Positions 1 through 64,000 of a DNA stretch of 64,000 nucleotides are shown here, one piece after another. The translations under genes and the position numbers were made by a program. Position 1 is the first letter of the stretch; the number at the start of each line of letters is the position of its first letter. This DNA comes from Cohaesibacter intestini (GTDB taxonomy: Bacteria; Pseudomonadota; Alphaproteobacteria; Rhizobiales; Cohaesibacteraceae). The notes under the pieces are model-generated. The model was not told the origin of the DNA and did not search any database. It saw only the letters and a program-made list of their open reading frames with translations. The stretch is from positions 310,001-374,000 of the forward strand of contig NZ_QODK01000004.1 in NCBI RefSeq assembly GCF_003324485.1, given 5' to 3'.

Positions 1-2
1 CA

Positions 3-1325
3 GTGCGCCAGCATCTTGATCTGTCTGACCTTGCAACCATGTCCGTCGAGGCAATCAACGCCCATGGCCGGATGTTGTTCGACGCCAAATTCACCACACT
101 CGATGGAGCTGGGCGCCCTGCTGCAACACAGGCGGAAGTGCCAGTCAAGCGCCGCCCCGGTCGTGTGCCGGCCCTGTTCCGCACTTCGGGTCCGGATTCC
201 AATGCTTGCAATGGCTGTCACAATCAGCCAGCGTCTGGCGGTGCAGGTGAGTTTGTCGCCAATGTTTTCACCTCTGTGGGCGTGTCTGATGCCGAGTTTG
301 ATACGCTTGAAGCACAATTCTCCAATGAGCGTGGCACGCCGCACTTGCATGGCTCCGGCCTTGTGGAGCTGCTGGCGCGCGAAATGACTGCCGAGCTTCG
401 TGCTCTGCGCCGTGATGCGGTCGATCAGGCGCGTGCAAGCGGTCAGTCGGTGACCGTGCCTCTGGTTGCCAAGGGGGTCGATTTCGGCTCCTTGACCGTG
501 CAGCCGGACGGGTTCGTCAATGTCGAACAGATCGAAGGCATTGATCACGATCTGATCGTTCGCCCGTTCAGCCAGAAAGGGGTCTTCACTTCTCTGCGCC
601 AGTTCAGCATCAACGCGATGAACACCCACCATGGGATGCAGAGCGATGAGCGCTGGGGTATGCAATGGACCCATTCCGCCGATTTTGATGAAGATGGTCA
701 CAAACAGGAATTGCTGTCCGGTGACCTGACTGCCGTTGTTCTGTTTCAGGCGGCTTTGCCGACGCCTGTCCAAACCATGCCCGAGCATCCCGTTCTGCAG
801 GATGCGGTGAAAGAGGGGGCTGATCTGTTCGATCAGGCGCTTTGTTCGCAATGCCATGTGAAGGCCTTGCCGCTCAAATCGCTGACATTTGTCGAACCCG
901 GCCCCTATAACGCAGCGGGCAATCTCAGGGCGTCTGATCGCTCTGATGCCGTCTTCTCGTTCCAATTGTCCTCGGCAGGATTGGAGCAAAATGAGAAGGG
1001 TGAATGGATGGTGCCAGTCTTTTCAGACTTCAAGCGCCATGTGATCGCCGATGCCGAGAAAAGTCATTTTGGCAATGAGCGTCTGTCTCAGCGGTTCATT
1101 CCGAATGACCAATTCCTGACACCCCGTCTTTGGGGTGTCGGCAGCACGGCCCCTTATGGTCATCGTGGTGACGTCTCTACCCTCAGGGAAGTGATCGGAC
1201 ATCACGGTGGGCAAGCCAAAGAGGCACGGTTGGCCTTCGAAAAGCTGTCAGATCTCGAACAGCGAAAAATAATACAATATCTACAATCCCTTACCCTTAC
1301 TCTAGCCACGGAGATACAGCAATGA
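3..1325 (+). CDS. Di-heme cytochrome c / thiol-oxidoreductase-like protein (5' end cut)
   Basis: The reading frame is open to the left edge of the window, so the true start and signal peptide are probably missing; the GTG at position 3 is only the first usable codon. Two c-type heme motifs are visible, CNGCH at residues 69-73 and CSQCH at 281-285, followed by a C-terminal stretch (TPRLWGVGSTAPYGHRGD, then a GGQA segment) typical of the di-heme peroxidase / DUF1111 'thiol oxidoreductase' group. Such proteins are periplasmic electron-transfer or peroxidase-like enzymes. The stop overlaps the next start by four bases (ATGA), so the two are translationally coupled. The heme motifs are certain; the reaction is not. 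A MauG-like or plain cytochrome role is possible. Confidence 0.8.
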   Translation: MRQHLDLSDLATMSVEAINAHGRMLFDAKFTTLDGAGRPAATQAEVPVKRRPGRVPALFRTSGPDSNACNGCHNQPASGGAGEFVANVFTSVGVSDAEFDTLEAQFSNERGTPHLHGSGLVELLAREMTAELRALRRDAVDQARASGQSVTVPLVAKGVDFGSLTVQPDGFVNVEQIEGIDHDLIVRPFSQKGVFTSLRQFSINAMNTHHGMQSDERWGMQWTHSADFDEDGHKQELLSGDLTAVVLFQAALPTPVQTMPEHPVLQDAVKEGADLFDQALCSQCHVKALPLKSLTFVEPGPYNAAGNLRASDRSDAVFSFQLSSAGLEQNEKGEWMVPVFSDFKRHVIADAEKSHFGNERLSQRFIPNDQFLTPRLWGVGSTAPYGHRGDVSTLREVIGHHGGQAKEARLAFEKLSDLEQRKIIQYLQSLTLTLATEIQQ

Positions 1326-2971
1326 GAGCGATTATCTATGCTATATCTGCCGGTGTCATCGGCGTGTTTGCGTCCCATGCACTGGCGGTAGAAGCGCCTC
1401 ATATGGTTGAAGTGACGGAGACATCCGGAGTTGAGCACCGCTACAATGGCGGCTGGGAATATTTTGTTGGCGGCGGTGTTGCAGCCTTTGACTGCAATGG
1501 CGACCGTTATCCGGAGCTCTATCTGGCGGGGGGCTCTGATCCAGCAGCGCTCTATGTCAATCGCAGCACACTTGGCGGAGCTCTGTCATTTGAAAAAAAG
1601 TCGGATAGCCCCCTGGCCATAGAAGCGGTCAGTGGGGCCTATCCCCTTGATATCGATAGCGACGGCATTCAGGACCTTCTGGTCCTGCGTGTCGGCGAGA
1701 ATAAGCTGTTTCGCGGTCTTGGTAATTGCCAGTTCGAGGAAGCCAACAAACGCTGGTCGTTTGATGGCGGTCAGGCCTGGTCGACGGCCTTTGCGGCCAT
1801 GTGGGAAGAAGGCCAAAGCCTGCCAACGCTGGCAATTGGCAATTATGTGGATCGCGACCAACCGGGTGCCCCTTTTGGCACCTGTCATGACACCGATTTC
1901 TTTCGTCCCAGCGGTTCCGATGGATCGGGCGGCTATCGGCATGAAAGTCTGAAGCCGGGCTATTGTGCCCTGTCGATGATGTTTACCGACTGGGATCGCT
2001 CCGGCAAACCCGATTTGCGGATCGCCAATGACCGGCAATATTATCGCGGCGGTCACGAGCAATTGTGGAAGGTCCGGGCAGGTGAACAGCCAGAGGAATA
2101 TCGCTCCGGCGATGGCTGGCGCCGGGTGCGGGTCTGGGGCATGGGAATCGCCTCGACAGACCTGACCGGCGATGGTCGGCCCGACTATTACATCACCTCA
2201 ATGGCTGACAACAAGTTGCAGATCCTGACCTCCCGCCGTGGAGAGCCGGATTTTGAAGACGGGGCGTTTCAGCGCGGCATCACCGCCCATCGGCCGTTTG
2301 TTGGCGACAATGTCAATCCGTCGACCTCGTGGCATGCGCAGTTTGATGATGTCAACAATGACAGTTTCATTGATCTGTTCGTGACCAAGGGCAATGTCGA
2401 GGCGATGACGGATTTTGCCATGGAAGATCCAAACAGCCTGTTGCTTGGCATGCCAGATGGTTCGTTCGAGGAAGCTGCCGACAAGGCCAACATGTTGAGT
2501 TTTGCCCGCGGACGGGGCGGCTCTCTGGTTGACCTCAATCTGGATGGTCAGCTCGACAGTGTTGTGGTCAATCGTAAGGTCAATGCCCAGATCTGGCGCA
2601 ATATGGGACAGGTTGAAACGAAGGACGGCGCGACGGACGAGACGATTGCCGCTCCCATGGGCAATTGGGTGGCTCTCCAGCTGCTTCAGGATGGTCCCAA
2701 CAGGGATGCCATAGGCTCCTTCCTTGAGGTGCGAATTGCGGATCGGACGCAAAGTCGGGAAATCACCATTGGCGGTGGCCATGCGGGGGGCAAGGCCGGA
2801 TGGCATCATTTCGGTATCGGAGTGGCAGAACGTGCCGTTGCGCGGGTTCAATGGCCGGATGGAGAATGGAGCCCGTGGATCCGTCTGTTTGCCAATCAGC
2901 ATGCCCGGATCACACGGGGCAAATCCACCGCCGATGTCTGGTTGCCTTCACAGGTGGCTTTGCAAAACTGA
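1322..2971 (+). CDS. CRTAC1-like secreted protein (FG-GAP/VCBS repeats, ASPIC/UnbV C-terminus)
   Basis: The protein is 549 residues. It starts with a clear Sec signal peptide (cleavage near residues 22-23, after SHALA). The body holds several Asp-rich blade motifs of the FG-GAP/VCBS beta-propeller type (FDCNGDRYPELYLAG, DIDSDGIQDLLVL, DDVNNDSFIDLF, DLNLDGQLDSVVV), which usually bind calcium. The C-terminal 90 residues match the ASPIC/UnbV domain pattern (GSFLEVRI, then ITIGGG, then VQWPDG). The family is extracytoplasmic and poorly characterised. The gene overlaps the upstream di-heme protein by ATGA, so the products probably act together in the periplasm or on the surface. No enzymatic residues are recognisable. 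Confidence 0.85.
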   Translation: MRAIIYAISAGVIGVFASHALAVEAPHMVEVTETSGVEHRYNGGWEYFVGGGVAAFDCNGDRYPELYLAGGSDPAALYVNRSTLGGALSFEKKSDSPLAIEAVSGAYPLDIDSDGIQDLLVLRVGENKLFRGLGNCQFEEANKRWSFDGGQAWSTAFAAMWEEGQSLPTLAIGNYVDRDQPGAPFGTCHDTDFFRPSGSDGSGGYRHESLKPGYCALSMMFTDWDRSGKPDLRIANDRQYYRGGHEQLWKVRAGEQPEEYRSGDGWRRVRVWGMGIASTDLTGDGRPDYYITSMADNKLQILTSRRGEPDFEDGAFQRGITAHRPFVGDNVNPSTSWHAQFDDVNNDSFIDLFVTKGNVEAMTDFAMEDPNSLLLGMPDGSFEEAADKANMLSFARGRGGSLVDLNLDGQLDSVVVNRKVNAQIWRNMGQVETKDGATDETIAAPMGNWVALQLLQDGPNRDAIGSFLEVRIADRTQSREITIGGGHAGGKAGWHHFGIGVAERAVARVQWPDGEWSPWIRLFANQHARITRGKSTADVWLPSQVALQN

Positions 2972-2994
2972 CGCCGCTTGCTGCCAGTGTTAAA

Positions 2995-3618
2995 TCAGGC
3001 CGTCGCACGATGGCCTGACCTTGGGTTGGGTGTCGCTGTGGCATTCTTCCAGATACGGTAGATTTCCAGCAATGCGAGCGGCACAAAATGGGCCAGTGCC
3101 GGCCCGAAGTGATATTCGAGGAACACCCAGTGGGCGAAAGTGGCAAGGGCTGCGCCATAGACGGTGCGCTGGAGAATTTTCCACCCGCGTGGCCCCATCA
3201 GGCGGATGGACAGGTCGTTGGACGTCAGCGCGAGAGGCACGAAAATCACGAAGGCCAGCCAGCCGGTCCAGATACCGGTTTTGACAAAATCTGCCAGCAG
3301 GGCGGACATGGTGCCCAGATCAATCACATAATATAGGGTATGTAGCGCGGCATAGCCAAAGGCGGCGACGCCCAGATAGCGACGGCGGCGGGCCAGCCAA
3401 CGGATCCAGCCAGTTTTGGGAAACAGCATTTTCAAGGGTGTCAGGATCATGGTTATGATCATGAAGCGGGCTGCAAATTCCCCGGTTGGATGGAGCAGCC
3501 GATGCAGGTCGTTGCCCTGCAGGGCTCCGGCGATCATGCCAAAGGAAGGAAGCGCGATGAGGAGCCAAAAGACATAAGGGCTGCTGAAAAAGCGTTTGAT
3601 TGTAGAGGATGCAGACAT
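2995..3618 (-). CDS. msrQ: MsrQ-like ferric-reductase-type heme membrane protein
   Basis: This is a 207-residue integral membrane protein with about six hydrophobic segments and the ferric reductase-like transmembrane fold. Candidate heme ligands are histidines in membrane contexts (LHRLLHPTGEFA, AALHTLYYV, FAHWVFLEYHFGP). Length and motifs fit MsrQ/YedZ, the quinone-linked heme b subunit that feeds electrons to the periplasmic methionine sulfoxide reductase MsrP. No msrP lies next to it in this window, so the partner is elsewhere or the protein has another role. I chose the ATG at 3618; a TTG nine codons upstream is possible. It converges on the CRTAC1-like gene with 23 bases between stops. 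Confidence 0.75.
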   Translation of the reverse strand: MSASSTIKRFFSSPYVFWLLIALPSFGMIAGALQGNDLHRLLHPTGEFAARFMIITMILTPLKMLFPKTGWIRWLARRRRYLGVAAFGYAALHTLYYVIDLGTMSALLADFVKTGIWTGWLAFVIFVPLALTSNDLSIRLMGPRGWKILQRTVYGAALATFAHWVFLEYHFGPALAHFVPLALLEIYRIWKNATATPNPRSGHRATA

Positions 3619-4107
3619 ATCCTGAAATCCGTTCGTGAAAGCCAAGGGTGATTGAAATCGGAGTCAGGATCTGACGGTGGCCAAGATCCCGTTTATGCAG
3701 GACAGATTATTGGCTCGGACAGGGTGAGTTCCAGTCATGTTTGGTATCAAATTGTATTCAACTGTAACGGGCTTGAACGGCGTTTCTGTCGCCTGTTGCG
3801 GGTCGGTCGGTGCTTTTTTGGTCGAACTGGCTGTGAATCTTTTTACAATCTGCTCTTGATCAATTTTTTCTCGGTTTTTGTCGCCTAGAAAGTAGGCTAC
3901 TTTTCGGTTCTCATGCCCGCCTTTTCGTGGATCCCCGATTGTACCCGGGATCATGCGGGCTTGACCGTTTGCATGCATGGAGCCTTGCGGCCTGTTGAGA
4001 CGCTGAGGCACCATCATGGTTTTCGTATTTTGCCAGGCCGCCGCTCCATCTGTTTTTTCGTTGTGCCGGTGCCGACGCTATAGCAACAAGAAAAAGAAAG
4101 CCCACTC
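3619..4107. other. Intergenic region without a recognised gene
   Basis: About 490 bases separate two divergent genes. The region has T-rich stretches and carries the promoters of both flanking genes, but I cannot point to a convincing -35/-10 pair. Open frames here are short and lack family resemblance or a good ribosome binding site. No tRNA or riboswitch-like fold was seen. Confidence 0.5.
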
Positions 4108-7100
4108 ATGCGCCCGCATATGATGAGATCGAAACGGTTTGCGCCTCTTTTCTGGACTCAGTTTCTGTCTGCCTTCAATGACAACTTTCTTCGCTATTCG
4201 CTGATCTTTCTGATCCTTGCCAAAATGGCGACGCAAGAGGCTGGCTCACTGGTGACCATGGCTGGCGCCATTTTCATGTTTCCGTTTCTGATCCTGTCGG
4301 CGCTTGGCGGGGAACTGGCCGACAAAAATGACAAGGGGCGGATGGCTGAAAAGCTCAAGCTGGCCGAAATCGGTGCCGCCGTGGTGGCGGTGCTTGGTAT
4401 CGGGCTTGGCTCGATCTGGCTTTCTATGGTGGCCTTGTTCCTGTTCGGCGTGGTGTCTGCGCTTTTCGGGCCGATCAAATATGGCATCCTGCCCGATCAT
4501 CTGCCGCGGCGGGAATTGCCCGTGGCCAATGCGTGGGTGGAAGGGGCGACCTTTGTTGCCATTCTGGCAGGCACCATCGTGGCAGGGTTGGCGGCAACGG
4601 GCGGGGTTGATATCACGCTGTTCGGGCCGATGATGCTGATCTTTGCGGTTGGCTGTTGGATGATTAGCCGCAAAATCCCCAATACGGGCTCCAGCGCTCC
4701 GGATCTGGTGATCAATCGCAATATTCTCGCCTCGACCAGCCAGCTGCTGGGGGAGCTTTATGGCAGCAAGAAGCTGTGGCGTGCCAGCCTGATCGTATCG
4801 TGGTTCTGGTTGCTGGGGGGCGTGATCACCGCTCTGGTGCCAACCTTTGTCACCCAGATTATGGGTGGCTCACCGATGGTGGTGACGATCTATTCGGTTA
4901 TTTTCGCGATCTCTGTGGCCTTTGGTTCGGCGATTGCGGCCTGGCTTTGCGCCGGGCGGGTGGTGTTGCTGCCTGCACCCTTTGGTGCGGCTTTGGTCGC
5001 TTTTTTCTGTTTCCAGCTGGCGTGGAACCTTTCAAATCTCAAAGCACCGATCGCCTTTGATGGGCTGGTTGATTTCTTCACGCATACCGCAGCCATCCGC
5101 GTCGGAATTGATCTCAGTGGTCTTGCCATTGCGGGGGCGCTGTTGGTGGTGCCTGCCTTCACCGGCTTGCAGACCTGGGCCAAGAAAAGCCGGCGGGCGC
5201 GGGTGATCGCGGCGGTCAATGTGATGAATGCGGCTTTCATCTTCGTGTCGGGCGGGGCTTTGGCCCTGGCGCAGGCGCAAGGGGTCTCGATCCCGCAGAT
5301 CCTGTTCTTCCTTGGGCTGCTGAATGTGGTCGTGGCATGGATGATGCTGCGCTATTTGCCGACCAATCCTTTGTGGGATCTGGTCAGCATTCTGTTTCGG
5401 ACCTTCTCTCGGCTGGAAGTCGAGGGACGGGAAAATCTCGAGAAGGCTGGCAAGGCGCCGATTCTGGCCTGTAACCATGTCAGCTTCCTCGATGGGCCGC
5501 TGGCGATGGCGATCACCGAAGACGAACCTGTCTTTGCCATTGATGCCAAAACCGCCAAGGCATGGTGGGTCCATCCTTTCCTGCGCTTTTGCAATTATAT
5601 CATTCTCGAACCGTCCTTGCCTGTGGCCTCTCAGGATCTCATTCAGGCGATCCAGAGCGGCAAGCCACTGGTGATTTTCCCTGAGGCGCGGGTCACTGAT
5701 ACCGGTGGCCTGATGAAGGTTTATGATGTTGCTGCGATGGCGGCCGATATGACCGGCTCGATGGTGGTGCCGATCCGGATCGATGGGCTGGAGCGGAGTT
5801 ATTCCTCACGGATGGGGTCGCAAAAGGTGCGGCGGCAGTTTTTCCCGAAGGTCAAGGTCACCATTCTGGAGCCCGTGCGGTTGCAAGTGCCTGAGCGCTT
5901 CAAGGGTCGCAAGCGTCGGATGGCAGCAGGGGCGGCGTTGCAGCGGCTGATGTCGGAGCTGGTCTACCGGACCACCAATGTCGAACAATCGGTGCTGAAA
6001 TCGATCATCGATGTGGGGCGTGATCTGGGTATGCGTCGTCATGCTCTGGAGGATCCTCTGTCCGGGCGTCTTAACTATGGACGGCTGCTGACCGGTGCGC
6101 GGGTGCTGGGCAACCGTTTCTATCACGACTTCCCGAATGACGAGCGGATTGCCGTGATGCTGCCCAATGCCAATGGCACTGTGGCCGTTCTGCTGGGACT
6201 GATGTCGGCAGGCAAGGTTGCGGCGATGATCAACTTCACCTCCGGTCTTGCCAGCATTCGTTCCGCTCTGAAGACGGCAGAAGTGAAGGTGCTGCTGACC
6301 TCGCATGCCTTCATTGAGGGCGCCAAGCTGGAAGAGCTGATCGAAGGGTTGAAGGATGACGTGCAGATTGTCTGGGTCGACGACATGCGCAACAAGATTG
6401 GCAGCTTCGAGAAGATCTCCGGCCTGCTCAATCGAACCAAGCCGATTGTCGAGCGGGGGGCGGATGACACGGCGGTTATTCTCTTCACGTCCGGTTCGGA
6501 AGGGGTGCCCAAAGGCGTGGTGCTTAATCACCGCAATCTTCTGGCGAACACCGCACAAGCCGGGGCCGTAATTGATTTCAGTCTGCAGGACAGTATCTTC
6601 AATGTGTTGCCGATCTTCCACTGCTTCGGCCTGACGGCTTGCACGATCTTGCCATTGGTGCGCGGCATGCCGGTCTATTTCTATCCCTCGCCGCTGCATT
6701 ATCGGGTGATCCCGGAATTGCTCTATGGCTCAAATGCCACCATCATGTTTGGCACCGATACGTTCCTTAATGGCTATGCCCGCACGGCGCATCCGTTTGA
6801 TTTCCGTTCTGTGCGCTATTGCGTTGCCGGTGCGGAGCCGGTGAAGGCGTCCACGCGGGAATTGTTCATGGAGCGGTTCGGTGTGCGCATCCTTGAAGGC
6901 TACGGGGTGACAGAGGCCTCGCCAGTCATTTCGCTCAATACACCGATGTTCTTCAAGGCTGGCTCGGTCGGCAAGGCTTTGCCGGGGATCGAGACGAGAC
7001 TCGAACCTGTGCCGGGGGTCAAGGAAGGCGGGCAATTGTTTGTCCGCGGGGCCAACGTGATGACCGGTTACCTGCGGGCGGAAAATCCAGGCGTGCTGGA

Positions 7101-7503
7101 GCCGCCCAAAGAGGGCTGGCATGATACCGGTGACATCGTTACCATCGATGACGATGGCTATATCACCATCATTGGCCGTGCCAAGCGGTTTGTCGAAATT
7201 GCTGGTGAGAAGGTATCCATGGCTGCGATTGAAACGTTGGCCGATCAGTTGTGGCCGGGCTTTTTGTCCGCTACAGCGCGCATCCCCGATCCCAAACGCG
7301 GCGAGCGGGTGATCATGGTCACCGATAATCCAGACGCCAACCGTCCGGATTTTGCTGCCTTTGCCAAGTCGCAAGGGGCAACCGAGTTGCTGGTGCCTGC
7401 GGAAATTGTCGTCCGTACGGTGCCCGTTCTGGGGACAGGCAAGGTGGATTTTGTCTCGGTACAGAAGATGATTGAAGAAGAATATATGGATGGCCAGGCC
7501 TAG
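4108..7503 (+). CDS. aas: LplT-PlsC-Aas fusion: lysophospholipid transporter / acyltransferase / acyl-ACP synthetase
   Basis: The protein has 1131 residues and three parts. Residues 1 to about 420 are an MFS transporter like LplT, which flips lysophospholipid inward. About 430-620 is a PlsC-type acyltransferase with NHVSFLD (H457 and D462) and FPEARVT. About 640-1131 is an AMP-forming acyl-ACP/acyl-CoA ligase with LFTSGSEGVPKG near residue 792, GYGVTEASPV, and DTGDI followed by GRAKRFVEIAGEKVS. Together they re-acylate lysophosphatidylethanolamine. In E. coli the same job is split between lplT and aas; here all steps are on one chain at the inner membrane. All three active-site motifs look intact. 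A second ATG lies four codons downstream of the chosen start. Confidence 0.93.
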   Translation: MRPHMMRSKRFAPLFWTQFLSAFNDNFLRYSLIFLILAKMATQEAGSLVTMAGAIFMFPFLILSALGGELADKNDKGRMAEKLKLAEIGAAVVAVLGIGLGSIWLSMVALFLFGVVSALFGPIKYGILPDHLPRRELPVANAWVEGATFVAILAGTIVAGLAATGGVDITLFGPMMLIFAVGCWMISRKIPNTGSSAPDLVINRNILASTSQLLGELYGSKKLWRASLIVSWFWLLGGVITALVPTFVTQIMGGSPMVVTIYSVIFAISVAFGSAIAAWLCAGRVVLLPAPFGAALVAFFCFQLAWNLSNLKAPIAFDGLVDFFTHTAAIRVGIDLSGLAIAGALLVVPAFTGLQTWAKKSRRARVIAAVNVMNAAFIFVSGGALALAQAQGVSIPQILFFLGLLNVVVAWMMLRYLPTNPLWDLVSILFRTFSRLEVEGRENLEKAGKAPILACNHVSFLDGPLAMAITEDEPVFAIDAKTAKAWWVHPFLRFCNYIILEPSLPVASQDLIQAIQSGKPLVIFPEARVTDTGGLMKVYDVAAMAADMTGSMVVPIRIDGLERSYSSRMGSQKVRRQFFPKVKVTILEPVRLQVPERFKGRKRRMAAGAALQRLMSELVYRTTNVEQSVLKSIIDVGRDLGMRRHALEDPLSGRLNYGRLLTGARVLGNRFYHDFPNDERIAVMLPNANGTVAVLLGLMSAGKVAAMINFTSGLASIRSALKTAEVKVLLTSHAFIEGAKLEELIEGLKDDVQIVWVDDMRNKIGSFEKISGLLNRTKPIVERGADDTAVILFTSGSEGVPKGVVLNHRNLLANTAQAGAVIDFSLQDSIFNVLPIFHCFGLTACTILPLVRGMPVYFYPSPLHYRVIPELLYGSNATIMFGTDTFLNGYARTAHPFDFRSVRYCVAGAEPVKASTRELFMERFGVRILEGYGVTEASPVISLNTPMFFKAGSVGKALPGIETRLEPVPGVKEGGQLFVRGANVMTGYLRAENPGVLEPPKEGWHDTGDIVTIDDDGYITIIGRAKRFVEIAGEKVSMAAIETLADQLWPGFLSATARIPDPKRGERVIMVTDNPDANRPDFAAFAKSQGATELLVPAEIVVRTVPVLGTGKVDFVSVQKMIEEEYMDGQA

Positions 7504-7542
7504 CCGGCTTGGCTGGAAGACGCTGATTTGGGGGAGGACGTT

Positions 7543-8547
7543 ATGTCTCGTGAGATTTTCGGGGCCATGCCGGATGGCCGGTCCGTGGAACGGGTGGTTC
7601 TGAAGGGCGGCGGGCTGACGGCCACGGTCCTGACCTTTGGGGCCGTGGTGCAGGATCTGCGCCTTGATGGTCATGACAAACCGCTGGTGCTAGGGTTTGA
7701 CAGCTTTGCACCCTATCTCACCCAGTCGCCCTATTTCGGCGCAATGGCGGGACGCTACGCCAATCGGATTTGCGATGGTCGTTTCACGCTGGATGGGGAG
7801 ACCCATCAGGTGGATCAGAACTTCCTTGGCAAACACTGCTTGCATGGGGGTGTCGATGGCATCTCGCAGCGGCTCTGGTCCATCGAGACGCTGGAGGCGG
7901 ATGCTGTGACACTGGTTTGCCACCTTGAGGACGGCCATATGGGCTATCCCGGCGCGATGGAGATCCGGCTGCGTTATGCGTTGCTGGATGGTGGCTGCCT
8001 TGACATTCAGATGGAAGCCACCAGCGACAAGGCGACCTTGTGCAATCTGGCGCACCACAGCTATTTCAATCTTGATGGTGGTCCGACCATTGATGATCAT
8101 GTCCTGCAGGTGAAGGCCGAAAACTATCTGCCGGTGGATGAGGAAGCCATTCCGACCGGTGAGGTTGCGCCGGTGGCAGGAACATGGATGGATTTCCGGG
8201 CGCCAAAACGGCTGGGGGACGCCTTTGCGGAGCATTCGATTGATCACAATTTCTGTCTAACGGACGAGCGACAGGCGCTGCGGCTGATTGCACGTCTTGA
8301 AAGCCCCGCATCCGGGGTGCGTATGGCTGTGTTGAGCACTGAGCCGGGTGTGCAGGCCTATGATGGCTCTTACATCGAGGCGGGGATGATTGGGCTTGAC
8401 GGGTGTGAGATGGGTCCGCGATCTGGCTTTTGTCTTGAGCCACAGGTCTGGCCAGATGCGCCCAACCATCCGGCTTTCCCGCAAGCCGTATTGCGACCGG
8501 GTGAGACCTATCGTCAGCAGACGCAATATGTCTTTTCCAAAGGTTGA
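7543..8547 (+). CDS. galM: Aldose 1-epimerase (galactose mutarotase)
   Basis: The 334-residue cytoplasmic enzyme interconverts alpha and beta anomers of aldohexoses. Family signatures are GRYANRI, the catalytic histidines in LHGGVDG and LAHHSYFNLDG, and the C-terminal EPQVWPDAPNHPAFP stretch with the catalytic Glu. The frame opens upstream at a TTG, but GGGGGAGG (7530-7537) sits five bases before the ATG at 7543, which decides the start. It follows the aas fusion by 39 bases and may share its transcript, although the functions are unrelated. It could also serve the fructose-type sugar locus just downstream. Confidence 0.93.
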   Translation: MSREIFGAMPDGRSVERVVLKGGGLTATVLTFGAVVQDLRLDGHDKPLVLGFDSFAPYLTQSPYFGAMAGRYANRICDGRFTLDGETHQVDQNFLGKHCLHGGVDGISQRLWSIETLEADAVTLVCHLEDGHMGYPGAMEIRLRYALLDGGCLDIQMEATSDKATLCNLAHHSYFNLDGGPTIDDHVLQVKAENYLPVDEEAIPTGEVAPVAGTWMDFRAPKRLGDAFAEHSIDHNFCLTDERQALRLIARLESPASGVRMAVLSTEPGVQAYDGSYIEAGMIGLDGCEMGPRSGFCLEPQVWPDAPNHPAFPQAVLRPGETYRQQTQYVFSKG

Positions 8548-8586
8548 TTGGTTGATCTGCTGGCAAATCGAGAGCAAGCAGGGCGG

Positions 8587-9804
8587 TTATCTCAATTCCT
8601 TGAACAATACGCTCTGATCCAGCAGATAGCGATTGAGCAATGGCAAGGTGGCCGCGCCAAGGGCACGGGCACCTGAGCCAATGGTGCCTTCTTGAATCGA
8701 AGGCAGAACGATGCCTTGCAAGTCGATGGTGTCGATCGAGGCACTGACTTTTTCGACCAGTCGCTTGCGGATTTCTACCGGGAAGGAGCCGTCAATGATG
8801 GCGGCTTCGAAGTCGATCACCGCACAGGCAGAAATGACCGCCATGGCCAGATAGTGGGCCACATGGTCGAGCCATTCTTCGAGTATTTCACCCAGATCAT
8901 CCCAATTGGCCTCTGCATGCCGCAGAAATGTCGGGTCGCGCCCTTCCTTGAGGAGTGACTTTTCCAGCGAATAGAGTGAGGTTTCCGCCAGCAACTGGGT
9001 GGATGTGCCATCGGCTGAAATCAATGGCATCGGGCCAAAAGCGCCAGCATTGCCTGTGCGACCCGAATAGACCGAATGATTGAGCACGATGCCGCCACCA
9101 ACAAAAGTGCCGACAAAGAAATAGACGAAATCGGCGAATTCCGGGCCGCGGCCAAAGGTCAGTTCGGCCCCACAGGCCACGGTGGCGTCATTGAGCTGGA
9201 AGACCGGGAAACGGCAACGTTCTTCAAGAGCGGCGGCGATGTCGAAGTGCTTCCAGACATCCATTGTCCCCTTGGGGGCGCCGACCTGTTCTTCCCAGTT
9301 CCATAGCTGGAAGGGCAGACCGATGCCAATGCCCGCGATCTTCTGGCGGTCTTCGTCGCTGAAGGTTTTTGACGCGTCCAGAATGGCTGTGCTGGCGAAG
9401 TCGAGCAACGCATCGGGCATCGGATAATCATAGGTGATGCGCTGGGATGTCAGGGGGTCGCCAAGGAAATTGATCAGCACCAGATCGGCCGAACGGCGGC
9501 CGATTTTCAAGCCAAAGGAATAGACACCGCCGGGATTGAGCGCCATTGGGATCGAAGGCTGGCCCACCTTGCCACGGATCGGATCGCCACGGAGCAGCAA
9601 GCCGTCAGCCTCCAGACTGCGCATGATGACGGACACCGTCTGGGCACTGAGGCCGGAGCGGCGTGCAATCTCGGATTTTGGCAAATGGCCGTGACGGCGC
9701 ACAAGCGATAACACGAGCCGTTCATTATAGGCCCGTACGCGCGTCTGATTGGAGCCGCCAGATGGATCCGATATGCGGTCATTTGTCTCAAGACCTGGCT
9801 GCAT
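8587..9804 (-). CDS. ROK-family transcriptional repressor, probable regulator of frcBCA
   Basis: The protein is about 405 residues. An N-terminal winged helix (KSEIARRSGLSAQTVSVIMRSLEADGLL, described in two parts: KSEIARRSGLS then QTVSVIMRSLEADG) is followed by a ROK sugar-sensing domain. The kinase-type ATP and zinc signatures are degenerate, as usual for ROK regulators of the NagC/Mlc/XylR type. It is divergent from frcB, the placement of the ROK regulator of fructose importers in rhizobia. A TTG at 9822 is in frame, but it lies only two bases from GGGAGGAA; I prefer the ATG at 9804. It probably binds the inverted repeat at 9918-9938 and responds to fructose or a related sugar, by inference. 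Confidence 0.85.
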   Translation of the reverse strand: MQPGLETNDRISDPSGGSNQTRVRAYNERLVLSLVRRHGHLPKSEIARRSGLSAQTVSVIMRSLEADGLLLRGDPIRGKVGQPSIPMALNPGGVYSFGLKIGRRSADLVLINFLGDPLTSQRITYDYPMPDALLDFASTAILDASKTFSDEDRQKIAGIGIGLPFQLWNWEEQVGAPKGTMDVWKHFDIAAALEERCRFPVFQLNDATVACGAELTFGRGPEFADFVYFFVGTFVGGGIVLNHSVYSGRTGNAGAFGPMPLISADGTSTQLLAETSLYSLEKSLLKEGRDPTFLRHAEANWDDLGEILEEWLDHVAHYLAMAVISACAVIDFEAAIIDGSFPVEIRKRLVEKVSASIDTIDLQGIVLPSIQEGTIGSGARALGAATLPLLNRYLLDQSVLFKELR

Positions 9805-9917
9805 GGTCTTTCCCCAACACAATTCCTCCCGGCGCGCCCTGTTCTGAGTGTGTTTTCTGTCGCTTTTTTGCGCTTTTTGTCTGTGCGCGCCGAGCGGCAG
9901 CTTCTCACAGTCTAATT

Positions 9918-9938
9918 AATAAATCAATTGGATTTATT
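9918..9938. promoter_or_regulatory. Inverted repeat, candidate ROK operator, followed by a -35-like TTGACA
   Basis: AATAAATC (9918-9925) and GATTTATT (9931-9938) form a perfect 8-bp inverted repeat with a 5-base spacer, in the 268-base region between the ROK gene and frcB. TTGACA follows at 9941-9946 and could be the -35 of frcB, although no good -10 sits 16-18 bases later. AT-rich dyads like this are usual for ROK repressors. The operator role is inferred from position and symmetry. Confidence 0.5.
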
Positions 9939-10072
9939 TATTGACAAGGTCGAATTTCGATGTCACTCTTTTTTCGCAATTGAGAAATTGAGCTTCGCAG
10001 CTATGTCGTTTGGGAGAGCAACAGGTTGCATAGAAGCATTATCAAAATGGATTTGAATCCTGGGAGGAAACC

Positions 10073-11095
10073 ATGAAATCCATCGTCAAAACCACCCTTG
10101 TTGCCTTGGCAATGAGCGCTGCCAGCGTCACCTATGCATCCGCTGCTGATATTGGTGCCTGTCTGATTACCAAGACCGACACCAACCCATTCTTCGTGAA
10201 AATGAAGGAAGGTGCGACGGCCAAGGCAAAAGAACTCGGCATTACCCTTAAAAGCTATGCTGGCAAGATCGATGGCGATTCCCAAAGCCAGGTTGCAGCG
10301 ATTGAAACCTGCATCGCCGATGGTGCAAAAGGCATCCTGATCACCGCTTCCGACACCAAAGGCATCGTACCGGCCGTGACCATGGCCCGCGAAGCCGGCC
10401 TTCTGGTGATTGCGCTGGATACCCCGCTTGAGCCGATTGATGCGGCTGATGCAACCTTTGCTACCGACAACTTCCTTGCTGGCGAACTGATCGGCAAATG
10501 GGCTGCTGCTACGCTTGGTGACAAAGCCAAAGACGCCAAAATTGCATTGCTTGACCTTGCCGTTTCCCAGCCGTCCGTTGGCGTTCTGCGCGATCAGGGC
10601 TTCTTGCAAGGCTTCGGTATCGACCTCGGCGATCCAAACAAATGGGGTGATGAAACCGACGCGCGTATCGTTGGCCATGACGTGACCGCAGGCAACGAAG
10701 AAGGCGGCCGTAAGGCAATGGAAAACCTTCTGACCCAGGATCCGGAAATCAATGTGGTCTATACCATCAACGAACCAGCTGCTGCCGGTGCTTATGAAGC
10801 ATTGAAAGCCCTTGGTCGTGAAAATGATGCCCTGATCGTGTCTGTTGATGGCGGCTGCCCAGGCGTTGCCAACGTCAAAGACGGTGTCATTGGCGCTACC
10901 TCCCAGCAATATCCTTTGCTTATGGCTTCCAAAGGCATTGAAGCGATTGCTGCATGGGCAAAAGACGGTACCAAACCTGCCAACACTCCGGGCAAAAACT
11001 TTTTTGATACCGGCGTGAACCTCGTCACCGACAAGCCTGCTGCTGGCGTTGAATCCATCGACGTCAAAGAAGGTACCGACCGGTGCTGGGGCTGA
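10073..11095 (+). CDS. frcB: Fructose/ribose-type ABC importer, periplasmic binding protein
   Basis: The 340-residue protein has a Sec signal peptide (cleavage after SVTYASA, near residue 24) and the periplasmic-binding-protein-like type I fold of ribose/fructose receptors ([50 protein letters not shown]). Length and sequence pattern fit FrcB of rhizobia, the receptor of a fructose/mannose/ribose importer. GGGAGGAAACC precedes the ATG. It is the first gene of frcBCA and is followed by a hairpin that may keep receptor mRNA in excess over the membrane components. The exact sugar is inferred. Confidence 0.88.
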
Positions 11096-11133
11096 TCTTT
11101 GAGGGATCATCCACTTTAATGTGAGACAAAACA

Positions 11134-11167
11134 GGGCGGCTTTCGCGTGCTGGAGGCCGCCCTTTTT
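11134..11167 (+). terminator. Intercistronic hairpin / partial terminator after frcB
   Basis: GGGCGGC (11134-11140) pairs with GCCGCCC (11156-11162), followed by TTTTT. It lies between the binding-protein gene and the permease gene, the usual place for an attenuator that gives the receptor higher expression. Confidence 0.75.
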
Positions 11168-11213
11168 ATCGCACAGAACCGGGCTTTCGGGTATGGCCCG
11201 GTGGGAGGTATAG

Positions 11214-12296
11214 ATGGCAGACACGGAAACAAAATCCAGCAAGATGCAGGATTTTGAACGGGTGCTGGAAGGCAGCGAAAAGGGCATCGCTTCCTTTGAC
11301 AGCAACAAGAAAAGCGGCGTTGAGCGCATTCAGCAGATTCTGCACTCCAATCCGGCCTTCGTGCCGATGATCGTGCTGATCCTGTCGCTGCTGATCTTCG
11401 GGTTCATTTTGGGGTCGAAGCTCTTTTCACCCTTTGCGCTGACGCTGATCCTGCAGCAGGTGGCGATTGTCGGTATTCTGGGTGCCGCGCAGACGATGAT
11501 CATTCTCACCGCCGGTATCGACCTGTCGGTTGGTGCGGTGATGGTGATGTCTTCGACCGTGATGGGGCAGGTCGCTTTCCGATATGGCATGCCGCCCGAA
11601 TTGGCGGTGCTGGCCGGTTTCGCGGTTGGCGGATTTTGCGGTTTCATCAATGGTGTGCTGGTGGCTCGGGTCAAGTTGCCCCCCTTCATTGTCACACTGG
11701 GCATGTGGCAGATTGTGCTGGCGACCAACTTTCTCTATTCGGCAAACGAAACCATCCGCAGTCAGGAAATCGCGGCAGAAGCCCCCATTTTGCAGTTTTT
11801 TGGCGAGAAGATCATCATTGGCGGCGCTGTCTTCACCTATGGTGTGATTATGATGTTGGCGCTGGTCTTCATTCTGGCCTATGTGCTCAATTACACCGCA
11901 TGGGGACGGCATGTTTATGCGCTCGGGGATGACCCGGATGCAGCAGAGCTGTCTGGTGTTCAGGTACAGAAAACTCTGATTTCGGTCTATGTGATCGGTG
12001 GCTTGATCTGTGCCTTGGCCGGTTGGGCGCTCATTGGCCGGTTGGGGTCGGTGTCGCCGACTGCTGGTCAGAATGCCAATATCGAATCCATCACGGCTGT
12101 GGTGATTGGCGGGATCTCGCTGTTTGGCGGGCGAGGCTCCATTCTGGGTATGTTGTTCGGTGCTTTGATCGTGGGCGTCTTCTCGCTCGGCTTGCGGCTG
12201 ATCGGGACAGATCCGCAATGGACCTATCTGTTGATTGGCCTGTTGATCATCATCGCTGTTGCAATCGACCAATGGATCAGAAAGGTGGCGTCATGA
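11214..12296 (+). CDS. frcC: Fructose-type ABC importer, permease
   Basis: The 360-residue inner-membrane permease of the RbsC/FrcC family has about ten transmembrane segments after a 45-residue hydrophilic N-terminus. Conserved features are ILTAGIDLSVGAVM and the late ITAVVIGGISLFGGRGS loop that contacts the ATPase. GGGAGG lies seven bases before the ATG. Its stop overlaps the frcA start by four bases. It forms the pore through which the sugar bound by FrcB enters. Confidence 0.92.
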   Translation: MADTETKSSKMQDFERVLEGSEKGIASFDSNKKSGVERIQQILHSNPAFVPMIVLILSLLIFGFILGSKLFSPFALTLILQQVAIVGILGAAQTMIILTAGIDLSVGAVMVMSSTVMGQVAFRYGMPPELAVLAGFAVGGFCGFINGVLVARVKLPPFIVTLGMWQIVLATNFLYSANETIRSQEIAAEAPILQFFGEKIIIGGAVFTYGVIMMLALVFILAYVLNYTAWGRHVYALGDDPDAAELSGVQVQKTLISVYVIGGLICALAGWALIGRLGSVSPTAGQNANIESITAVVIGGISLFGGRGSILGMLFGALIVGVFSLGLRLIGTDPQWTYLLIGLLIIIAVAIDQWIRKVAS

Positions 12297-13084
12297 CCGG
12301 ACCTGACTATGAAGCAGAACCGATCCTCACGGCGCGGGGTGTCACCAAGCGCTATGGTCGGGTGACCGCTCTTGATCGTGCGGATTTCGATCTCTATCCG
12401 GGCGAGATCCGTGCGGTGATCGGGGATAATGGCGCAGGCAAATCCACGCTTATCAAGGCGATTTCCGGTGCCTTGATACCAGATGCCGGGGAAATCCGGC
12501 TTTATGGGGAGAAGGTACAGTTCAACTCCCCGATGGCGGCGCGCAATGCGGGTATCGAGACAGTGTATCAGAATCTCGCTCTGTCTCCTGCCTTGTCGAT
12601 CACCGACAACATGTTCATGGGGCGTGAAATTCGCAAGGAAGGGCCTTTGGGAACCTATTTCCGAATGCTCGACCGGGCGAAGATGGAAAAGATCGCGCGT
12701 GACAAGCTCACCGAGTTGGGCCTGTTGACCATTCAGAATATCAACCAGTCGGTTGAATCCCTGTCAGGTGGTCAGCGTCAGGGGGTTGCTGTGGCCCGTG
12801 CTGCGGCGTTTGGCTCTCGTGTGGTGATCATGGATGAACCGACAGCAGCGCTTGGGGTGAAAGAATCCCGTAAGGTGCTGGAGCTCATTCAGGATGTACG
12901 CTCACGCGGCCTGCCGATCATATTGATCTCACACAATATGCCTCACGTCTTCGAGGTTGCTGACCGCATTCACGTCCATCGTCTGGGGCGGCAGCTTTGT
13001 GTCATCGATCCCAAGGAATATTCCATGTCCGATGCGGTGGCTTTCATGACCGGGGCAAAAAAACCAGCAGAAGACAAGGCTTGA
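12293..13084 (+). CDS. frcA: Fructose-type ABC importer, single-domain ATPase
   Basis: The 263-residue cytoplasmic ATPase has one nucleotide-binding domain: Walker A GDNGAGKST, signature SGGQRQGVAVARA, Walker B VVIMDEPTAALG and the H-loop ILISHN. Most ribose-type importers have a fused double ATPase of about 500 residues; a half-size one is characteristic of FrcA. The ATG at 12293 overlaps the frcC stop (ATGA). The open frame extends 90 codons further up, but that part is a shadow of frcC. A strong hairpin ends the operon 30 bases later. No frcK-like kinase follows. Confidence 0.93.
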   Translation: MTGPDYEAEPILTARGVTKRYGRVTALDRADFDLYPGEIRAVIGDNGAGKSTLIKAISGALIPDAGEIRLYGEKVQFNSPMAARNAGIETVYQNLALSPALSITDNMFMGREIRKEGPLGTYFRMLDRAKMEKIARDKLTELGLLTIQNINQSVESLSGGQRQGVAVARAAAFGSRVVIMDEPTAALGVKESRKVLELIQDVRSRGLPIILISHNMPHVFEVADRIHVHRLGRQLCVIDPKEYSMSDAVAFMTGAKKPAEDKA

Positions 13085-13116
13085 TGCCTTTGTCGTGATG
13101 ACTGGACATGGATAAG

Positions 13117-13151
13117 AAAACCGCGCCTTGCTGATTGCGAGGCGCGGTTTT
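13117..13151. terminator. Bidirectional rho-independent terminator between frcA and the chemoreceptor gene
   Basis: AAAACCGCGCCT (13117-13128) and AGGCGCGGTTTT (13140-13151) form a perfect 12-bp stem with an 11-base loop. The stem begins with A and ends with T runs, so it can terminate both converging transcripts. Confidence 0.9.
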
Positions 13152-13185
13152 CGTCTTTTTCTGCCATGGAAACTGTCGGGCCGTT

Positions 13186-15246
13186 CTAGGCGGCTGCGAC
13201 CTTGTCGAGGAAATCGTCGATCACATCACGCATTTCGGTGGCGACATTGGCGACCGTGGTGGAGGCATTTTCCACTTGAAGCGCGGAATGGCGGGTTTCT
13301 TCGGTCGAATGGGCGACTTCGGAGATGTTGGTTACAATCTCGCGGGTGCCTTCGGCGGCCTGCTGAATATTGTGAGAAATCTCGTTGGTCGATGCATTCT
13401 GCTGCTGCACCGCTGCGCTGATGGCGGTGGTATATTCGCTGATTTCCGTCATCTTGGTGGCAATGGCGCGAATGGCTCCCACGGACGCGTCAGACGAGGA
13501 CTGGATGGCCTGAATACGGCTGGCAATGTCCTCGGTCGCCTTGCCTGTCTGGGCCGCCAGATCCTTTACTTCAGCGGCGACAACGGCAAAGCCATGGCCC
13601 GCTTCTCCGGCCCGGGCTGCCTCGATGGTGGCGTTCAGTGCCAACAGATTGGTCTGTTCGGAAATGTCGCGGATGAGTGAAACAACCTCACCGATCTTTT
13701 CTGCCGCACTGGCAAGGCCTGCCACCTTGGCATCGGTTTCATTGGCTTCGATGGATGCGGCGCTGACCAGATCATTGGTCCGATGGACCTGCTCGCCAAT
13801 CTCGGCGATGGACGATGTCATCTCGGTGCTGGCGGCAGCCATCATCTGGACATTTTCAGCGGAATGGCCAGATGCCTCATTGACCGAGTGGGCGCGTTCG
13901 GAAGTGGCCGTTGATTGGTCATTGAGGGCTGACGCCGACTGGTGCATCAGTTCCGCGCGGGTCGAGACGGTTTCAAGCGACTGCTGGATTTTCGAGCGGA
14001 AGTCATTGAGCAGTGCGTCAATGCGCATTTGCCGTTCGCGCTGCTGCTCAAAATGCTGCTCGCTCTCCCTTTCCAGTTTTTGCCGTTCAAGGGCATTGTC
14101 CTTGAAAATGGCGATGGCCTGGCTCATGGAGCCGATCTCGTCAGTGCGATCTCGGCCTGTTGCTTCGACCGTGAGGTCGTTCTTTGCCAGCCGCAGCATC
14201 ACGGAGGTCAATTGATGCAGGGGCTTGGTGAGCAATTTGTTCAGCGCAATCGCCAAAACGGCAATGGTCAGCAAGAAGAAGAAGAGCTTCGAGCCCATAC
14301 TCATCATTGAGGCGTCTTCGCGGGTCTCAATCAGGCTTGTATTGGCGGCGTTCAACTCGGCGGTATATTGCTTGGTCTGGTCGGCGACCTTCTCGCGTTC
14401 GGCTTGGCTGGCTTTCACCAGTGTTTCCCGCTCAGCATGCAGGCGCTCGTCAAGTTCCTTGATCAGCTTCTCTGACTTTGCGCGCAGAGCCAGCAACTCG
14501 TCATTGGCGACGGCGACTTCCAAAACCCCCCGAACCTTTTCCTTCGGATCATGGCAGCTTTGGCAGTCTTCGGCATTTTTCAGGATGAAGTAGGAATAGG
14601 TGATGGTGATTTCTTCGCCATCATCATTTTTCAGGCTTGATTCAAGACTCTCATGATTGGAATCCTTGGCCAGCGCCTGATCCAGCACTGCCTTGCGGTC
14701 GGTCGAGATCTTGACGGAGTCTTCTTCATCACGCAGCTCGAAAGCGTCTGACTCGACGAAGCGATTGACCTTCTGAATGGTCTTGTTGTCACGGAAAGCA
14801 AGTTCGCCATCTGCGCGCCAGAGATTGATGGCGGCGATCTGATCATTTTCCAGCAGGATATCCATCTGGTCGACGGCGGCTTCCGCGTCACCAGACATCA
14901 TTGCCGAGCTGACCAGCGAGGCAATGGACAGCGAGATGCCATTGCGCGTGCCTTCCAGAAAGGCGGCCTTATGTTCGCTCTCGGCCGTCAATTTCTTGGT
15001 GGAAAGGGACTGCGACAGTTCCTGATGATTTTCCTTGGAAGCAAGCAAACCAGACATCAGTTCCTGAATTTGGTGATCCTTCTCCTCGACAATATCACGC
15101 ATCTGGCCAGTGAGTGCTTCGGTGCGATCATAGACACTCTGGGTTATCGAGTGGGTCAGAAGCGTGTCCGCAACGAATGCGAAGGCGACAAGTGCGAAGA
15201 TCGCGGCGATGATCTTTGCACTCAGGGACCTGAAATGTTTCATCAT
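13186..15246 (-). CDS. Methyl-accepting chemotaxis protein with periplasmic c-type heme motif
   Basis: The 686-residue receptor has a first transmembrane segment at about 9-29, a periplasmic domain of about 285 residues, a second transmembrane segment at about 317-337, a HAMP domain ([15 protein letters not shown] onward) and a C-terminal signalling domain with the hairpin tip ([20 protein letters not shown], i.e. [19 protein letters not shown] region). The periplasmic part contains CQSCH at residues 228-232 followed by [14 protein letters not shown], the pattern of DUF3365/Tll0287-like heme-binding sensors. It likely senses redox state, oxygen, NO or another heme ligand. It is transcribed alone, convergent with frcBCA. 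It is not obviously linked to fructose. Confidence 0.92.
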
Positions 15247-15643
15247 TTCTCGTTGTCTTTCTTGCCAGAACTTTGGGCAGGAACACTTGGTTCAGGTTCG
15301 ATTTCCACCAGCTGAATGACGTGGCGCGGTTATTAAGTAATAGAGCAATAATTCGATAAAATTGCCTTAATTGCGTGCTCTTGCATCGTTTCAACGTGGA
15401 TGAATGTGGGAAATCGGGCGATTTGCAACTTTAGTTTAAAAGGTTGTGTTTTTTCGCGGTGACGCACTATTAGGTGTTTGGCCGATGAGGATGTCTTGGG
15501 ATCCTTGATCCATAAGGGGCGGACTTTCACGAAGTCGTTTTTGGACATCTGCATCAAAGGCGAAGCGTTTGGGGCACTTTGTGCTGGTCAGAGGGCGGTA
15601 TCGGCGTGTAGTAATGTCGGGTCAGATATATGGAGGGACGCTC
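15247..15643. other. Intergenic region, promoters of the chemoreceptor and pxpA
   Basis: About 400 bases between divergent genes. An AT-rich patch carries a small dyad (GCAAT 15345-15349 with ATTGC 15361-15365), which could belong to the chemoreceptor promoter. No open frame, RNA gene or strong hairpin is evident. Confidence 0.4.
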
Positions 15644-16423
15644 ATGCATGTTGTTGATTTGAATGCGGATCTGGGGGAAAGCTTCGGCGCCTATACGATC
15701 GGCGATGATGGCGCGATGCTTGATATCATCAGTTCAGCCAATGTGGCTTGCGGCTTTCATGGCGGCGATGCCTTGGTCATGCATGACACTCTGGCCTTGG
15801 CCAAGGAAAAGGGCGTCGCCATTGGTGCTCATCCGGGCTTTCAGGATCTCTGGGGCTTTGGTCGCCGTCCCATTCAGGGCGAGAAACCTTCCGACATTGA
15901 AAAACAACTGGTCTATCAGCTTGGCGCAATCCTTGGGGTGGCCAAGGCCGTTGGCGTGAGCGTCGGGCATTTTAAGGTGCATGGGGCGCTGAATAATATG
16001 GCCTGCGTCGATGCAGACTTGGCGATGGCGACCGCACGGGCGCTGAAGTCGGTTGATCCGGATCTGATCTATCTGGTCATGCCGGGCAGCGAGATGGAAA
16101 AGGCCGGCGAAAAGCTGGGCCTTAACATTGCCCGCGAGATTTTTGCCGACCGGGCCTATGAGGATACGGGCATGCTGGTGTCACGCAAATTGCCCGGCGC
16201 GATGATTGAGGATACCGATGAAGCCGCACGGCGGATGGTGGATTTCGTTACCAACGGCATTGTCGAAAGCGTCAATGGCAAGCGCATGCCGGTGGCCATC
16301 GATTCCATTTGCGTTCACGGGGACAATCCCCATGCGGTGGCAACGGCACGCAAGGTGCGGGCGGCGCTGGAAGCGGCAGGGGTCACCATCCGGCCTATGG
16401 TTGAAAGCCTGAGGGCTGGTTGA
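15644..16423 (+). CDS. pxpA: 5-oxoprolinase subunit A (LamB/YcsF family)
   Basis: The 259-residue protein opens with the family signature VDLNADLGESFGAY, then SSANVACGFHGGD, GAHPGFQDLWGFGRR and HFKVHGALNNM. PxpA with PxpB and PxpC forms the ATP-dependent 5-oxoprolinase that opens the damage product 5-oxoproline to glutamate. The frame is open upstream to 15569, but GGAGGGA (15632-15638) places the start at the ATG at 15644. It is first in pxpABC. Confidence 0.93.
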   Translation: MHVVDLNADLGESFGAYTIGDDGAMLDIISSANVACGFHGGDALVMHDTLALAKEKGVAIGAHPGFQDLWGFGRRPIQGEKPSDIEKQLVYQLGAILGVAKAVGVSVGHFKVHGALNNMACVDADLAMATARALKSVDPDLIYLVMPGSEMEKAGEKLGLNIAREIFADRAYEDTGMLVSRKLPGAMIEDTDEAARRMVDFVTNGIVESVNGKRMPVAIDSICVHGDNPHAVATARKVRAALEAAGVTIRPMVESLRAG

Positions 16424-17142
16424 TGGCAGTGCAGTTCCTCGCCTCCGGCGATACCGGGCTGACAGTGCAGTTTGGCTTTGACGTTGATCGGGCTCTGAGT
16501 GCCCAGATCATGGCTTTGCGGGCGGCGGTGGATGATGCCGGTTTGGCTGGTGTGATCGAAACCGTTCCGACCTATCGCTCACTGCTGGTCCATTACAACC
16601 CTATGGAGACCTCGCAATCGAAATTGATTGCCGCTTTGAAGCCGATGATTGCCCAGCTGGATTCGGGCAAGAATGACAAAGCGCGGACCTTTTCCTTGCC
16701 GCTCTGCTGGGAAGGGGACTTTGCGACCGATCTCACCCATGTCGCCGATTTCGCCAAGATGAGCCCGGAAGAGGTGATTTCGGTGATCACCCAGACGGAT
16801 TATTTCATCTATATGCTCGGTTTTGCGCCGGGGATGCCCTATATGGGCGATTTGCCCGAGGCGCTGAATATTCCGCGCAAAAAAGTACCGGTCAAGCGGG
16901 TGGAAAAAGGCTCTGTGATGGTCGCCACTGGCCTGACCGTCATCTATCCATCGGCCAATCCGACCGGCTGGCATGTGGTGGGGCGCTGCCCTGTGCCGGT
17001 TTTTGATCTCGGGCGGGCAGATCCGGTTCTGCTGTCGCCGGGGGATCGGGTGCGGTTCCGGGCGGTCGATGGGGCGGAATTTGCCGATATCGAAGGCCGA
17101 GTGGCCGACGGACGCTTTGATCTTGAGGAGTTGGCGGGATGA
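16423..17142 (+). CDS. pxpB: 5-oxoprolinase subunit B (KipI / allophanate hydrolase subunit 1 family)
   Basis: The 239-residue protein has the family core YFIYMLGFAPGMPYMGDLP and KGSVMVATGLTVIYP followed by PTGWHVVGRCP. It partners PxpC to form the heterodimer that accepts phosphorylated 5-oxoproline from PxpA. The ATG overlaps the pxpA stop by one base (TGATG) and its own stop overlaps pxpC by four bases, so the three subunits are translationally coupled. Confidence 0.93.
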   Translation: MAVQFLASGDTGLTVQFGFDVDRALSAQIMALRAAVDDAGLAGVIETVPTYRSLLVHYNPMETSQSKLIAALKPMIAQLDSGKNDKARTFSLPLCWEGDFATDLTHVADFAKMSPEEVISVITQTDYFIYMLGFAPGMPYMGDLPEALNIPRKKVPVKRVEKGSVMVATGLTVIYPSANPTGWHVVGRCPVPVFDLGRADPVLLSPGDRVRFRAVDGAEFADIEGRVADGRFDLEELAG

Positions 17143-18170
17143 CCAAAGCTGTGTTGGAAATCGTCAATCCGGGCATGATGGCCACCATCCAAGATTTCGG
17201 GCGCTTCGGCTATCAGGCCAAAGGGGTGCCGACCTCTGGCGCGCTAGATTTTGTCAATTTGCGCCTTGCCAATCGGCTGGTTGGCAATGAAGAGGGTCAA
17301 GGAGCGCTGGAATTCCGCATCATGGGGCCAACCATCCGGGTATTGGCGGATAGCGTGCGGATCGCTCTGACTGGTACCGAAGCCGTCATCGAGCTGATGG
17401 AGCCGGTGGCGAAGCGCGTGCCTTCTTATCAGTCCGTCACCTTGCAAAAAGGCGCTTTGTTTAAGGTCGGTGTGACGGCAGACACGGCGGTTGCCTATCT
17501 GGCGGTGGAGGGCGGCTTTGATGTGCCGGACGTCTATGCCAGCCAGTCAACCTACATGTCCGGCGGTTTTGGCGGGTTCGAAGGTCGAGCTTTGCAAGTC
17601 GGGGATCTCCTGCCGCTTGCACTTGCAAGTGTGCCGGATCGACACGAGCAGGTGTGTGATGCTCCCCTTTTGCTGGACAGCACCGACCCGATCCGGGTGG
17701 TGCCGGGGCCGCAAAAGGATTATTTCAGTAAGGCTGGCCTCAAGACCTTCTTCTCGGAAAGTTATGTGATTTCAGGCGATTCCAACCGCATGGGGTCGCG
17801 GCTCGAAGGGGCGCCGGTAGCGCATGAGAAGGGCGCGGATATCAATTCCGACGGCATTGTCACCGGAGCCATTCAGGTGCCGGGCAATGGCTTGCCGATT
17901 GTGCTGCTGGCCGATCATCAGACGACGGGTGGCTATCCGAAAATCGGCTGTGTCGCAAGCGCCGATTTGCCGCGCCTTGGTCGGATGAAGCCGGGCTGTG
18001 CATTGACTTTCAGCGCGGTGACGGTGGCGCAGGCGGAAAAAGCCCGCCGATTGCTTGAGCAACAGCTTGCCCAGTCCATCGCAGCTTTCAAGGCGGTGCC
18101 AAGTGAACAAGAGCAGTTCTGGAATCATCTGGCTGAATGCAATCTCATTGACGGGGTTGTGGGATCGTAG
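17139..18170 (+). CDS. pxpC: 5-oxoprolinase subunit C (biotin-dependent carboxyltransferase-like, KipA family)
   Basis: The 343-residue protein has the signatures NPGMMATIQDFGRFGYQAKGVP, seen here as PGMMATIQDFGRFG, then GALDFVNLRLAN and, near the C-terminus, LADHQTTGGYPKIGCV. The fold resembles the carboxyltransferase part of urea amidolyase, but in this operon with pxpA and pxpB the role is 5-oxoproline cleavage. No transporter or regulator accompanies the operon, which fits internal metabolite repair rather than uptake of an external nutrient. Confidence 0.93.
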   Translation: MTKAVLEIVNPGMMATIQDFGRFGYQAKGVPTSGALDFVNLRLANRLVGNEEGQGALEFRIMGPTIRVLADSVRIALTGTEAVIELMEPVAKRVPSYQSVTLQKGALFKVGVTADTAVAYLAVEGGFDVPDVYASQSTYMSGGFGGFEGRALQVGDLLPLALASVPDRHEQVCDAPLLLDSTDPIRVVPGPQKDYFSKAGLKTFFSESYVISGDSNRMGSRLEGAPVAHEKGADINSDGIVTGAIQVPGNGLPIVLLADHQTTGGYPKIGCVASADLPRLGRMKPGCALTFSAVTVAQAEKARRLLEQQLAQSIAAFKAVPSEQEQFWNHLAECNLIDGVVGS

Positions 18171-18450
18171 ATTTGTTATTCTTACGTTCAAGTAATGCCC
18201 TTTGCATGTAAGTCTAACTGACGTAAGTCGGGCTGATGATACGTGTAATCAATCTATCTGGTGTGATGTTTTCACATTTGAGTGATTGTTTTCTCTTGCT
18301 TTTTCTCTCTCTTATACCAAGGGGCAGTCCTGCTCTAATTGTTAGGGCTGGAAATCACTTGCCTTGATCGATATGTTGCGGCCACTCAATTGGCAGGTTC
18401 GGTGAGTGGACCTTGCCGAACAATCGGTTCGATGAGCCGGAGGGAAGCAT

Positions 18451-19299
18451 ATGCAGATCTGCCGTAGCAAGGCTGAGATCAGAGCGCTTGTGCGCCAGTG
18501 GCGTCAAGCCGGGCAACTGGTGGGCCTTGTGCCGACCATGGGTTACCTGCATGAGGGGCATATGTCGCTTGTGCGGATGGCTGCGGACAAGGCGAACCGG
18601 GTGGTGGTGTCGATCTTTGTCAATCCGACCCAGTTTGGCCCGAATGAAGATCTCGACAGCTATCCCCGTGATGAAGCCCGTGATTTGGCCTTGCTGGAGG
18701 CTGAAGGGGTGGATGCGGTCCTGATGCCGGATGTCGCGGAGATGTATTCGACCATGGGGGACAGTCTGGTCGAGGTGCCCGGTCTGTCCAGCATCCTTCA
18801 GGGTGCATTGCGACCGGGGCATTTTCGCGGTGTTACGACGGTCGTCACCAAGCTGTTCAACATCGTCACCCCAGACATCGCAGTGTTTGGTGAGAAAGAC
18901 TATCAGCAGCTGACGGTGATCCGGCAGATGGTGCGAGATCTCGATGTGCCGGTCGATATCATTGGTCACCCGACAGTGCGGGAGGATGATGGACTGGCCA
19001 TGTCCTCGCGCAATGTTCGGCTGCTTCCATCCCATCGGGCACAGGCCGTGCTTTTGTCCAGATCATTGAAACGAGCCGCCGAGATGATGGCCGATGACCC
19101 AACGGTCGAAGAGCTGCAGGAGGCCATTCGCAAGGTGTTGGCCGAAGCCCCGGACGGGGTCGTCAAAAGCGTCGATATTCGCGATGCCCGCTCGTTGGAC
19201 CCTTTGAAAGGGGCATTGAAGGGCGCTGCTGTCATTCTGCTTGCGGTGCAGTTCGGCTCGGTTCTGCTGATCGATCAACAGGTGGTTTACCCGGATTGA
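18451..19299 (+). CDS. panC: Pantothenate synthetase
   Basis: The 282-residue cytoplasmic enzyme joins pantoate and beta-alanine with ATP. Signatures are [14 protein letters not shown] (HIGH-like, residues about 29-42), [20 protein letters not shown] and the KMSKS-like [14 protein letters not shown] lies a few bases before the ATG. The 280 bases upstream hold no gene; a short direct repeat GTAAGTC (18208 and 18223) is the only visible structure. The order panC then panB is common in alphaproteobacteria. Confidence 0.95.
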
Positions 19300-19345
19300 G
19301 CCGATGGCTCCCGTCCACCCAGTCAAAATTCCAAGAGGTTCTATC

Positions 19346-20155
19346 ATGAGCGCGCAAAAACAGGTTCGCCGCATCACTGTGCCACAAATCGCGGCCCGCA
19401 AGGGTGGCGAGCCGATTGTTTCCCTCACGTCCTATCACGCCCATACGGCAGCGATTGTCGATCAATATGCCGATTTCATTCTGGTTGGCGATAGCCTCGG
19501 CATGGTGATGCATGGGATGGAATCGACCGTCGGTGTGTCGCTTGAGCTGATGATCATGCATGGCAAGGCAGTGGTGCGGGGCACTGAAAAGGCCCTTGTG
19601 GTGGTCGATATGCCATTCGGCTCCTATGAGGAAAGCCCGTCGGTGGCCTTTCGCAATGCGGCCCATATCATGAAGGAAACCCAGTGCGGGGCGGTGAAGC
19701 TGGAAGGTGGCAAGCGAATGGCGGAGACGATCCGGTTCCTGACAGAGCGCGGCATTCCGGTGATGGCCCATATCGGCCTGACGCCACAATCGGTCCACAC
19801 GATGGGTGGCTTTAAGACCCAAGGGCGGCAGGAAGCGGAATGGGAACAGCATTTCGAGGATGCCCGTGCGGTGAGCGAAGCCGGGGCTTTCGCTCTGGTG
19901 CTCGAAGGTATGGTTGAGCCGCTGGCCGCCGAAATCACCCGTCGGGTGGCCATTCCAACCATTGGCATTGGTGCCTCGGCGGTGTGTGACGGGCAGATTT
20001 TGGTGCTGGAAGACATGCTCGGCTTCAATCCCAAGCCGCCGAAATTCGTCAAGGTCTATGGCAATCTCGGTGAGCAGATCGACCAAGCGGTCAAGAGCTA
20101 TGCAGAAGAGGTGAAAAACCGCACCTTCCCAAGCGAGAGCCAGATTTATCGCTGA
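19346..20155 (+). CDS. panB: 3-methyl-2-oxobutanoate hydroxymethyltransferase
   Basis: This 269-residue enzyme makes ketopantoate from 2-oxoisovalerate and methylene-tetrahydrofolate. Signatures are [59 protein letters not shown] and the terminal IGIGAS followed by DGQILV and LEDMLGF. AAGAGG precedes the ATG at 19346; an earlier ATG at 19304 in the same frame lacks a ribosome binding site and would add an atypical tail. It lies 46 bases after panC, probably on the same transcript. Confidence 0.95.
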
Positions 20156-20357
20156 GGCTCGCGGAATTCTCATTTCGTCAACATGGCCTAGAGATTTCTC
20201 ATTCGATTGCTGGTAAAGAGGGGCCAAAGCTGGTCCGTCCCATCTTGGAGACTGCGCCAAATTCAGCGCGATCCTGAGCCTGACGGACCTGAGACCCTAG
20301 AAAGACCAGCAACCGCTTGCATTTGCGCAGATGGTTGCCAAGAGGATGGAGTTTTCC

Positions 20358-21410
20358 ATGAGCCAAGCTGAGTTCGTGATCCGCCGCCCAGACGACTGGC
20401 ATCTGCATTTGCGCGATGGTGCCATGTTGAATGCTGTTCTGCCCCATACCAGCGCCAATTTCGCCCGTGCGATCATCATGCCCAATCTGGTGCCGCCAGT
20501 GGTCACCGTTGCCGATGCCACTGCTTACCGTGAGCGGATCATGGCGGCTTTGCCCGAAGGCCACCAGTTCGAGCCACTGATGACCCTTTATCTGACTGAA
20601 GCGACCGATCCGGCAGATGTGGAAGAGGGCGTGAAGCAAGGGCTGATCAAGGCGTTGAAGCTCTATCCTGCAGGGGCGACCACCAATTCGGACAGCGGCG
20701 TGCGGGTGATTGAAAAGATCTATCCGGTGCTTGAGAAAATGGCCGAGATCGGTGTGCCACTCTGCGTTCATGGGGAAGTGACGGACGCGGATATTGACAT
20801 TTATGACCGTGAGGCGGTGTTTATCGAGCGCGTCCTGTCGCCAATCCGGGATCGCTTTCCGGATTTGCGCATCGTGATGGAGCATATCACCACGGAAGAT
20901 GGGGTGGCGTTTGTCAATGAGGCGGGCGACAATATTGCGGCCACCATCACCACCCATCACCTGATCATCAACCGTAATGCCTATCTGGTCGGGGGCATCA
21001 AGCCGCATTATTATTGCCTGCCGGTGGCCAAGCGCGAGAAGCATCGTCTGGCCTTGCGGGCGGCGGCGACCTCGGGCCGTGCGAAATTCTTCCTTGGAAC
21101 CGATTCCGCACCGCATCCGACCCATGCCAAGGAAAGCGCCTGCGGCTGCGCGGGCATTTACACCTCGATCAACACAATCAGCTGTCTTGCCCATGTGTTT
21201 GAGGAAGAGGGTGCACTCGACAAGCTCGAAGCCTTTGCTTCGCTCAATGGTCCGGCTTTCTATCGTCTGCCGGTCAATGAAGAGACCATCCGCCTTTACA
21301 AGAGCGATGCGCCGCTGGAACTGCCCAGCACGGTGGCAGTTCAGAGTGAGACCGTGACGGTGTTTGATCCCGGTTTCCCGCTTCATTGGCGGCATGAAGA
21401 CATGCGCTAA
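20358..21410 (+). CDS. pyrC: Dihydroorotase (type II, E. coli PyrC-like)
   Basis: The 350-residue zinc enzyme of pyrimidine synthesis cyclises carbamoyl-aspartate. Metal-binding signatures are [10 protein letters not shown], the carbamylated Lys in [21 protein letters not shown], the later histidines in MEHITTEDG and [10 protein letters not shown], and GTDSAPHP. The length matches the compact enterobacterial type. GGAG six bases before 20358 supports that ATG over the in-frame one at 20331. A strong terminator follows. Confidence 0.95.
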
Positions 21411-21426
21411 GCCCTCTGAAGCAACG

Positions 21427-21463
21427 AAAAAAGCCCTGCCAACATCCGTCGGCAGGGCTTTTT
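21427..21463. terminator. Bidirectional terminator between pyrC and the stress-protein gene
   Basis: The stem AAAAAAGCCCTGCC (21427-21440) / GGCAGGGCTTTTT (21451-21463) has a 10-base loop and A/T runs on both sides. It suits both converging transcripts. Confidence 0.92.
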
Positions 21464-21477
21464 CTTGATGGGGTCGT

Positions 21478-21885
21478 TTAGCGAGTCACATGGACCGCGC
21501 AGTTGGCGTGGCGGACGACACGGGCGGCAGTGGAGCCGAGGAAATAGTCCTGCAAACCCGGACGGTGAGAGGCGACCACGATCAGATCAATGTCATGATC
21601 GTCGGCATATTCGACGATGGCTGTGCCTGCATGTCCGTCAATGACGACGATTTCGGCATCGGGGAAAATGGTGGCCTTTTCCTTCAGATCATGCTTGATC
21701 TTGTCGCGGGCCTCGATGCGCACTTCCTTGGGGACCTGGGCTGCCACATAGGCTGGTACTGCGTCAAGCACATGGATCAGGGTGACCTTGCCGCCCTGAT
21801 CAGCCAGCACTTTGGCTGCTGCCAAAGCGGCGGATGGATCATGGTCGGCGTCAAAGGCGACGGGAACCAGAATATTCTTGTACAT
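21478..21885 (-). CDS. Universal stress protein, UspA family
   Basis: A single 135-residue Usp domain: N-terminal YKNILVPVAFD, DLIVVASHRPG, and the C-terminal nucleotide-binding loop GSTAARVVRHANCAVHV, close to the G-2x-G-9x-G-S/T pattern but with the first glycines partly replaced (SHRPGLQDYFLGSTA). ATP binding is therefore plausible but not assured. GGAGGA precedes the ATG. Transcribed alone; the trigger is unknown. Confidence 0.92.
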   Translation of the reverse strand: MYKNILVPVAFDADHDPSAALAAAKVLADQGGKVTLIHVLDAVPAYVAAQVPKEVRIEARDKIKHDLKEKATIFPDAEIVVIDGHAGTAIVEYADDHDIDLIVVASHRPGLQDYFLGSTAARVVRHANCAVHVTR

Positions 21886-22277
21886 CTATTCCTCCACTCT
21901 GTGGAACAATCACGCCCCGGCCGGGATCGCTGTTCCAACTTGTTTCATTCGGGCCGCTGCAGCATTGGCGTCCTCATACGCTGATGCTGTGAATTTCGGT
22001 GGGTCGGCATGCTGCCTTTTGTCAGGCAATTGGCCGAAAAGATCAGCTTTGTTTTGTTGCTAGCTGAGTTCGGCCCTTATCATATCATGAGCCTCGTCTT
22101 CCAACACATTATTTCGCTATATCAATTCGTTGGAGTGTGTTGATGCTCTGTGGGATGGTGGGATCTTTGGCGGATGAGAGGCTTTGAGTTGTCGGCCGGT
22201 TGTGCTTGACCGCGCGATCCGCTCGCAGAATTTTTTCACTGCGAGCGGGCTTGTCAGAGTCTCTTCTCCGGGATGGA
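21886..22277. other. Intergenic region with a 10-bp hairpin downstream of the alcohol dehydrogenase
   Basis: About 390 bases. CCGCTCGCAG (22219-22228) and CTGCGAGCGG (22239-22248) form a perfect stem whose 10-base loop contains T6. It lies 30 bases past the stop of the minus-strand alcohol dehydrogenase and probably protects or ends that mRNA, although no U-run follows the stem. The rest holds the stress-protein promoter; no gene is seen. Confidence 0.55.
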
Positions 22278-23423
22278 TCAGAGCACGGCCTCGAACAGGG
22301 CACGGACATTGCCCGCATTCAGTTCAATCGGGTTGCCGCCGCAGGACGGATCCTTCAGCGCGCCTTCAATCAGTTTATCGATATCCGGGTCGGTGACCCC
22401 AAGGCCGGCCATACGCTTTGGAATGTTGAAGCTGTCGTTGAATTCATCGACAAAGGCGCAGAAGCCATCAAAGCCACCGCTGAGGCCGAGATATTCGGTG
22501 ACAATGTTGAAGCGGGCTTCAATGGCCGGGCGGTTAAATTGCAGCACTGCGGGCATGCAGACCGCGTTGGTGGTGCCGTGATGGGTGTGATACATGGCAC
22601 CGAGCGGGTGGCTGAGCGCATGAATAGCGCCAAGTCCCTTCTGGAAGGCGGTGGCACCCATGGCGGCGGCGGACATCATGTGGGCGCGGGCCTCGATGTC
22701 AGAGCCGTCCTTATAGGCGCGGGGCAGGTTTTCGACCACTAGGCGCATGCCTTCAAGCGCAATGCCCTGGCTCATTGGATGATAGAAGGGTGAGGAGAAG
22801 GCTTCCACGCAATGGGCAAAGGCATCAAGGCCTGTACCTGCGGTGATGGCTGGCGGCATGCCGACCGTTAGCTCCGGGTCACAGATGACGATGCTTGGCA
22901 GGACCTTTGGATGGAAGATGATTTTCTTCTCGTGGGTCTGGGAATTGGTGATGACGCTGGCGCGGCCGACTTCTGAGCCCGTGCCTGCAGTGGTTGGTAC
23001 GGCAACGATGGGCGCGATGGCGTCTGCATCGGCGCGGGTCCACCAGTCACCAATATCTTCAAAATCCCAGATCGGGCGGGTTTGGCCAGCCATGAAAGCG
23101 ACCATTTTTGCCAGATCAAGGCCAGAGCCACCGCCAAAAGCGATGACGCCATCATGGCCACCGGCCTTATAGGCAGCGACACCGGCATCGAGATTGTTCT
23201 CGTTCGGGTTCGGGTCCACCTCGCTGAAGATGGCGCGGCCAAGGCCTGCGGCTTCCATCACATCGAGGGTGGACTGGGTGACAGGCAAAGCGGCAAGGCC
23301 CCGGTCGGTGACCAGCAGCGGCTTGGTGATGCCAGCCTGCGCACAGGCTGCGCCCAACTCCGCGATGCGACCCGCACCGAATTTGATGGCGGTTGGGTAA
23401 TTCCAGTTTCCTACGAGATTCAT
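22278..23423 (-). CDS. Iron-containing alcohol dehydrogenase
   Basis: The 381-residue enzyme is of the group III (Fe-ADH) family. Visible are the NAD-binding GGGSGLDLAKM and PTTAGTGSEV segments and the metal ligands in LDAFAHCVEAF and ALSHPLGAMYHTHHG. It oxidises an alcohol or reduces an aldehyde in the cytoplasm. Its start overlaps the aldehyde dehydrogenase stop by four bases (ATGA), so alcohol and aldehyde oxidation are coupled. As the last gene of the TRAP/ligase operon it probably acts on a substrate carrying a hydroxyl group; see the operon finding. Confidence 0.92.
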   Translation of the reverse strand: MNLVGNWNYPTAIKFGAGRIAELGAACAQAGITKPLLVTDRGLAALPVTQSTLDVMEAAGLGRAIFSEVDPNPNENNLDAGVAAYKAGGHDGVIAFGGGSGLDLAKMVAFMAGQTRPIWDFEDIGDWWTRADADAIAPIVAVPTTAGTGSEVGRASVITNSQTHEKKIIFHPKVLPSIVICDPELTVGMPPAITAGTGLDAFAHCVEAFSSPFYHPMSQGIALEGMRLVVENLPRAYKDGSDIEARAHMMSAAAMGATAFQKGLGAIHALSHPLGAMYHTHHGTTNAVCMPAVLQFNRPAIEARFNIVTEYLGLSGGFDGFCAFVDEFNDSFNIPKRMAGLGVTDPDIDKLIEGALKDPSCGGNPIELNAGNVRALFEAVL

Positions 23424-24799
23424 TTGGTCACCTTCTTGAGATGATAAGATTTTGGACGGGTCAGATTGTGGAAGCCGATGACCGACAAACCACCGCCGCG
23501 ACCAGTTTGTTTGCAGCCGGTCCAGCAGAGGCCCGGATCGAGATAGTCGGCGCGATTCATGAACACGGTGCCGGTTTCGATCTGGTCACCAACCGCAATG
23601 GCGCGGTCGACATCTTGGGTCCAGAGGCTGGCGGTGAGGCCGAAGTCGCTGTCATTCATCAGGGCGATGGCTTCTGCATCATCCTTGACCTTCATGATGC
23701 CGACGACCGGGCCGAAGCTTTCCTCGCGCATCACTCGCATGTCATGGGTGACATTGGTCAGGATTTGCGGGGTCAAATATGCGCCGCCGTCATCTTCAGC
23801 AAAGGTGTCGATATGGGCGACGGCTCCGGCCTTAAGGGCCTCGGCGATCTGGGCACGGACTTCGTCGGCAAAGCGCACATTGGCCATCGGGCCCATGGTG
23901 GTTTCCGCGTCGAGCGGGTTGCCCAGCTTGTAGCCTTTGACAATGGCAATGGCTTTCTCAAGGAAAGCATCATAGAGGCTCTCATGGACATAGATCCGCT
24001 CGATGCCACAGCAACATTGGCCGGAATTGAACATGGCGCCATCGATCAGGGTGTCGACGGCGGCGTCCAGATCCGCATCTTCCATCACATAGCCCGGATC
24101 CTTGCCGCCAAGCTCGGTGCCAACACCGGTAAAGGTGCCCGCGGCCGCCTGTTCCATCGCCACGCCACCGCCAACGGAGCCGGTGAAATTGATGAAATCG
24201 AAGCTGTTGTCGGCGATCAGGGCCGAGGTGGTGCCATGATCAAGGAAGAGATTCTGGAACACATCTTCCGGCACGCCAGCTGCATGGAAGGCTTCGGCCA
24301 TGCGCTCACCGACCAGCAGGGTCTGGGTGGCATGTTTCAGCATCACTGTGTTGCCTGCGATCAGTGCCGGAGCAACCGTGTTGATGGCGGTCATGAAAGG
24401 ATAGTTCCAAGGGGCGACCACAAAGACCACGCCTTGGGGGATGCGCTTGATGAAGCGTTTGAAGGTGGCATCTTCGCCCACTTCGATATCGGCCAGCGAC
24501 TCTTCGGCAATCTTGGCCATGTGCGAGGCGCGCTCGTTGAAGCCTCCAAATTCGCCGCCATAGCGCACTGGACGACCCATCATTTTGGCCAGTTCTGGCA
24601 CGATGGTGTCATTCATCTCGCCCACTTTGGCAACGCCCGCCATGACAAGCGCGATGCGTTCGCTCAATGGGCGCGCGGCCCATGCGGTTTGGGCTGTGCG
24701 GGCCTTGTTGACGGCCTCTTTTGCTGCCTCGAGCGACAGGGCCGGTCTTTCGGCAAAGACCGATCCGTCGATTGGCGAGATACAGGTCAGCATCTTCAT
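23420..24799 (-). CDS. NAD(P)-dependent aldehyde dehydrogenase
   Basis: The 459-residue member of the ALDH superfamily has the catalytic Glu in ELGGKDPGYV, the nucleophilic Cys in NSGQCCCG, VVAPWNYPFMTAIN, INFTGSVGGG and EESFGPVVGI. It resembles the gamma-glutamyl-aldehyde, betaine-aldehyde and succinate-semialdehyde branch, but the substrate cannot be read from sequence. It sits between the glutamine-synthetase-like ligase and the alcohol dehydrogenase, so it likely oxidises the aldehyde made by the latter to an acid. Confidence 0.93.
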   Translation of the reverse strand: MKMLTCISPIDGSVFAERPALSLEAAKEAVNKARTAQTAWAARPLSERIALVMAGVAKVGEMNDTIVPELAKMMGRPVRYGGEFGGFNERASHMAKIAEESLADIEVGEDATFKRFIKRIPQGVVFVVAPWNYPFMTAINTVAPALIAGNTVMLKHATQTLLVGERMAEAFHAAGVPEDVFQNLFLDHGTTSALIADNSFDFINFTGSVGGGVAMEQAAAGTFTGVGTELGGKDPGYVMEDADLDAAVDTLIDGAMFNSGQCCCGIERIYVHESLYDAFLEKAIAIVKGYKLGNPLDAETTMGPMANVRFADEVRAQIAEALKAGAVAHIDTFAEDDGGAYLTPQILTNVTHDMRVMREESFGPVVGIMKVKDDAEAIALMNDSDFGLTASLWTQDVDRAIAVGDQIETGTVFMNRADYLDPGLCWTGCKQTGRGGGLSVIGFHNLTRPKSYHLKKVTK

Positions 24800-24826
24800 T
24801 CTTTACGTCCTTGACTGGTGCGGCGG

Positions 24827-26176
24827 TTAGGCTTTTTCAAAACCGCGCGCGATTTCATAGTCGGTTACAACCCGGTTGAAGTCTTCAATTTCCCATTCTG
24901 CCGCGCGGGCATAATGGTCGATTACCTCGTCGCCCATCGCTTCGCGCAGCATGGCTGATTGCATCAGACTGTCGCGGGCGTCCCGCAGGCTGCGCGGGAT
25001 GTGATGGGCTTCATCATCGCTATAGGCGTCGCCAGCAAAGGCGGCGGGCAATTCAAGCTTTTCCTCGATCCCCTTGAGACCGGCAGCCAGCATGGCGGCA
25101 AGGCCGAGATAGGGGTTCATATCGGCACCCGGTGTGCGACATTCAACCCGCACCCCCTTGGTGCCATCGCCACAAAGACGGAAGGCAGCGGTGCGGTTGT
25201 CGACAGACCAGACAATTTGGGTAGGCGCAAAGGTGCCTTTGGCAAAGCGTTTGTAGCTGTTGATGTAAGGCGCCAGAAAATAGGTATAGTCGGAGGCATA
25301 TTTGATCAGCCCGGCCATATAATGATCCATCAATTCGGACTTGGCGAGAGGCTTTGAGGGGTCATAGAAGGCATTGTCCCCATCCTTCCAGATCGACTGG
25401 TGAACATGGGAGGCGCTGCCGACGCGGTCCTGATGCCATTTGGGCAGGAAACTGGCGGCCACTCCATGCTGATGGGCGATTTCCTTGATGCCATGCTTGG
25501 CGATGGTGTGATGATCGGCGGTCGCCAGAGCCTCGGCATATTTGACATTCAGCTCTTCCTGACCGGCTTCGGCTTCGCCTTTCGAGCCTTCGATCGGGAT
25601 GCCCATCTCGCGCAGATGATTGCGGATCGGGCGCATCACAAACTCTTCCTTCGAGGTCTGGAAGATGTGGTAATCCTCGTTATAGTTCGAGATCGTTTCC
25701 AGCTTGAAGCCGTTGCGGGCAATCTCATCATGGGTGCCGTTGAAGAGGAAAAATTCAAGCTCGGTCGCCATCACGGCATCAAAGCCAAGGGCTTTGGCGC
25801 GGGCGATCTGCTTTTTGAGCATTTCACGCGGGGCGTGGGCCACTGGTTGGTGGCTGTGATGGTCGATCACGTCACACAGCACCATGGCGGTGCCCTCCAG
25901 CCACGGCATCGGGCGGATTGTGCTGAGGTCGGGTTTCATCACATAGTCGCCATAACCGCTTTGCCAGCTCGTCGAGCGATAGCCGTCCGGGGTCGCCATG
26001 GCCAGATCGGTGGCGAGCAGATAGTTGCAGCAATGGGTTTCATCCTCGGCAATGTCGAGAAAGGCCTCGGCATGGAAGCGCTTGCCCATAAGGCGGCCCT
26101 GCATGTCGACCATGCAAACCAGAACGGTATCGATGCTTTTGCCAGCAATGGCTTGTTTCAGTTCTTCAAAAGTCAT
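24827..26176 (-). CDS. Glutamine synthetase family ligase (gamma-glutamyl-amine synthetase-like)
   Basis: The 449-residue protein has the GS fold: VDMQGRLMGKR near the N-terminus, metal-binding ATELEFFLF and GQEELNVKYAEAL, ASHVHQSIW (the HxH region) and RVECRTPGADMNPYL. It lacks the adenylylation site of GlnA. Such divergent members (PuuA, IpuC, GlnA3/4) attach glutamate through its gamma-carboxyl to an amine rather than to ammonia. The frame extends 17 codons upstream, but the ATG at 26176 follows GGAAAG and matches family length. Neighbours are aldehyde dehydrogenase and a TRAP receptor. The amine is unknown. Confidence 0.88.
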   Translation of the reverse strand: MTFEELKQAIAGKSIDTVLVCMVDMQGRLMGKRFHAEAFLDIAEDETHCCNYLLATDLAMATPDGYRSTSWQSGYGDYVMKPDLSTIRPMPWLEGTAMVLCDVIDHHSHQPVAHAPREMLKKQIARAKALGFDAVMATELEFFLFNGTHDEIARNGFKLETISNYNEDYHIFQTSKEEFVMRPIRNHLREMGIPIEGSKGEAEAGQEELNVKYAEALATADHHTIAKHGIKEIAHQHGVAASFLPKWHQDRVGSASHVHQSIWKDGDNAFYDPSKPLAKSELMDHYMAGLIKYASDYTYFLAPYINSYKRFAKGTFAPTQIVWSVDNRTAAFRLCGDGTKGVRVECRTPGADMNPYLGLAAMLAAGLKGIEEKLELPAAFAGDAYSDDEAHHIPRSLRDARDSLMQSAMLREAMGDEVIDHYARAAEWEIEDFNRVVTDYEIARGFEKA

Positions 26177-26230
26177 GGCGTGCTTTCCATAAGGGAGCCG
26201 AAGGCGGCGAGCCGCCTTCGGTGACACTCA

Positions 26231-27268
26231 TCAGGAGTAACGATAAGGACGGCCGGCTTTTTGCATGTCGGCGTTGTATTTCTTGATGATTTCAACAACC
26301 TTGGCCTTGGTTTCGGACTCGGCTGCGATCTCATCCCAGAATTTGACAGCGGCTTCTTCAACCTGCGCCCATTCGGCATCGGGAATGGAGGTCAGTTTCA
26401 TCTTGGTGCCATCAACGCGCAGGGATGCTTCACCACCCCAGTACCACCACTGACGGTAATAGTGAGACTGGTCACAGCAGACGCGGAACAAGGTCTGGAG
26501 ATCTTCCGGCAACTCGTTCCAGCGGCCCATATTGGCGAAGAAGGAGCCAGCCCATGCGCCGGAAATGTTGTTGGTCAGGAAGTAGTTGGTCACGTCTGCC
26601 CAGCCAACGGTGTAATCTTCGGTGATGCCGGACCATGCGATGCCGTCAAGCTCGCCGGTCTGGACTGCCACTTCGATGTCTTCCCATGGCAGGGTGACTG
26701 GCACCACGCCAAACTGGCTGAGGAAACGGCCAGCGGTCGGGAAGGTGAAGACGCGCTTGCCTTTGAGGTCGGCGAGCGAGTTGATTGGATCTTTTGTGGC
26801 GAAGTGGCAAGGATCCCAGGAACCGGCGGAGATGTGCTTGACGCCGACTTTGGAATATTCCGCGTCCCAGATCTCATTCAGGCCATACTGGTTGAACAGC
26901 ACAGGCACGTCGAGGCTATAGCGCGAGGCAAAGGGGAAGTAGCCGCCGAACACGGTCACGTCGGTTGGCGATGCCATGGAATCATCGTCAGACTGAACCG
27001 CATCAATGGTGCCGCGCTGCAGGGCACGGAACAGCTCGCCGGTTGGGACCAGCTGATCGGCATAGAAAAGCTCGATCTGCATGCGGTCGCCAGCGATCTG
27101 GTTGAACATCTTGATGGCTGGATCAATCACGTGTGCTGCCAATGCCGGACCGGCATAGGTCTGCATGCGCCATTTGATGGTGCTGCTTGCGATCGCTGGA
27201 GCTGCCAGAGGCGCGGTGGCCGCACCGATTGCAGCTGTCTTCAAAAAATTACGTCTCGAGGTAGTCAT
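26231..27268 (-). CDS. TRAP transporter substrate-binding protein (DctP family, Tat signal)
   Basis: The 345-residue protein begins with a twin-arginine signal (TSRRNFLKTAA, cleavage after PAIAS near residue 28), so it is probably exported folded. The DctP fold is supported by LADLKGKRVFTFPTAGRFLSQFG, seen as DLKGKRVF then GRFLSQFG, and GELDGIAWSG. The sequence resembles the branch with TakP-type and related receptors for carboxylates, but ligand residues cannot be assigned. It follows the membrane subunits on the same strand, 107 bases after dctM. Confidence 0.9.
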   Translation of the reverse strand: MTTSRRNFLKTAAIGAATAPLAAPAIASSTIKWRMQTYAGPALAAHVIDPAIKMFNQIAGDRMQIELFYADQLVPTGELFRALQRGTIDAVQSDDDSMASPTDVTVFGGYFPFASRYSLDVPVLFNQYGLNEIWDAEYSKVGVKHISAGSWDPCHFATKDPINSLADLKGKRVFTFPTAGRFLSQFGVVPVTLPWEDIEVAVQTGELDGIAWSGITEDYTVGWADVTNYFLTNNISGAWAGSFFANMGRWNELPEDLQTLFRVCCDQSHYYRQWWYWGGEASLRVDGTKMKLTSIPDAEWAQVEEAAVKFWDEIAAESETKAKVVEIIKKYNADMQKAGRPYRYS

Positions 27269-27375
27269 CGTTCGTCTCCGTTAAGGTGATTGCGGTTTCT
27301 TTTTCAGAAACTCTTGGGGTTTATTCGGTAGATTGCTTCAGGGTCTTTTCTTGTTATTGGCTTTCAAACGCATCC

Positions 27376-28695
27376 TTACTTGCCATAGACGGTTTCGGGC
27401 AGCCACAGAGCGATCTGTGGGAAGACCATGATGATGGTCAGGGCAATGACCATGACGACCACGAAAGGCAGGATGGATTTGTAAATGTCGCGTAGGCTAA
27501 TTTCCGGTGGCGCCATGGCGCGCATCAGGAACAGGTTATAGCCGAAGGGCGGCGTCATATAGGCGATCTGGGTGGTGATGGTATAAAGCACCCCATACCA
27601 GATGAGATCGAAGCCCAGAGCTCCGACCAGTGGCACATAGAGCGGGGCGACAATCACCAACATGGCGGTGTCATCAAGGAAGGTGCCCATCAAGATGAAG
27701 CTCAGCTGCATCAGGATCAGGATCATCCAGGGGGACAAGCCCATTTGTTCGGTGAAGAGATTGTCGATGGCCTTCACGGCCCCCAGCCCATCAAAGATCG
27801 CACCGAAGCCAAGGGCGGCCAGGATGATCCACATGAACATGCAGGAAATGCCCAGAGTCTGACGGGTGCAGGTCTGGAAGATTTTCCATGTCATGCGGCG
27901 TTTGAGGATTGAGGCCGCGAGTGCGGTGAGAGCCCCAATGGCAGAACTTTCGACCAAGGAGGTCCAGCCATTGACGAACGGCACCATCATGGCGGCGAAA
28001 ATGGCCAGTGGCAGGACACCCGCACCCAGCAGGCGCAGTTTTTCCTCGCGCGGCACGTCGGTGGCGTCTTTCAAGGCCGGGCCAAGCTCGGGCTGGAGAC
28101 GGCAGCGGATCCAGATATACAGGATGAACATCGCCGCCATCATCAGGCCGGGTAGAATGCCAGCCAACCACAATTGACCGACCGGCTGACGGGCAATCAT
28201 CGCATAGAGGACCAGAACCACCGATGGGGGCACCAGAATGCCAAGTGAGGAGCCAGCCTGAATGACCCCTGTGACCATGATCTTGTCATAGCCACGGCGC
28301 AACAGCTCAGGCAGGGCGATGGTGGCCCCAATCGCCATGCCAGCAACGGACAGGCCATTCATCGCTGAGATCAGCACCATCAGGCCGATGGTGCCCATGG
28401 CGAGGCCGCCATTCACATTGCCGAACCAGACATGGAACATGCGGTAAAGGTCGTCCGCCAGACGGCTTTCAGACAGCACGTAGCCCATGAAAATAAACAT
28501 CGGCAGGGTCAATAGCGGATACCATTTCATCAGCTTCATGGCGGCCGAGAAGGGGATGTCCTGCCCACCGGTGCCCCAAAGGGCAATGGCGGAAATGGCC
28601 GCGATGGCCCCAATCGCGCCAAAAACGCGCTGACCGGAAAAGAGCATCAGCATCATCGATGCAAACATGAAAAGGGCGATATGCTCCTGGCTCAT
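27376..28695 (-). CDS. TRAP transporter large permease (DctM)
   Basis: A 439-residue protein with about twelve transmembrane segments and family motifs GSSLGILVPPSVVLVLYA and DTAMLVIVAPLYVPL plus TPPFGYNLF near the end. It is the ion-coupled transport subunit. The open frame continues 44 codons upstream, but that part is a shadow of dctQ; the ATG at 28695 overlaps the dctQ stop (ATGA). Confidence 0.93.
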   Translation of the reverse strand: MSQEHIALFMFASMMLMLFSGQRVFGAIGAIAAISAIALWGTGGQDIPFSAAMKLMKWYPLLTLPMFIFMGYVLSESRLADDLYRMFHVWFGNVNGGLAMGTIGLMVLISAMNGLSVAGMAIGATIALPELLRRGYDKIMVTGVIQAGSSLGILVPPSVVLVLYAMIARQPVGQLWLAGILPGLMMAAMFILYIWIRCRLQPELGPALKDATDVPREEKLRLLGAGVLPLAIFAAMMVPFVNGWTSLVESSAIGALTALAASILKRRMTWKIFQTCTRQTLGISCMFMWIILAALGFGAIFDGLGAVKAIDNLFTEQMGLSPWMILILMQLSFILMGTFLDDTAMLVIVAPLYVPLVGALGFDLIWYGVLYTITTQIAYMTPPFGYNLFLMRAMAPPEISLRDIYKSILPFVVVMVIALTIIMVFPQIALWLPETVYGK

Positions 28696-29282
28696 TCTTT
28701 GGCCTCCGGAATGGTGTGCCCGTTGAGACGCAGAATGTCTTTGCAGAGCTCGGAAATGGATTGCAGGAGCATCATCAGGATGCCGATGATCATGATGGCC
28801 TTGATGGGCCAGGCATAAGGACGCCAAGCGGTGGAGGAGCGTTCAAGGCGGCCGATTTTCTCGCTGCCATCGATCAGGCCCAGAAAATAGTCGATCGGCT
28901 CCATGCCCCAATAGCCCAGCGAATAGGCTGTCGAGCCAAGCGCGCCATAGAGCAGGACACCGAGATAGAAGATCAGGAACATCACCGTGAAGCAATCCAC
29001 AGCGGCCTTGCGACGGATGGTCCAGTCCCCATAGAAGAGATCCATGCGGACATTGGAGCCCATCAATAGAGAATAGGGTCCGCCCAGCATATAATAGGCG
29101 ACCATGGCGAACTGGGCCATTTCCAGCGTCCAGAGCGATGGTTGGAAGAAGGTCTTCGAGATCGAGGACCAGAGCAGGATCGCCATCAGGACAAACACGC
29201 CATACATCACGAAACGGCCAACGCGGAGGTTGAAACCGTCAATGATGTCGACGAAGCGAAGAAGCGGTGTCATGGGTGTCAT
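28692..29282 (-). CDS. TRAP transporter small permease (DctQ)
   Basis: A 196-residue protein with four hydrophobic segments and a long loop after the third. It pairs with DctM and the binding protein. The ATG at 29282 overlaps the stop of the N-formylglutamate amidohydrolase gene (ATGA); a second ATG three codons on is also possible. Sequence conservation in DctQ is low, so the call relies on topology, length and the neighbouring dctM. Confidence 0.88.
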   Translation of the reverse strand: MTPMTPLLRFVDIIDGFNLRVGRFVMYGVFVLMAILLWSSISKTFFQPSLWTLEMAQFAMVAYYMLGGPYSLLMGSNVRMDLFYGDWTIRRKAAVDCFTVMFLIFYLGVLLYGALGSTAYSLGYWGMEPIDYFLGLIDGSEKIGRLERSSTAWRPYAWPIKAIMIIGILMMLLQSISELCKDILRLNGHTIPEAKE

Positions 29283-30055
29283 GGGGACACCTGCCTTAAT
29301 CGTTCAAGAGCCTCTTGGGAGCGGAGGATGGAACGGGAGAGGTGATTTGCCATTGTGATTGCTTTTTCTTTTGTATTGATCAAGTCGTTGCGGATTTCGA
29401 TCATTGTCGAATCCAGCCCATGGTCTTCGCCATGTTTTCTCAGACTGTAGGTGACACCGTCGGTGGCGTCATAAGGTTGGTTGAGGGCGGTCATGAATTG
29501 CCCCTCGGCGGTTTCGATGGATTGCATCGCTTCGCTGAAGGCGGAGGACTTGTCGAACAGGAAGCCGATTTCCACTTCCCGGCGGCCGCCATGATAGATT
29601 GGCGTGAAGCTGTGAATGGTCAGAATGGTCAGGGCATCGCCAACGCGCTCGCGCTGGGTGCGCACCAGTTCCGCTGCGGTGTTGTGGAACGGGTTGTGAA
29701 TGAGGCCGAAACGGTTTTGGCGTTCGCCATCGGTCAGATCTTCATTGCCCGGAACGGCGAAAATTTCACTCTTGGCGGGCATGGCATCGGGGGCTTCGAG
29801 CGGGCGGTTGCAATCATAGACCAGACGGGAGACGCCACCAGCCACCAAAGGGGCATCAAGCAGGTCGGACAGGGCTGTGGCAACATCCAGCGCACCGATG
29901 TCCCATGCAGCATGGGAGGTGGCGGTTTCGGTGTCTATTCCTAATCCGTTGAATTCAGTGGGAATATGCAGGGAGGCATGCTCGCAAAGCAACACAAAGG
30001 GCGCGGATCCTGTTGTCCGATGCAGATGAACTGGCGACCAAATGGCTTCGGGCAT
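29279..30055 (-). CDS. N-formylglutamate amidohydrolase family protein
   Basis: The 258-residue zinc hydrolase of the HutG/FGase family shows LCEHASLHIP, DIGALDVA, SRLVYDCNRP, HSFTPIYHGG and, late, STMIEIRNDLI. Known members release glutamate from N-formylglutamate. No histidine-utilisation gene is near. Here it is first in the operon with a gamma-glutamyl-ligase-like protein, so it may cleave an N-acyl- or gamma-glutamyl compound (inference). GGAGT precedes the ATG at 30055. It is divergent from the RpiR regulator across 100 bases. Confidence 0.88.
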   Translation of the reverse strand: MPEAIWSPVHLHRTTGSAPFVLLCEHASLHIPTEFNGLGIDTETATSHAAWDIGALDVATALSDLLDAPLVAGGVSRLVYDCNRPLEAPDAMPAKSEIFAVPGNEDLTDGERQNRFGLIHNPFHNTAAELVRTQRERVGDALTILTIHSFTPIYHGGRREVEIGFLFDKSSAFSEAMQSIETAEGQFMTALNQPYDATDGVTYSLRKHGEDHGLDSTMIEIRNDLINTKEKAITMANHLSRSILRSQEALERLRQVSP

Positions 30056-30129
30056 TCTACTTACTCCCTGTTAACTTCTGTAAAGAAAACTACATGCCGG
30101 GCACCAGTGTCAATTTTTTTCTGTATTTT

Positions 30130-30158
30130 TTTCTACATATTTGAGTAAGATGTAGAAA
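30130..30158. promoter_or_regulatory. Perfect inverted repeat, candidate RpiR operator
   Basis: TTTCTACAT (30130-30138) and ATGTAGAAA (30150-30158) form a perfect 9-bp repeat with an 11-base spacer (centres 20 bases apart), immediately before the RpiR gene and about 75 bases before the divergent operon. RpiR-type regulators bind such dyads as dimers. The role is inferred from position. Confidence 0.6.
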
Positions 30159-30184
30159 TGAAACAAAAGACCAAGAAGGACATC

Positions 30185-31039
30185 ATGCTTGTTCGTGATC
30201 TGATTGAGGCGCACAAGGCAGACCTGACCCCGGCGGAGCGGCGGCTGGTGCCCTACATCAAGGACGACTCGCTGGCGATTGAATTGAAGTCGATCACCAA
30301 GCTGGCCGAAGCTGCGGATGTGTCCACGCCGACCGTCATTCGCTTTGCGCGTAAGCTGGGATTTGACGGGTTCCCGGATATGCAAAATGCCATCCGGACC
30401 GAGCTGGCCGAGCGGATCAAGCAGCCGCTTGCCAAGTTCGAAACCAAGCTGGGTGCGGAGCATGAGCGTCACATTGTCAATCGCTTCACCATGCATGTGG
30501 TGGAGAATGTCAACCGGACGATGAACCAGCTTGATTATGAATTGTTCGACCGTGTTGCTGCGCTGCTGGCAGACACCGACAACAAGATCTATCTGCGTGG
30601 CGGCAAGATTTCCCAAGCAAGTGCCTTTCATTTCTTCAATCACCTGCAGATCATTCGCCCCAATGTCTCGATGCTGGGGGCGTCTCCAAGCGTCTGGCCT
30701 CAAACCTTGCTGGATATGGATGACAGGTCTGTTCTGATCCTGTTTGACATTCGTCGCTATGAGCAGGAGCTGGAGCGTCTGGCCTCATTGGCTTCTTCTC
30801 AAGGGGCGAAAATCGTGCTGTTCACCGATCAGTGGGGTTCGCCGATCGAGGGCATTGCCGATCATTGTTTCCGGGCCATGGTGGAAGCGCCGTCCAGCTG
30901 GGACAGTACGATCGCCATCAATCTTTTGGTGGAAGCGATGATTGCCCAGATCCAGATCCTCAGCCCGGACAAGAGCAGCAAGCGTATCCGGGAAATGGAA
31001 AATATGATCGGCGTCACTGAAATTTTCCGCAAGGCCTGA
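30185..31039 (+). CDS. MurR/RpiR-family transcriptional regulator
   Basis: About 284 residues. The N-terminal HTH_6 helix-turn-helix (LTPAERRLVPYI, ITKLAEAADVSTPTVIRFARKLG) is followed by a SIS domain that is degenerate in the sugar-phosphate-binding loop (IYLRGGKISQASAFHFF in place of the usual GxGxS). The effector may therefore not be a sugar phosphate. AAGAAGGA lies four bases before the ATG at 30185; an ATG at 30158 is also in frame, but it lies inside the operator-like repeat and lacks a ribosome binding site. It probably controls the divergent TRAP/ligase operon. Confidence 0.87.
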   Translation: MLVRDLIEAHKADLTPAERRLVPYIKDDSLAIELKSITKLAEAADVSTPTVIRFARKLGFDGFPDMQNAIRTELAERIKQPLAKFETKLGAEHERHIVNRFTMHVVENVNRTMNQLDYELFDRVAALLADTDNKIYLRGGKISQASAFHFFNHLQIIRPNVSMLGASPSVWPQTLLDMDDRSVLILFDIRRYEQELERLASLASSQGAKIVLFTDQWGSPIEGIADHCFRAMVEAPSSWDSTIAINLLVEAMIAQIQILSPDKSSKRIREMENMIGVTEIFRKA

Positions 31040-31090
31040 TTTGCCAAATCCACCTGTGCTGTCAACTCTGCAAACACCTGGAACCGGGCA

Positions 31091-31125
31091 AAAAAGCACC
31101 CCGCCAGATGGGCACTGACGGGGTG
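31091..31125 (-). terminator. Rho-independent terminator of the sugar-oxidoreductase operon
   Basis: CACCCCG (31097-31103) pairs with CGGGGTG (31119-31125). Read on the minus strand the stem is followed by C and then T5, 50 bases past the stop of the Gfo/Idh gene. Confidence 0.75.
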
Positions 31126-31175
31126 AAGAGCCTCCATTCCTTGGGAGTGCTCTTGGGAGTGGAGAGGCTGGTATG

Positions 31176-32339
31176 TTAGCCGATGGTGACCCAAGCGGCA
31201 TTGGCTGCAGACGAACGAACGCAGGCGTCGATGAACTGGACGCCTTTCAGTCCATCCTGAACGGTCGGATAGGTTACCGCCGGATCCGGCGCTGAGCCGT
31301 CCCGTTTGGCCAGAATGGCCGCTGCGGCTTCGCTGTAGATGTTGGCAAAGCCTTCCAGATAGCCTTCCGGGTGACCTGATGGGGTGCGGCTCATGCGGGC
31401 GGCGGCATCGCCTGCGCCTGCGCCATTGCGGGTGATCAGGCGTTTGGGTTCGCCAAACGGTGTGTACCAGAGATAGTTGGGGTCTTCCTGACACCATTCC
31501 AGTCCGCCCTTGTCGCCAAAGACGCGCAGTTTGAGGCTGTTTTCGCAGCCCGGAGCGACCTGACTGCACCAGAGCATGCCACGAGCCCCGCCCTTGAAAC
31601 GCATCATGATATGGCCATTGTCATCGACCTGACGACCCGGCACGAAGGACTGCAGGTCTGCGGCAAGGCTTTCCAGCTCCAATCCGGTCACAAAGCTGGC
31701 GAGATTGAAGGCGTGGGTGCCAATGTCGCCGGTCGATCCACCCGCACCGGAACGGGCGGGATCGGTCCGCCAAGCGGCCTGTTTGAAGTCGGCAAATTCG
31801 GTCAACCAATCCTGCGGATATTCCACCTGAACCACACGGATGGTGCCAATATCGCCATTGGCGATCATCGCGTTTGCCTGCCGGATCATCGGGTAGCCGG
31901 TATAATTGTGGGTCAGGATGAACAGGGCGTCGGACTGTTCGGCTTCCTTGACGAGCTTCTCGGCCTCTTCCAGCGTCGAAGTCAGGGGCTTGTCGCAAAT
32001 GACATGGATGCCTCGGCGCAAGAATTCGATGGCCGCGGCATAGTGCATATGGTTGGGCGTGACGATCGATACCGCCTCAATGCCATCCTCACGATTGGCC
32101 TCGATTTCTGCCATGAGGGTGAAATTGTCATAGCTGCGCTCGGGGTCCAGCCCCAAAGCCGCAGCTGAAGCATGCGACTTTTCCGGGGTCGAGGAGAGGG
32201 CGCCTGCAACCAGCTGGTATTTGTCGTCAATGCGTGAGGCGATGCGGTGCACACCGCCGATAAAGGCGTCGTTGCCGCCGCCCACCATGCCAAGGCGGAT
32301 ACGGCCTCCAAGGCTCTCATTGCGTCCGGTGATGGCCAT
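31176..32339 (-). CDS. Gfo/Idh/MocA-family oxidoreductase
   Basis: The 387-residue NAD(P)-dependent enzyme has a Rossmann domain at the N-terminus (RLGMVGGGNDAFIGGVHR), the CDKPLTSTLEEA motif carrying the catalytic Lys, and DIGTHAFNLASFV with the conserved Asp/His. Family members oxidise sugars, inositols or sugar acids, often at C3. It is the last gene of the LacI-controlled operon, one base after the TIM-barrel isomerase, a pairing seen in several sugar oxidation pathways. The substrate is presumably whatever the linked ABC system imports. Confidence 0.9.
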   Translation of the reverse strand: MAITGRNESLGGRIRLGMVGGGNDAFIGGVHRIASRIDDKYQLVAGALSSTPEKSHASAAALGLDPERSYDNFTLMAEIEANREDGIEAVSIVTPNHMHYAAAIEFLRRGIHVICDKPLTSTLEEAEKLVKEAEQSDALFILTHNYTGYPMIRQANAMIANGDIGTIRVVQVEYPQDWLTEFADFKQAAWRTDPARSGAGGSTGDIGTHAFNLASFVTGLELESLAADLQSFVPGRQVDDNGHIMMRFKGGARGMLWCSQVAPGCENSLKLRVFGDKGGLEWCQEDPNYLWYTPFGEPKRLITRNGAGAGDAAARMSRTPSGHPEGYLEGFANIYSEAAAAILAKRDGSAPDPAVTYPTVQDGLKGVQFIDACVRSSAANAAWVTIG

Positions 32340-32340
32340 C

Positions 32341-33399
32341 TTAATTCTCCAGTCCGAGCATTTTGCGGTTCATGGCTTCGTCGGTGCCACCGTCGGCAAA
32401 GTCGTCAAAGGCTTTCTCGGTGACGCGGATGATATGATCCGTGACGAATTGCGCGCCTTCACGGGCCCCATCTTCGGGATGTTTGAGGCAGCATTCCCAT
32501 TCCACCACGGCCCAGCCATCGAAATCCATGGCAGACAGCTTTGAGAAGACCGCGCCGAAATCAACCTGACCATCCCCAAGGGAGCGGAAGCGGCCAGCCC
32601 GATCGACCCAACCCTGATAGCCGCCATAAACGCCCTGACGGCCGGTTGGATTGAACTCGGCATCCTTGACATGGAACATCTTGATCCGGTCCTTATAGAT
32701 GTCGATATTGTCCAGATAGTCGAGGCATTGCAGGATATAGTGGGACGGGTCATAGAGCATGTTGGCGCGGGAATGGTTGTTGACCCGCTCAAGGAACATC
32801 TCGAAGGTCACGCCGTCATGCAGGTCTTCGCCCGGATGAATTTCATAGCAGAGATTGACATCGCACTCATCGGCGAAATCCAGCAGGGGTTGCCAGCGGG
32901 CTGCCAGTTCGTCAAAGGCGGTTTCCACCAAGCCAGCCGGGCGCTGCGGCCATGGATACATATAGGGCCAGCAAAGGGCACCGGAGAAGGTGGCGTGATT
33001 TTTGATCCCCATCAGGCGAGAGGCCATCAGGGCCTTCTTGACCTGATCGACAGCCCAGAGCTGGCGGGCCTTGGGATTGCCCCGCACTTCTGGGGCGGCA
33101 AAGCCATCGAAGGCTTCGTCATAGGCGGGATGGACGGCAACCAGCTGGCCTTGCAGGTGGGTCGACAATTCCGTGACTTCGACACCGGCTTCTGCAGCAA
33201 TGCCCTTGAACTCATCGCAATAATCTTTCGAGCTGGAAGCCTGTTCCAGATCGATCAGGCGACCATCCCAAGAGGGGACCTGAACGCCCTTATAGCCGCA
33301 ATCCGCCGCCCAGCGGGTGATGTCAGCCCAGCTGTTGAATGGTGCTTCGTCCCCGGCAAACTGTGCCAGAAACAGCGCTGGACCCTTGATGGTTTTCAT
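32341..33399 (-). CDS. Sugar phosphate isomerase/epimerase (xylose-isomerase-like TIM barrel)
   Basis: The 352-residue AP-endonuclease-2-type TIM barrel has metal ligands in CYEIHPGEDLHDG, MLYDPSHYI, KMFHVKDAEF and VVEWECC. Family members isomerise or epimerise sugars and keto-sugars, or decarboxylate keto-acids. The start at 33399 follows GGGAGA; the frame continues upstream without a ribosome binding site. With the adjacent Gfo/Idh enzyme it likely makes an oxidation and rearrangement pair. Confidence 0.87.
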   Translation of the reverse strand: MKTIKGPALFLAQFAGDEAPFNSWADITRWAADCGYKGVQVPSWDGRLIDLEQASSSKDYCDEFKGIAAEAGVEVTELSTHLQGQLVAVHPAYDEAFDGFAAPEVRGNPKARQLWAVDQVKKALMASRLMGIKNHATFSGALCWPYMYPWPQRPAGLVETAFDELAARWQPLLDFADECDVNLCYEIHPGEDLHDGVTFEMFLERVNNHSRANMLYDPSHYILQCLDYLDNIDIYKDRIKMFHVKDAEFNPTGRQGVYGGYQGWVDRAGRFRSLGDGQVDFGAVFSKLSAMDFDGWAVVEWECCLKHPEDGAREGAQFVTDHIIRVTEKAFDDFADGGTDEAMNRKMLGLEN

Positions 33400-33550
33400 G
33401 GCTTTTTCTCCCAAGATCTTTGGCGCCTTCATATGGTGGCGCGCCTGCCTTACATGCCGTACACCTGTATCCTTGCCATGGCAAGGTGGCGGGCCGGATC
33501 GGAGCCGGAGCATGATTTGCCCCGGCTCTGGTTTGTTTGATGTCTATTTC

Positions 33551-34507
33551 TTAGAATGGGGAATCCGGGAAGTAGAAGTCTTTCGCATTGTCCTTGGTGA
33601 TCAAGGTAGCGCCCAGAATGTAGCGACCAGCAACCGGACCATTGGACTTGAAAGCTGCAACCGTCACGTCCATCGCGGTGGCGATCATTGCGGGTGGATA
33701 GAGCACATCAACCGGCACCAGTTCGTTGCCATCCATGACGCCCTTGATGGTTTCTTTCATGCCAGCACCGCCGACAACGAACATGCCATTGCCATCACGA
33801 CCAGCCTGCTTGAGCGCGGCGACCACACCGATGGCAATGTCATCATCCTGTGCCCATACAGCGTCGATGTCCGGGAAGCGGGACAGGAAGTCCTGCATCA
33901 CTTCAAAGCCATCATCGCGGTTCCAGTTGGCATGCTTGTGATCGAGCACATTGATGCCGGTATCCTTGATGCCTTCCATGAAAGCGTCGAAGCGTTCATT
34001 GTCGATAATGGTTGGAATGCCGCGCAGGATAACGATATTGTCGCCGGATTTCAGACGTGACTTCATATATTCGGCAGAAACACGACCCATTTCAGGGTTG
34101 TTGCCGGCAACATAAATGTCTTCGATGCCCGGTTGGCTCAGGCCGCGATCCACCACGGTGATCATGGCGCCGGACTTCTTGGCATTGAGCACCGGGTCGG
34201 TCAGAGGCTCGGATTCAAAGGGCAGGACGACCAGAGCGTCGATCTGATGGACCGAGACCAGATCCTCAATCGCTGAGGCCTGCTGGCTTGGATCCGGCGA
34301 GTTGACCAAGATGAGATCAACGTCGGGATAGAGGGCTTCGAGCCGCTCTTCGGCCTTTTCAGCATGCCAGTTCATGCCAGCCGCCCAAGCATGGGTCGGG
34401 GTTGGATAAGATACGCCGATCTTGATCTTGTCGGCGGCGAGAGCCGTGCCAGCGAGCATCATGGCTCCGGTCAGCGCGGCGGCGAATAGGCTTTTTGGTG
34501 CTTTCAT
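33551..34507 (-). CDS. Ribose-type ABC importer, sugar-binding protein
   Basis: The 318-residue protein has a Sec signal peptide (cleavage after AGTALA, near residue 22) and the type I sugar-receptor fold (KIGVSYPTPTHAW, VLPFESEPLTDPV, AGNNPEMGRVSAEYM, WAQDDDIAIGVVAAL). The start at 34507 follows GAGGAAACC; the frame runs 38 codons further but without a signal peptide. It is separated from the permease gene by 189 bases containing a hairpin, which may raise its expression over that of the membrane parts. Confidence 0.9.
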   Translation of the reverse strand: MKAPKSLFAAALTGAMMLAGTALAADKIKIGVSYPTPTHAWAAGMNWHAEKAEERLEALYPDVDLILVNSPDPSQQASAIEDLVSVHQIDALVVLPFESEPLTDPVLNAKKSGAMITVVDRGLSQPGIEDIYVAGNNPEMGRVSAEYMKSRLKSGDNIVILRGIPTIIDNERFDAFMEGIKDTGINVLDHKHANWNRDDGFEVMQDFLSRFPDIDAVWAQDDDIAIGVVAALKQAGRDGNGMFVVGGAGMKETIKGVMDGNELVPVDVLYPPAMIATAMDVTVAAFKSNGPVAGRYILGATLITKDNAKDFYFPDSPF

Positions 34508-34617
34508 GGTTTCCTCCCAGAATTGCAGAAATGCGCCAGTATAAAGTGGTTCAGGTCTTGAGCAGGGGGCGCTTTGGCCTGCAGGCTCGTTCGAGAGCAG
34601 GCGTTGCGTTCCCAATG

Positions 34618-34640
34618 CCATCCCGCGAGGGGCGGGGTGG
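34618..34640 (-). repeat. Intercistronic hairpin between permease and binding-protein genes
   Basis: CCATCCCGC (34618-34626) and GCGGGGTGG (34632-34640) pair with one G-T mismatch. A second dyad of GATCGAT elements follows (about 34654-34686). Such structures between the membrane and receptor genes usually tune relative mRNA stability; no T-run supports full termination. Confidence 0.45.
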
Positions 34641-34696
34641 CGGTCTTTTCGTGATCGATTTGGGGTCGATGCCGGGGATCGATCATCGTGGTCCGG

Positions 34697-35716
34697 TCAG
34701 GCCTTTTTCTCCTTTTTGCGGCCAAAATTGCCGCGTTGGAGCCAAACGGCGGTGATGATGATCAGGCCTTGCATGGTGCCGTTCAGATAGTTGGAAATCA
34801 TGTCGGTGAAATTGAGAATGTTGCCGATGGTGGTCAGGATCAGGGCACCCAGAATGGTGCCGCCAATCCGGCCATAGCCGCCTTTGAGAACCGTACCGCC
34901 AATGATCACCGCAGCAATCGCTTCCAGCTCCCACAACACACCGGTCGACGAGGAGGCCGAGCCAAGACGTGGCACATAGATGATCGTGGCAAGCGCCACG
35001 CAAATGCCCTGAATGACATAGGTCCAGGTCTTGATGCGGTCGACCTTGATGGCGGAATATTTGGCCACAGCCTCATTGGAGCCGATGGCCGTGCAATAGC
35101 GGCCAAAGGCGGTCCGGTTGAGCAACACCCAGCCAATGATGGCGACACTGATGAACACCCAGACCGGGATGGGCAGGCCCATGAAGCTGTCATAATAGAC
35201 CGGGCGATAGGTGCCGCGGATGCCATAGTCCAGCGACAGGGTGCCGCCATCGGCGAAATAGGTGACCAGTGAGCGGAAAATGCCCATGGTGCCAAGGGTT
35301 ACGATGAAGGCTTCTATTTTGCCCTTGGTGGTCAGCAGTCCGTTGACCAAACCGGCCCCAAGCCCCAGCACAACCGAAATGGCACATCCAATCAGCACTG
35401 TCGTGATGCCTGTACCCGTGATGGGGACGAGCATGTTCATGGTGATGATCATGACGCCCGCAATCACCGCAGCCATTGAGCCGACCGACAGATCGATGCC
35501 TCCCGATGTGATCACGAAGGTTGCGCCAACGGCGATGATGCCGATGAAGGCCGAGCGCGTCAGCAGGTTGGTGATGTTGCCCTCAGACAGAAAGGCACTG
35601 TTGAGCGAAAACCCGATGACACACAGCAAAAGCAGCGCGATCGCAGGTCCAAGGGTTTTGAAGTCTGTCGCAAAAGGCAGGCTTTTCGCCTTTTTGCCCG
35701 CAGGATTGTCTGTCAT
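34697..35716 (-). CDS. Ribose-type ABC importer, permease
   Basis: This 339-residue RbsC-family membrane protein has about nine to ten transmembrane segments, the VITSGGIDLSVGSMAAV loop (ITSGGIDLSVGSM) and the late AVIIGGTVLKGGYG coupling segment. Its start overlaps the ATPase stop by four bases. It forms the channel of the LacI-controlled importer. Confidence 0.92.
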   Translation of the reverse strand: MTDNPAGKKAKSLPFATDFKTLGPAIALLLLCVIGFSLNSAFLSEGNITNLLTRSAFIGIIAVGATFVITSGGIDLSVGSMAAVIAGVMIITMNMLVPITGTGITTVLIGCAISVVLGLGAGLVNGLLTTKGKIEAFIVTLGTMGIFRSLVTYFADGGTLSLDYGIRGTYRPVYYDSFMGLPIPVWVFISVAIIGWVLLNRTAFGRYCTAIGSNEAVAKYSAIKVDRIKTWTYVIQGICVALATIIYVPRLGSASSSTGVLWELEAIAAVIIGGTVLKGGYGRIGGTILGALILTTIGNILNFTDMISNYLNGTMQGLIIITAVWLQRGNFGRKKEKKA

Positions 35717-37236
35717 GCGCTGGCCTCCTCCTTCAAGCCGGCCGCAAAGCGGACTATTTCATGTTCGTTGATAGCGTCGCCGGTGAGCTCTCCCGTGATG
35801 CGCCCTTCGCGCATCACAATCACCCGATGACAGATCCCGATGATTTCGGGCATTTCCGATGAGATGACGACGACCGACATGCCTTCGGCTGCCAGTGCCG
35901 CGATGAAATGATAGATTTGCTGTTTGGTGCCCACGTCGATGCCACGGGTCGGCTCGTCGACAATGACAATGCGTGGGTCGCATTCCATCACCTTGGCGAG
36001 CAGCAATTTCTGCTGGTTGCCGCCGGACATTTCCGAGATTTTGCAGTTGGGGTCGCGGGCGCGGATGTCGAAGCGGCGGATGCCACGGCGCAGGGCCTGT
36101 TCTTCCCCATTGCGGTCGAGCAGCAGGCCCTTGATGAATTTGGGTAAGGCAAACAGGGTTAGGTTTGGCTGCATCTGCTTGTCAACCAGCAGCCCCTTGC
36201 CCTTGCGGTCTTTGGTGAGATAAACGATGCCAGCATTCCGTGCGTCGGCGGCAGACCGGATATGGGCGTCCTTGCCAAACAGGGATACATGGCCAGACGT
36301 CATGGGACGCAGGCCGCAGATGGCCTCGAACAGTTCCGTTCGGCCAGAGCCGATCAGCCCGGAGAAGCCCAGAATTTCGCCTTTACGCAAGGAAAAAGAG
36401 GCTCTTTTTACCAAATCAGTGCTCAGTCCCTTGACCTCAAGCACACGCTCGGCGTCGAAATCCGCTTCGGACATGGGCGGGAAAAGATCGGACAATTCAC
36501 GCCCAACCATCATTTGCGCCATCGTGTCGAGGGTGAAATCCTCTGTCGGTTTGGTGGTGATCCACTGGCCATCACGCAGGATGGTGATGCGGTCGGCGAT
36601 GGCGGCGACTTCCTTCAATTTGTGCGAGACAAACATGACCGCCGTGCCTTGCGCCTTCAACCGTTTTACCTGTTTGAAGAACAAAGCCGTCTCCGCCTCG
36701 GTCAACACGGCAGTCGGCTCATCCATGATCAGGATGCGAGCGTTGCGGCTCATCGCCTTGACGATTTCGACCATTTGCTTCTGGGCAATCGACAGATTGG
36801 AAATGCGATCGTCAGGCGAGATGTCGAGGCCAACTTCAGTCAGCATCTTGAGAACCTGATCATGCATCTCGGCCCGCTTGAGAAAGCCCTTGGCAATCTG
36901 CTCGCGTCCCAGGAAGATGTTCTCTTCAACCGTCATCTGTTCGGCGAGATTGAGCTCCTGATGGATCAGGACAATACCCAGCTCTTCCGCTTGCCCGTTG
37001 GGGGGCAGGGTGATCGGTTCCCCGTCAAGCAGGATGGTGCCAGAGGTCGCGGGATGAAAGCCCGAGAGGATTTTCATGAGGGTGGATTTGCCTGCACCAT
37101 TTTCGCCGATTACAGCATGCACTTCGCCTGCTCGAATGTCGAAATTGATAGAGAACAGGACAGGCACCGAGCCAAAGGATTTGCTTACCCTTTGCGCAGC
37201 CAGAATCGGAGCGTCGTCAGGACACTTTTCCAACAC
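35713..37236 (-). CDS. Ribose-type ABC importer, fused double ATPase (RbsA family)
   Basis: The 507-residue protein has two nucleotide-binding domains. The first has GENGAGKST, LSIAQKQMVEIVKA and LIMDEPTAVLTEAE; the second has GSGRTELFEAICG, MSGGNQQKLLLAKV and IVDEPTRGIDVGTK. As in other RbsA proteins the second Walker A is degenerate (no Lys in SGLIGSGRTE). GTG start after GGGAGGAAAGCAA. It is the first gene of the operon and lies next to the two tandem operators. Confidence 0.93.
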   Translation of the reverse strand: MLEKCPDDAPILAAQRVSKSFGSVPVLFSINFDIRAGEVHAVIGENGAGKSTLMKILSGFHPATSGTILLDGEPITLPPNGQAEELGIVLIHQELNLAEQMTVEENIFLGREQIAKGFLKRAEMHDQVLKMLTEVGLDISPDDRISNLSIAQKQMVEIVKAMSRNARILIMDEPTAVLTEAETALFFKQVKRLKAQGTAVMFVSHKLKEVAAIADRITILRDGQWITTKPTEDFTLDTMAQMMVGRELSDLFPPMSEADFDAERVLEVKGLSTDLVKRASFSLRKGEILGFSGLIGSGRTELFEAICGLRPMTSGHVSLFGKDAHIRSAADARNAGIVYLTKDRKGKGLLVDKQMQPNLTLFALPKFIKGLLLDRNGEEQALRRGIRRFDIRARDPNCKISEMSGGNQQKLLLAKVMECDPRIVIVDEPTRGIDVGTKQQIYHFIAALAAEGMSVVVISSEMPEIIGICHRVIVMREGRITGELTGDAINEHEIVRFAAGLKEEASA

Positions 37237-37291
37237 TTGCTTTCCTCCCTAGCACAAGCGTTTGTTCAGCCTTTTGGGCTGATTTTGGTCA

Positions 37292-37328
37292 ATGTAAACC
37301 TTTTCATAATCGATGTAAACCTTTTCAT
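37292..37328. promoter_or_regulatory. Two tandem LacI-type operators
   Basis: The 16-base sequence ATGTAAACCTTTTCAT occurs twice without a mismatch, at 37292-37307 and 37313-37328, exactly 21 bases (two helical turns) apart. Each copy is itself an imperfect palindrome (ATG, AAA, TTT and CAT symmetric), as expected for a LacI-family dimer site. They lie in the 211-base region between the ATPase gene and the divergent LacI regulator gene. Confidence 0.75.
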
Positions 37329-37447
37329 TGTTCAAAATGGAGCGTAGAGTGGGGTGCGAAGGTCGGTGTTTGGTGGACCGGGCGGTGTAACTTCTCTAAA
37401 CTCCACCAGCTTTGATATGCCGACAATTTGAAAGACAGGGGACTGGA

Positions 37448-38479
37448 TTGGAGCCAACAGGGAAAAAGGCTGCCACCATTGAAGATGTGGCCAAGCTTGC
37501 CGGGGTTTCGATCGCCACTGTCAGTCGAGCGATGCGGACGCCGGAAAAGGTCGCGGAAAGCACGCGCAAGAAGGTAACTGCGGCGATTGCCCGGACCGGC
37601 TACACGGTCAATGCCATGGCGCAGAATCTGCGCATGCAAAGGTCCAAGATGGTGATGGCGCTTGCACCGTCCATTTCCGATCCGAACTTTTCAGGCATTC
37701 TGGTGGGGCTGGAGAAAGTCGCCAACCAGCGCGGCTATGGTGTGCTGATCGGCAATACAGAGGGCAATGTGGAGCATGAGGAAAAATATCTTCATTTCCT
37801 CTCGACCGGAATGGTGGATGGGCTGGTTCTGCTAACCGGACATTTGCCGGTGGCTGGTTGGCCCGAGCGGTCCGCCTCCAGCTTCCCGCCGATGGTGGCT
37901 GCCTGCAATCCCGTCGATCATGCCGAAATCCCTTATGTCGGTGTCGATGACACGGCTGCCGCCAAGGTGGCAACGGACTATCTGATCTCGTTGGGCCATC
38001 GGCGGATCGCCTATGTAGCAGGGCCGCAGGGCAGTCTGGTCGATGATATGCGCTATGCGGGTTATTGTCAGGCAATGCTTGAATCCTTTGACCGGCCCGA
38101 CATCTGGAAGGTGCGTGGGGATGGTTCGACCGAAGGCGGACGGGCTGCCGTGGAATTGTTGTTCATTCGTGACACCCTGCCGACGGCCTTTTTCTGCTTC
38201 AGTGACAGCACAGCCATCGGCGTGATCAGCGCACTCAATTCGCGCGGCATGCAGGTGCCTCATGATTTTTCGGTGGTTGGCTTTGATGATATTCCCTTTG
38301 CCAGCCACATTACGCCTGCACTGACAACCATTCGTCAGCCACGCACCCATATTGGCGAGATTGCCATGACGGAACTGCTCGATCAGCTCACCAGCCATCG
38401 GCGGCATCTTGGACGGACCCTATTGCATGGGGATTTGATCGTTCGCAGTTCCTGCTCGACGCCCCATACCATCAAGTAG
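37448..38479 (+). CDS. LacI-family transcriptional repressor
   Basis: About 343 residues: the LacI helix-turn-helix with hinge (IEDVAKLAGVSIATVSRAM, then ARTGYTVNAMAQNLRM) and a periplasmic-binding-protein-like effector domain. No ATG is available at the 5' end; the TTG at 37448 with GACAGGGGA seven bases upstream is the best start, although other TTG codons are in frame. It presumably represses the divergent importer operon from the tandem operators. Its last 60 bases overlap the 3' end of the convergent membrane-protein gene. Confidence 0.88.
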   Translation: MEPTGKKAATIEDVAKLAGVSIATVSRAMRTPEKVAESTRKKVTAAIARTGYTVNAMAQNLRMQRSKMVMALAPSISDPNFSGILVGLEKVANQRGYGVLIGNTEGNVEHEEKYLHFLSTGMVDGLVLLTGHLPVAGWPERSASSFPPMVAACNPVDHAEIPYVGVDDTAAAKVATDYLISLGHRRIAYVAGPQGSLVDDMRYAGYCQAMLESFDRPDIWKVRGDGSTEGGRAAVELLFIRDTLPTAFFCFSDSTAIGVISALNSRGMQVPHDFSVVGFDDIPFASHITPALTTIRQPRTHIGEIAMTELLDQLTSHRRHLGRTLLHGDLIVRSSCSTPHTIK

Positions 38480-39076
38480 GTCTTGCCCTGGTGCTTGGGC
38501 TTCGGACTTGCGTTGGGCGATCATTCGGGTGACGAGGTGCAGCACGCGGTCATATTCTTCGGTTCCTGCGCGTAGACGGTCGATTGTCCGGCCTTTTCCA
38601 TTGAGCAATTTGAGGTCTTTGTTCGGTCCGGCGGGGCGGATGTCTGCCACCTTGTCCCACGGGGTGAATTTGGCGTCGCTGCGCTGGGCCAGCAGGCCAA
38701 TGCCCTGCATGGTCATGTCGTCAGCAATGGCCAGCAGCAAGGTGCCCAGTATGGATGCACCGCGTCTGCCAGCGCCGATCGTTGCGGAAAACAGCCCTTG
38801 CTCGGTGATCACATAGCCGACCTGAAGGTGGTTGCCGGTCAGGGCGACAACGATCAAGTAGCAAAGACCGAGAAAGATGGAGAAGCCGAAGGCTCCGACA
38901 TAAACCCCGAGTACCGGTTCATAATAGCCCTGATAGGCGGAGTATCCGGTAAAGAGTGTGGCAAAGAGAAGGGGAATGCCGATCATCGGAATGGCCACTT
39001 GCTTTATGACACAGGCTGACAGCACGGGGAAATCATAGTCCCAGTAGAAGGGGGCTTTACCGACAGGATCTGGCAT
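38420..39076 (-). CDS. Hypothetical membrane protein with C-terminal PH-like region
   Basis: The 218-residue protein is of unknown function. Two transmembrane segments (about 26-48 and 57-80) are followed by a soluble domain with GNHLQVGYVITEQGL, a GAGRRGAS turn, and FTPWDKVADIRP, a pattern like bacterial PH/YdbT-type membrane domains. GGAGA precedes the ATG. The stop is 60 bases inside the 3' end of the convergent LacI gene. The next gene on the same strand encodes a protein of the same length and layout, so the two look like diverged paralogues. Confidence 0.75.
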   Translation of the reverse strand: MPDPVGKAPFYWDYDFPVLSACVIKQVAIPMIGIPLLFATLFTGYSAYQGYYEPVLGVYVGAFGFSIFLGLCYLIVVALTGNHLQVGYVITEQGLFSATIGAGRRGASILGTLLLAIADDMTMQGIGLLAQRSDAKFTPWDKVADIRPAGPNKDLKLLNGKGRTIDRLRAGTEEYDRVLHLVTRMIAQRKSEAQAPGQDLLDGMGRRAGTANDQIPMQ

Positions 39077-39115
39077 TGCGGTCTCCTTTCCCCTTTGAGG
39101 CCTGTGGAGTGCCGC

Positions 39116-39775
39116 TCATTGACCCGTGCGCATCACGTTGGTTTCGATCTGGCTGCAGACGGTTTGGAAATTCTCTGGCGTGCAGAAAATGGCATCAAGC
39201 ACCAAAAGGCCCGAGCGCAAGACAATGGTGTGTTGGGTGCGGATGATTTCCAGCTCGTCAATATCCTCCCAACGGGTTTGTCTGCCGCTGTTGGCGCTGG
39301 CGAGCAGGCCGGCTCCGGCCAGTCCGGGATTGAAGGTGATCAGCCCGAGGGAAATGGCCAGACTGCGACTGACCTTGGCGCGGCTGTCGATGACGCGCGA
39401 TTGAATGTCATCGCGTCCCAGTTGGAACTGCATTTTCATCCGGTTGCCAAGGACCAGCAGAACAGCAATGGCAACGAGGACCGTCAGAACCCCGATCGCA
39501 CCAAAAAACAGGATGATGGCGACCCTGATCTCGCCCGGATCATTGTCGATGACCCCAAGGACCAGCATGAGAAGGGCAAGGGCCGCAGCCGGAATAAGGA
39601 TCACCAGCCCAAGTTGGCGCAGGACGACGCGATTGGTGGCCAGCGGAACATCAATGGTCCACTCGATCGGTGTGTTGCCAAAGGTGTCTTCACTCGTCTT
39701 TTCGGGGGCGTTGAAGGGGTCTTGGGTGACAGCTTTCTTGTCTTTTGTTGCTGTCTTGGTCTCTGCCTTTGTCAT
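39116..39775 (-). CDS. Hypothetical membrane protein, paralogue-like neighbour of the preceding one
   Basis: The 219-residue protein has a charged, Lys/Thr-rich N-terminus of about 45 residues, two transmembrane segments (about 55-77 and 84-108), then GNRMKMQFQLGRDDIQ and a soluble domain ending in RWEDIDELEII. The arrangement GN-basic-hydrophobic, then GAGLLA, then a WxxI/V-x-x-I motif matches the neighbouring protein. GGAAGGGA precedes the ATG. It is upstream of that gene by 39 bases on the same strand, so they are probably co-transcribed. Function is not known. Confidence 0.75.
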   Translation of the reverse strand: MTKAETKTATKDKKAVTQDPFNAPEKTSEDTFGNTPIEWTIDVPLATNRVVLRQLGLVILIPAAALALLMLVLGVIDNDPGEIRVAIILFFGAIGVLTVLVAIAVLLVLGNRMKMQFQLGRDDIQSRVIDSRAKVSRSLAISLGLITFNPGLAGAGLLASANSGRQTRWEDIDELEIIRTQHTIVLRSGLLVLDAIFCTPENFQTVCSQIETNVMRTGQ

Positions 39776-39896
39776 GGGGTCCCTTCCTTGTTCAGTGTCA
39801 GGGAGGAGGTCTTCATGATAGCGGAGCAGCGACGCCTTGTCTCGAGCACCTTGTCACATTGGACATCTGTAGCAGCAATGCGAGGGCCTACAATGC

Positions 39897-39930
39897 ATCA
39901 AGGCCGACAAGATGTCCCGTCGGCCTTGAT
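39897..39930. terminator. 12-bp inverted repeat downstream of the amino-sugar importer operon
   Basis: ATCAAGGCCGAC (39897-39908) and GTCGGCCTTGAT (39919-39930) form a perfect 12-bp stem with a 10-base loop, about 30 bases after the stop of the minus-strand ATPase gene. A real U-run is missing on either side, so it may stabilise the 3' end rather than terminate by itself. Confidence 0.6.
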
Positions 39931-39961
39931 GTTGTTGTGTCTTGATGGCAGCCCGTTGCTG

Positions 39962-40939
39962 CTAGTCGTCGAAATAGTGCAGTTTTGCGGGATCAAAGCC
40001 CAGTTTCAATTGCTGGCCGGGGTTGATGTCATGCTGGCCAAACAGGCGTATGGTGGAGTCGATGTTGGCAATCTTGGAGATGACATTGGTGTCGCCTCCC
40101 AGATGCTCAACATGCTGCACATCTGCGCTCAGCGGGCCATCGTCTGCGAGATAAAGGTCTTCCGGGCGCAGCCCAATGGTGCGGCGGTCGCCCTCCTCAA
40201 GCAGCGAGGCGGGCAGGAAATTCATCGAAGGCGAGCCAAGGAATCCGGCAACGAACTTGTTGGCCGGATTGTTATACAGATCCATCGGGCTGCCGATTTG
40301 CTCGACCCGGCCATCACGCAGCACGACGATCTTGTCAGCCAAGGTCATGGCCTCGGTCTGGTCGTGGGTCACATAGATCATCGAGGCATTGAGCTGTTTG
40401 TGCAGATTGGCGATTTCGATGCGGGTATTCATGCGCAGTGCTGCGTCGAGGTTCGACAAAGGCTCATCGAGCAGGAACAGCTTGGGCTTGCGGACGATGG
40501 CCCGGCCAATGGCGACGCGCTGGCGCTGGCCGCCGGACAATTCGGACGGATAGCGGCTGAGATAGTCATCCAGTTTGAGCATCCGCGAGGCTTCATTGAC
40601 GCGGGCGGTAATCTGATCCTTCGGTACGCCTTCCTGCTTCAAGGCCAGCGACATGTTGTTGGCGACATTGAGGTGGGGGTAGAGGGCGTAGGACTGGAAC
40701 ACCATGGCGATACCGCGTTTGGAAGGCGGCACGCTGTTGACGACTTCGCCGCCAATAGAGACTTCTCCCGATGAGGCATCTTCAAGGCCCGCAATGACCC
40801 GCAGCAGGGTGGACTTGCCACAGCCGGAAGGGCCGACGAAAACGACGAACTCGCCATCCTCGACGTCGATATTTATGTCTTTCAGGACCTCGGTCTTGCC
40901 AAAGGCCTTGCACACATTTTTCAGGGTCAGCGCAGTCAC
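39962..40939 (-). CDS. CUT1-type ABC importer, ATPase (MalK/UgpC family)
   Basis: The 325-residue ATPase has Walker A GPSGCGKST, signature LSGGQRQRVAIGRAI, Walker B LFLLDEPLSNLD, the H-loop VTHDQTEAM and a C-terminal regulatory OB-type domain (IGLRPEDLYLADDG). GTG start overlapping the stop of the Gfo/Idh gene (GTGA). It powers the two permeases and receptor encoded upstream. The C-terminal domain is slightly short compared with MalK. Confidence 0.93.
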   Translation of the reverse strand: MTALTLKNVCKAFGKTEVLKDINIDVEDGEFVVFVGPSGCGKSTLLRVIAGLEDASSGEVSIGGEVVNSVPPSKRGIAMVFQSYALYPHLNVANNMSLALKQEGVPKDQITARVNEASRMLKLDDYLSRYPSELSGGQRQRVAIGRAIVRKPKLFLLDEPLSNLDAALRMNTRIEIANLHKQLNASMIYVTHDQTEAMTLADKIVVLRDGRVEQIGSPMDLYNNPANKFVAGFLGSPSMNFLPASLLEEGDRRTIGLRPEDLYLADDGPLSADVQHVEHLGGDTNVISKIANIDSTIRLFGQHDINPGQQLKLGFDPAKLHYFDD

Positions 40940-41970
40940 AGCGTTGCCTCCTCAAGCATTACAGGTTTGCCGGTGCGGATGCTCTGGTCGGCGGCAAGGC
41001 AAATGGCCAGCGATTGCACTGCATCCTGCATATGTCGTTCCAGATCGATATCGTCTTTGATGGCGCGCAGGATGAAATCCTGCTCGTTGGCGCAAAGCTC
41101 GTTATGGCCGGGCTCTCCTGCCAGATCGATGGTCCGGTCGCCGTCCGGTTTGTGAACCAGAATGCCGCCAACCTTGGTGTGGCCATCAATGTCGGCCGAT
41201 GCGCCCTTGTTGCCATCGGTGATCGAAACCGAGCCATTGGGCGAGACGATGTCTTTGACGAAAAAGGCGGTCTCGGACATCATCGGCCCCCAGCCTGCCT
41301 CATACCAGCCGACCGAGCCATCGGCGAAGATGACTTGTAGTTGGCCATAATTATACATGTCCTCGGCGATCTCATCGGACAGGCGCAAGCCCATGCCATT
41401 GACGCTGACAGGCTTGGCATCGGTGATCTGACACATCGCGTCGACATAATGGACGCCGCAATCGACAAGAGGGCTGGTGGTTTGCATCAGGGCTTTGTGG
41501 GTTTCCCATTCAGCGCCGCTTGATTGCTGGTTGAGATTGAGGCGGAAGACATAAGGTCCACCCAGCGCACGGGCTTCGGCCACAAAGCGGATCCATGAGG
41601 GGTGATGCCGCAGGATATAGCCAACCACCAGCTTGCGGTTGGTGCGTTTGGCGGTGGCGACCACCCGTTCGGCATCCGCCACGCTCATGGCAAGGGGCTT
41701 TTCGACGAACACATGGGCCCCGGCTTCCATGGCGGCGCAGGCAAAATCCACATGGGTGTCGGTATAGGTGGCGATCACCACGAGGTCAGGCTTGGTCTCG
41801 CTCAGCGCTTGATGAAAGTCGGTGAAGAAGGGATAGGCGGCCAATTCGTCCTTTTTGGCGCTTTGCGTTCGGGCAACGAGGCCGACAATCTCGGACTCTG
41901 GATGATGATGGTGGGCGAGGGCATGGGAAAAGCCCATATTGCCGAGGCCTGCAATCAGGGTTCTGATCAT
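40936..41970 (-). CDS. Gfo/Idh/MocA-family oxidoreductase in the amino-sugar operon
   Basis: A 344-residue protein with an N-terminal Rossmann motif (IAGLGNMGFSHALAHH), the VEKPLAMSVADAE motif with the catalytic Lys and VDCGVHYVDAMCQI with the conserved His. The start at 41970 has AGGAG seven bases upstream and overlaps the permease stop (ATGA). Its place inside the importer operon suggests that it oxidises or rearranges the imported sugar before or after the MurQ/Nag steps. Its role in amino-sugar metabolism is not established. Confidence 0.9.
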   Translation of the reverse strand: MIRTLIAGLGNMGFSHALAHHHHPESEIVGLVARTQSAKKDELAAYPFFTDFHQALSETKPDLVVIATYTDTHVDFACAAMEAGAHVFVEKPLAMSVADAERVVATAKRTNRKLVVGYILRHHPSWIRFVAEARALGGPYVFRLNLNQQSSGAEWETHKALMQTTSPLVDCGVHYVDAMCQITDAKPVSVNGMGLRLSDEIAEDMYNYGQLQVIFADGSVGWYEAGWGPMMSETAFFVKDIVSPNGSVSITDGNKGASADIDGHTKVGGILVHKPDGDRTIDLAGEPGHNELCANEQDFILRAIKDDIDLERHMQDAVQSLAICLAADQSIRTGKPVMLEEATL

Positions 41971-42809
41971 TTCACCGCTCCTGAAGTGATGCCGCGAATG
42001 AGCTGGCGGGAGAAGATGACGTAAAGGATGAGGACCGGCAGGATGGCCATCGACAGAGCGGAGAGAACCGCATTCCAGTCGGTGACGAACTGGCCGATAA
42101 AGACCTGACTGCCAAGGGTCAGGGTTTTGGTTTCCTCGGCCGGAGCGAGGATCAGCGGGAACCACAGGTCGTTCCAAATCGGGATCATGTTGAACACCGC
42201 GACCGTGGCCATGGCTGGACGGACCAAAGGCACGACGATGCGCCCGAAGATCACATATTCATTGAGGCCATCGACGCGGGCAGCGTCTTTGAGGTCATTG
42301 GAAACCTGCTTCATGAATTCGCTGAGGATGAAGACCGCCAGCGGCAGGCCTTGGGCTGTATAGACCAGAATGAGCGCCCAGAGGGTGTTCACAAGGCCGG
42401 TGGCGACCATCATTTCCAGAATGGCAACGGTGCCAATGCGGATTGGGATCATGATGCCAAGGGCCAGATAAAGCCCCATCAAGGTGTTGCCCTTGAAGCG
42501 ATATTCACTCAGCGCAAAGGCGGCCATGGCTCCGAACAACAGGATGAAGAACAGGGAGGCCACAGTGACGATGAAGCTATTCTGGAAATAGAGGAAGAAA
42601 TCCCCTTGTTTCATCACGGTTTCATAGCCGATCAGCGAGAAGCTGTCCGCATTGGGCAGGGCCAAAGGCTCACGAAAGATGGCTTTGCGGGTTTTGAAGC
42701 TGTTGATCAGGATGACGAAGACCGGGAACAGGGCGATCAGGGTGTAAAGACCCAGAGCGCCATGCATAGCCAGCGCATTGAAGCGGTTGGTACGGGCTGT
42801 ATTTTCCAT
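41967..42809 (-). CDS. CUT1-type ABC importer, inner-membrane permease (MalG-like)
   Basis: The 280-residue protein has six transmembrane segments and the EAA loop DAARVDGLNEYVIFGRIVVP, abbreviated here as DAARVDGLNEY then GRIVVPLVRP. It pairs with the MalF-like permease encoded just upstream (12 bases apart). AAGGAGG precedes the ATG. Confidence 0.92.
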   Translation of the reverse strand: MENTARTNRFNALAMHGALGLYTLIALFPVFVILINSFKTRKAIFREPLALPNADSFSLIGYETVMKQGDFFLYFQNSFIVTVASLFFILLFGAMAAFALSEYRFKGNTLMGLYLALGIMIPIRIGTVAILEMMVATGLVNTLWALILVYTAQGLPLAVFILSEFMKQVSNDLKDAARVDGLNEYVIFGRIVVPLVRPAMATVAVFNMIPIWNDLWFPLILAPAEETKTLTLGSQVFIGQFVTDWNAVLSALSMAILPVLILYVIFSRQLIRGITSGAVK

Positions 42810-42821
42810 GTCTGCCTCCTT

Positions 42822-43736
42822 CTACATTTGATAACGGCGCAGGCGCGTCTGAATGCCGAACAAATAGATGCAGACGCCAATGAGAATGATCGCGAACATG
42901 GAACCAGCAATGGCCGAGCCCATATGCGGGTCACCCAATTGCAGCTGGAAGCCGAAGAAGGTGCGATACATGAAGGTGCCCAGAATGTCGGTCGAGAAGT
43001 CCGGACCGGCAAGGGCCCCCTGCGCGGTATAGATCAGGTCGAAGGCGTTGAAATTGCCCACGAAGGTGAGAATGGAAATGATGCCGATGGAGGGCAGGAT
43101 CAGCGGCAGCTTGATTTTCCAGAAGGCGGAAATGCCGGTGATGCCGTCAATTTCACCCGCTTCAAGCACTTCCTCGGGGATCGACAGCAAAGCAGCATAG
43201 ATCAACATCATCGGGATGCCGACAAACTGCCAGACCGAGACCAGTGACAGGGCGGTCAGGGCATAGGCTTCCTTGCCCAGCCACGGGGCAAAGAGGGCCT
43301 TCAGGCCAATCGCATCGAGCATATTGGGGGCGATGCCCCAGATGGGCGACAGGATCAGCTTCCATGCAAAGCCGACAATCACGAAGCTCAGAATGGTTGG
43401 AATGAAGATGGCAGACCGATAAAGCGCCGCAAAGCGCAAGCGCGGATGGGACAGGATCGCTGCCAGTGCGACACCAATCGGGTTCTGGACCAGCATATGA
43501 ATGAAGAAGAACCAGAAATTGTTCCCCAGCGCGTTCCAGAATTGCTCGGACCAGATCGAGTTGCCGAACAGACGTTCGAAATTGGCGAATCCGACATAGG
43601 TGCGCACATGATCGATCTCGCTATAAAGAGCGAGGCGCAGGGTGTTGAAGAGCGGAAAGATCATGACCGCAGTATAGACCAGCACGGCTGGTGCCAAAAA
43701 CACGACGATGTGCCATCGAAAGCGGGGCGCTTGCAT
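42822..43736 (-). CDS. CUT1-type ABC importer, inner-membrane permease (MalF-like)
   Basis: The 304-residue protein has six transmembrane segments and an EAA loop (EAGEIDGITGISAFWKIKLP, i.e. EAGEIDGITG then FWKIKLPLILP). The ATG at 43736 is better spaced from GGAGA than the preceding GTG. It forms the heterodimeric channel with the MalG-like subunit. Confidence 0.92.
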   Translation of the reverse strand: MQAPRFRWHIVVFLAPAVLVYTAVMIFPLFNTLRLALYSEIDHVRTYVGFANFERLFGNSIWSEQFWNALGNNFWFFFIHMLVQNPIGVALAAILSHPRLRFAALYRSAIFIPTILSFVIVGFAWKLILSPIWGIAPNMLDAIGLKALFAPWLGKEAYALTALSLVSVWQFVGIPMMLIYAALLSIPEEVLEAGEIDGITGISAFWKIKLPLILPSIGIISILTFVGNFNAFDLIYTAQGALAGPDFSTDILGTFMYRTFFGFQLQLGDPHMGSAIAGSMFAIILIGVCIYLFGIQTRLRRYQM

Positions 43737-43933
43737 CACATTCTCCAGTTTCGAAGCCTCTCGCGCTTTCCCGGTCCGATGAGGCTTGAAAGTCAGTCTG
43801 TTGCTCGCACCCAGCTTGATGTCGTCTCGGTGCCTTTAGGCTTGACGGGTGCGGACATCGCAGGTTGGGCGAGGGCCGTTCAAGGCCGGGCCGATCCTGT
43901 CCGCAGCCCGAGGGCTACCGACAGGCTATGTGA

Positions 43934-43960
43934 GGCAAGCGACGCGGTGCGCCGCTTGCC
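43934..43960 (-). repeat. Hairpin between binding-protein and permease genes
   Basis: GGCAAGCG (43934-43941) pairs with CGCTTGCC (43953-43960), just after the stop of the binding-protein gene, in a 232-base gap before the permease. It probably protects the receptor mRNA and lowers read-through. Confidence 0.6.
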
Positions 43961-43968
43961 CGTTGGTC

Positions 43969-45222
43969 TTACATTTGCGGTTTGTACCAGCTGGCCAGAC
44001 CATCCTGCAGTTTCTTGCCAAGCTCTTCAGGGGTCGCGGTACCCTTGATGGCGGCGGCTGATGCACCCCAGGTCTCGTTTTCGAGGTTTGGTGTGCCGCG
44101 GGACAGGATCTGGTAGGTGGAACGAATGGTGCTTTCGCACTTGCCGCGCCAGCTGACAAATTCCTTGGCGAGCGGATCGCTCAGCTCGACAGGGGTTTTC
44201 GACAGCGGGAAGAAGCCCGGCAGAGCGTTGCCGAAGATTTCAGCAAATTCAGGCGAAGCCACCCAGCTCAGGAAGGTTTTGGCGGCTTCTGGATTCGGGG
44301 TTTTGGCATTCATGCCAATGCCGATATCGGTGTGGTCGGAAATATAACATTTGTCGCCAGCCTTTTTGACCGGTGGCATGAAGGCACCCATCTTGAAGTC
44401 AGCCTGTGCGTTGAAGCCGGAAATTTCCCAAGAGCCTGCTGGATAAACAGCGGCGCGGCCAAGGGTGAAGAGGTTCTGGCTGTCCGGATAGGTCTGGGCT
44501 TCAAAGCCGTCGCCGAGATATGGGGCCCATTTGGCCAGCGTCGCATATGGCTCAACCCACTGCGGGTCGGTCAGCTTCTGCTCGCCCTTGATCAGAGCCA
44601 GACGGCCTTCTTCGCCTTTCCAGTAGTTTGGACCAATATTGTTGTAGCCCATGGTGGCCGCTTCCCACTGGTCATTGGTGCCCATGGCCATCGGAATATA
44701 GCTGCCGTCTTCCTTGATTTTCTCAAGGGCTGCGAAGAATTCGTCTTCGGTTTCCGGGGCTTTGAGGCCCAGCTCGTCGAAGGCGTCTTTATTGTAGATG
44801 AAGCCGTGGATCACGGAAGCCATCGGTACGCAGAAGGTTGCAGAACCATCGTCCGTCTGCCAAGCGGATTTGGCAACGTCGGAGAAGTTGTTCATGGCGT
44901 CCATGTCGTCGAGTTTTGCCAGATGACCGGCATCATATAGAGCCAGCGAGGCATCGAATGGACGGCAGGTGATGATGTCACCAGCAGAGCCTGCATCAAG
45001 CTTGGAGTTCAGCACCGCGTTATATTCGGTTGGAGCCGATGGGGTGAACTTGACTTTGATACCTGGATGCTTGGCTTCAAAGGCTGGAATGATCTTGTCC
45101 TGCCAGAGAGTCAGGTCGTCATTGCGCCAGCTCTCGATGGTGAGGGTAGCGTCGGCGGCATAGGCAGCGCTGCTCAGCACGGTGGCTGCGAGAAGGACTG
45201 CAGTTGTCAATTTGGTGTTCAC
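43969..45222 (-). CDS. CUT1-type ABC importer, extracellular sugar-binding protein (family 1)
   Basis: A 417-residue protein with a Sec signal peptide (cleavage after SSAAYA near residue 22) and the SBP family 1 layout (LTIESWRNDDLTLWQDKIIPAF, shown here as LTIESWRNDD; KHPGIKVKF; AAVYPAGSWEISGF). These receptors bind di- or oligosaccharides or amino sugars. Next to murQ and nag genes the likely ligands are chitobiose, GlcNAc or muramic-acid-containing sugars. GTG start after AGAGG. Confidence 0.9.
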   Translation of the reverse strand: MNTKLTTAVLLAATVLSSAAYAADATLTIESWRNDDLTLWQDKIIPAFEAKHPGIKVKFTPSAPTEYNAVLNSKLDAGSAGDIITCRPFDASLALYDAGHLAKLDDMDAMNNFSDVAKSAWQTDDGSATFCVPMASVIHGFIYNKDAFDELGLKAPETEDEFFAALEKIKEDGSYIPMAMGTNDQWEAATMGYNNIGPNYWKGEEGRLALIKGEQKLTDPQWVEPYATLAKWAPYLGDGFEAQTYPDSQNLFTLGRAAVYPAGSWEISGFNAQADFKMGAFMPPVKKAGDKCYISDHTDIGIGMNAKTPNPEAAKTFLSWVASPEFAEIFGNALPGFFPLSKTPVELSDPLAKEFVSWRGKCESTIRSTYQILSRGTPNLENETWGASAAAIKGTATPEELGKKLQDGLASWYKPQM

Positions 45223-45299
45223 GTTGAACCTCTCTGTATGTTGTGTTGCTTGGTTGCAAGTGGAATGGGCAAGTTGCTTTTCTTGTTATGGTGCTGGTT

Positions 45300-46193
45300 C
45301 TAGTCCTTGGCGGCGAGCGCATTGAGCGCTGCACGCAAATGGTCGTCGTGACGGCTGAGAAGCGCCTCGGCCTCCGCCTTGTCGCTGATGCCGGCGCACA
45401 GAAGAATGGCCTGTTTGACATTGCCCTGTGCTGTTTCAAGGGCGTTGGTGGCGTCATCCTCGGATGTCTGGGCAATGGTTTGGACGATGATTCTTGCCCG
45501 CTGGCGCAGTTTGTTATTGTCTGCCTTCAAATTGATCATCATGCCGTCATGAACATGGCCCAAATGGATCGCCATCATGGTGGAAAGCATGTTGAGTGCC
45601 ATTTTCTGGGCGGTCGCTGCACCCATGCGGGTCGATCCGGAAATCACTTCCGGAGGGGTCGGCAACAGGATCGGACAGTCGCTCAGGCCAAGCAGCGGAG
45701 AGCCTGGATTGTTGGCGATGCCAATCACGTAGGTGCTAGCATTCTTGGCAATATGTGCCGCTTCCAAAGTGTAAGGGGTGCTGCCGCTGGCAGAAATCGC
45801 GATCAGGCAGTCCCGGTCGGACAGATCAGACAAGGCTTGCGTCAGGCTGGAGCTGTCATCTTCGGTGTTGCCGGGCATGTCGCCATTGGTGGGGATGCCG
45901 CCAGCCATCAGAATGCGGATCTTGGCTGAATCGATGCCAAAGGTGCCGCCAAGCTCGGAGGCATCTGCCAATGCCATCAGCCCGGACGAGCCTGCTGCGG
46001 CGTAAATCAGCTTTCCACCGGCTAGGAACTGACGGGCCATTGCAGCGGATCCGTCGCAGATGGCGGGCTTTGCCGCTTCAATCGCCTTGGCTGCCTCTAT
46101 CTGGCCATTGGCAAGAATCGTCGCAATGTCCAGCGGGGGCTGGATTTCCAGGCCGATTGCGCTTCTGTGGCGTGTTTCGGTGACAAGGTCCAC
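45300..46193 (-). CDS. murQ: N-acetylmuramic acid 6-phosphate etherase-like protein
   Basis: The 297-residue SIS-domain lyase removes lactate from MurNAc-6-phosphate to give GlcNAc-6-phosphate. Motifs are the N-terminal TETRH region, AAAGSSGLMALADASELGGTFG (AAGSSGLMALADASEL), ISASGSTPYTLEA and STRMGAATAQKMALNML. The sequence is somewhat divergent from E. coli MurQ (GSSGLM in place of GTSGRL), so a related etherase is possible. GTG start after AGGAGGA. It leads the importer operon and is divergent from the GntR regulator. GlcNAc-6-phosphate would then go to NagA. Confidence 0.85.
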   Translation of the reverse strand: MDLVTETRHRSAIGLEIQPPLDIATILANGQIEAAKAIEAAKPAICDGSAAMARQFLAGGKLIYAAAGSSGLMALADASELGGTFGIDSAKIRILMAGGIPTNGDMPGNTEDDSSSLTQALSDLSDRDCLIAISASGSTPYTLEAAHIAKNASTYVIGIANNPGSPLLGLSDCPILLPTPPEVISGSTRMGAATAQKMALNMLSTMMAIHLGHVHDGMMINLKADNNKLRQRARIIVQTIAQTSEDDATNALETAQGNVKQAILLCAGISDKAEAEALLSRHDDHLRAALNALAAKD

Positions 46194-46225
46194 TGCTTAC
46201 TCCTCCTGACAGTGCTCTCCAATAT

Positions 46226-46328
46226 AATACCTTTTAAATACCATCTGTCCACCTCTAAAGTTTGCATAATATCTAGGCTTGTGCGAAAAATTTTTGCTTA
46301 TTGATATATTTGGTCTTATTTTGGTCTT
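46226..46328. promoter_or_regulatory. Paired GGT(A/C)TT half-sites between murQ and the GntR gene
   Basis: Next to murQ, AATACC occurs at 46226-46231 and 46237-46242 (GGTATT on the other strand, 11 bases apart). Next to the regulator gene, GGTCTT occurs at 46312-46317 and 46323-46328 (also 11 bases apart). The two pairs point in opposite directions and flank the divergent promoters, a plausible set of GntR operators. Inferred from spacing only. Confidence 0.45.
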
Positions 46329-46471
46329 TCTTTATTCCGTCTGGTCCTGTATGACTGAATAGGATTGGAATTGTTTTGGAGGGTTTTTGCGCTGACCGCG
46401 CTTTTGGCATTCTGATCTGGATGCGAGGGAGCCTGAAGAGAGGCGCAATCAGAACTGTGAGGCATGCCTTG

Positions 46472-47227
46472 ATGACAGTGGAAGATTATCTGCGAGCGGG
46501 GGACTGGTTGAGTAAGAAGGCTGGGCCTCTCTATGTGCTGCTGTCCCGGCGGATTGAGCAGGCCATTGCCATGGGGTTGTTGCTGCCTGACCATTCACTG
46601 CCTGCCGAGCGGGAAATCGCGGATCTGACCGATCTGTCGCGGGTCACCGTGCGCAAGGGCATTCAGGAACTGGTCAAGAAGGGGATTGTCGAGCAACGTC
46701 ATGGCTCCGGTTCCTTCGTGCGTCAGCAGCCGGGCAAACTTGAGCAATCTTTGTCCCATCTCACCTCCTTTACCGAAGACATGATGGCGCGGGGCTTTGA
46801 AACCTCGTCGATCTGGCTGGAACGCGAAGTGCGCAGGCCATCGCCGGATGAGATGTTCACGCTGGGATTGTCCGGGGGCGTCTCGATTGCCTGCCTCAAT
46901 CGGCTGCGGGAAGCCAATGGCCAGCCGATGGCCTTGGAATGTGCGGTTCTGCCGGTCGATATCCTGTCGGACCCCTCCAAGGTCACAACGTCACTGTATG
47001 ATCAGCTGGACCGGGACGGCAATCGTCCGGTGCGGGCGGTGCAGAAGATTTCTGCGATCAATCTGGAGGCGCGCGAGGCCGAGTTGCTCGGTGTGCCGGT
47101 GGGGATGGCGGGGCTGAGCATTCGGCGCATTTCCTATCTGCAAAGCGGTCGGGCGATCGAGTTGACCAAATCCATCTATCGTGGCGACGCTTATGACTTT
47201 GTCGCCGAAATGAGTTTTTCACAATGA
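46472..47227 (+). CDS. GntR/HutC-family regulator of the amino-sugar locus (NagR-like)
   Basis: About 251 residues: an N-terminal GntR winged helix (LPAEREIADLTDLSRVTVRKG, i.e. LPAEREIADL then SRVTVRKGI) and a UTRA effector domain (the region from SLSHLTSF to the end, with RLREANGQPMALE and SIYRGDAYDF). HutC-type regulators near nag genes respond to GlcNAc-6-P or GlcN-6-P. The start at 46472 fits family length; upstream in-frame TTG and ATG codons would add about 30 atypical residues. First gene of gntR-nagB-nagA-kinase-cutC. Confidence 0.87.
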   Translation: MTVEDYLRAGDWLSKKAGPLYVLLSRRIEQAIAMGLLLPDHSLPAEREIADLTDLSRVTVRKGIQELVKKGIVEQRHGSGSFVRQQPGKLEQSLSHLTSFTEDMMARGFETSSIWLEREVRRPSPDEMFTLGLSGGVSIACLNRLREANGQPMALECAVLPVDILSDPSKVTTSLYDQLDRDGNRPVRAVQKISAINLEAREAELLGVPVGMAGLSIRRISYLQSGRAIELTKSIYRGDAYDFVAEMSFSQ

Positions 47228-47243
47228 CAGAAGGCAGTGCCCA

Positions 47244-48263
47244 ATGACGAAGATGCGGGAAGAAACCGAAGAAATCCCTGTAGCCGTGGAGCGACTGCTA
47301 AAGAGCGTGCCGGACAGCATTGACCCGGTCGCGGCTGCCCTGCGTGCGCGTGATCCCAAGGTCGTGGTGACCATTGCCCGCGGCTCGTCCGATCATGCTG
47401 CCTATTTCATGAAATATGCCATCGAGCTGGTGATGGGCCTGCCCGTTGCCTCGCAAGGGCCGTCGATTGCCTCGATCTATGGCGCCAAAATGAAGATGGA
47501 CAGCGCGGCCGTGTTTGCCATTTCCCAGTCCGGGGCGAGTGCTGATATCGTGGCGATGGCCAAGGCGGCGCGAGAAGGCGGGGCGCTGACGGCGGCTCTG
47601 GTCAACACGCTGCCATCCGATCTGGCCAATCAATGCGAACTGGCGGTCGACATCAAAGCCGGAGAAGAACAGGCGGTTGCCGCCACCAAGTCTTATGTCA
47701 ACTCGATCGTCGCCGGGCTGGCGATCCTCGCCGGATGGGCTGAGGATTACACGTTGAAGAATGCACTGGCGCGTCTGCCAGAGCATCTCAACACCGCCTT
47801 GTCGATTGACTGGTCAGAGATGATCGAGCCGGTCGCCAAGGCCAATTCGCTCTATATGCTGGGCCGTGGGCCGACCATGGCGATTGCGGCCGAGGCCGCG
47901 CTCAAATGCAAAGAAACCTGCGAACTGCATGCGGAGGCCTATTCGTCGGCCGAAATGTTGCATGGGCCCGTGTCGCTGGTGGATCGGGACTTTCCGGTTA
48001 TCGCCTTTGCGGCGCGGGATGCTGCTGAAAACTCGATTGTCGAGATCGTCAATGGAGTGGTGGCGAAGAATCCCCATTGCTACATTTCATCGAACCATGC
48101 AGGCGACGCAGTGCGGTTGCCCTTTGTCGTTACCGGTCACCCGCTGACCGACGCCCTGACATTGATCGTGCCTTTCTATCGCTTTGTCGAGCAATTGTCG
48201 CGGCATCGTGGCCTTGATCCGGACAAGCCTGCAGCGCTGAAGAAAGTGACGGTGACGCGATGA
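47244..48263 (+). CDS. SIS-domain glucosamine-6-phosphate deaminase (NagB-II type)
   Basis: A 339-residue protein with two SIS domains like the isomerase half of GlmS but without the glutaminase domain. Motifs are ARGSSDHAAYFMKY, ISQSGASADIVAMAK, the CELHAEAYSSAEMLHGP segment carrying the catalytic Glu/His, and the C-terminal KKVTVTR. NagB-II enzymes convert GlcN-6-P to fructose-6-P plus ammonia. nagA follows with a four-base overlap, which supports this reading. A frlB-like fructoselysine deglycase is the main alternative. Confidence 0.87.
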   Translation: MTKMREETEEIPVAVERLLKSVPDSIDPVAAALRARDPKVVVTIARGSSDHAAYFMKYAIELVMGLPVASQGPSIASIYGAKMKMDSAAVFAISQSGASADIVAMAKAAREGGALTAALVNTLPSDLANQCELAVDIKAGEEQAVAATKSYVNSIVAGLAILAGWAEDYTLKNALARLPEHLNTALSIDWSEMIEPVAKANSLYMLGRGPTMAIAAEAALKCKETCELHAEAYSSAEMLHGPVSLVDRDFPVIAFAARDAAENSIVEIVNGVVAKNPHCYISSNHAGDAVRLPFVVTGHPLTDALTLIVPFYRFVEQLSRHRGLDPDKPAALKKVTVTR

Positions 48264-49420
48264 CCGGTTCCGTTGCCTATTCCGCCAAGCACCTGTTTGA
48301 TGGCGAACATTTTCATGACGATGTTGCCCTGTTGGTCCGGAATGGATCGGTTGCAGGGCTTGCGTCCCTCTCTGATGTGCCGGATGGTTATGCTTTGCAC
48401 GATCATGTGAGCGATCTTCTGGTGCCGGGCTTTGTCGATCTACAGGTCAATGGCGGCGGCGGGGCATTGCTCAATGACACGCCCACCAAGGATGCCATCG
48501 AGACCATTTGCTCGGCCAATGCCCGCTTTGGTACCACGTCTGTTTTACCGACGCTGATCACCGACGCGCCAGAGGTGCGCGATGCGGTGCTTGCAGCCGG
48601 TGCCGAGGCCAAGCGTGCCAAGGTGCCGGGCTTTCTGGGGTTGCATCTGGAAGGGCCGCATTTGTCGCGATCTCGCAAAGGGGCCCATGTGGAAGATTTT
48701 ATTCGGCCAATGGATGACGCTGATCTGGCGGCGCTGACCAAGGCAGTTGGCACCTTTGGGCAGGCCATGACGACGGTCGCGCCGGAAAATGTCACGTTGG
48801 ATCAGGTAAAGGCTCTGGTGGCGGCGGGCTGGAAGGTCAGTGTTGGCCATACCGATTGCAAGGCGGCGGATGCCAAGGCTTATTTCGAGGCAGGGGCGTC
48901 GATGGTGACCCATCTGTTCAATGCCATGAGCCAGATGGGCAATCGCGAACCCGGTGTGGTGGGGGCGGCGCTGACCAGTGACACGGTCTGGTGCGGCTTG
49001 ATTGCCGATTGCGTTCATGTCGATCCGCTTTCCATGGCGATAGCCTTGCGGGCCAAGCAGGGGGCAGGGCGTATTTTCTTTGTCACCGATGCCATGTCGC
49101 CCACAGGTACCGATGCGACCGAATTCATTCTTGGGGGCCGGACCATCTATCGCCGCGACGGGCGACTGACCTTGGCCGATGGCACGTTGGCCGGGGCTGA
49201 TATCGACATGCTGTCGATGATCAAGCTGGCCCATGAGAGATTGTCCTTGTCCTTGGCTGATGTGCTGAAAATGGCGTCGCTCTATCCCTCGCAGGCCATT
49301 GGTGCCGCTAACAAGGGGCACTTGCGCACCGGGGCGGATGCCGACTTTGTGCTGATGGGGGCTGATCTGTCACTGCATTCCACCTGGATTGGCGGGCAGT
49401 GCTGCTTTTCCCGCACCTGA
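48260..49420 (+). CDS. nagA: N-acetylglucosamine-6-phosphate deacetylase
   Basis: The 386-residue amidohydrolase has the metal and substrate motifs VPGFVDLQVNGGGG, HLEGPHLSRSRKGAH, SVGHTDCKA, THLFNAMSQM and FVTDAMSPTGT, which contains the catalytic Asp. It produces GlcN-6-P for the adjacent deaminase. Overlaps the deaminase gene by ATGA. Confidence 0.94.
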   Translation: MTGSVAYSAKHLFDGEHFHDDVALLVRNGSVAGLASLSDVPDGYALHDHVSDLLVPGFVDLQVNGGGGALLNDTPTKDAIETICSANARFGTTSVLPTLITDAPEVRDAVLAAGAEAKRAKVPGFLGLHLEGPHLSRSRKGAHVEDFIRPMDDADLAALTKAVGTFGQAMTTVAPENVTLDQVKALVAAGWKVSVGHTDCKAADAKAYFEAGASMVTHLFNAMSQMGNREPGVVGAALTSDTVWCGLIADCVHVDPLSMAIALRAKQGAGRIFFVTDAMSPTGTDATEFILGGRTIYRRDGRLTLADGTLAGADIDMLSMIKLAHERLSLSLADVLKMASLYPSQAIGAANKGHLRTGADADFVLMGADLSLHSTWIGGQCCFSRT

Positions 49421-49436
49421 CAGTGAGGGCGCTTGA

Positions 49437-50345
49437 ATGATTGTCTGTTTCGATATCGGCGGCACCTCTATCAAGGGTGCATTTGGTGCCGACCCACGAT
49501 CGCTGGAAATCGTGCCGCGTATCCCGACACCGGGCCATTGTTTTGAGTCCTTTGTGGCTGCGTTGCGCAGCGTGATCGCGTTGGCGCCGGAAAGACCGCG
49601 CTGCATATCCATTTCAATTGCCGGGATCATTGATCCTGCTAGTGGTCTGGCGGTTGTTGCCAACATTCCCTGCTTGCATCGACGTCCAATGCAGGCCGAT
49701 CTGCAGGCAGCCCTTGGCCTGCCGGTGATCATTGCCAATGATGCCGACTGTTTTGCGCTGGCCGAGGCCGAGCTTGGATCGGCCAAGGGGCATGAAGTCG
49801 TCTTTGGGGTCATTTTGGGTACCGGGGTTGGAGGTGGTCTGGTGATCGACGGACAGTTGGTCAATCGCCGCGGCGGGTATGCCGGAGAGTGGGGCCATGG
49901 TCCCGTAGCGGCAACCGAAGTGGGCGATCCGCCTATTCACTTGCCGCGTTTTGAATGTGGCTGTGGTCTGAAAGGCTGCATTGATGCCACCTGTAGTGCA
50001 CGGGGGCTGGAAAAGATCCACAAGCATCTGACCGGCACCTGTCTCTCCGCAGAACAGATTGTTGCGGCTTGGGAGGCTGATGACGCTGCGGCCAGCAAGA
50101 CCATAGCTGTCTATGTGGACCTGATCTCCGGGCCGTTGGCACTTGTGATCAATGTGACAGGGGCGTCGATTGTGCCGGTCGGTGGCGGTTTGTCCAATGC
50201 GACCGCGCTGATCGCAGCCATTGACGCGATGGTGCGGCAGCGTATTTTGTTGCATGGCCTTGAGCATATCGTTGTTCCGGCCGAAAACCGGATTGAGCCG
50301 GGCATTCTGGGGGCTGCAATTCTTGGCAGTCGGTTTGATGGCTAA
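49437..50345 (+). CDS. ROK-family sugar kinase, probable N-acetylhexosamine kinase
   Basis: A 302-residue kinase with the ATP loop DIGGTSIKGA, LGTGVGGGLVIDG, EWGHGPV and the zinc motif CGCGLKGCIDATCS, all intact. ROK kinases of this kind phosphorylate GlcNAc, ManNAc or glucose. Since the linked ABC importer delivers unphosphorylated sugar, a kinase is required before MurQ or NagA can act. Whether it accepts MurNAc as well as GlcNAc cannot be told. Confidence 0.9.
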   Translation: MIVCFDIGGTSIKGAFGADPRSLEIVPRIPTPGHCFESFVAALRSVIALAPERPRCISISIAGIIDPASGLAVVANIPCLHRRPMQADLQAALGLPVIIANDADCFALAEAELGSAKGHEVVFGVILGTGVGGGLVIDGQLVNRRGGYAGEWGHGPVAATEVGDPPIHLPRFECGCGLKGCIDATCSARGLEKIHKHLTGTCLSAEQIVAAWEADDAAASKTIAVYVDLISGPLALVINVTGASIVPVGGGLSNATALIAAIDAMVRQRILLHGLEHIVVPAENRIEPGILGAAILGSRFDG

Positions 50346-51117
50346 GGACGATCATCGCCAGTTCCAAGAGGGTCAAGCCGGGTCAGCCGATGTCTTGCTG
50401 GAAGTCTGTGTCGATAATGTCGAAGGGCTTGAGGCCGCTTTGGCTGGCGGGGCGGACCGGATCGAGCTTTGTTCTTCTCTGGCAGTGGGTGGCCTGACAC
50501 CATCGGCAGGGTTCATGGCCCATGCGGCGACGCACTCCCCCGTGCCTGTCTATGGCATGATCCGGCCCCGGGCCGGGAACTTCTGTTTTTCCGCTGAAGA
50601 GATCGCCTTGATGTGCGCCGACATTCGCTCCGCTCGCGATGCTGGTCTTGCGGGGGTGGTGATCGGGGCGGCGCGTCTGGATCTGACGCTCGATCTGGAC
50701 GCCTTGGCGCGGATGGTTGAGGCGGCAGAGGGCATGGGAGTGACCCTGCATCGGGTGTTTGATCTACTTGCCGACCCTGAAGCTGCCATTGAAGAGGCCA
50801 TATCTCTTGGGATCGAGCGGATCTTGACGTCTGGCGGTGCGCCTTGTGTGAATGAAGGTCGCGACCAGTTGCAGGCGTCGATCGATTGGGCTGCCGGCAG
50901 GATTGGCATCATGCCCGGTGGTGGGGTGACAATCGACAATGCGCCTCTATTCAAGGCTATGGGGATGAAGGAACTGCATGCCTCTTGTTCATCTCCTTGT
51001 CAGTTGGCTGGAGGTGCAACGCGGGAGTTGGCGCTCGGCTTTGTTGCGGCGGGGGCAAAAAAAACGGACCGCGACAGGGTCGCGGCCCTTAAGGTTGCAA
51101 TCAATCATAAGGGGTAA
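50338..51117 (+). CDS. cutC: CutC family protein
   Basis: The 259-residue TIM-barrel protein has the family signatures LEVCVDNVEGLEAALAGGADRIELCS (as LEVCVDNVEG and GADRIELC), GGLTPS, MIRPRAGNFCFS, VTLHRVFDL and RILTSGG. It was once linked to copper homeostasis, but the biochemical role is unsettled, and it often sits in amino-sugar operons, as here. The ATG at 50338 overlaps the kinase stop by eight bases. The last 60 bases contain a terminator for the opposite strand. Confidence 0.9.
   Translation: MAKDDHRQFQEGQAGSADVLLEVCVDNVEGLEAALAGGADRIELCSSLAVGGLTPSAGFMAHAATHSPVPVYGMIRPRAGNFCFSAEEIALMCADIRSARDAGLAGVVIGAARLDLTLDLDALARMVEAAEGMGVTLHRVFDLLADPEAAIEEAISLGIERILTSGGAPCVNEGRDQLQASIDWAAGRIGIMPGGGVTIDNAPLFKAMGMKELHASCSSPCQLAGGATRELALGFVAAGAKKTDRDRVAALKVAINHKG
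51057..51085 (-). terminator. Minus-strand terminator embedded in the 3' end of cutC
   Basis: CCGCGAC (51069-51075) pairs with GTCGCGG (51079-51085). Read on the minus strand the hairpin is followed, after a few bases, by T8 (A8 at 51057-51064). It lies 73 bases past the aldolase stop and is also cutC coding sequence (AKKTDRDRVAA). Confidence 0.8.
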
Positions 51118-51157
51118 ATGGCTGCTCAGTTTCACCCCAATGCTGCTTGCGGAGAGA

Positions 51158-51829
51158 TCAGACTTTCACAGGGCCATAATTGGCGAAGGCCGATATGACA
51201 TCGTCCATTTCGGCGTTGGACAGGATGACCGGATCGCCGACCTGTTTGCTCAGGCAATAGACCTTGGCGATATTTTCCAGCTCTTCGAGGCGCCAGAGGG
51301 CTTTGTCCAGGCTTTCGCCGACAACAATTGCCCCATGGTTGGCCATCAGGCAGCCATGGCGATCCTGCATCACACGATTGACTTCATCGGACAATTCGAT
51401 ACTGCCAAACAGGTGATAGCCAGCCAGCGGCACATCATAGCCGCCAAAGGCCGCAATCATGTAATGGCAGGCGGGGATCGTCTGGCGATTGATGGCCAGC
51501 GCCGACGCATAGGCCGGGTGGGCATGGACGACAGCGGCCATGTCGGGGCGGCTATGCAACAGGCCCTGATGGAAGCGCCATTCGCTTGACGGCTTCAAAG
51601 GCTCGTTGCCGGTGGGGGCGCTGTCGATTGGCATGCGGACGAGCATATCCGGTTCGAGGTCGGCATAGGGAACGCCGGACGGGGTGATCAGCATGTCGTC
51701 GCCCCGATCACCGGTGCGTACGGAAATATTGCCTGAGGTGCCTTGATTGATGCCGCTGCTATTCATCCAGCGGCAGGCGTCGATGATGGCTTGGCGGGTG
51801 GTGACGGTATCCGGGAGAGCGTTGGTCAC
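51158..51829 (-). CDS. Class II aldolase/adducin family protein (DHAP-shunt aldolase candidate)
   Basis: A 223-residue zinc enzyme of the L-fuculose-1-phosphate aldolase/MtnB family. Zinc ligands are HAH at 102-104 and H165 (MANHGAIVVG); E83 (SSEWRFH) is the usual catalytic acid; QGTSGNISVR binds phosphate. In the DHAP shunt such an aldolase splits 5-methylthioribulose- or 5-deoxyribulose-1-phosphate into DHAP and an aldehyde. MtnB dehydratases share the fold, and sequence alone does not decide. But the mtnC/mtnD genes of the methionine salvage pathway are absent here. GTG start overlapping the regulator stop (GTGA). Confidence 0.85.
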   Translation of the reverse strand: MTNALPDTVTTRQAIIDACRWMNSSGINQGTSGNISVRTGDRGDDMLITPSGVPYADLEPDMLVRMPIDSAPTGNEPLKPSSEWRFHQGLLHSRPDMAAVVHAHPAYASALAINRQTIPACHYMIAAFGGYDVPLAGYHLFGSIELSDEVNRVMQDRHGCLMANHGAIVVGESLDKALWRLEELENIAKVYCLSKQVGDPVILSNAEMDDVISAFANYGPVKV

Positions 51830-52818
51830 GTCTCTTGCTCCAATAATAATTGTGCGGTTTGGGAACAGGTGGCCAGATGGGTGACATAACCACCCTTGAT
51901 GGCGGCGCGTGCACCGGGCACCCTTGCTGCGCCGGAGGCAACCAGAATGCCCATTTCCTTGTCGCGCATCTGTTCGAGGGTGACGCCGAGCATCCGGTCG
52001 TCAATGTCGGTCGGGATTGGCGTACCATCCTGATCGATCAGGCGGGCGCAGATGACGCCGGTTGCGCCCTCCTGGCGGTGCTTTTCCAGACTGTCGAGGC
52101 TGAGAATGCGCGTGCGGGCAATGTGGCTGGTATCGGTGACTGTGCCGCAGGCAAACAGCACCTTGTTGCAGTCGGCCACGGCGGCCAATTGTTCTGTGAT
52201 GTCGGGCTCGGCGCGCAACTGGGTGGCCAGCTCGGCATTGGAGACCGTGAGCGGTACGTGCAGGTTGATGCAGTGCGCGCCGAAATGGCGGGCGATGGTG
52301 CCCGAGCAGACTTCGGCAGCAAAGCCCAGATCAGCAGCGCGAGAGCCGACCAATTGGACGACCGTGATGTCTTCGATGGATAGATGCGGGGCCATTTCGG
52401 CCACCCGATAGATGGTCTCGCCCCAGGCAACGCCCATCCGGTCGCCCGGTTCGAGCAAATGGGGTAGCCAGTCGGCGGTGGAGCGGGCGACGCGCTCGGT
52501 TGAGCCTGCCGGACTGGAAGGGTCGGAAGGCACCACCAAAGCTGCGGTCAGGCCATAGGCATCCTTGAGCCGTTCAGACAGTTCGTGATTGAGAAAGATC
52601 TCGCTGTCGAGCGTGATACGAACATATTCACGGCGGCGGGCTTCGGTCAGATAATTGACAACGGATGCGCGGCTGACGCCGAGGCGCTTGGCAATGTCAT
52701 TCTGATTGAGGCCGTCATGATAATAGGCCCATGTCGCCTCGATGATCGCGTCGTCCTGCCTTGAAATGCGGCGCGTCAGAGAATGGGTAGGTTTTGCTTT
52801 GGAACTGTCTGTCGCCAT
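51826..52818 (-). CDS. SorC/DeoR-type sugar-responsive transcriptional regulator
   Basis: About 330 residues: an N-terminal helix-turn-helix (GLNQNDIAKRLGVSRASVVNYL) split as GLNQNDIAKRLGVS and RASVVNYL, and a C-terminal sugar-phosphate-binding domain (GVAWGETIYRVAEM, VQLVGSRAADLGFAAE, ATCSQTAQLLL). The ATG at 52818 has GGGGGGAGAA upstream; a GTG nine codons earlier is less likely. It is co-transcribed with the aldolase. The effector is probably a phosphorylated intermediate of this pathway, and the long inverted repeat at 55395-55431 its likely target. Confidence 0.87.
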   Translation of the reverse strand: MATDSSKAKPTHSLTRRISRQDDAIIEATWAYYHDGLNQNDIAKRLGVSRASVVNYLTEARRREYVRITLDSEIFLNHELSERLKDAYGLTAALVVPSDPSSPAGSTERVARSTADWLPHLLEPGDRMGVAWGETIYRVAEMAPHLSIEDITVVQLVGSRAADLGFAAEVCSGTIARHFGAHCINLHVPLTVSNAELATQLRAEPDITEQLAAVADCNKVLFACGTVTDTSHIARTRILSLDSLEKHRQEGATGVICARLIDQDGTPIPTDIDDRMLGVTLEQMRDKEMGILVASGAARVPGARAAIKGGYVTHLATCSQTAQLLLEQET

Positions 52819-52942
52819 GGTCGGTTCTCCCCCCAATTGGCTCACTGCCCGGCTGGTCCTTTTTTGTTTGTGGACCGGGATGTGAGATCTTTAGGCGCTT
52901 GTCGCTCTAGCCTGATTTGGCTCGGGATGCAATTTGCGCCAT

Positions 52943-52987
52943 CACCCGGCCCCTTTAGCGCGCGGAAAAAAGCTGCGGGGCCGGGTG
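52943..52987. terminator. Perfect 11-bp inverted repeat downstream of mtnA
   Basis: CACCCGGCCCC (52943-52953) and GGGGCCGGGTG (52977-52987) are perfectly complementary with a 23-base GC- and T-rich loop. It starts 12 bases after the mtnA stop on the minus strand and separates mtnK-mtnA from the regulator-aldolase pair. The T6 run lies in the loop, so it may act as a processing or attenuation element. Confidence 0.6.
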
Positions 52988-52998
52988 CGGTTGAAGCG

Positions 52999-54099
52999 TC
53001 AGTCAGTCTTGGACAGGTCTGGGAAGAGCGCCGCCAGACCTTCCGGGGTGGCCTCACAGACACCGCGTTCCGTAATCAATCCGGTGACCAGCCTGTTCGG
53101 TGTGACATCAAAGGCCGGGTTGCCGCCCTCAGTCCCCATCGGGGTGACTTGCACTGTGCCGATGTCACCTGCTTCCGTCTGACCCTGAACATGGGTGGTT
53201 TCGAAGGCATTGCGTTCCTCGATGGGAATTTCGGCAACGCCGTCATCCACCGTCCAGTCAATGGTCGGAGAAGGCAGGGCGACATAGAAGGGCACGCCAT
53301 TGTCATGGGCGGCGAGCGCCTTGAGATAGGTGCCGATCTTGTTGCAGACATCGCCGCGGCGGGTGGTGCGGTCGGTCCCGACAATGACCATGTCTACCAA
53401 ACCATGCTGCATCAAATGGCCGCCGGCATTGTCGACGATATATTTGTGCTCCACACCATGGCTGCCCAGCTCCCAGGCTGTGATGGCGCCCTGATTGCGC
53501 GGACGGGTTTCATCGACCCAGACATGGAGTGGAATGCCTTCATTATAGGCGTGATACATCGGTGAGGTTGCTGTGCCCCAATCCACAGTGGCCAGCCAAC
53601 CGGCATTGCAGTGGGTGAGAATGCGGACCGGTTCACCCTTTGGCTTTTTGGCAGCGATTTCGCGGATGATGGCGAGGCCATTTTCGCCGATGCGGCGGTT
53701 GATTTCCACATCTTCATCGGCGATTTCATGGGCCAATGCCAAAGCAGCCGCCGCACGATCCGCTTCGGGCAGGGGGCTCAAATGGGCTTTGCAGCGATTG
53801 AGCGCCCAGCGCAGGTTGATGGCCGTTGGACGGGTCTTGTCGAGATAATGCCATGCCTCGTCGAGATGCTTGTCGGACGGGTCGAGCTTCATCGCAAGCG
53901 CCATGCCATAGGCAGCCGTTGCCCCGATCAGCGGAGCGCCGCGGACGCGCATTTCGACGATGGCGTCAGCAAATTCTTGCATCGTGGTCACGGACTGGAT
54001 GCGGAATTCGTGGGGCAGCCAGCGCTGATCGATGATCGCGACCGCGTTGGTGCTTTCATCCCACCAGAGTGAACGATAGTGTTTTCCGTTGACCTTCAT
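52999..54099 (-). CDS. mtnA: Methylthioribose-1-phosphate isomerase family (MtnA / 5-deoxyribose-1-phosphate isomerase)
   Basis: A 366-residue protein of the aldose-1-phosphate isomerase (eIF2B-like) family. [13 protein letters not shown] (54-66), [12 protein letters not shown], the catalytic Cys in THCNAG (C164), [16 protein letters not shown], the catalytic Asp in VGTDR (D243) and NKIGTY are all present, so it should be active. It turns a 5-substituted ribose-1-phosphate into the 1-phospho-ketose. Start overlaps the kinase stop (ATGA). The paired kinase shows that the pathway begins with a free sugar, not a nucleoside. Confidence 0.92.
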
Positions 54100-55355
54100 A
54101 GGATGTCCCTCTTGTTGAAGTCGCGTGCCATGGCCACGAGGGCGGTGGGATCGGCGATGGTTTCGGCTTTGAGAATGATTTCTGCTCCCATCATCAGGTT
54201 GCGTGCTTCCAGTGGGGCACGAACCGTGACGTCCTCGATGCTTTCAAAGTCGGCATTGTGGGCGAGGGACAGGGTGCGGCGGTGCATTTCGATGCCGCAG
54301 ATGGCAAGCGCGTCGATCCAGATGTCTTTGAGCAAAGCCTTACAGGCCGCTTCCGAACTGTGACCCTGATCTTCGAACAGGCTTTTCGGATAGAGCATGC
54401 CGGTGCGCTCGGTCTTCCAGAGATGGATGAACTCGGCCTCGAACTGCTGATAACAATCGGAGATCACCGAAAGGATCCATTCCTGATAGTCATCAAGCTC
54501 TGCACCGCGATGGGCCGGTTGGCTGAAATAGGCCATCAGGAAGTTGGCGGTCAGCATGCCAATGTCAAAGCCCATCGGGGCATATTGGACAAATTCGGGG
54601 TCAATCACCCGGCTGTCGCTATCGGTCGACATGATCGACCCGGAATGCAGGTCCCCATGCACCATGGTTTCGGTGTTGGAGGCAAATTTCATCAGCATGC
54701 GCTGGGCGCGGGCTTTCAGCTCGGCATTGCCTCGCAGCTGCGCCACCACCGGGTCAAGACCATCGGTATGGTGGTTCATTTCCGCGTCATAATAGGGATC
54801 GGTGAAGACCAGAGCCTCGGTGATGGCGGGGATTTCAATATTACCGGCAAAGAGGCCGACATCGGCTTTCTTGTCCGCAGACTTCATTGACAATTCGGAT
54901 CCGCGGAAGGCCGTACGGGCACAGAAATTACCAAGGAAAGTGGCAAGACCCTCAACCCTTTCACCCCTGATCAGTTTGTGGCGCAGAATTAGGTGCGGCT
55001 TGATGAATTCCATCGCGATCAGGGCGTTGGTTTCATCGAAATGGAACACTTCGGGTACCGAGCCGGGGTCACGGGCTTCCTGACGGATCAGCGCGTGATA
55101 TTCGAAAAAGGCCCGGTAAAGCGGCAAGGGCCAGCTGTCGCCGACAAGGCGGACATAGGGCAGGGCCTGCTTGACGATGATGGTCTCGATTTCCCCATCC
55201 ACAATGAAGACGAGGTTGAGGTTTCCGTCGCCCACTTCACGGACCTTCCAGGCGCTCTGGTCACCACCGAGTCGGTCGGCAATGGCAGCTACGCCGGCGA
55301 GGTAACCGGGCAGGCTTTCGGTTGAAAATGGTGTGTATTGACTATGTTCAGACAT
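54096..55355 (-). CDS. mtnK: Methylthioribose kinase family (MtnK)
   Basis: A 419-residue kinase of the APH/choline-kinase fold, with [15 protein letters not shown] (38-52) as the nucleotide loop, the catalytic HGDLH at 233-237, DPEF (D252) and GFDIG. It phosphorylates C1 of free 5-methylthioribose or, in the related pathway, 5-deoxyribose. GGAGGA precedes the ATG. It is the first gene of the minus-strand half and is divergent from the ABC importer. Specificity beyond a 5-modified ribose is inferred from the family. Confidence 0.92.
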
Positions 55356-55394
55356 GGCTTTGTTCCTCCCATGGTGGCTTCACACTGACATCAA

Positions 55395-55444
55395 ATTATT
55401 CAAACGTCAAGTGGGTTGACAAATGAATAATCTGTGCTGATAAT
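55395..55444 (+). promoter_or_regulatory. Long inverted repeat overlapping a near-consensus sigma-70 promoter
   Basis: ATTATTCAAACGTCAA (55395-55410) and TTGACAAATGAATAAT (55416-55431) are inverted repeats matching at 13 of 16 positions around a 5-base centre. TTGACA (55416-55421) inside the right arm, 17 bases, then GATAAT (55439-55444) make an excellent promoter for the importer genes. The dyad covers the -35 and lies between the two halves of the locus, as expected for a SorC-type operator. Confidence 0.75.
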
Positions 55445-55489
55445 CGCTCGTGGAAGCTACGCCGCACTGGTCGGCGCAGGGAGGAATAA

Positions 55490-57004
55490 TTGAGTGAAGC
55501 AGCGCTGAAAGTGACAGGGCTGCGCAAGTCATTCGGCCAAAACCGAGTGCTGCGCGGGCTTGACATGGAGCTATATCCCGGGACCGTTACCGTGCTGATG
55601 GGCGCGAACGGGGCGGGCAAATCGACACTCGTCAAAGTCATCTGCGGCTATCACGGCGCCGATGAGGGAGCGATGGAACTTGAAGGCTCTGCCTTTGAGC
55701 CGGAGGATGCCGCTGACGCCATTGCCAAGGGCGTGGTGACGGTGCATCAATCCATCGATGACGGGGTCATTCCAGATCTAGATGTGGCCAACAATCTGTT
55801 GCTCGACCGGCTCGCCCGATCGGATGCGGGTCTGTTCGTGCGTGAACGCCCAATGCGTGCGGAAGCCGAGCGCGTGGCAGCCGGTATGGGGCTGTCGATG
55901 GATGTCCGCACCCGGGTATCCGACCTCGGGGTTGCTGATCGCCAGATGATCGCCATTGCACGGGCCATGGCGCGCGCACCGAAATTGCTGATCCTTGATG
56001 AGCCGACATCGTCACTCTCCGCATCAGAAGCAGATCGCCTGTTTGCGCTCATTGACCGGTTGCGGGATCAGGGTGTGACCATTCTGTATATCTCCCACCG
56101 CATGTCAGACATCCGCCGGATTGCCGATCGGATCATCTGTATGCGGGATGGCAAGATTTCCGGCCTGTTTGAAGGGCCGACGCTTGATTACAAGGGTGCG
56201 GTCACCGCGATGCTTGGTCGTCAGATGAGCGAAGCGGCGATTGACCCAATGGCGGCAGGGGACCCGATTTTAGAGATCAATGATCTCACCCTGCTTGAGC
56301 ATGGCGGCAAGGTCAGTCTGAGTGCTGGCGACGGCGAAGTGGTTGCCATCACCGGCCTGCTTGGCAGTGGCAAGTCAAAGCTCGGGGAAATCATTTTCGG
56401 TCTCGACCAGTCGCCGACAGGCTCGATGAAAATCGATGGCAAGGCCTATGCGCCGAACAATGCCAAGGATGCTGTGCGCGGAGGCGTCTATATGTCGCCG
56501 AAAGACCGGGCAACCAATGCGGTCATTCCCGACTTCGACATTGCCGACAATATGACCCTGCCGTTCCTTGGCGCCTTCAGTCGCCTGTCCCTGCTCAGTG
56601 GCAAACGCCAGCGCAGGGCAGCGGACGCGATGATCAGCCAGATCGGCGTTGTCTGTCAGGGCAATGGGGACGGGATCAATACCCTGTCGGGCGGCAACCA
56701 GCAAAAAGTGATGATTGGGCGCTGGTTGCTTGAGCCATGCCGGGTTCTGCTGCTCGACGAGCCTTTCCAAGGGGTCGATATCGGCGCCCGAAGGGACATT
56801 GGCCAGCATATCCGGGCCACAGCCAAGGGGCGGGCGACCATCGTCTTCGTCTCCGAAATCGACGAAGCTCTGGAGATCGCCGATCGGGTGATCGTGCTCC
56901 ATGAGGGCGCCGTCGTCGGCGAACATCGCAACAGCAATATCGATATGACCGCCCTGGTTGGCCAGGTGTCCGGTCAAGGTGCAACCAACCAAGCGGCCGA
57001 ATAG
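55490..57004 (+). CDS. Ribose-type ABC importer, fused double ATPase, DHAP-shunt/RLP locus
   Basis: A 504-residue RbsA-like protein. The first domain has GANGAGKST, LGVADRQMIAIARAM and LLILDEPTSSLSASE; the second has GLLGSGKSKLGE (here with a Walker Lys, unusual for the second domain), LSGGNQQKVMIG and LLLDEPFQGVDIGA. TTG start, five bases after GGGAGGA; no ATG or GTG is in frame nearby. It energises the adjacent permease. Confidence 0.92.
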   Translation: MSEAALKVTGLRKSFGQNRVLRGLDMELYPGTVTVLMGANGAGKSTLVKVICGYHGADEGAMELEGSAFEPEDAADAIAKGVVTVHQSIDDGVIPDLDVANNLLLDRLARSDAGLFVRERPMRAEAERVAAGMGLSMDVRTRVSDLGVADRQMIAIARAMARAPKLLILDEPTSSLSASEADRLFALIDRLRDQGVTILYISHRMSDIRRIADRIICMRDGKISGLFEGPTLDYKGAVTAMLGRQMSEAAIDPMAAGDPILEINDLTLLEHGGKVSLSAGDGEVVAITGLLGSGKSKLGEIIFGLDQSPTGSMKIDGKAYAPNNAKDAVRGGVYMSPKDRATNAVIPDFDIADNMTLPFLGAFSRLSLLSGKRQRRAADAMISQIGVVCQGNGDGINTLSGGNQQKVMIGRWLLEPCRVLLLDEPFQGVDIGARRDIGQHIRATAKGRATIVFVSEIDEALEIADRVIVLHEGAVVGEHRNSNIDMTALVGQVSGQGATNQAAE

Positions 57005-57006
57005 TT

Positions 57007-58023
57007 ATGCAAAACGACAAAATCATCAACTTTGCCATCAAATACGGCTTTCTGATCCTGCTGGTGGGCCTCGTCATTTACTTCTCTGTTGCGGCCTCCG
57101 GCTTCGCCTCGCCACGCTCTGCTGTGTTCGTTCTTCAGTCGGTGGCGATCACTGGCATCCTTGCGCTGGGTGTCACCTGTACGCTCGTGGTTGACGGGTT
57201 CGATCTGTCGATTGGCGCGGTCGCTACCTCGGCACTGATGCTGTCAGCCTATTCGATGGTTATCCTTGAACAGTCTGCCTTTGTGGCGGTGATGCTGTGT
57301 CTGCTGATGGGCGCTCTGGTCGGTTTGGTCAATGGCATTCTGATCGTGAAATTCCGCGTGCCGGATCTGCTGGCAACCCTTGGCATGATGTTCCTGCTGA
57401 TCGGTCTGCAACGCATTCCGACGCAGGGCAACTCAATTGCCACGGGCATGAGCCTGCCAGATGGCTCTCAGGCAACCGGTGTCTTCTCGCAGGCCTTCCT
57501 GTGGCTTGGCCGTCATCGCTTTGATCTGGTGATGGAACGCCTTGTGCCGGTGCCTGTTCTGATCTTCATCATCATTGCCTTCGGCATCTGGGTGTTCCTG
57601 GCGCTGACCCGTCATGGCCGTCTGATGTATGCCATCGGGTCTAATGAGCGTGCCGCCGGTCTCGTCGGTACCCCGGTCAACAAATACAAGGTCGTTGCCT
57701 ATATGGTCTCCGGCGTCATGGCTTCTGTCGGTGGCATTCTGCTGGCGGCCCGCCTCGGGCGCGGGGATATCGCATCAGGCAACAATCTGCTGCTCGACAG
57801 TGTGGCCGCTGCCCTCATCGGCTTTGCCGTGCTGGGCGCTGCCCGTCCGAATGCGTTCGGGACGGCCATCGGAGCGCTGTTTGTCGGTATTCTTTTGCAG
57901 GGCATGACCATGCTCAACGCCCCTTACTACACACAGGATTTCGTCAAGGGCGCTGTCCTTGTCGTTGCTCTTGTCTTCACTTTCTACCTGTCCTCGCGTC
58001 GCGGGTCAGGCGGGAAAGCCTAA
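57007..58023 (+). CDS. Ribose-type ABC importer, permease, DHAP-shunt/RLP locus
   Basis: A 338-residue membrane protein of the RbsC family with about nine segments, LVVDGFDLSIGAVATSA, VNGILIVKFRVPDLLATLG (as VNGILIVKF and RVPDLLATLG) and a late SVAAALIGFAVLGA loop. It begins two bases after the ATPase stop. Together with the binding protein it should import the free sugar that MtnK phosphorylates. Confidence 0.92.
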   Translation: MQNDKIINFAIKYGFLILLVGLVIYFSVAASGFASPRSAVFVLQSVAITGILALGVTCTLVVDGFDLSIGAVATSALMLSAYSMVILEQSAFVAVMLCLLMGALVGLVNGILIVKFRVPDLLATLGMMFLLIGLQRIPTQGNSIATGMSLPDGSQATGVFSQAFLWLGRHRFDLVMERLVPVPVLIFIIIAFGIWVFLALTRHGRLMYAIGSNERAAGLVGTPVNKYKVVAYMVSGVMASVGGILLAARLGRGDIASGNNLLLDSVAAALIGFAVLGAARPNAFGTAIGALFVGILLQGMTMLNAPYYTQDFVKGAVLVVALVFTFYLSSRRGSGGKA

Positions 58024-58032
58024 AATTTCGAC

Positions 58033-58053
58033 GGGCCGATCTCTTGTCGGCCC
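58033..58053 (+). repeat. Intercistronic hairpin between permease and binding-protein genes
   Basis: GGGCCGA (58033-58039) pairs with TCGGCCC (58047-58053) around a 7-base loop, ten bases after the permease stop. It probably adjusts the ratio of membrane to receptor mRNA. Confidence 0.6.
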
Positions 58054-58138
58054 ATCGATCCAGTCATGAGTGCGGCTCTGATTATCAACGGGAGGAGCCG
58101 GGCTCGCCATGAAGTCTCATAGTTTGGGAGGATCTAAC

Positions 58139-59188
58139 ATGTTGAGACGTGAATTTATGAAACTGGCCTGCGCCACTTCGCTCGCTTTCGGGGCGTTTGG
58201 TGTCACGGCTGCCGCTGCGGCCGATATGCCAAAGCCATTTGACAAGCCCGAAGATGTCACCATCGCTCTGGTGCGCTATCTCTCCACCGGTGACTTCTTC
58301 CAAGCCTATCTTTCCGGCGTGGAAAAACAGTCGGCAGCCCTTGGGGTCAATCTGCGCATTTTCGACAGCCGTCAGGATGCAGCCCTGCAGGCCGATATGG
58401 TTGATCAGGCCATTGCTCTGGGTGTTGACGGCATCGTCATCCAGCATGGTCTGACCGAATCCATGAAGGAAGCTGCCCAGCGGGCGGTGGAAGCTGGCAT
58501 CAAGGTCGTGGCCTTCGACGTCAATGTTGAGAATAAAGCCATCCCGCAGGTCGAGCAGTCCGACTATCTGCTCGGCAAACTGGCTCTGGAACAGGCTATG
58601 AAGGATAATGGCAATTCCTTCACTGCTGGCTATGTCTATGTGCCGGGTATCGCACCGCTTGACCGTCGTCATGTGGCTTGGGAAGAAGTGAAGAAGGCCA
58701 ATCCGGGCATCAAGGAAGCCGCCATGTTCGGCACCCTCGACAACCCGATTGCCAACTCGGTGGCCAACCAGGCCCGTGCCGTGCTGCAGGCCAATCCAAC
58801 CATCAATGTGGTCTTCGCTCCTTATGACGCCTTTGCCAAGGGCGTGAAGATTGCCGTCGATGAAGCTGGTCTGAATGAGGATATCAAGATTTATTCTGCT
58901 GATGTCTCGACTGCTGATATTTCGGCAATGCGCGAACCGAATTCAGCTTGGGCCGCAACGGTTGCAACCAACCCCGCCGTGGTTGGTGAAGTGTCCGTGC
59001 GCACCCTTGCCCTGATGCTGGCAGGTACCAATCCGGGCGAACAGGTCGTGGTTCCACCAACCCTGATCACCCAGACCTTCCTGAATGACAATGACATCAA
59101 GAACATGGACGAGCTTGGCCAGAAAATGCCGCAGTTTGCCCATGCTGACGTGGCAATGGCTCCTTGGATGCCTGTGCCTAAGCGGTAA
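58139..59188 (+). CDS. Ribose-type ABC importer, sugar-binding protein, DHAP-shunt/RLP locus
   Basis: A 349-residue periplasmic receptor. The signal peptide (MLRREFMKLACATS onward) probably ends after TAAAAA. The type I fold is supported by VRYLSTGDFFQAYLSG, DGIVIQHGLTESMKEA, VAFDVNVENKAIPQ and FAPYDAFAKGV. GGGAGG lies six bases before the ATG at 58139; an ATG at 58109 is in frame but badly spaced. The ligand is predicted to be a (5-modified) pentose from gene context. A strong terminator follows. Confidence 0.9.
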   Translation: MLRREFMKLACATSLAFGAFGVTAAAAADMPKPFDKPEDVTIALVRYLSTGDFFQAYLSGVEKQSAALGVNLRIFDSRQDAALQADMVDQAIALGVDGIVIQHGLTESMKEAAQRAVEAGIKVVAFDVNVENKAIPQVEQSDYLLGKLALEQAMKDNGNSFTAGYVYVPGIAPLDRRHVAWEEVKKANPGIKEAAMFGTLDNPIANSVANQARAVLQANPTINVVFAPYDAFAKGVKIAVDEAGLNEDIKIYSADVSTADISAMREPNSAWAATVATNPAVVGEVSVRTLALMLAGTNPGEQVVVPPTLITQTFLNDNDIKNMDELGQKMPQFAHADVAMAPWMPVPKR

Positions 59189-59197
59189 CCCCCGCAG

Positions 59198-59245
59198 AGC
59201 GCCCGGCTGGTTCCCCGGAAAAAGCCATGCCGGGCGCTTTCCTTT
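59198..59245 (+). terminator. Terminator/attenuator after the binding-protein gene
   Basis: AGCGCCCGGC (59198-59207) and GCCGGGCGCT (59229-59238) form a perfect 10-bp stem followed by TTTCCTTT. The mutarotase and downstream genes are then read by partial read-through or from an unseen promoter. Confidence 0.75.
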
Positions 59246-59293
59246 CCAAGGCTATGCCCACCCGAATTCTGACAGACGACACGGAGTATTGAG

Positions 59294-59737
59294 ATGTTGA
59301 TTGGAATTGATGGTCGCATGACCCCGGAGCTGCTGCATTGTCTGGCACGGATGGGACATGGCGATGAAATTGTTGTTGCGGATGCCAATTTCCCGGCAAA
59401 TTCCACCGCTGAGCATTGCAATGTTAAAGAGGCCATCCAGCTGCCCGGTCTTGATGCACCAGCAACGATCGAACTGATCACGCAATTGATGCCGCTTGAA
59501 GGCTTTGCCGACTATTCCGCGCTTCGGATGGAAATTGACGGTGAGCCAGAGACCCTTGGCGAAGTGCATAGTGAAGGCTTTGCGGTGATGGAGTCACGCC
59601 TGCCAGAAACGGGATCGCTCTCCAGTCTTGAGCGGCAAGACTTTTATGTACAGGCCAAACGCGCCTTTGCCGTGGTGCGCACCACCGAAGCGCGGCCCTT
59701 CGGCTGCTTCATTCTGCGTAAGGGTGTCGTTTTTTAA
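59294..59737 (+). CDS. RbsD/FucU-family sugar mutarotase
   Basis: The 147-residue protein matches the FucU/RbsD fold: LLHCLARMGHGDEIVVADANFPA with the catalytic His (H22) and Asp (D24), and the C-terminal AVVRTTEARPFGCFILRKGV carrying the Tyr/Arg-type sugar contacts (given here as VRTTEARPFG and FILRKGV). Such enzymes speed conversion between sugar anomers (FucU) or pyranose and furanose forms (RbsD). It could supply the anomer needed by the kinase. ACGGAG precedes the ATG. 136 bases separate it from the transketolase genes. Confidence 0.9.
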   Translation: MLIGIDGRMTPELLHCLARMGHGDEIVVADANFPANSTAEHCNVKEAIQLPGLDAPATIELITQLMPLEGFADYSALRMEIDGEPETLGEVHSEGFAVMESRLPETGSLSSLERQDFYVQAKRAFAVVRTTEARPFGCFILRKGVVF

Positions 59738-59872
59738 GGCACCATCTTCAAAGACATTGCTTTTTTAAAGGACTGACCTGCCCCACAGGCCAGTCCAAAT
59801 GACTTGTTCCCAGTCTCCCAAGATAGGCAGCCCCTTTATCAGCATGAAGTGGCTTGACGATGAGGTATTCAC

Positions 59873-60799
59873 ATGCGCAATGAAAAGAGGACGGAGGACG
59901 TTGCTCTCGGCATTCGCCGTCGCGTTTTCGAGCACACGATCCGCAACAATGGCGGCTATCTGAGCCAAGCCTGTTCAGCCGCCGAGCAATTGGCATGGCT
60001 CTATAATGAGCAGCTCAATTTGGGCGCGCCGACCTTGCCTGCGATCCCCAAGCCGTTTGAAGGTGTGCCATCACCCAACAACCCGAATTATCACACCGGG
60101 GCAGGCTATAACGGCCCGGCAACGCCGGACTTTGACCGTCTGTTCATCGCGCCTGCCCATTATGCGCTGGTTGCCTATGCGACCCTGATCGAAGTGGGCC
60201 GGATGGATGAAGCGGGTCTGAAAATGTTCAATCAGGATGGCTCGTCGGTCGAGATGATCGGGGCGGAGCATTCGCCCGGCATGGAAGTGCATAACGGTAC
60301 CCTCGGCATCGGGCTTTCCACCGCCGCAGGCCTTGCCTATGGCCGTCGCCTGAAAGGCGATAAAGGCAAGACATGGGTCTTCATGTCGGACGGGGAAGTG
60401 CAGGAGGGCCAAACGTGGGAAGCCATTCAGGCCGCTCGCTTCCATGGCATCGACAGCCTTCATGCCATCATGGATGTCAATGATCAGCAATGCGACGGGG
60501 CGATGGATTCGGTGATGGAAGTCGGCGACATTCGCCGCAAGATGATTGAGTTCGGTGCTGCCTGCATTGAGATTGACGGCCATGATCTCGACGCCATGCG
60601 GCAGGCAGTGAATGAACCCCATGAAGGGCGTCCCTTGATCATTCTGGCCCGGACGTCTCCGTTCAAGAGCATGCAAATTCTGGAAGAGCGCTTCCCGCGT
60701 CTGCATTATGTCCGCTTCAAATCCGAAGATGAACGCGCCCGCTTCAACACATCGATTGCCGAAGATCTCGGTGTCGATCCTGTTGATTATGCGCATTAA
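59873..60799 (+). CDS. Transketolase, N-terminal (ThDP-binding) subunit
   Basis: The 308-residue subunit has the ThDP/metal motif SDGEVQEGQTWEAIQ then DVND (normally GDG to N), AEHSPGMEVHNGTLGIGLSTAAG and APAH in the helix usually ending SKGH. The early motif normally containing an essential-type His (GHxG; His30 of yeast transketolase) reads NGGYL at residues 26-30, so that His is absent. This hints at an unusual substrate. It pairs with the next gene, 11 bases downstream, as in split transketolases such as the apulose-4-phosphate enzyme. Confidence 0.88.
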   Translation: MRNEKRTEDVALGIRRRVFEHTIRNNGGYLSQACSAAEQLAWLYNEQLNLGAPTLPAIPKPFEGVPSPNNPNYHTGAGYNGPATPDFDRLFIAPAHYALVAYATLIEVGRMDEAGLKMFNQDGSSVEMIGAEHSPGMEVHNGTLGIGLSTAAGLAYGRRLKGDKGKTWVFMSDGEVQEGQTWEAIQAARFHGIDSLHAIMDVNDQQCDGAMDSVMEVGDIRRKMIEFGAACIEIDGHDLDAMRQAVNEPHEGRPLIILARTSPFKSMQILEERFPRLHYVRFKSEDERARFNTSIAEDLGVDPVDYAH

Positions 60800-60810
60800 G
60801 GAGGCCCGAA

Positions 60811-61815
60811 ATGGTTGAAATGGTAAACCGCCCCTATGCTACGGCCTTCGAAAAATTCGCCGCTGGCAATCCTGATATTCTCTGCCTGTCTGCCGATCTG
60901 ACTTCGTCCTGCGAGATTGACGGGTTCCGTGATCGGCATCCGGACCAGTTCATCTCGATGGGGATGGCCGAGCAGAATATGCTCAGCTTTGCCGGTGGTC
61001 TGGGGTTGGCTGGCTTCCGGCCCTTCATTCACACTTTCGGCGTCTTCATGTATCGCCGCCCTTACGATCAGCTGATGGCCTCGATCGCTTATCCGCGCCG
61101 CAAGGTGCGGCTGATGGGCTTCTTGCCCGGGGTCACCACGCCCGGCGGCATGACCCACCAGTCGATTGAAGATATCAGCGTTATGCGGTCGATCCCGAAT
61201 ATGACGATCCTTGAAACCGGGGACGCGACCGAGGTGGAATCGATCTGCGAAGCGGCAGACAGCATTGACGGGCCGGTCTGGTGCCGGGTGTTGCGCGGCT
61301 CTGTGCCGCGGCTGTTTGATACGCCGATCAAGGTGGGCGAGATGCGCGAATTGTCCGCTGGCGATGACATTCTGGTTGTCACCTCTGGCATTTGCACCGA
61401 AGAGGCTCTGCGGGCTCGCTCGGCGCTGGCCAAGGCTGGTCTGTCGATCCGCCATTTGCATCTGCACACGATCAAGCCGTTCGATGCCAAGACTTTGCTC
61501 GACCATATCGGCTCGGTCAAGCATGGGGTGATCACGTTGGAGAACCATGTCACCGAAGGTGGTGTTGGCTCGCTGGTGGCGGAGACCATGGCGGATGCAG
61601 GCGTCGGCAAGCGGCTCATTCGTTTGGGGCTTAAGGATACCTATGCTCACGGCGGTTCGCGGCCTTATTTGATGCGTTATTATGGTCTGGATGCGGTGGC
61701 TCTGGTCAAGGGCATCGAGGATCTGATGGGCCAGCAATTCGGTATTTCCGAGGATGATTTGGATACCGCCCGCGTCGAGGATGTGCATTCGCTGGTCAAG
61801 GCGGAGGCGCTCTGA
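60811..61815 (+). CDS. Transketolase, C-terminal subunit
   Basis: A 334-residue partner with the pyrimidine-binding domain: MGMAEQNMLSFAGGLGLAG contains the catalytic Glu that activates ThDP, PGGMTHQSIEDISVMRSIPNM is the substrate-loop region, and a C-terminal domain follows (VTSGICTEEALRA, HTIKPFDA, LENHVTEGGVGS). AGGAGG precedes the ATG. The stop overlaps the RuBisCO-like gene by one base, so transketolase and RuBisCO-like protein are tightly coupled. Confidence 0.9.
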   Translation: MVEMVNRPYATAFEKFAAGNPDILCLSADLTSSCEIDGFRDRHPDQFISMGMAEQNMLSFAGGLGLAGFRPFIHTFGVFMYRRPYDQLMASIAYPRRKVRLMGFLPGVTTPGGMTHQSIEDISVMRSIPNMTILETGDATEVESICEAADSIDGPVWCRVLRGSVPRLFDTPIKVGEMRELSAGDDILVVTSGICTEEALRARSALAKAGLSIRHLHLHTIKPFDAKTLLDHIGSVKHGVITLENHVTEGGVGSLVAETMADAGVGKRLIRLGLKDTYAHGGSRPYLMRYYGLDAVALVKGIEDLMGQQFGISEDDLDTARVEDVHSLVKAEAL

Positions 61816-62942
61816 TGGATCGCTTCGTCGTCACCTATCGGATTTTTGCCGAGGATCAGGCCGACGCGGAGGACCGCGCGGCCAACATCGCTCTGGAAGA
61901 TACCGTCGAGATCCCGCGTGATGTGGTGCCGTCAGGCTATGTGGAAGATGTGGTGCTGGGGCGCGTGGAAAGCGTCGAGCAGGTTACGGATCGCACATGG
62001 CATGGACGGGTCGCCTATCATATTGACGCGGTGGGGCGGGAATTTCCGCAATTTCTCAATGTGGTTCTGGGCAATGCCTCGATCCTCAAGGGCGTCAAGG
62101 CCATTGCCATTGAGACCAATGAGGATGTGCGGGATCGCTTTCCCGGTGCGCAATATGGCGTCGAGGGTCTAAGAGCCCTGACCGGGCGCAAAAGCGGGGG
62201 CTATGTCTGTCCGGTGATCAAACCGCAAGGGTCCTCGGCGGAGCGGCTGGCGCATTTGTGCTATTTGACCGCAAGGGCGGGGGCTGACATTGTCAAAGAA
62301 GATCATGGCCTGTGCAATCAGGACGCCGCCCCCTTCCGGCTGCGGGTCAAACTGGCGGCCGCCGCGGTCAACCGGGCCAATGCGGAGCGGGCAGAAGAGG
62401 GGGAGACCACCAAATCCCTTTATTTTGCCAGTATTGGTGGCCATGGGGATCAGGTGCGCGAGCTGGCCTATTATGCCCAAGAGGTCGGGGCGCATGGTGT
62501 GTTGCTCATTCCGGGGCTGCTGGGCTTTGACGCAATGAACCGGCTGGCGCAGGATCCGGACTTCAATCTACCGATCATGGCCCATCCGAGCCATCTGGGG
62601 CCATATGTCCTGTCAGAAGATACCGGCTATGGTCATGGCATGCTGTTTGGCGATCTGATGCGTTTGGCGGGGGCTGATATTTCGGTGTTCCCCAACCATG
62701 GTGGGCGCTTTGGTTTCTCGGTGGAGGAATGCGAGGCGATTGTGGCCAGTTGCCGGTCCAAGGATGGTCCGGGGCGGGCGATCCTGCCAAGCCCTGGTGG
62801 CGGCATGAGCCTTGATCGTCTTGCGGACATGAAAAAACTCTATGGCGAGGATTGCGTCTATTTGCTGGGCGGCAGTCTGTTGCGTTTTGGTGAGCAGATT
62901 GGCGATGCCATTCGCCAGATGCGGGCAGCACTCGACAGCTGA
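61815..62942 (+). CDS. RuBisCO-like protein (type IV RuBisCO large-subunit homologue)
   Basis: The 375-residue protein has the RuBisCO large-subunit fold: an N-terminal alpha/beta domain, then a TIM barrel with VIKPQGSS (K136, equivalent to the Lys of the KPK motif), ADIVKEDHG (K161 at the carbamylated-Lys position, D163 kept, H164 where Glu is usual), MAHPSHLGPY, and SPGGGMSLDRL followed by LLGGSLLRFG. Loop 6, where true RuBisCO has a catalytic Lys in GKLEG, reads HGGRFGF (295-301), so carboxylation is not expected. Known relatives enolise or isomerise phosphorylated keto-sugars (methionine salvage, MTA-isoprenoid shunt) or act in apionate breakdown. Overlaps the transketolase stop by one base. 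Confidence 0.92.
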   Translation: MDRFVVTYRIFAEDQADAEDRAANIALEDTVEIPRDVVPSGYVEDVVLGRVESVEQVTDRTWHGRVAYHIDAVGREFPQFLNVVLGNASILKGVKAIAIETNEDVRDRFPGAQYGVEGLRALTGRKSGGYVCPVIKPQGSSAERLAHLCYLTARAGADIVKEDHGLCNQDAAPFRLRVKLAAAAVNRANAERAEEGETTKSLYFASIGGHGDQVRELAYYAQEVGAHGVLLIPGLLGFDAMNRLAQDPDFNLPIMAHPSHLGPYVLSEDTGYGHGMLFGDLMRLAGADISVFPNHGGRFGFSVEECEAIVASCRSKDGPGRAILPSPGGGMSLDRLADMKKLYGEDCVYLLGGSLLRFGEQIGDAIRQMRAALDS

Positions 62943-62960
62943 GTGCGATAAGCGGGAAGA

Positions 62961-63007
62961 AAAGGCGGTGCACACCCTTCTTTGAGGGGGCGTCGCCTTT
63001 TTTGTGC
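62961..63007. terminator. Terminator after the RuBisCO-like gene
   Basis: AAAGGCG (62961-62967) pairs with CGCCTTT (62994-63000), with an inner CCC/GGG stem, followed by more T. The A-rich left side lets it serve the convergent glutathione-transferase transcript too. Confidence 0.8.
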
Positions 63008-63014
63008 CTGATGC

Positions 63015-63632
63015 TCAGTGCGGGCTTTGGTCTGGATGGGCTGCAGCAAAGGCCGGGATGGTGGCAAGATTGGCTTCGATGCGGCTGATTTTTGGCAGGG
63101 CGTCGAGTGAGACGCCCCAGCGATGGGCATTGTATAGCTGCGGCATCAGGCAAATGTCGGCAAGCGACAGGTGGTCACCATAACAACAATCGCCCCCCTT
63201 CAGCATCGCTTCAAAGGCCTCTAGGGCAGGGGCAATATGGGCCTGCATCCAGCCTTCCATCGTGAGGCTGCCATTGGACTGGCCAACCGCATATTTGGCG
63301 ACGCGCAAATTGCAGACCGGATGAAGATCCATGGCGATGGCATAGGCCAATGCCCGCGCCTTGGCACGACCGACTGGCTCGTCCGGCAACAGGGAAAGCG
63401 AGCGGGTCTCGTTGAGATATTCGATGATCGCCATCGACTGGGTGAAGCTCTGACCATCAATCTCCAAGACAGGCACCAGTCCTTGCGGGTTGCGGGCCAG
63501 ATGGGCTTGAGTGCTTTGCTCGCCTTCAACCAGATTGATCAGGTTTGATTGCCATTCAAGGCCCGCAAGACCGAGGGTGATGCGGACGCGATAGCTGGCT
63601 GTCGAGCGCCAATAATCATGCAGGGTGATCAT
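63015..63632 (-). CDS. maiA: Maleylacetoacetate isomerase / zeta-class glutathione S-transferase
   Basis: A 205-residue GST: N-terminal thioredoxin fold with STASYRVRITLGLAG (catalytic Ser region), PQGLVPVLEIDG and the QSMAIIEYL glutathione contact, then the helical domain (DLHPVCNLRV, LSLADICLMPQLYNAHRWGV). Length fits MaiA of tyrosine/homogentisate breakdown, but no hmgA or fahA is in view, so a general zeta GST is possible. Start overlaps the MarR gene stop by four bases. Confidence 0.87.
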   Translation of the reverse strand: MITLHDYWRSTASYRVRITLGLAGLEWQSNLINLVEGEQSTQAHLARNPQGLVPVLEIDGQSFTQSMAIIEYLNETRSLSLLPDEPVGRAKARALAYAIAMDLHPVCNLRVAKYAVGQSNGSLTMEGWMQAHIAPALEAFEAMLKGGDCCYGDHLSLADICLMPQLYNAHRWGVSLDALPKISRIEANLATIPAFAAAHPDQSPH

Positions 63633-64000
63633 GACACATCGTCTCCGATGATCTTGTCGAGACCAGCCTCAAAACCGGCAAAGGTCGCCCCGAGGCGTTT
63701 CTCAACTTCCTGCTGGAAGGCTTGGGCGATGGGCAGCAACTCGGTCATCAGAGCATGGCCTTCGGGGGTCATGCAGAGATGGATCAGGCGCCGGTCCTGT
63801 GCGTTGATCCGCTTTGTCACAAAGCCACGTTCCTCGAGTCGGCTGGCCGCTCGGCTGACTTTGGACTTCTCCATACCGACGCGCGCTTCTATGTCGCGCA
63901 CTGATGCACCCCCCGCATGGGCGACATGAACAATCACCCGCCATTCGGGAATCGAGATGCCGAACCGTTCCTTGTACTGCTTTGCCAATTCTTCGCTAAG
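63629..64000 (-). CDS. MarR-family transcriptional regulator (N-terminus beyond the right edge)
   Basis: The frame is still open at the last base, so the start lies outside; about 124 codons are visible. The winged helix is clear (IPEWRVIVHVAHAGG, VRDIEARVGMEKSKVSRAASRLEERGFV, then DRRLIHLCMTPEG, the wing), followed by the C-terminal dimer helix. It is directly upstream of and overlapping maiA, so it probably regulates an aromatic or stress-related gene set including maiA. Confidence 0.88.
   Translation of the reverse strand, partial: LSEELAKQYKERFGISIPEWRVIVHVAHAGGASVRDIEARVGMEKSKVSRAASRLEERGFVTKRINAQDRRLIHLCMTPEGHALMTELLPIAQAFQQEVEKRLGATFAGFEAGLDKIIGDDVS

Follow-up and report, generated by a model that had tools for sequence, protein, structure and literature searches.

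A split transketolase and a RuBisCO-like protein in a putative methylthioribose salvage locus of Cohaesibacter intestini

Genes and features of the locus

Two divergent sets of genes lie at positions 51158–62942 of the window, the 64-kb stretch of Cohaesibacter intestini DNA analyzed here. On the reverse strand, profile searches find the DHAP-shunt set of mtnK, mtnA and a class II aldolase together in one cluster. mtnK (54096–55355) scores 446 bits against TIGR01767 (cut-off 275), and mtnA, the gene for 5-methylthioribose-1-P isomerase (52999–54099), scores 425.5 bits against TIGR00512 (cut-off 279). The ald2-like aldolase (51158–51829) is of the fuculose-/ribulose-1-P aldolase type; it exceeds the cut-off of PF00596 with 180 bits and falls below those of PRK08087 (197 bits; cut-off 264) and RU1PAldHalo (152 bits; cut-off 300). 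Between it and mtnA lies the gene for a SorC/DeoR-type regulator with a sugar-binding domain (51826–52845), which is over the cut-off of PF04198 (180 bits) and below that of NF053881 (183 bits; cut-off 420).

The forward strand begins with an ABC importer: an ATPase of the RbsA type (55490–57004, with a TTG start as listed) and a permease of the RbsC type (57007–58023), both with Pfam matches over cut-off, and a periplasmic binding protein (58139–59188), whose start we placed at an internal ATG, 58139, of a frame that opens at 58109. There follow a FucU/RbsD-type mutarotase (59294–59737; PF05025, 113 bits, over cut-off), the two halves of a split transketolase (TK), tkN for the N-terminal, ThDP-binding half (59873–60799) and tkC for the C-terminal half (60811–61815), and a RuBisCO-like protein (RLP; 61815–62942) with a Pfam family match over cut-off. 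All eleven genes named in the first-pass annotation were found where it had placed them, as were its tight overlaps: 4 nt for ald2/sorC, 4 nt for mtnA/mtnK and 1 nt for tkC/RLP.

In the divergent promoter region between the two halves is a putative operator (55395–55431), ATTATTCA...TGAATAAT, in which nested inverted repeats flank GTCAA-N5-TTGAC; the core occupies 55406–55420. The exact core is present in a single copy in the window, where dinucleotide shuffles give an expectation of 0.06; it turned up in 6 of 100 such shuffles. The first-pass annotation mentioned neither this element nor the identity of the binding protein's nearest relative.

Divergence of the transketolase and the RuBisCO-like protein

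The two adjacent TK genes exceed the Pfam cut-offs for TK domains (PF00456, 59.1 bits; PF02779, 87.2 bits; PF02780, 71.5 bits), and among solved structures the top match of both halves is the split TK of Carboxydothermus. We compared the positions that we take to be the substrate His and Asp residues of the canonical donor and acceptor site in human and E. coli TK. In alignment, His37 of human TK is replaced by Tyr29, His416 by Leu105 and Asp424 by Gly112; His110 falls on Ile129, or on a gap when the alignment is made against the split TK. His77 (His96), Ser345 (Ser33) and Arg474 (Arg162) are retained, and His133 could replace the lost histidine. The replaced positions sit in motifs kept in more than 97% of 70 TkN and 73 TkC rows; these conserved divergent motifs, with the Pfam matches, identify both halves. 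We rejected a housekeeping role, since two full-length TK frames are present elsewhere in the genome.

Those two frames, and the loss of the canonical His and Asp positions, also count against a reading of the locus in which unmodified pentoses are the substrates. Here ribose-1-P, fed by ribose, nucleosides or pentitols, would become ribulose-1-P, the RLP would turn this into xylulose-5-P, and the TK would act on the product. In favor of this reading, xylulose-5-P is the standard TK donor and an RbsD/FucU protein is encoded at the locus.

The RLP falls far under both MtnW cut-offs (170 bits against 409, and 116.6 bits against 513.6). Among solved structures it is closest to 3qfw, an R. palustris RLP, and its clade is the sister group of the cupin-linked RLPs of the R. 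rubrum type. Since the window protein stands as a sister group, we only infer the label DeepYkr for it. K136, K161, D163, H164 and H257, presumably the Lys/Asp/His site of DeepYkr-type RLPs, are invariant in all 17 aligned rows, cupin-linked rows among them. RuBisCO-like proteins have a handful of known roles, and a cupin comes last in the one that has been described for the nearest clade. Does a cupin accompany the RLP here? A cupin cluster, one member of which is annotated, lies beside the R. rubrum-type sister clade in 11 of 14 low-identity order neighborhoods. A query with the L055 cupin found no match across the best 80 named loci, and an R. rubrum-type cupin query, run without a positive control, found none in the window's genome. 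We also considered a RuBisCO or an apionate-type RLP; that description fits instead the genome's second RLP, which lies on another contig.

Conservation of the pair and its neighbors

We surveyed an order sample of genomes and neighborhoods and the best 80 loci from named genomes, 54 of which have full flanks. In the order sample, this RLP clade occurs in 23 genomes, all of which also carry tkC of the same split TK; the TK adjoins the RLP in 21 of 23 neighborhoods, a tally that includes the window and L067, whose RLP is cut. Of the best 80 named loci, 72 have both TK genes. They occur with tkC less than 150 nt from rlp in 71 of the 76 named loci that have at least 2.2 kb before rlp, and the tkC and rlp matches are 0–30 nt apart in 75 loci. 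The arrangement is more than chance, since many alphaproteobacterial genomes retain tkN-tkC-rlp. The locus is real, and it looks like one regulon. There are exceptions. No TK was found within the 21 kb examined at L092, L097 and L114, despite the RLP, mtnK and mtnA there, nor between the binding protein and rlp at L075. Three congeners (G009, G012 and G014) hold the TK without a found RLP, so the TK is not exclusively an RLP partner, and we dropped the idea that it is tied solely to the RLP.

The 0–30-nt spacing is left unexplained if the TK takes free 5-modified ribose as an acceptor and the RLP has a separate role; so are the TK loci that lack both mtnK and mtnA. A promiscuous transketolase of Synechococcus elongatus does form 7-deoxysedoheptulose from 5-deoxyribose, according to the available text of PMC8102628, but we regard this explanation as very improbable.

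The first-pass annotation had tied its reading to the two halves staying together in relatives, and the survey did not refute it. The mapped stretch of 15 of 23 order neighborhoods, the window included, contains mtnK, mtnA and the TK-RLP pair; among named loci with full flanks, 41 of 54 keep these genes in the same stretch; and mtnK-mtnA-tkN-tkC-rlp forms one contiguous row in 11 of the best 80. However, within the stretch available, which for some loci is a short contig, mtnK is absent from 22 of the 80 and both mtnK and mtnA from 15. Of the 54 divergent mtnK/abcA intervals that could be compared, 19 contain the exact operator core; two further loci have it ahead of tkN. It is absent, even allowing one mismatch, from 34 of the 54, and we rejected the idea that every locus carries it. 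In those 19 loci and the window, one putative operator would serve both halves. Could two unrelated pathways simply have become divergent neighbors by accident? Rearrangement of the halves among genomes, the association of the TK with other feeders and the lack of the core in most divergent intervals would fit such an accident. The loci that keep the halves together, those with a single row, and the operator that would be shared make it scarcely credible.

The aldolase varies. The window-type Ald2 is present in 5 of the best 80 named loci and an aldolase-SDR fusion in 43, which excludes a single aldolase conserved everywhere; an aldolase of some type (Ald2, the fusion or another class II enzyme) is found in 33 of the 54 full-flank loci.

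The feeder genes vary as well. Thirteen full-flank loci lack mtnK. Seven of them combine a purine-nucleoside phosphorylase with mtnA, the TK and the RLP, and five of these seven add a TRZ/ATZ-type deaminase; a BMP-type binding protein is found in four of the thirteen. These three proteins were assigned by clustering with annotated proteins of L077 and L093. The phosphorylases belong to the inosine/guanosine family, not to MTAP, and the deaminases are below the cut-off of every family compared. Neither mtnK, mtnA nor a nucleoside phosphorylase was found at three full-flank loci (L086, L087 and L098). A third type of locus places an FGGY kinase (XylB-like), a Zn-dehydrogenase and an AraD-like epimerase beside the TK, in most cases with a BisC-family S/N-oxide reductase; a BisC relative occurs in only 5 of the best 80 loci. 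Plain xylulose-5-P would be just as good a fit for the XylB-like and AraD-like feeders. Like the inosine/guanosine-type phosphorylase, these feeders speak for unmodified pentoses, a reading that we still hold to be improbable. Three kinds of feeder beside the same TK narrow its probable substrate by genome comparison alone.

A predicted route for methylthioribose

Which sugar does the locus handle? The closest solved relative of the binding protein is TLET_1677 (4RY8), a binder of 5-methylthioribose (MTR), with 228 bits, 38% identity and a Foldseek E of 4.8e-33; we predict from this homology that MTR is bound. The next relative scores 144 bits. Ribose binders reach at most 64, a distance that speaks against unmodified pentoses, and ribose-type binding-protein models are matched only below their cut-offs. 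Of the 317 positions compared with 4RY8, 63 are identical and invariant, a count that does not distinguish ligand-contacting positions. The genome context agrees: an MTA phosphorylase, over cut-off, is encoded elsewhere, and the only MtnA-family match is at this locus. Among the sugars named in the first-pass annotation, MTR is thus favored by binding protein and context.

From gene content, linkage, the shared putative operator and homologies we infer a substrate, all of the reactions and a fate for the C2 unit. The cluster is probably an importer-linked regulon for MTR salvage and catabolism with two branches, one of which contains the RLP and the split TK. The ABC importer would take up MTR, the FucU-type protein would accelerate anomer exchange and MtnK would form MTR-1-P, which endogenous MTA would also supply through the MTA phosphorylase. 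MtnA would then produce 5-methylthioribulose-1-P (MTRu-1-P). On the first branch, the DHAP shunt, aldol cleavage by Ald2 would release DHAP and (methylthio)acetaldehyde. On the second, the RLP would shift the carbonyl by 1,3-isomerization, as the R. rubrum enzyme does, yielding 1-methylthioxylulose-5-P; the split TK would cleave this into glyceraldehyde-3-P and a ThDP-bound C2 unit bearing the methylthio group. Cleaving the RLP product, the TK would therefore fill the place of the R. rubrum cupin methylsulfurylase. Two fates for one intermediate had been suggested in the first-pass annotation, and the idea fits the frequent presence of an aldolase; in R. palustris, RLP and Ald2 branches are reported on the same intermediate (PMC5893883, available text).

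Granted the rest of the scheme, we tentatively favor beta-elimination of methanethiol from the C2 unit, giving acetyl-ThDP and then acetate or acetyl-phosphate; alternatively, an aldehyde acceptor would receive the unit. The TK as a whole may then be a ThDP-dependent C-S lyase, a 'thio-phosphoketolase' whose products are glyceraldehyde-3-P, methanethiol expelled from the ThDP enamine, and an acetyl group; we consider this proposal possible but doubtful. If it is true, marine and soil alphaproteobacteria would have, in the RLP and this enzyme, an oxygen-independent route that leads from MTR and MTA to methanethiol and central carbon. Methylthioribose is a waste sugar of S-adenosylmethionine use. 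Through a conserved RLP-transketolase unit served by a dedicated importer, this waste would gain a new outlet and be connected to glycolysis, possibly also to methanethiol; such a unit would also allow a defined test of what a TK with a rebuilt active site does.

The same enzymes could instead act on 5-deoxyribose. MtnK, MtnA and the RLP would then yield 1-deoxyxylulose-5-P (DXP), which may feed isoprenoids, and the TK would run a reverse DXP-synthase-like reaction or exchange acetaldehyde units. tkC does resemble DXS (153.8 bits, against 190 bits for the best TK model), and the hydrophobic swap at the C1-OH site of the TK would fit a methyl group too. Other bacteria use MtnK-MtnA-aldolase clusters on 5-deoxyribose, and some of these clusters also include sugar transporters and a fucose-mutarotase homologue (PMC6079011, available text). 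That MtnK, MtnA and Ald2 act on this sugar as well (PMC10986504, available text) counts against a reading confined to MTR. On the other hand, among solved binding proteins the closest one binds MTR, and the BisC-type S/N-oxide reductase near the TK in some loci has no evident part in deoxy-sugar metabolism. We judge 5-deoxyribose unlikely as the substrate.

Relation to known systems

Canonical methionine salvage shares the MtnK/MtnA entry and the RLP fold with the MTR route favored here. It is ruled out because the window RLP is below the MtnW cut-offs and the genome yielded no match to acireductone dioxygenase, in a search that was positive in 5 of 14 control genomes. The apiose pathway was set aside on a literature search alone. 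Apulose-4-phosphate transketolase, AptA/AptB, is likewise a split TK in a sugar operon; to our knowledge that system lacks an RLP, MtnK and MtnA.

The MTA-isoprenoid shunt of R. rubrum and R. palustris, with its DeepYkr RLP and cupin methylsulfurylase, has a similar MtnP/MtnA entry and a sister-group RLP. Its RLP forms 1-methylthioxylulose-5-P, according to the available text of PMC5893883 and PMC6302742, and the same is expected of the window RLP. The window differs in having a split TK in place of the cupin, a dedicated MTR-type importer and MtnK. The DHAP shunt and 5-deoxyribose salvage (MtnK-MtnA-Ald2 and DrdK-DrdI-DrdA) cluster mtnK, mtnA and a class II aldolase in the same way, and in some cases sugar transporters and a homologue of the mutarotase accompany them (PMC6079011 and PMC10986504, available text); here an RLP and a split TK are added. 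The open-access literature, as far as its text was available, yielded no description of an RLP paired with a split transketolase, although one may exist elsewhere, and the word 'transketolase' does not occur in PMC6079011, PMC6302742, PMC5893883 or PMC8914248. A TK dedicated to a sulfur-bearing sugar is known from the Sulfo-TK pathway (SqwGH, 6-deoxy-6-sulfofructose transketolase), for which the available text of PMC12890257 mentions no RLP. There, according to the same text, the sulfur remains on the aldehyde half, 4-deoxy-4-sulfoerythrose, whereas here it would be carried by the C2 half.

The RuBisCO-like protein and its transketolase neighbours

The eleven genes that the first-pass annotation had placed at 51158-62942 were all found in place, and sequence family matches confirmed their families. 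The genome around them comprises 27 contigs and 4.79 Mb. A row of nagA, N-acetylglucosamine kinase-like and CutC genes (48260-51117) converges on the aldolase gene ald2 and appears to have no relation to the cluster.

How closely is the RuBisCO-like protein (RLP, gene rlp) tied to the split transketolase (TK, genes tkN and tkC)? When 397 genomes of the order were searched, 36 of them gave a total of 37 RLP matches: 23 at 44-100% identity, including one at 51% cut off by a contig end, and 14 at 30-37%. The pair tkN-tkC lies immediately 5' of rlp in 21 of the 23 high-identity neighbourhoods, a count that takes in the window, L046 with a contig-truncated tkN, and L067 with a contig-truncated rlp. 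The exceptions are L039, where rlp stands at the contig start, and L036, where TK lies about 21 kb from rlp inside one extended cluster. Both mtnK and mtnA fall inside the mapped stretch in 15 of the 23. Every genome carrying a high-identity RLP has tkC (23/23); four more have a tkC match without such an RLP, namely three congeners (93-95%) and G036 (48%). Of the 18 genomes in the genus sample, four have RLP and seven have tkC. TK was close to none of the 14 low-identity RLPs; 11 of these lie near a cupin cluster, identified from one annotated member. A cupin likewise stands beside RLP in R. rubrum and R. palustris, according to passages of PMC5893883.

A scan of named genomes with a 10-row alignment, topped by Cohaesibacter celericrescens (L070), supplied the best 80 loci of a larger number, some of them the same records as in the order sample. 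They were picked by RLP likeness, so the counts gauge linkage within the RLP clade only. Both TK genes are present in 72 of the 80; where at least 2.2 kb precedes rlp, 71 of 76 loci hold both, with tkC less than 150 nt away (exceptions L075, L092, L097, L114 and L132, the TK of L132 probably being a distant one). Fifty-four loci have flanks of 8.5 kb or more on each side (full-flank loci); these contain TK (50), mtnA (48), mtnK with mtnA (41), a binding protein (40), SorC (37), an aldolase (33), FucU (9) and a BisC relative (4). Across all 80, mtnK is absent from the stretch covered in 22, and mtnK and mtnA are both absent in 15.

In a 41-row RLP tree made by a quick method, seven cupin-linked rows and the long-branched L065 split off at support 100, with the TK-linked rows on the opposite side. 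Five loci without adjacent TK nest among the TK loci, as does the long-branched L054 (no TK); L137, a TK row, sits at an open fork. The further context of L065 holds, in one row, MtnK (35% identical, over the cut-off), a glycerol-1-phosphate-dehydrogenase-like protein, the divergent RLP and a PfkB kinase. The cluster of L074 belongs to a record under the name Enemella evansiae (Actinomycetota), with an RLP 75% and a TK 82-87% identical to those of the window; either recent transfer or a mixed assembly could account for it.

Residues K136, K161, D163, H164 and H257 are common to the window RLP and the cupin-linked clade, and the predicted model (pLDDT 93.2) most resembles RLP 3qfw of R. palustris. 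The R. rubrum enzyme yields 1-methylthioxylulose-5-P and 1-methylthioribulose-5-P at 3:1, as reported in parts of PMC6302742 and PMC5893883; we infer the same reaction for the window RLP. A second RLP of this genome (contig C6:52230-53072; loci L001 and L069) is nearest to OiaX, 3-oxo-isoapionate-4-phosphate decarboxylase, at 557 bits over a partial stretch against a cut-off of 700.

The transketolase site and the fate of its products

Aligned with human and split transketolases, the window pair retains MAEQNM, the cofactor Glu region, and positional equivalents of His77, Ser345 and Arg474. Replacements are His37 by Tyr29, His110 by Ile129 or a gap, His416 by Leu105 and Asp424 by Gly112. The kept and replaced residues are presumably contacts to sugar hydroxyls and phosphate. 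More than 97% of 70 TkN and 73 TkC rows of at least 280 residues preserve the motifs NNGGYLSQACS, VEMIGAEHSPGMEV and TTPGG. Because the site is conserved but non-standard, its sequence argues for a non-standard donor, and a methylthio or methyl group would fit well at a hydrophobic position near C1.

The aldolase branch is known chemistry, described in parts of PMC10986504. Net flux through the TK branch would require an outlet besides return of the unit to glyceraldehyde-3-P. Methanethiol might be lost by beta-elimination to give acetyl-ThDP, for which phosphoketolase and sulfoacetaldehyde acetyltransferase offer analogies; no gene in the window decides the outlet. In Rhodobacter sp. SW2, rlp and an aldolase gene are followed (L119:11888-14177) by genes for triosephosphate isomerase and a weakly matching IolE-like protein (61 bits), an arrangement that fits a route giving both DHAP and glyceraldehyde-3-P.

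Other transketolase relatives were seen. Directly after rlp in L085 (11147-13486), and additional to tkN and tkC, is a 780-aa protein akin to transketolase and pyruvate dehydrogenase E1 (aceE, 155 bits, below cut-off). L070 has a second, different split transketolase downstream (26-31% identical; matches start at 17327 and 18313), and the window's genome has a third, short N-type frame (293 aa; G000:C9:40242-40997).

Substrate and feeder variants

By sequence, the best solved relative of the binding protein is 4ry8, which scores 228 bits where the runner-up reaches 144 and no ribose binder exceeds 64; its title is 5-methylthioribose transporter binding protein TLET_1677; the predicted structure (pLDDT 88.8) is again nearest to it. 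The window's genome has an MTA phosphorylase (over two cut-offs) and a single MtnA, in the cluster; neither an acireductone dioxygenase nor a match to the cupin query was found in that genome. The cluster would thus be the only MtnA-dependent outlet for MTA-derived MTR-1-P.

Thirteen full-flank loci lack mtnK. In seven of them (L074, L077, L079, L080, L085, L093, L129), mtnA (42-71% identity to the window's), TK and RLP are accompanied by a purine-nucleoside phosphorylase. Among these, five also encode a deaminase from the superfamily that includes 5'-deoxyadenosine, MTA and SAH deaminases, and a BMP-type binding protein occurs in four. Phosphorylase and deaminase stand alongside mtnK in L092 and L097. 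A third feeder type, to which L124, L128 and L132 of the thirteen belong, comprises an XylB-like FGGY kinase, Zn-dehydrogenase, AraD-like epimerase, SorC and another ribose-type importer, mostly with a BisC-family S/N-oxide reductase and in some loci with RLP and a PfkB kinase (L041/L161, L042/L159, L047/L160, L163). In the last three of the thirteen, L086, L087 and L098, no feeder was seen. All three feeders could end in a 2-ketopentose-5-P, and an oxidised-sulfur enzyme of the BisC family suggests a sulfur-bearing sugar.

Also of the third type, the Cohaesibacter congeners G009, G012 and G014 hold TK and a second Zn-dehydrogenase, and no RLP was found in them at E 1e-20. BisC relatives were observed in neighbourhoods L154, L155 and L157, and none was seen in L156. 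Beside the RLP-less TK of congeners lies a DMSO-reductase-like operon (DmsC, Fe-S and molybdopterin subunits; L154:13177-17060; L155:13075-16967, the latter assigned by position). Near TK-RLP-BisC in L043, L047, L128 and L162 lie a relative of homocysteine S-methyltransferase and an ABC binding protein of the cystine type.

The pathway type, MTA/MTR salvage by MtnA and RLP, is already known, as is the DHAP shunt. No description of the RLP-transketolase unit with importer and feeder variants was found among the matches listed in the open-access literature.

A putative operator

The interval between mtnK and the ABC genes of the window holds ATTATTCA...GTCAA-N5-TTGAC...TGAATAAT. The exact core occurs once in the 64-kb window, against 0.06 expected from dinucleotide shuffles (at least one in 6 of 100). 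The 80 loci together yield 27 exact cores, of which 21 precede a labelled cluster gene by no more than 350 nt; three base-composition shuffles of all 80 yielded none. One-mismatch cores number 65, against 20.7 in shuffles, and 50 of the 65 lie away from labelled genes; only exact sites therefore carry weight.

Among 54 divergent mtnK/abcA intervals, 19 have the exact core, one has a single mismatch and 34 have none. The core also lies 5' of tkN where TK-RLP starts separately (L088, L100) and, assigned by position, before the phosphorylase gene of L074. These placements support a single regulon for some members of the clade, the site being changed or absent in the rest.
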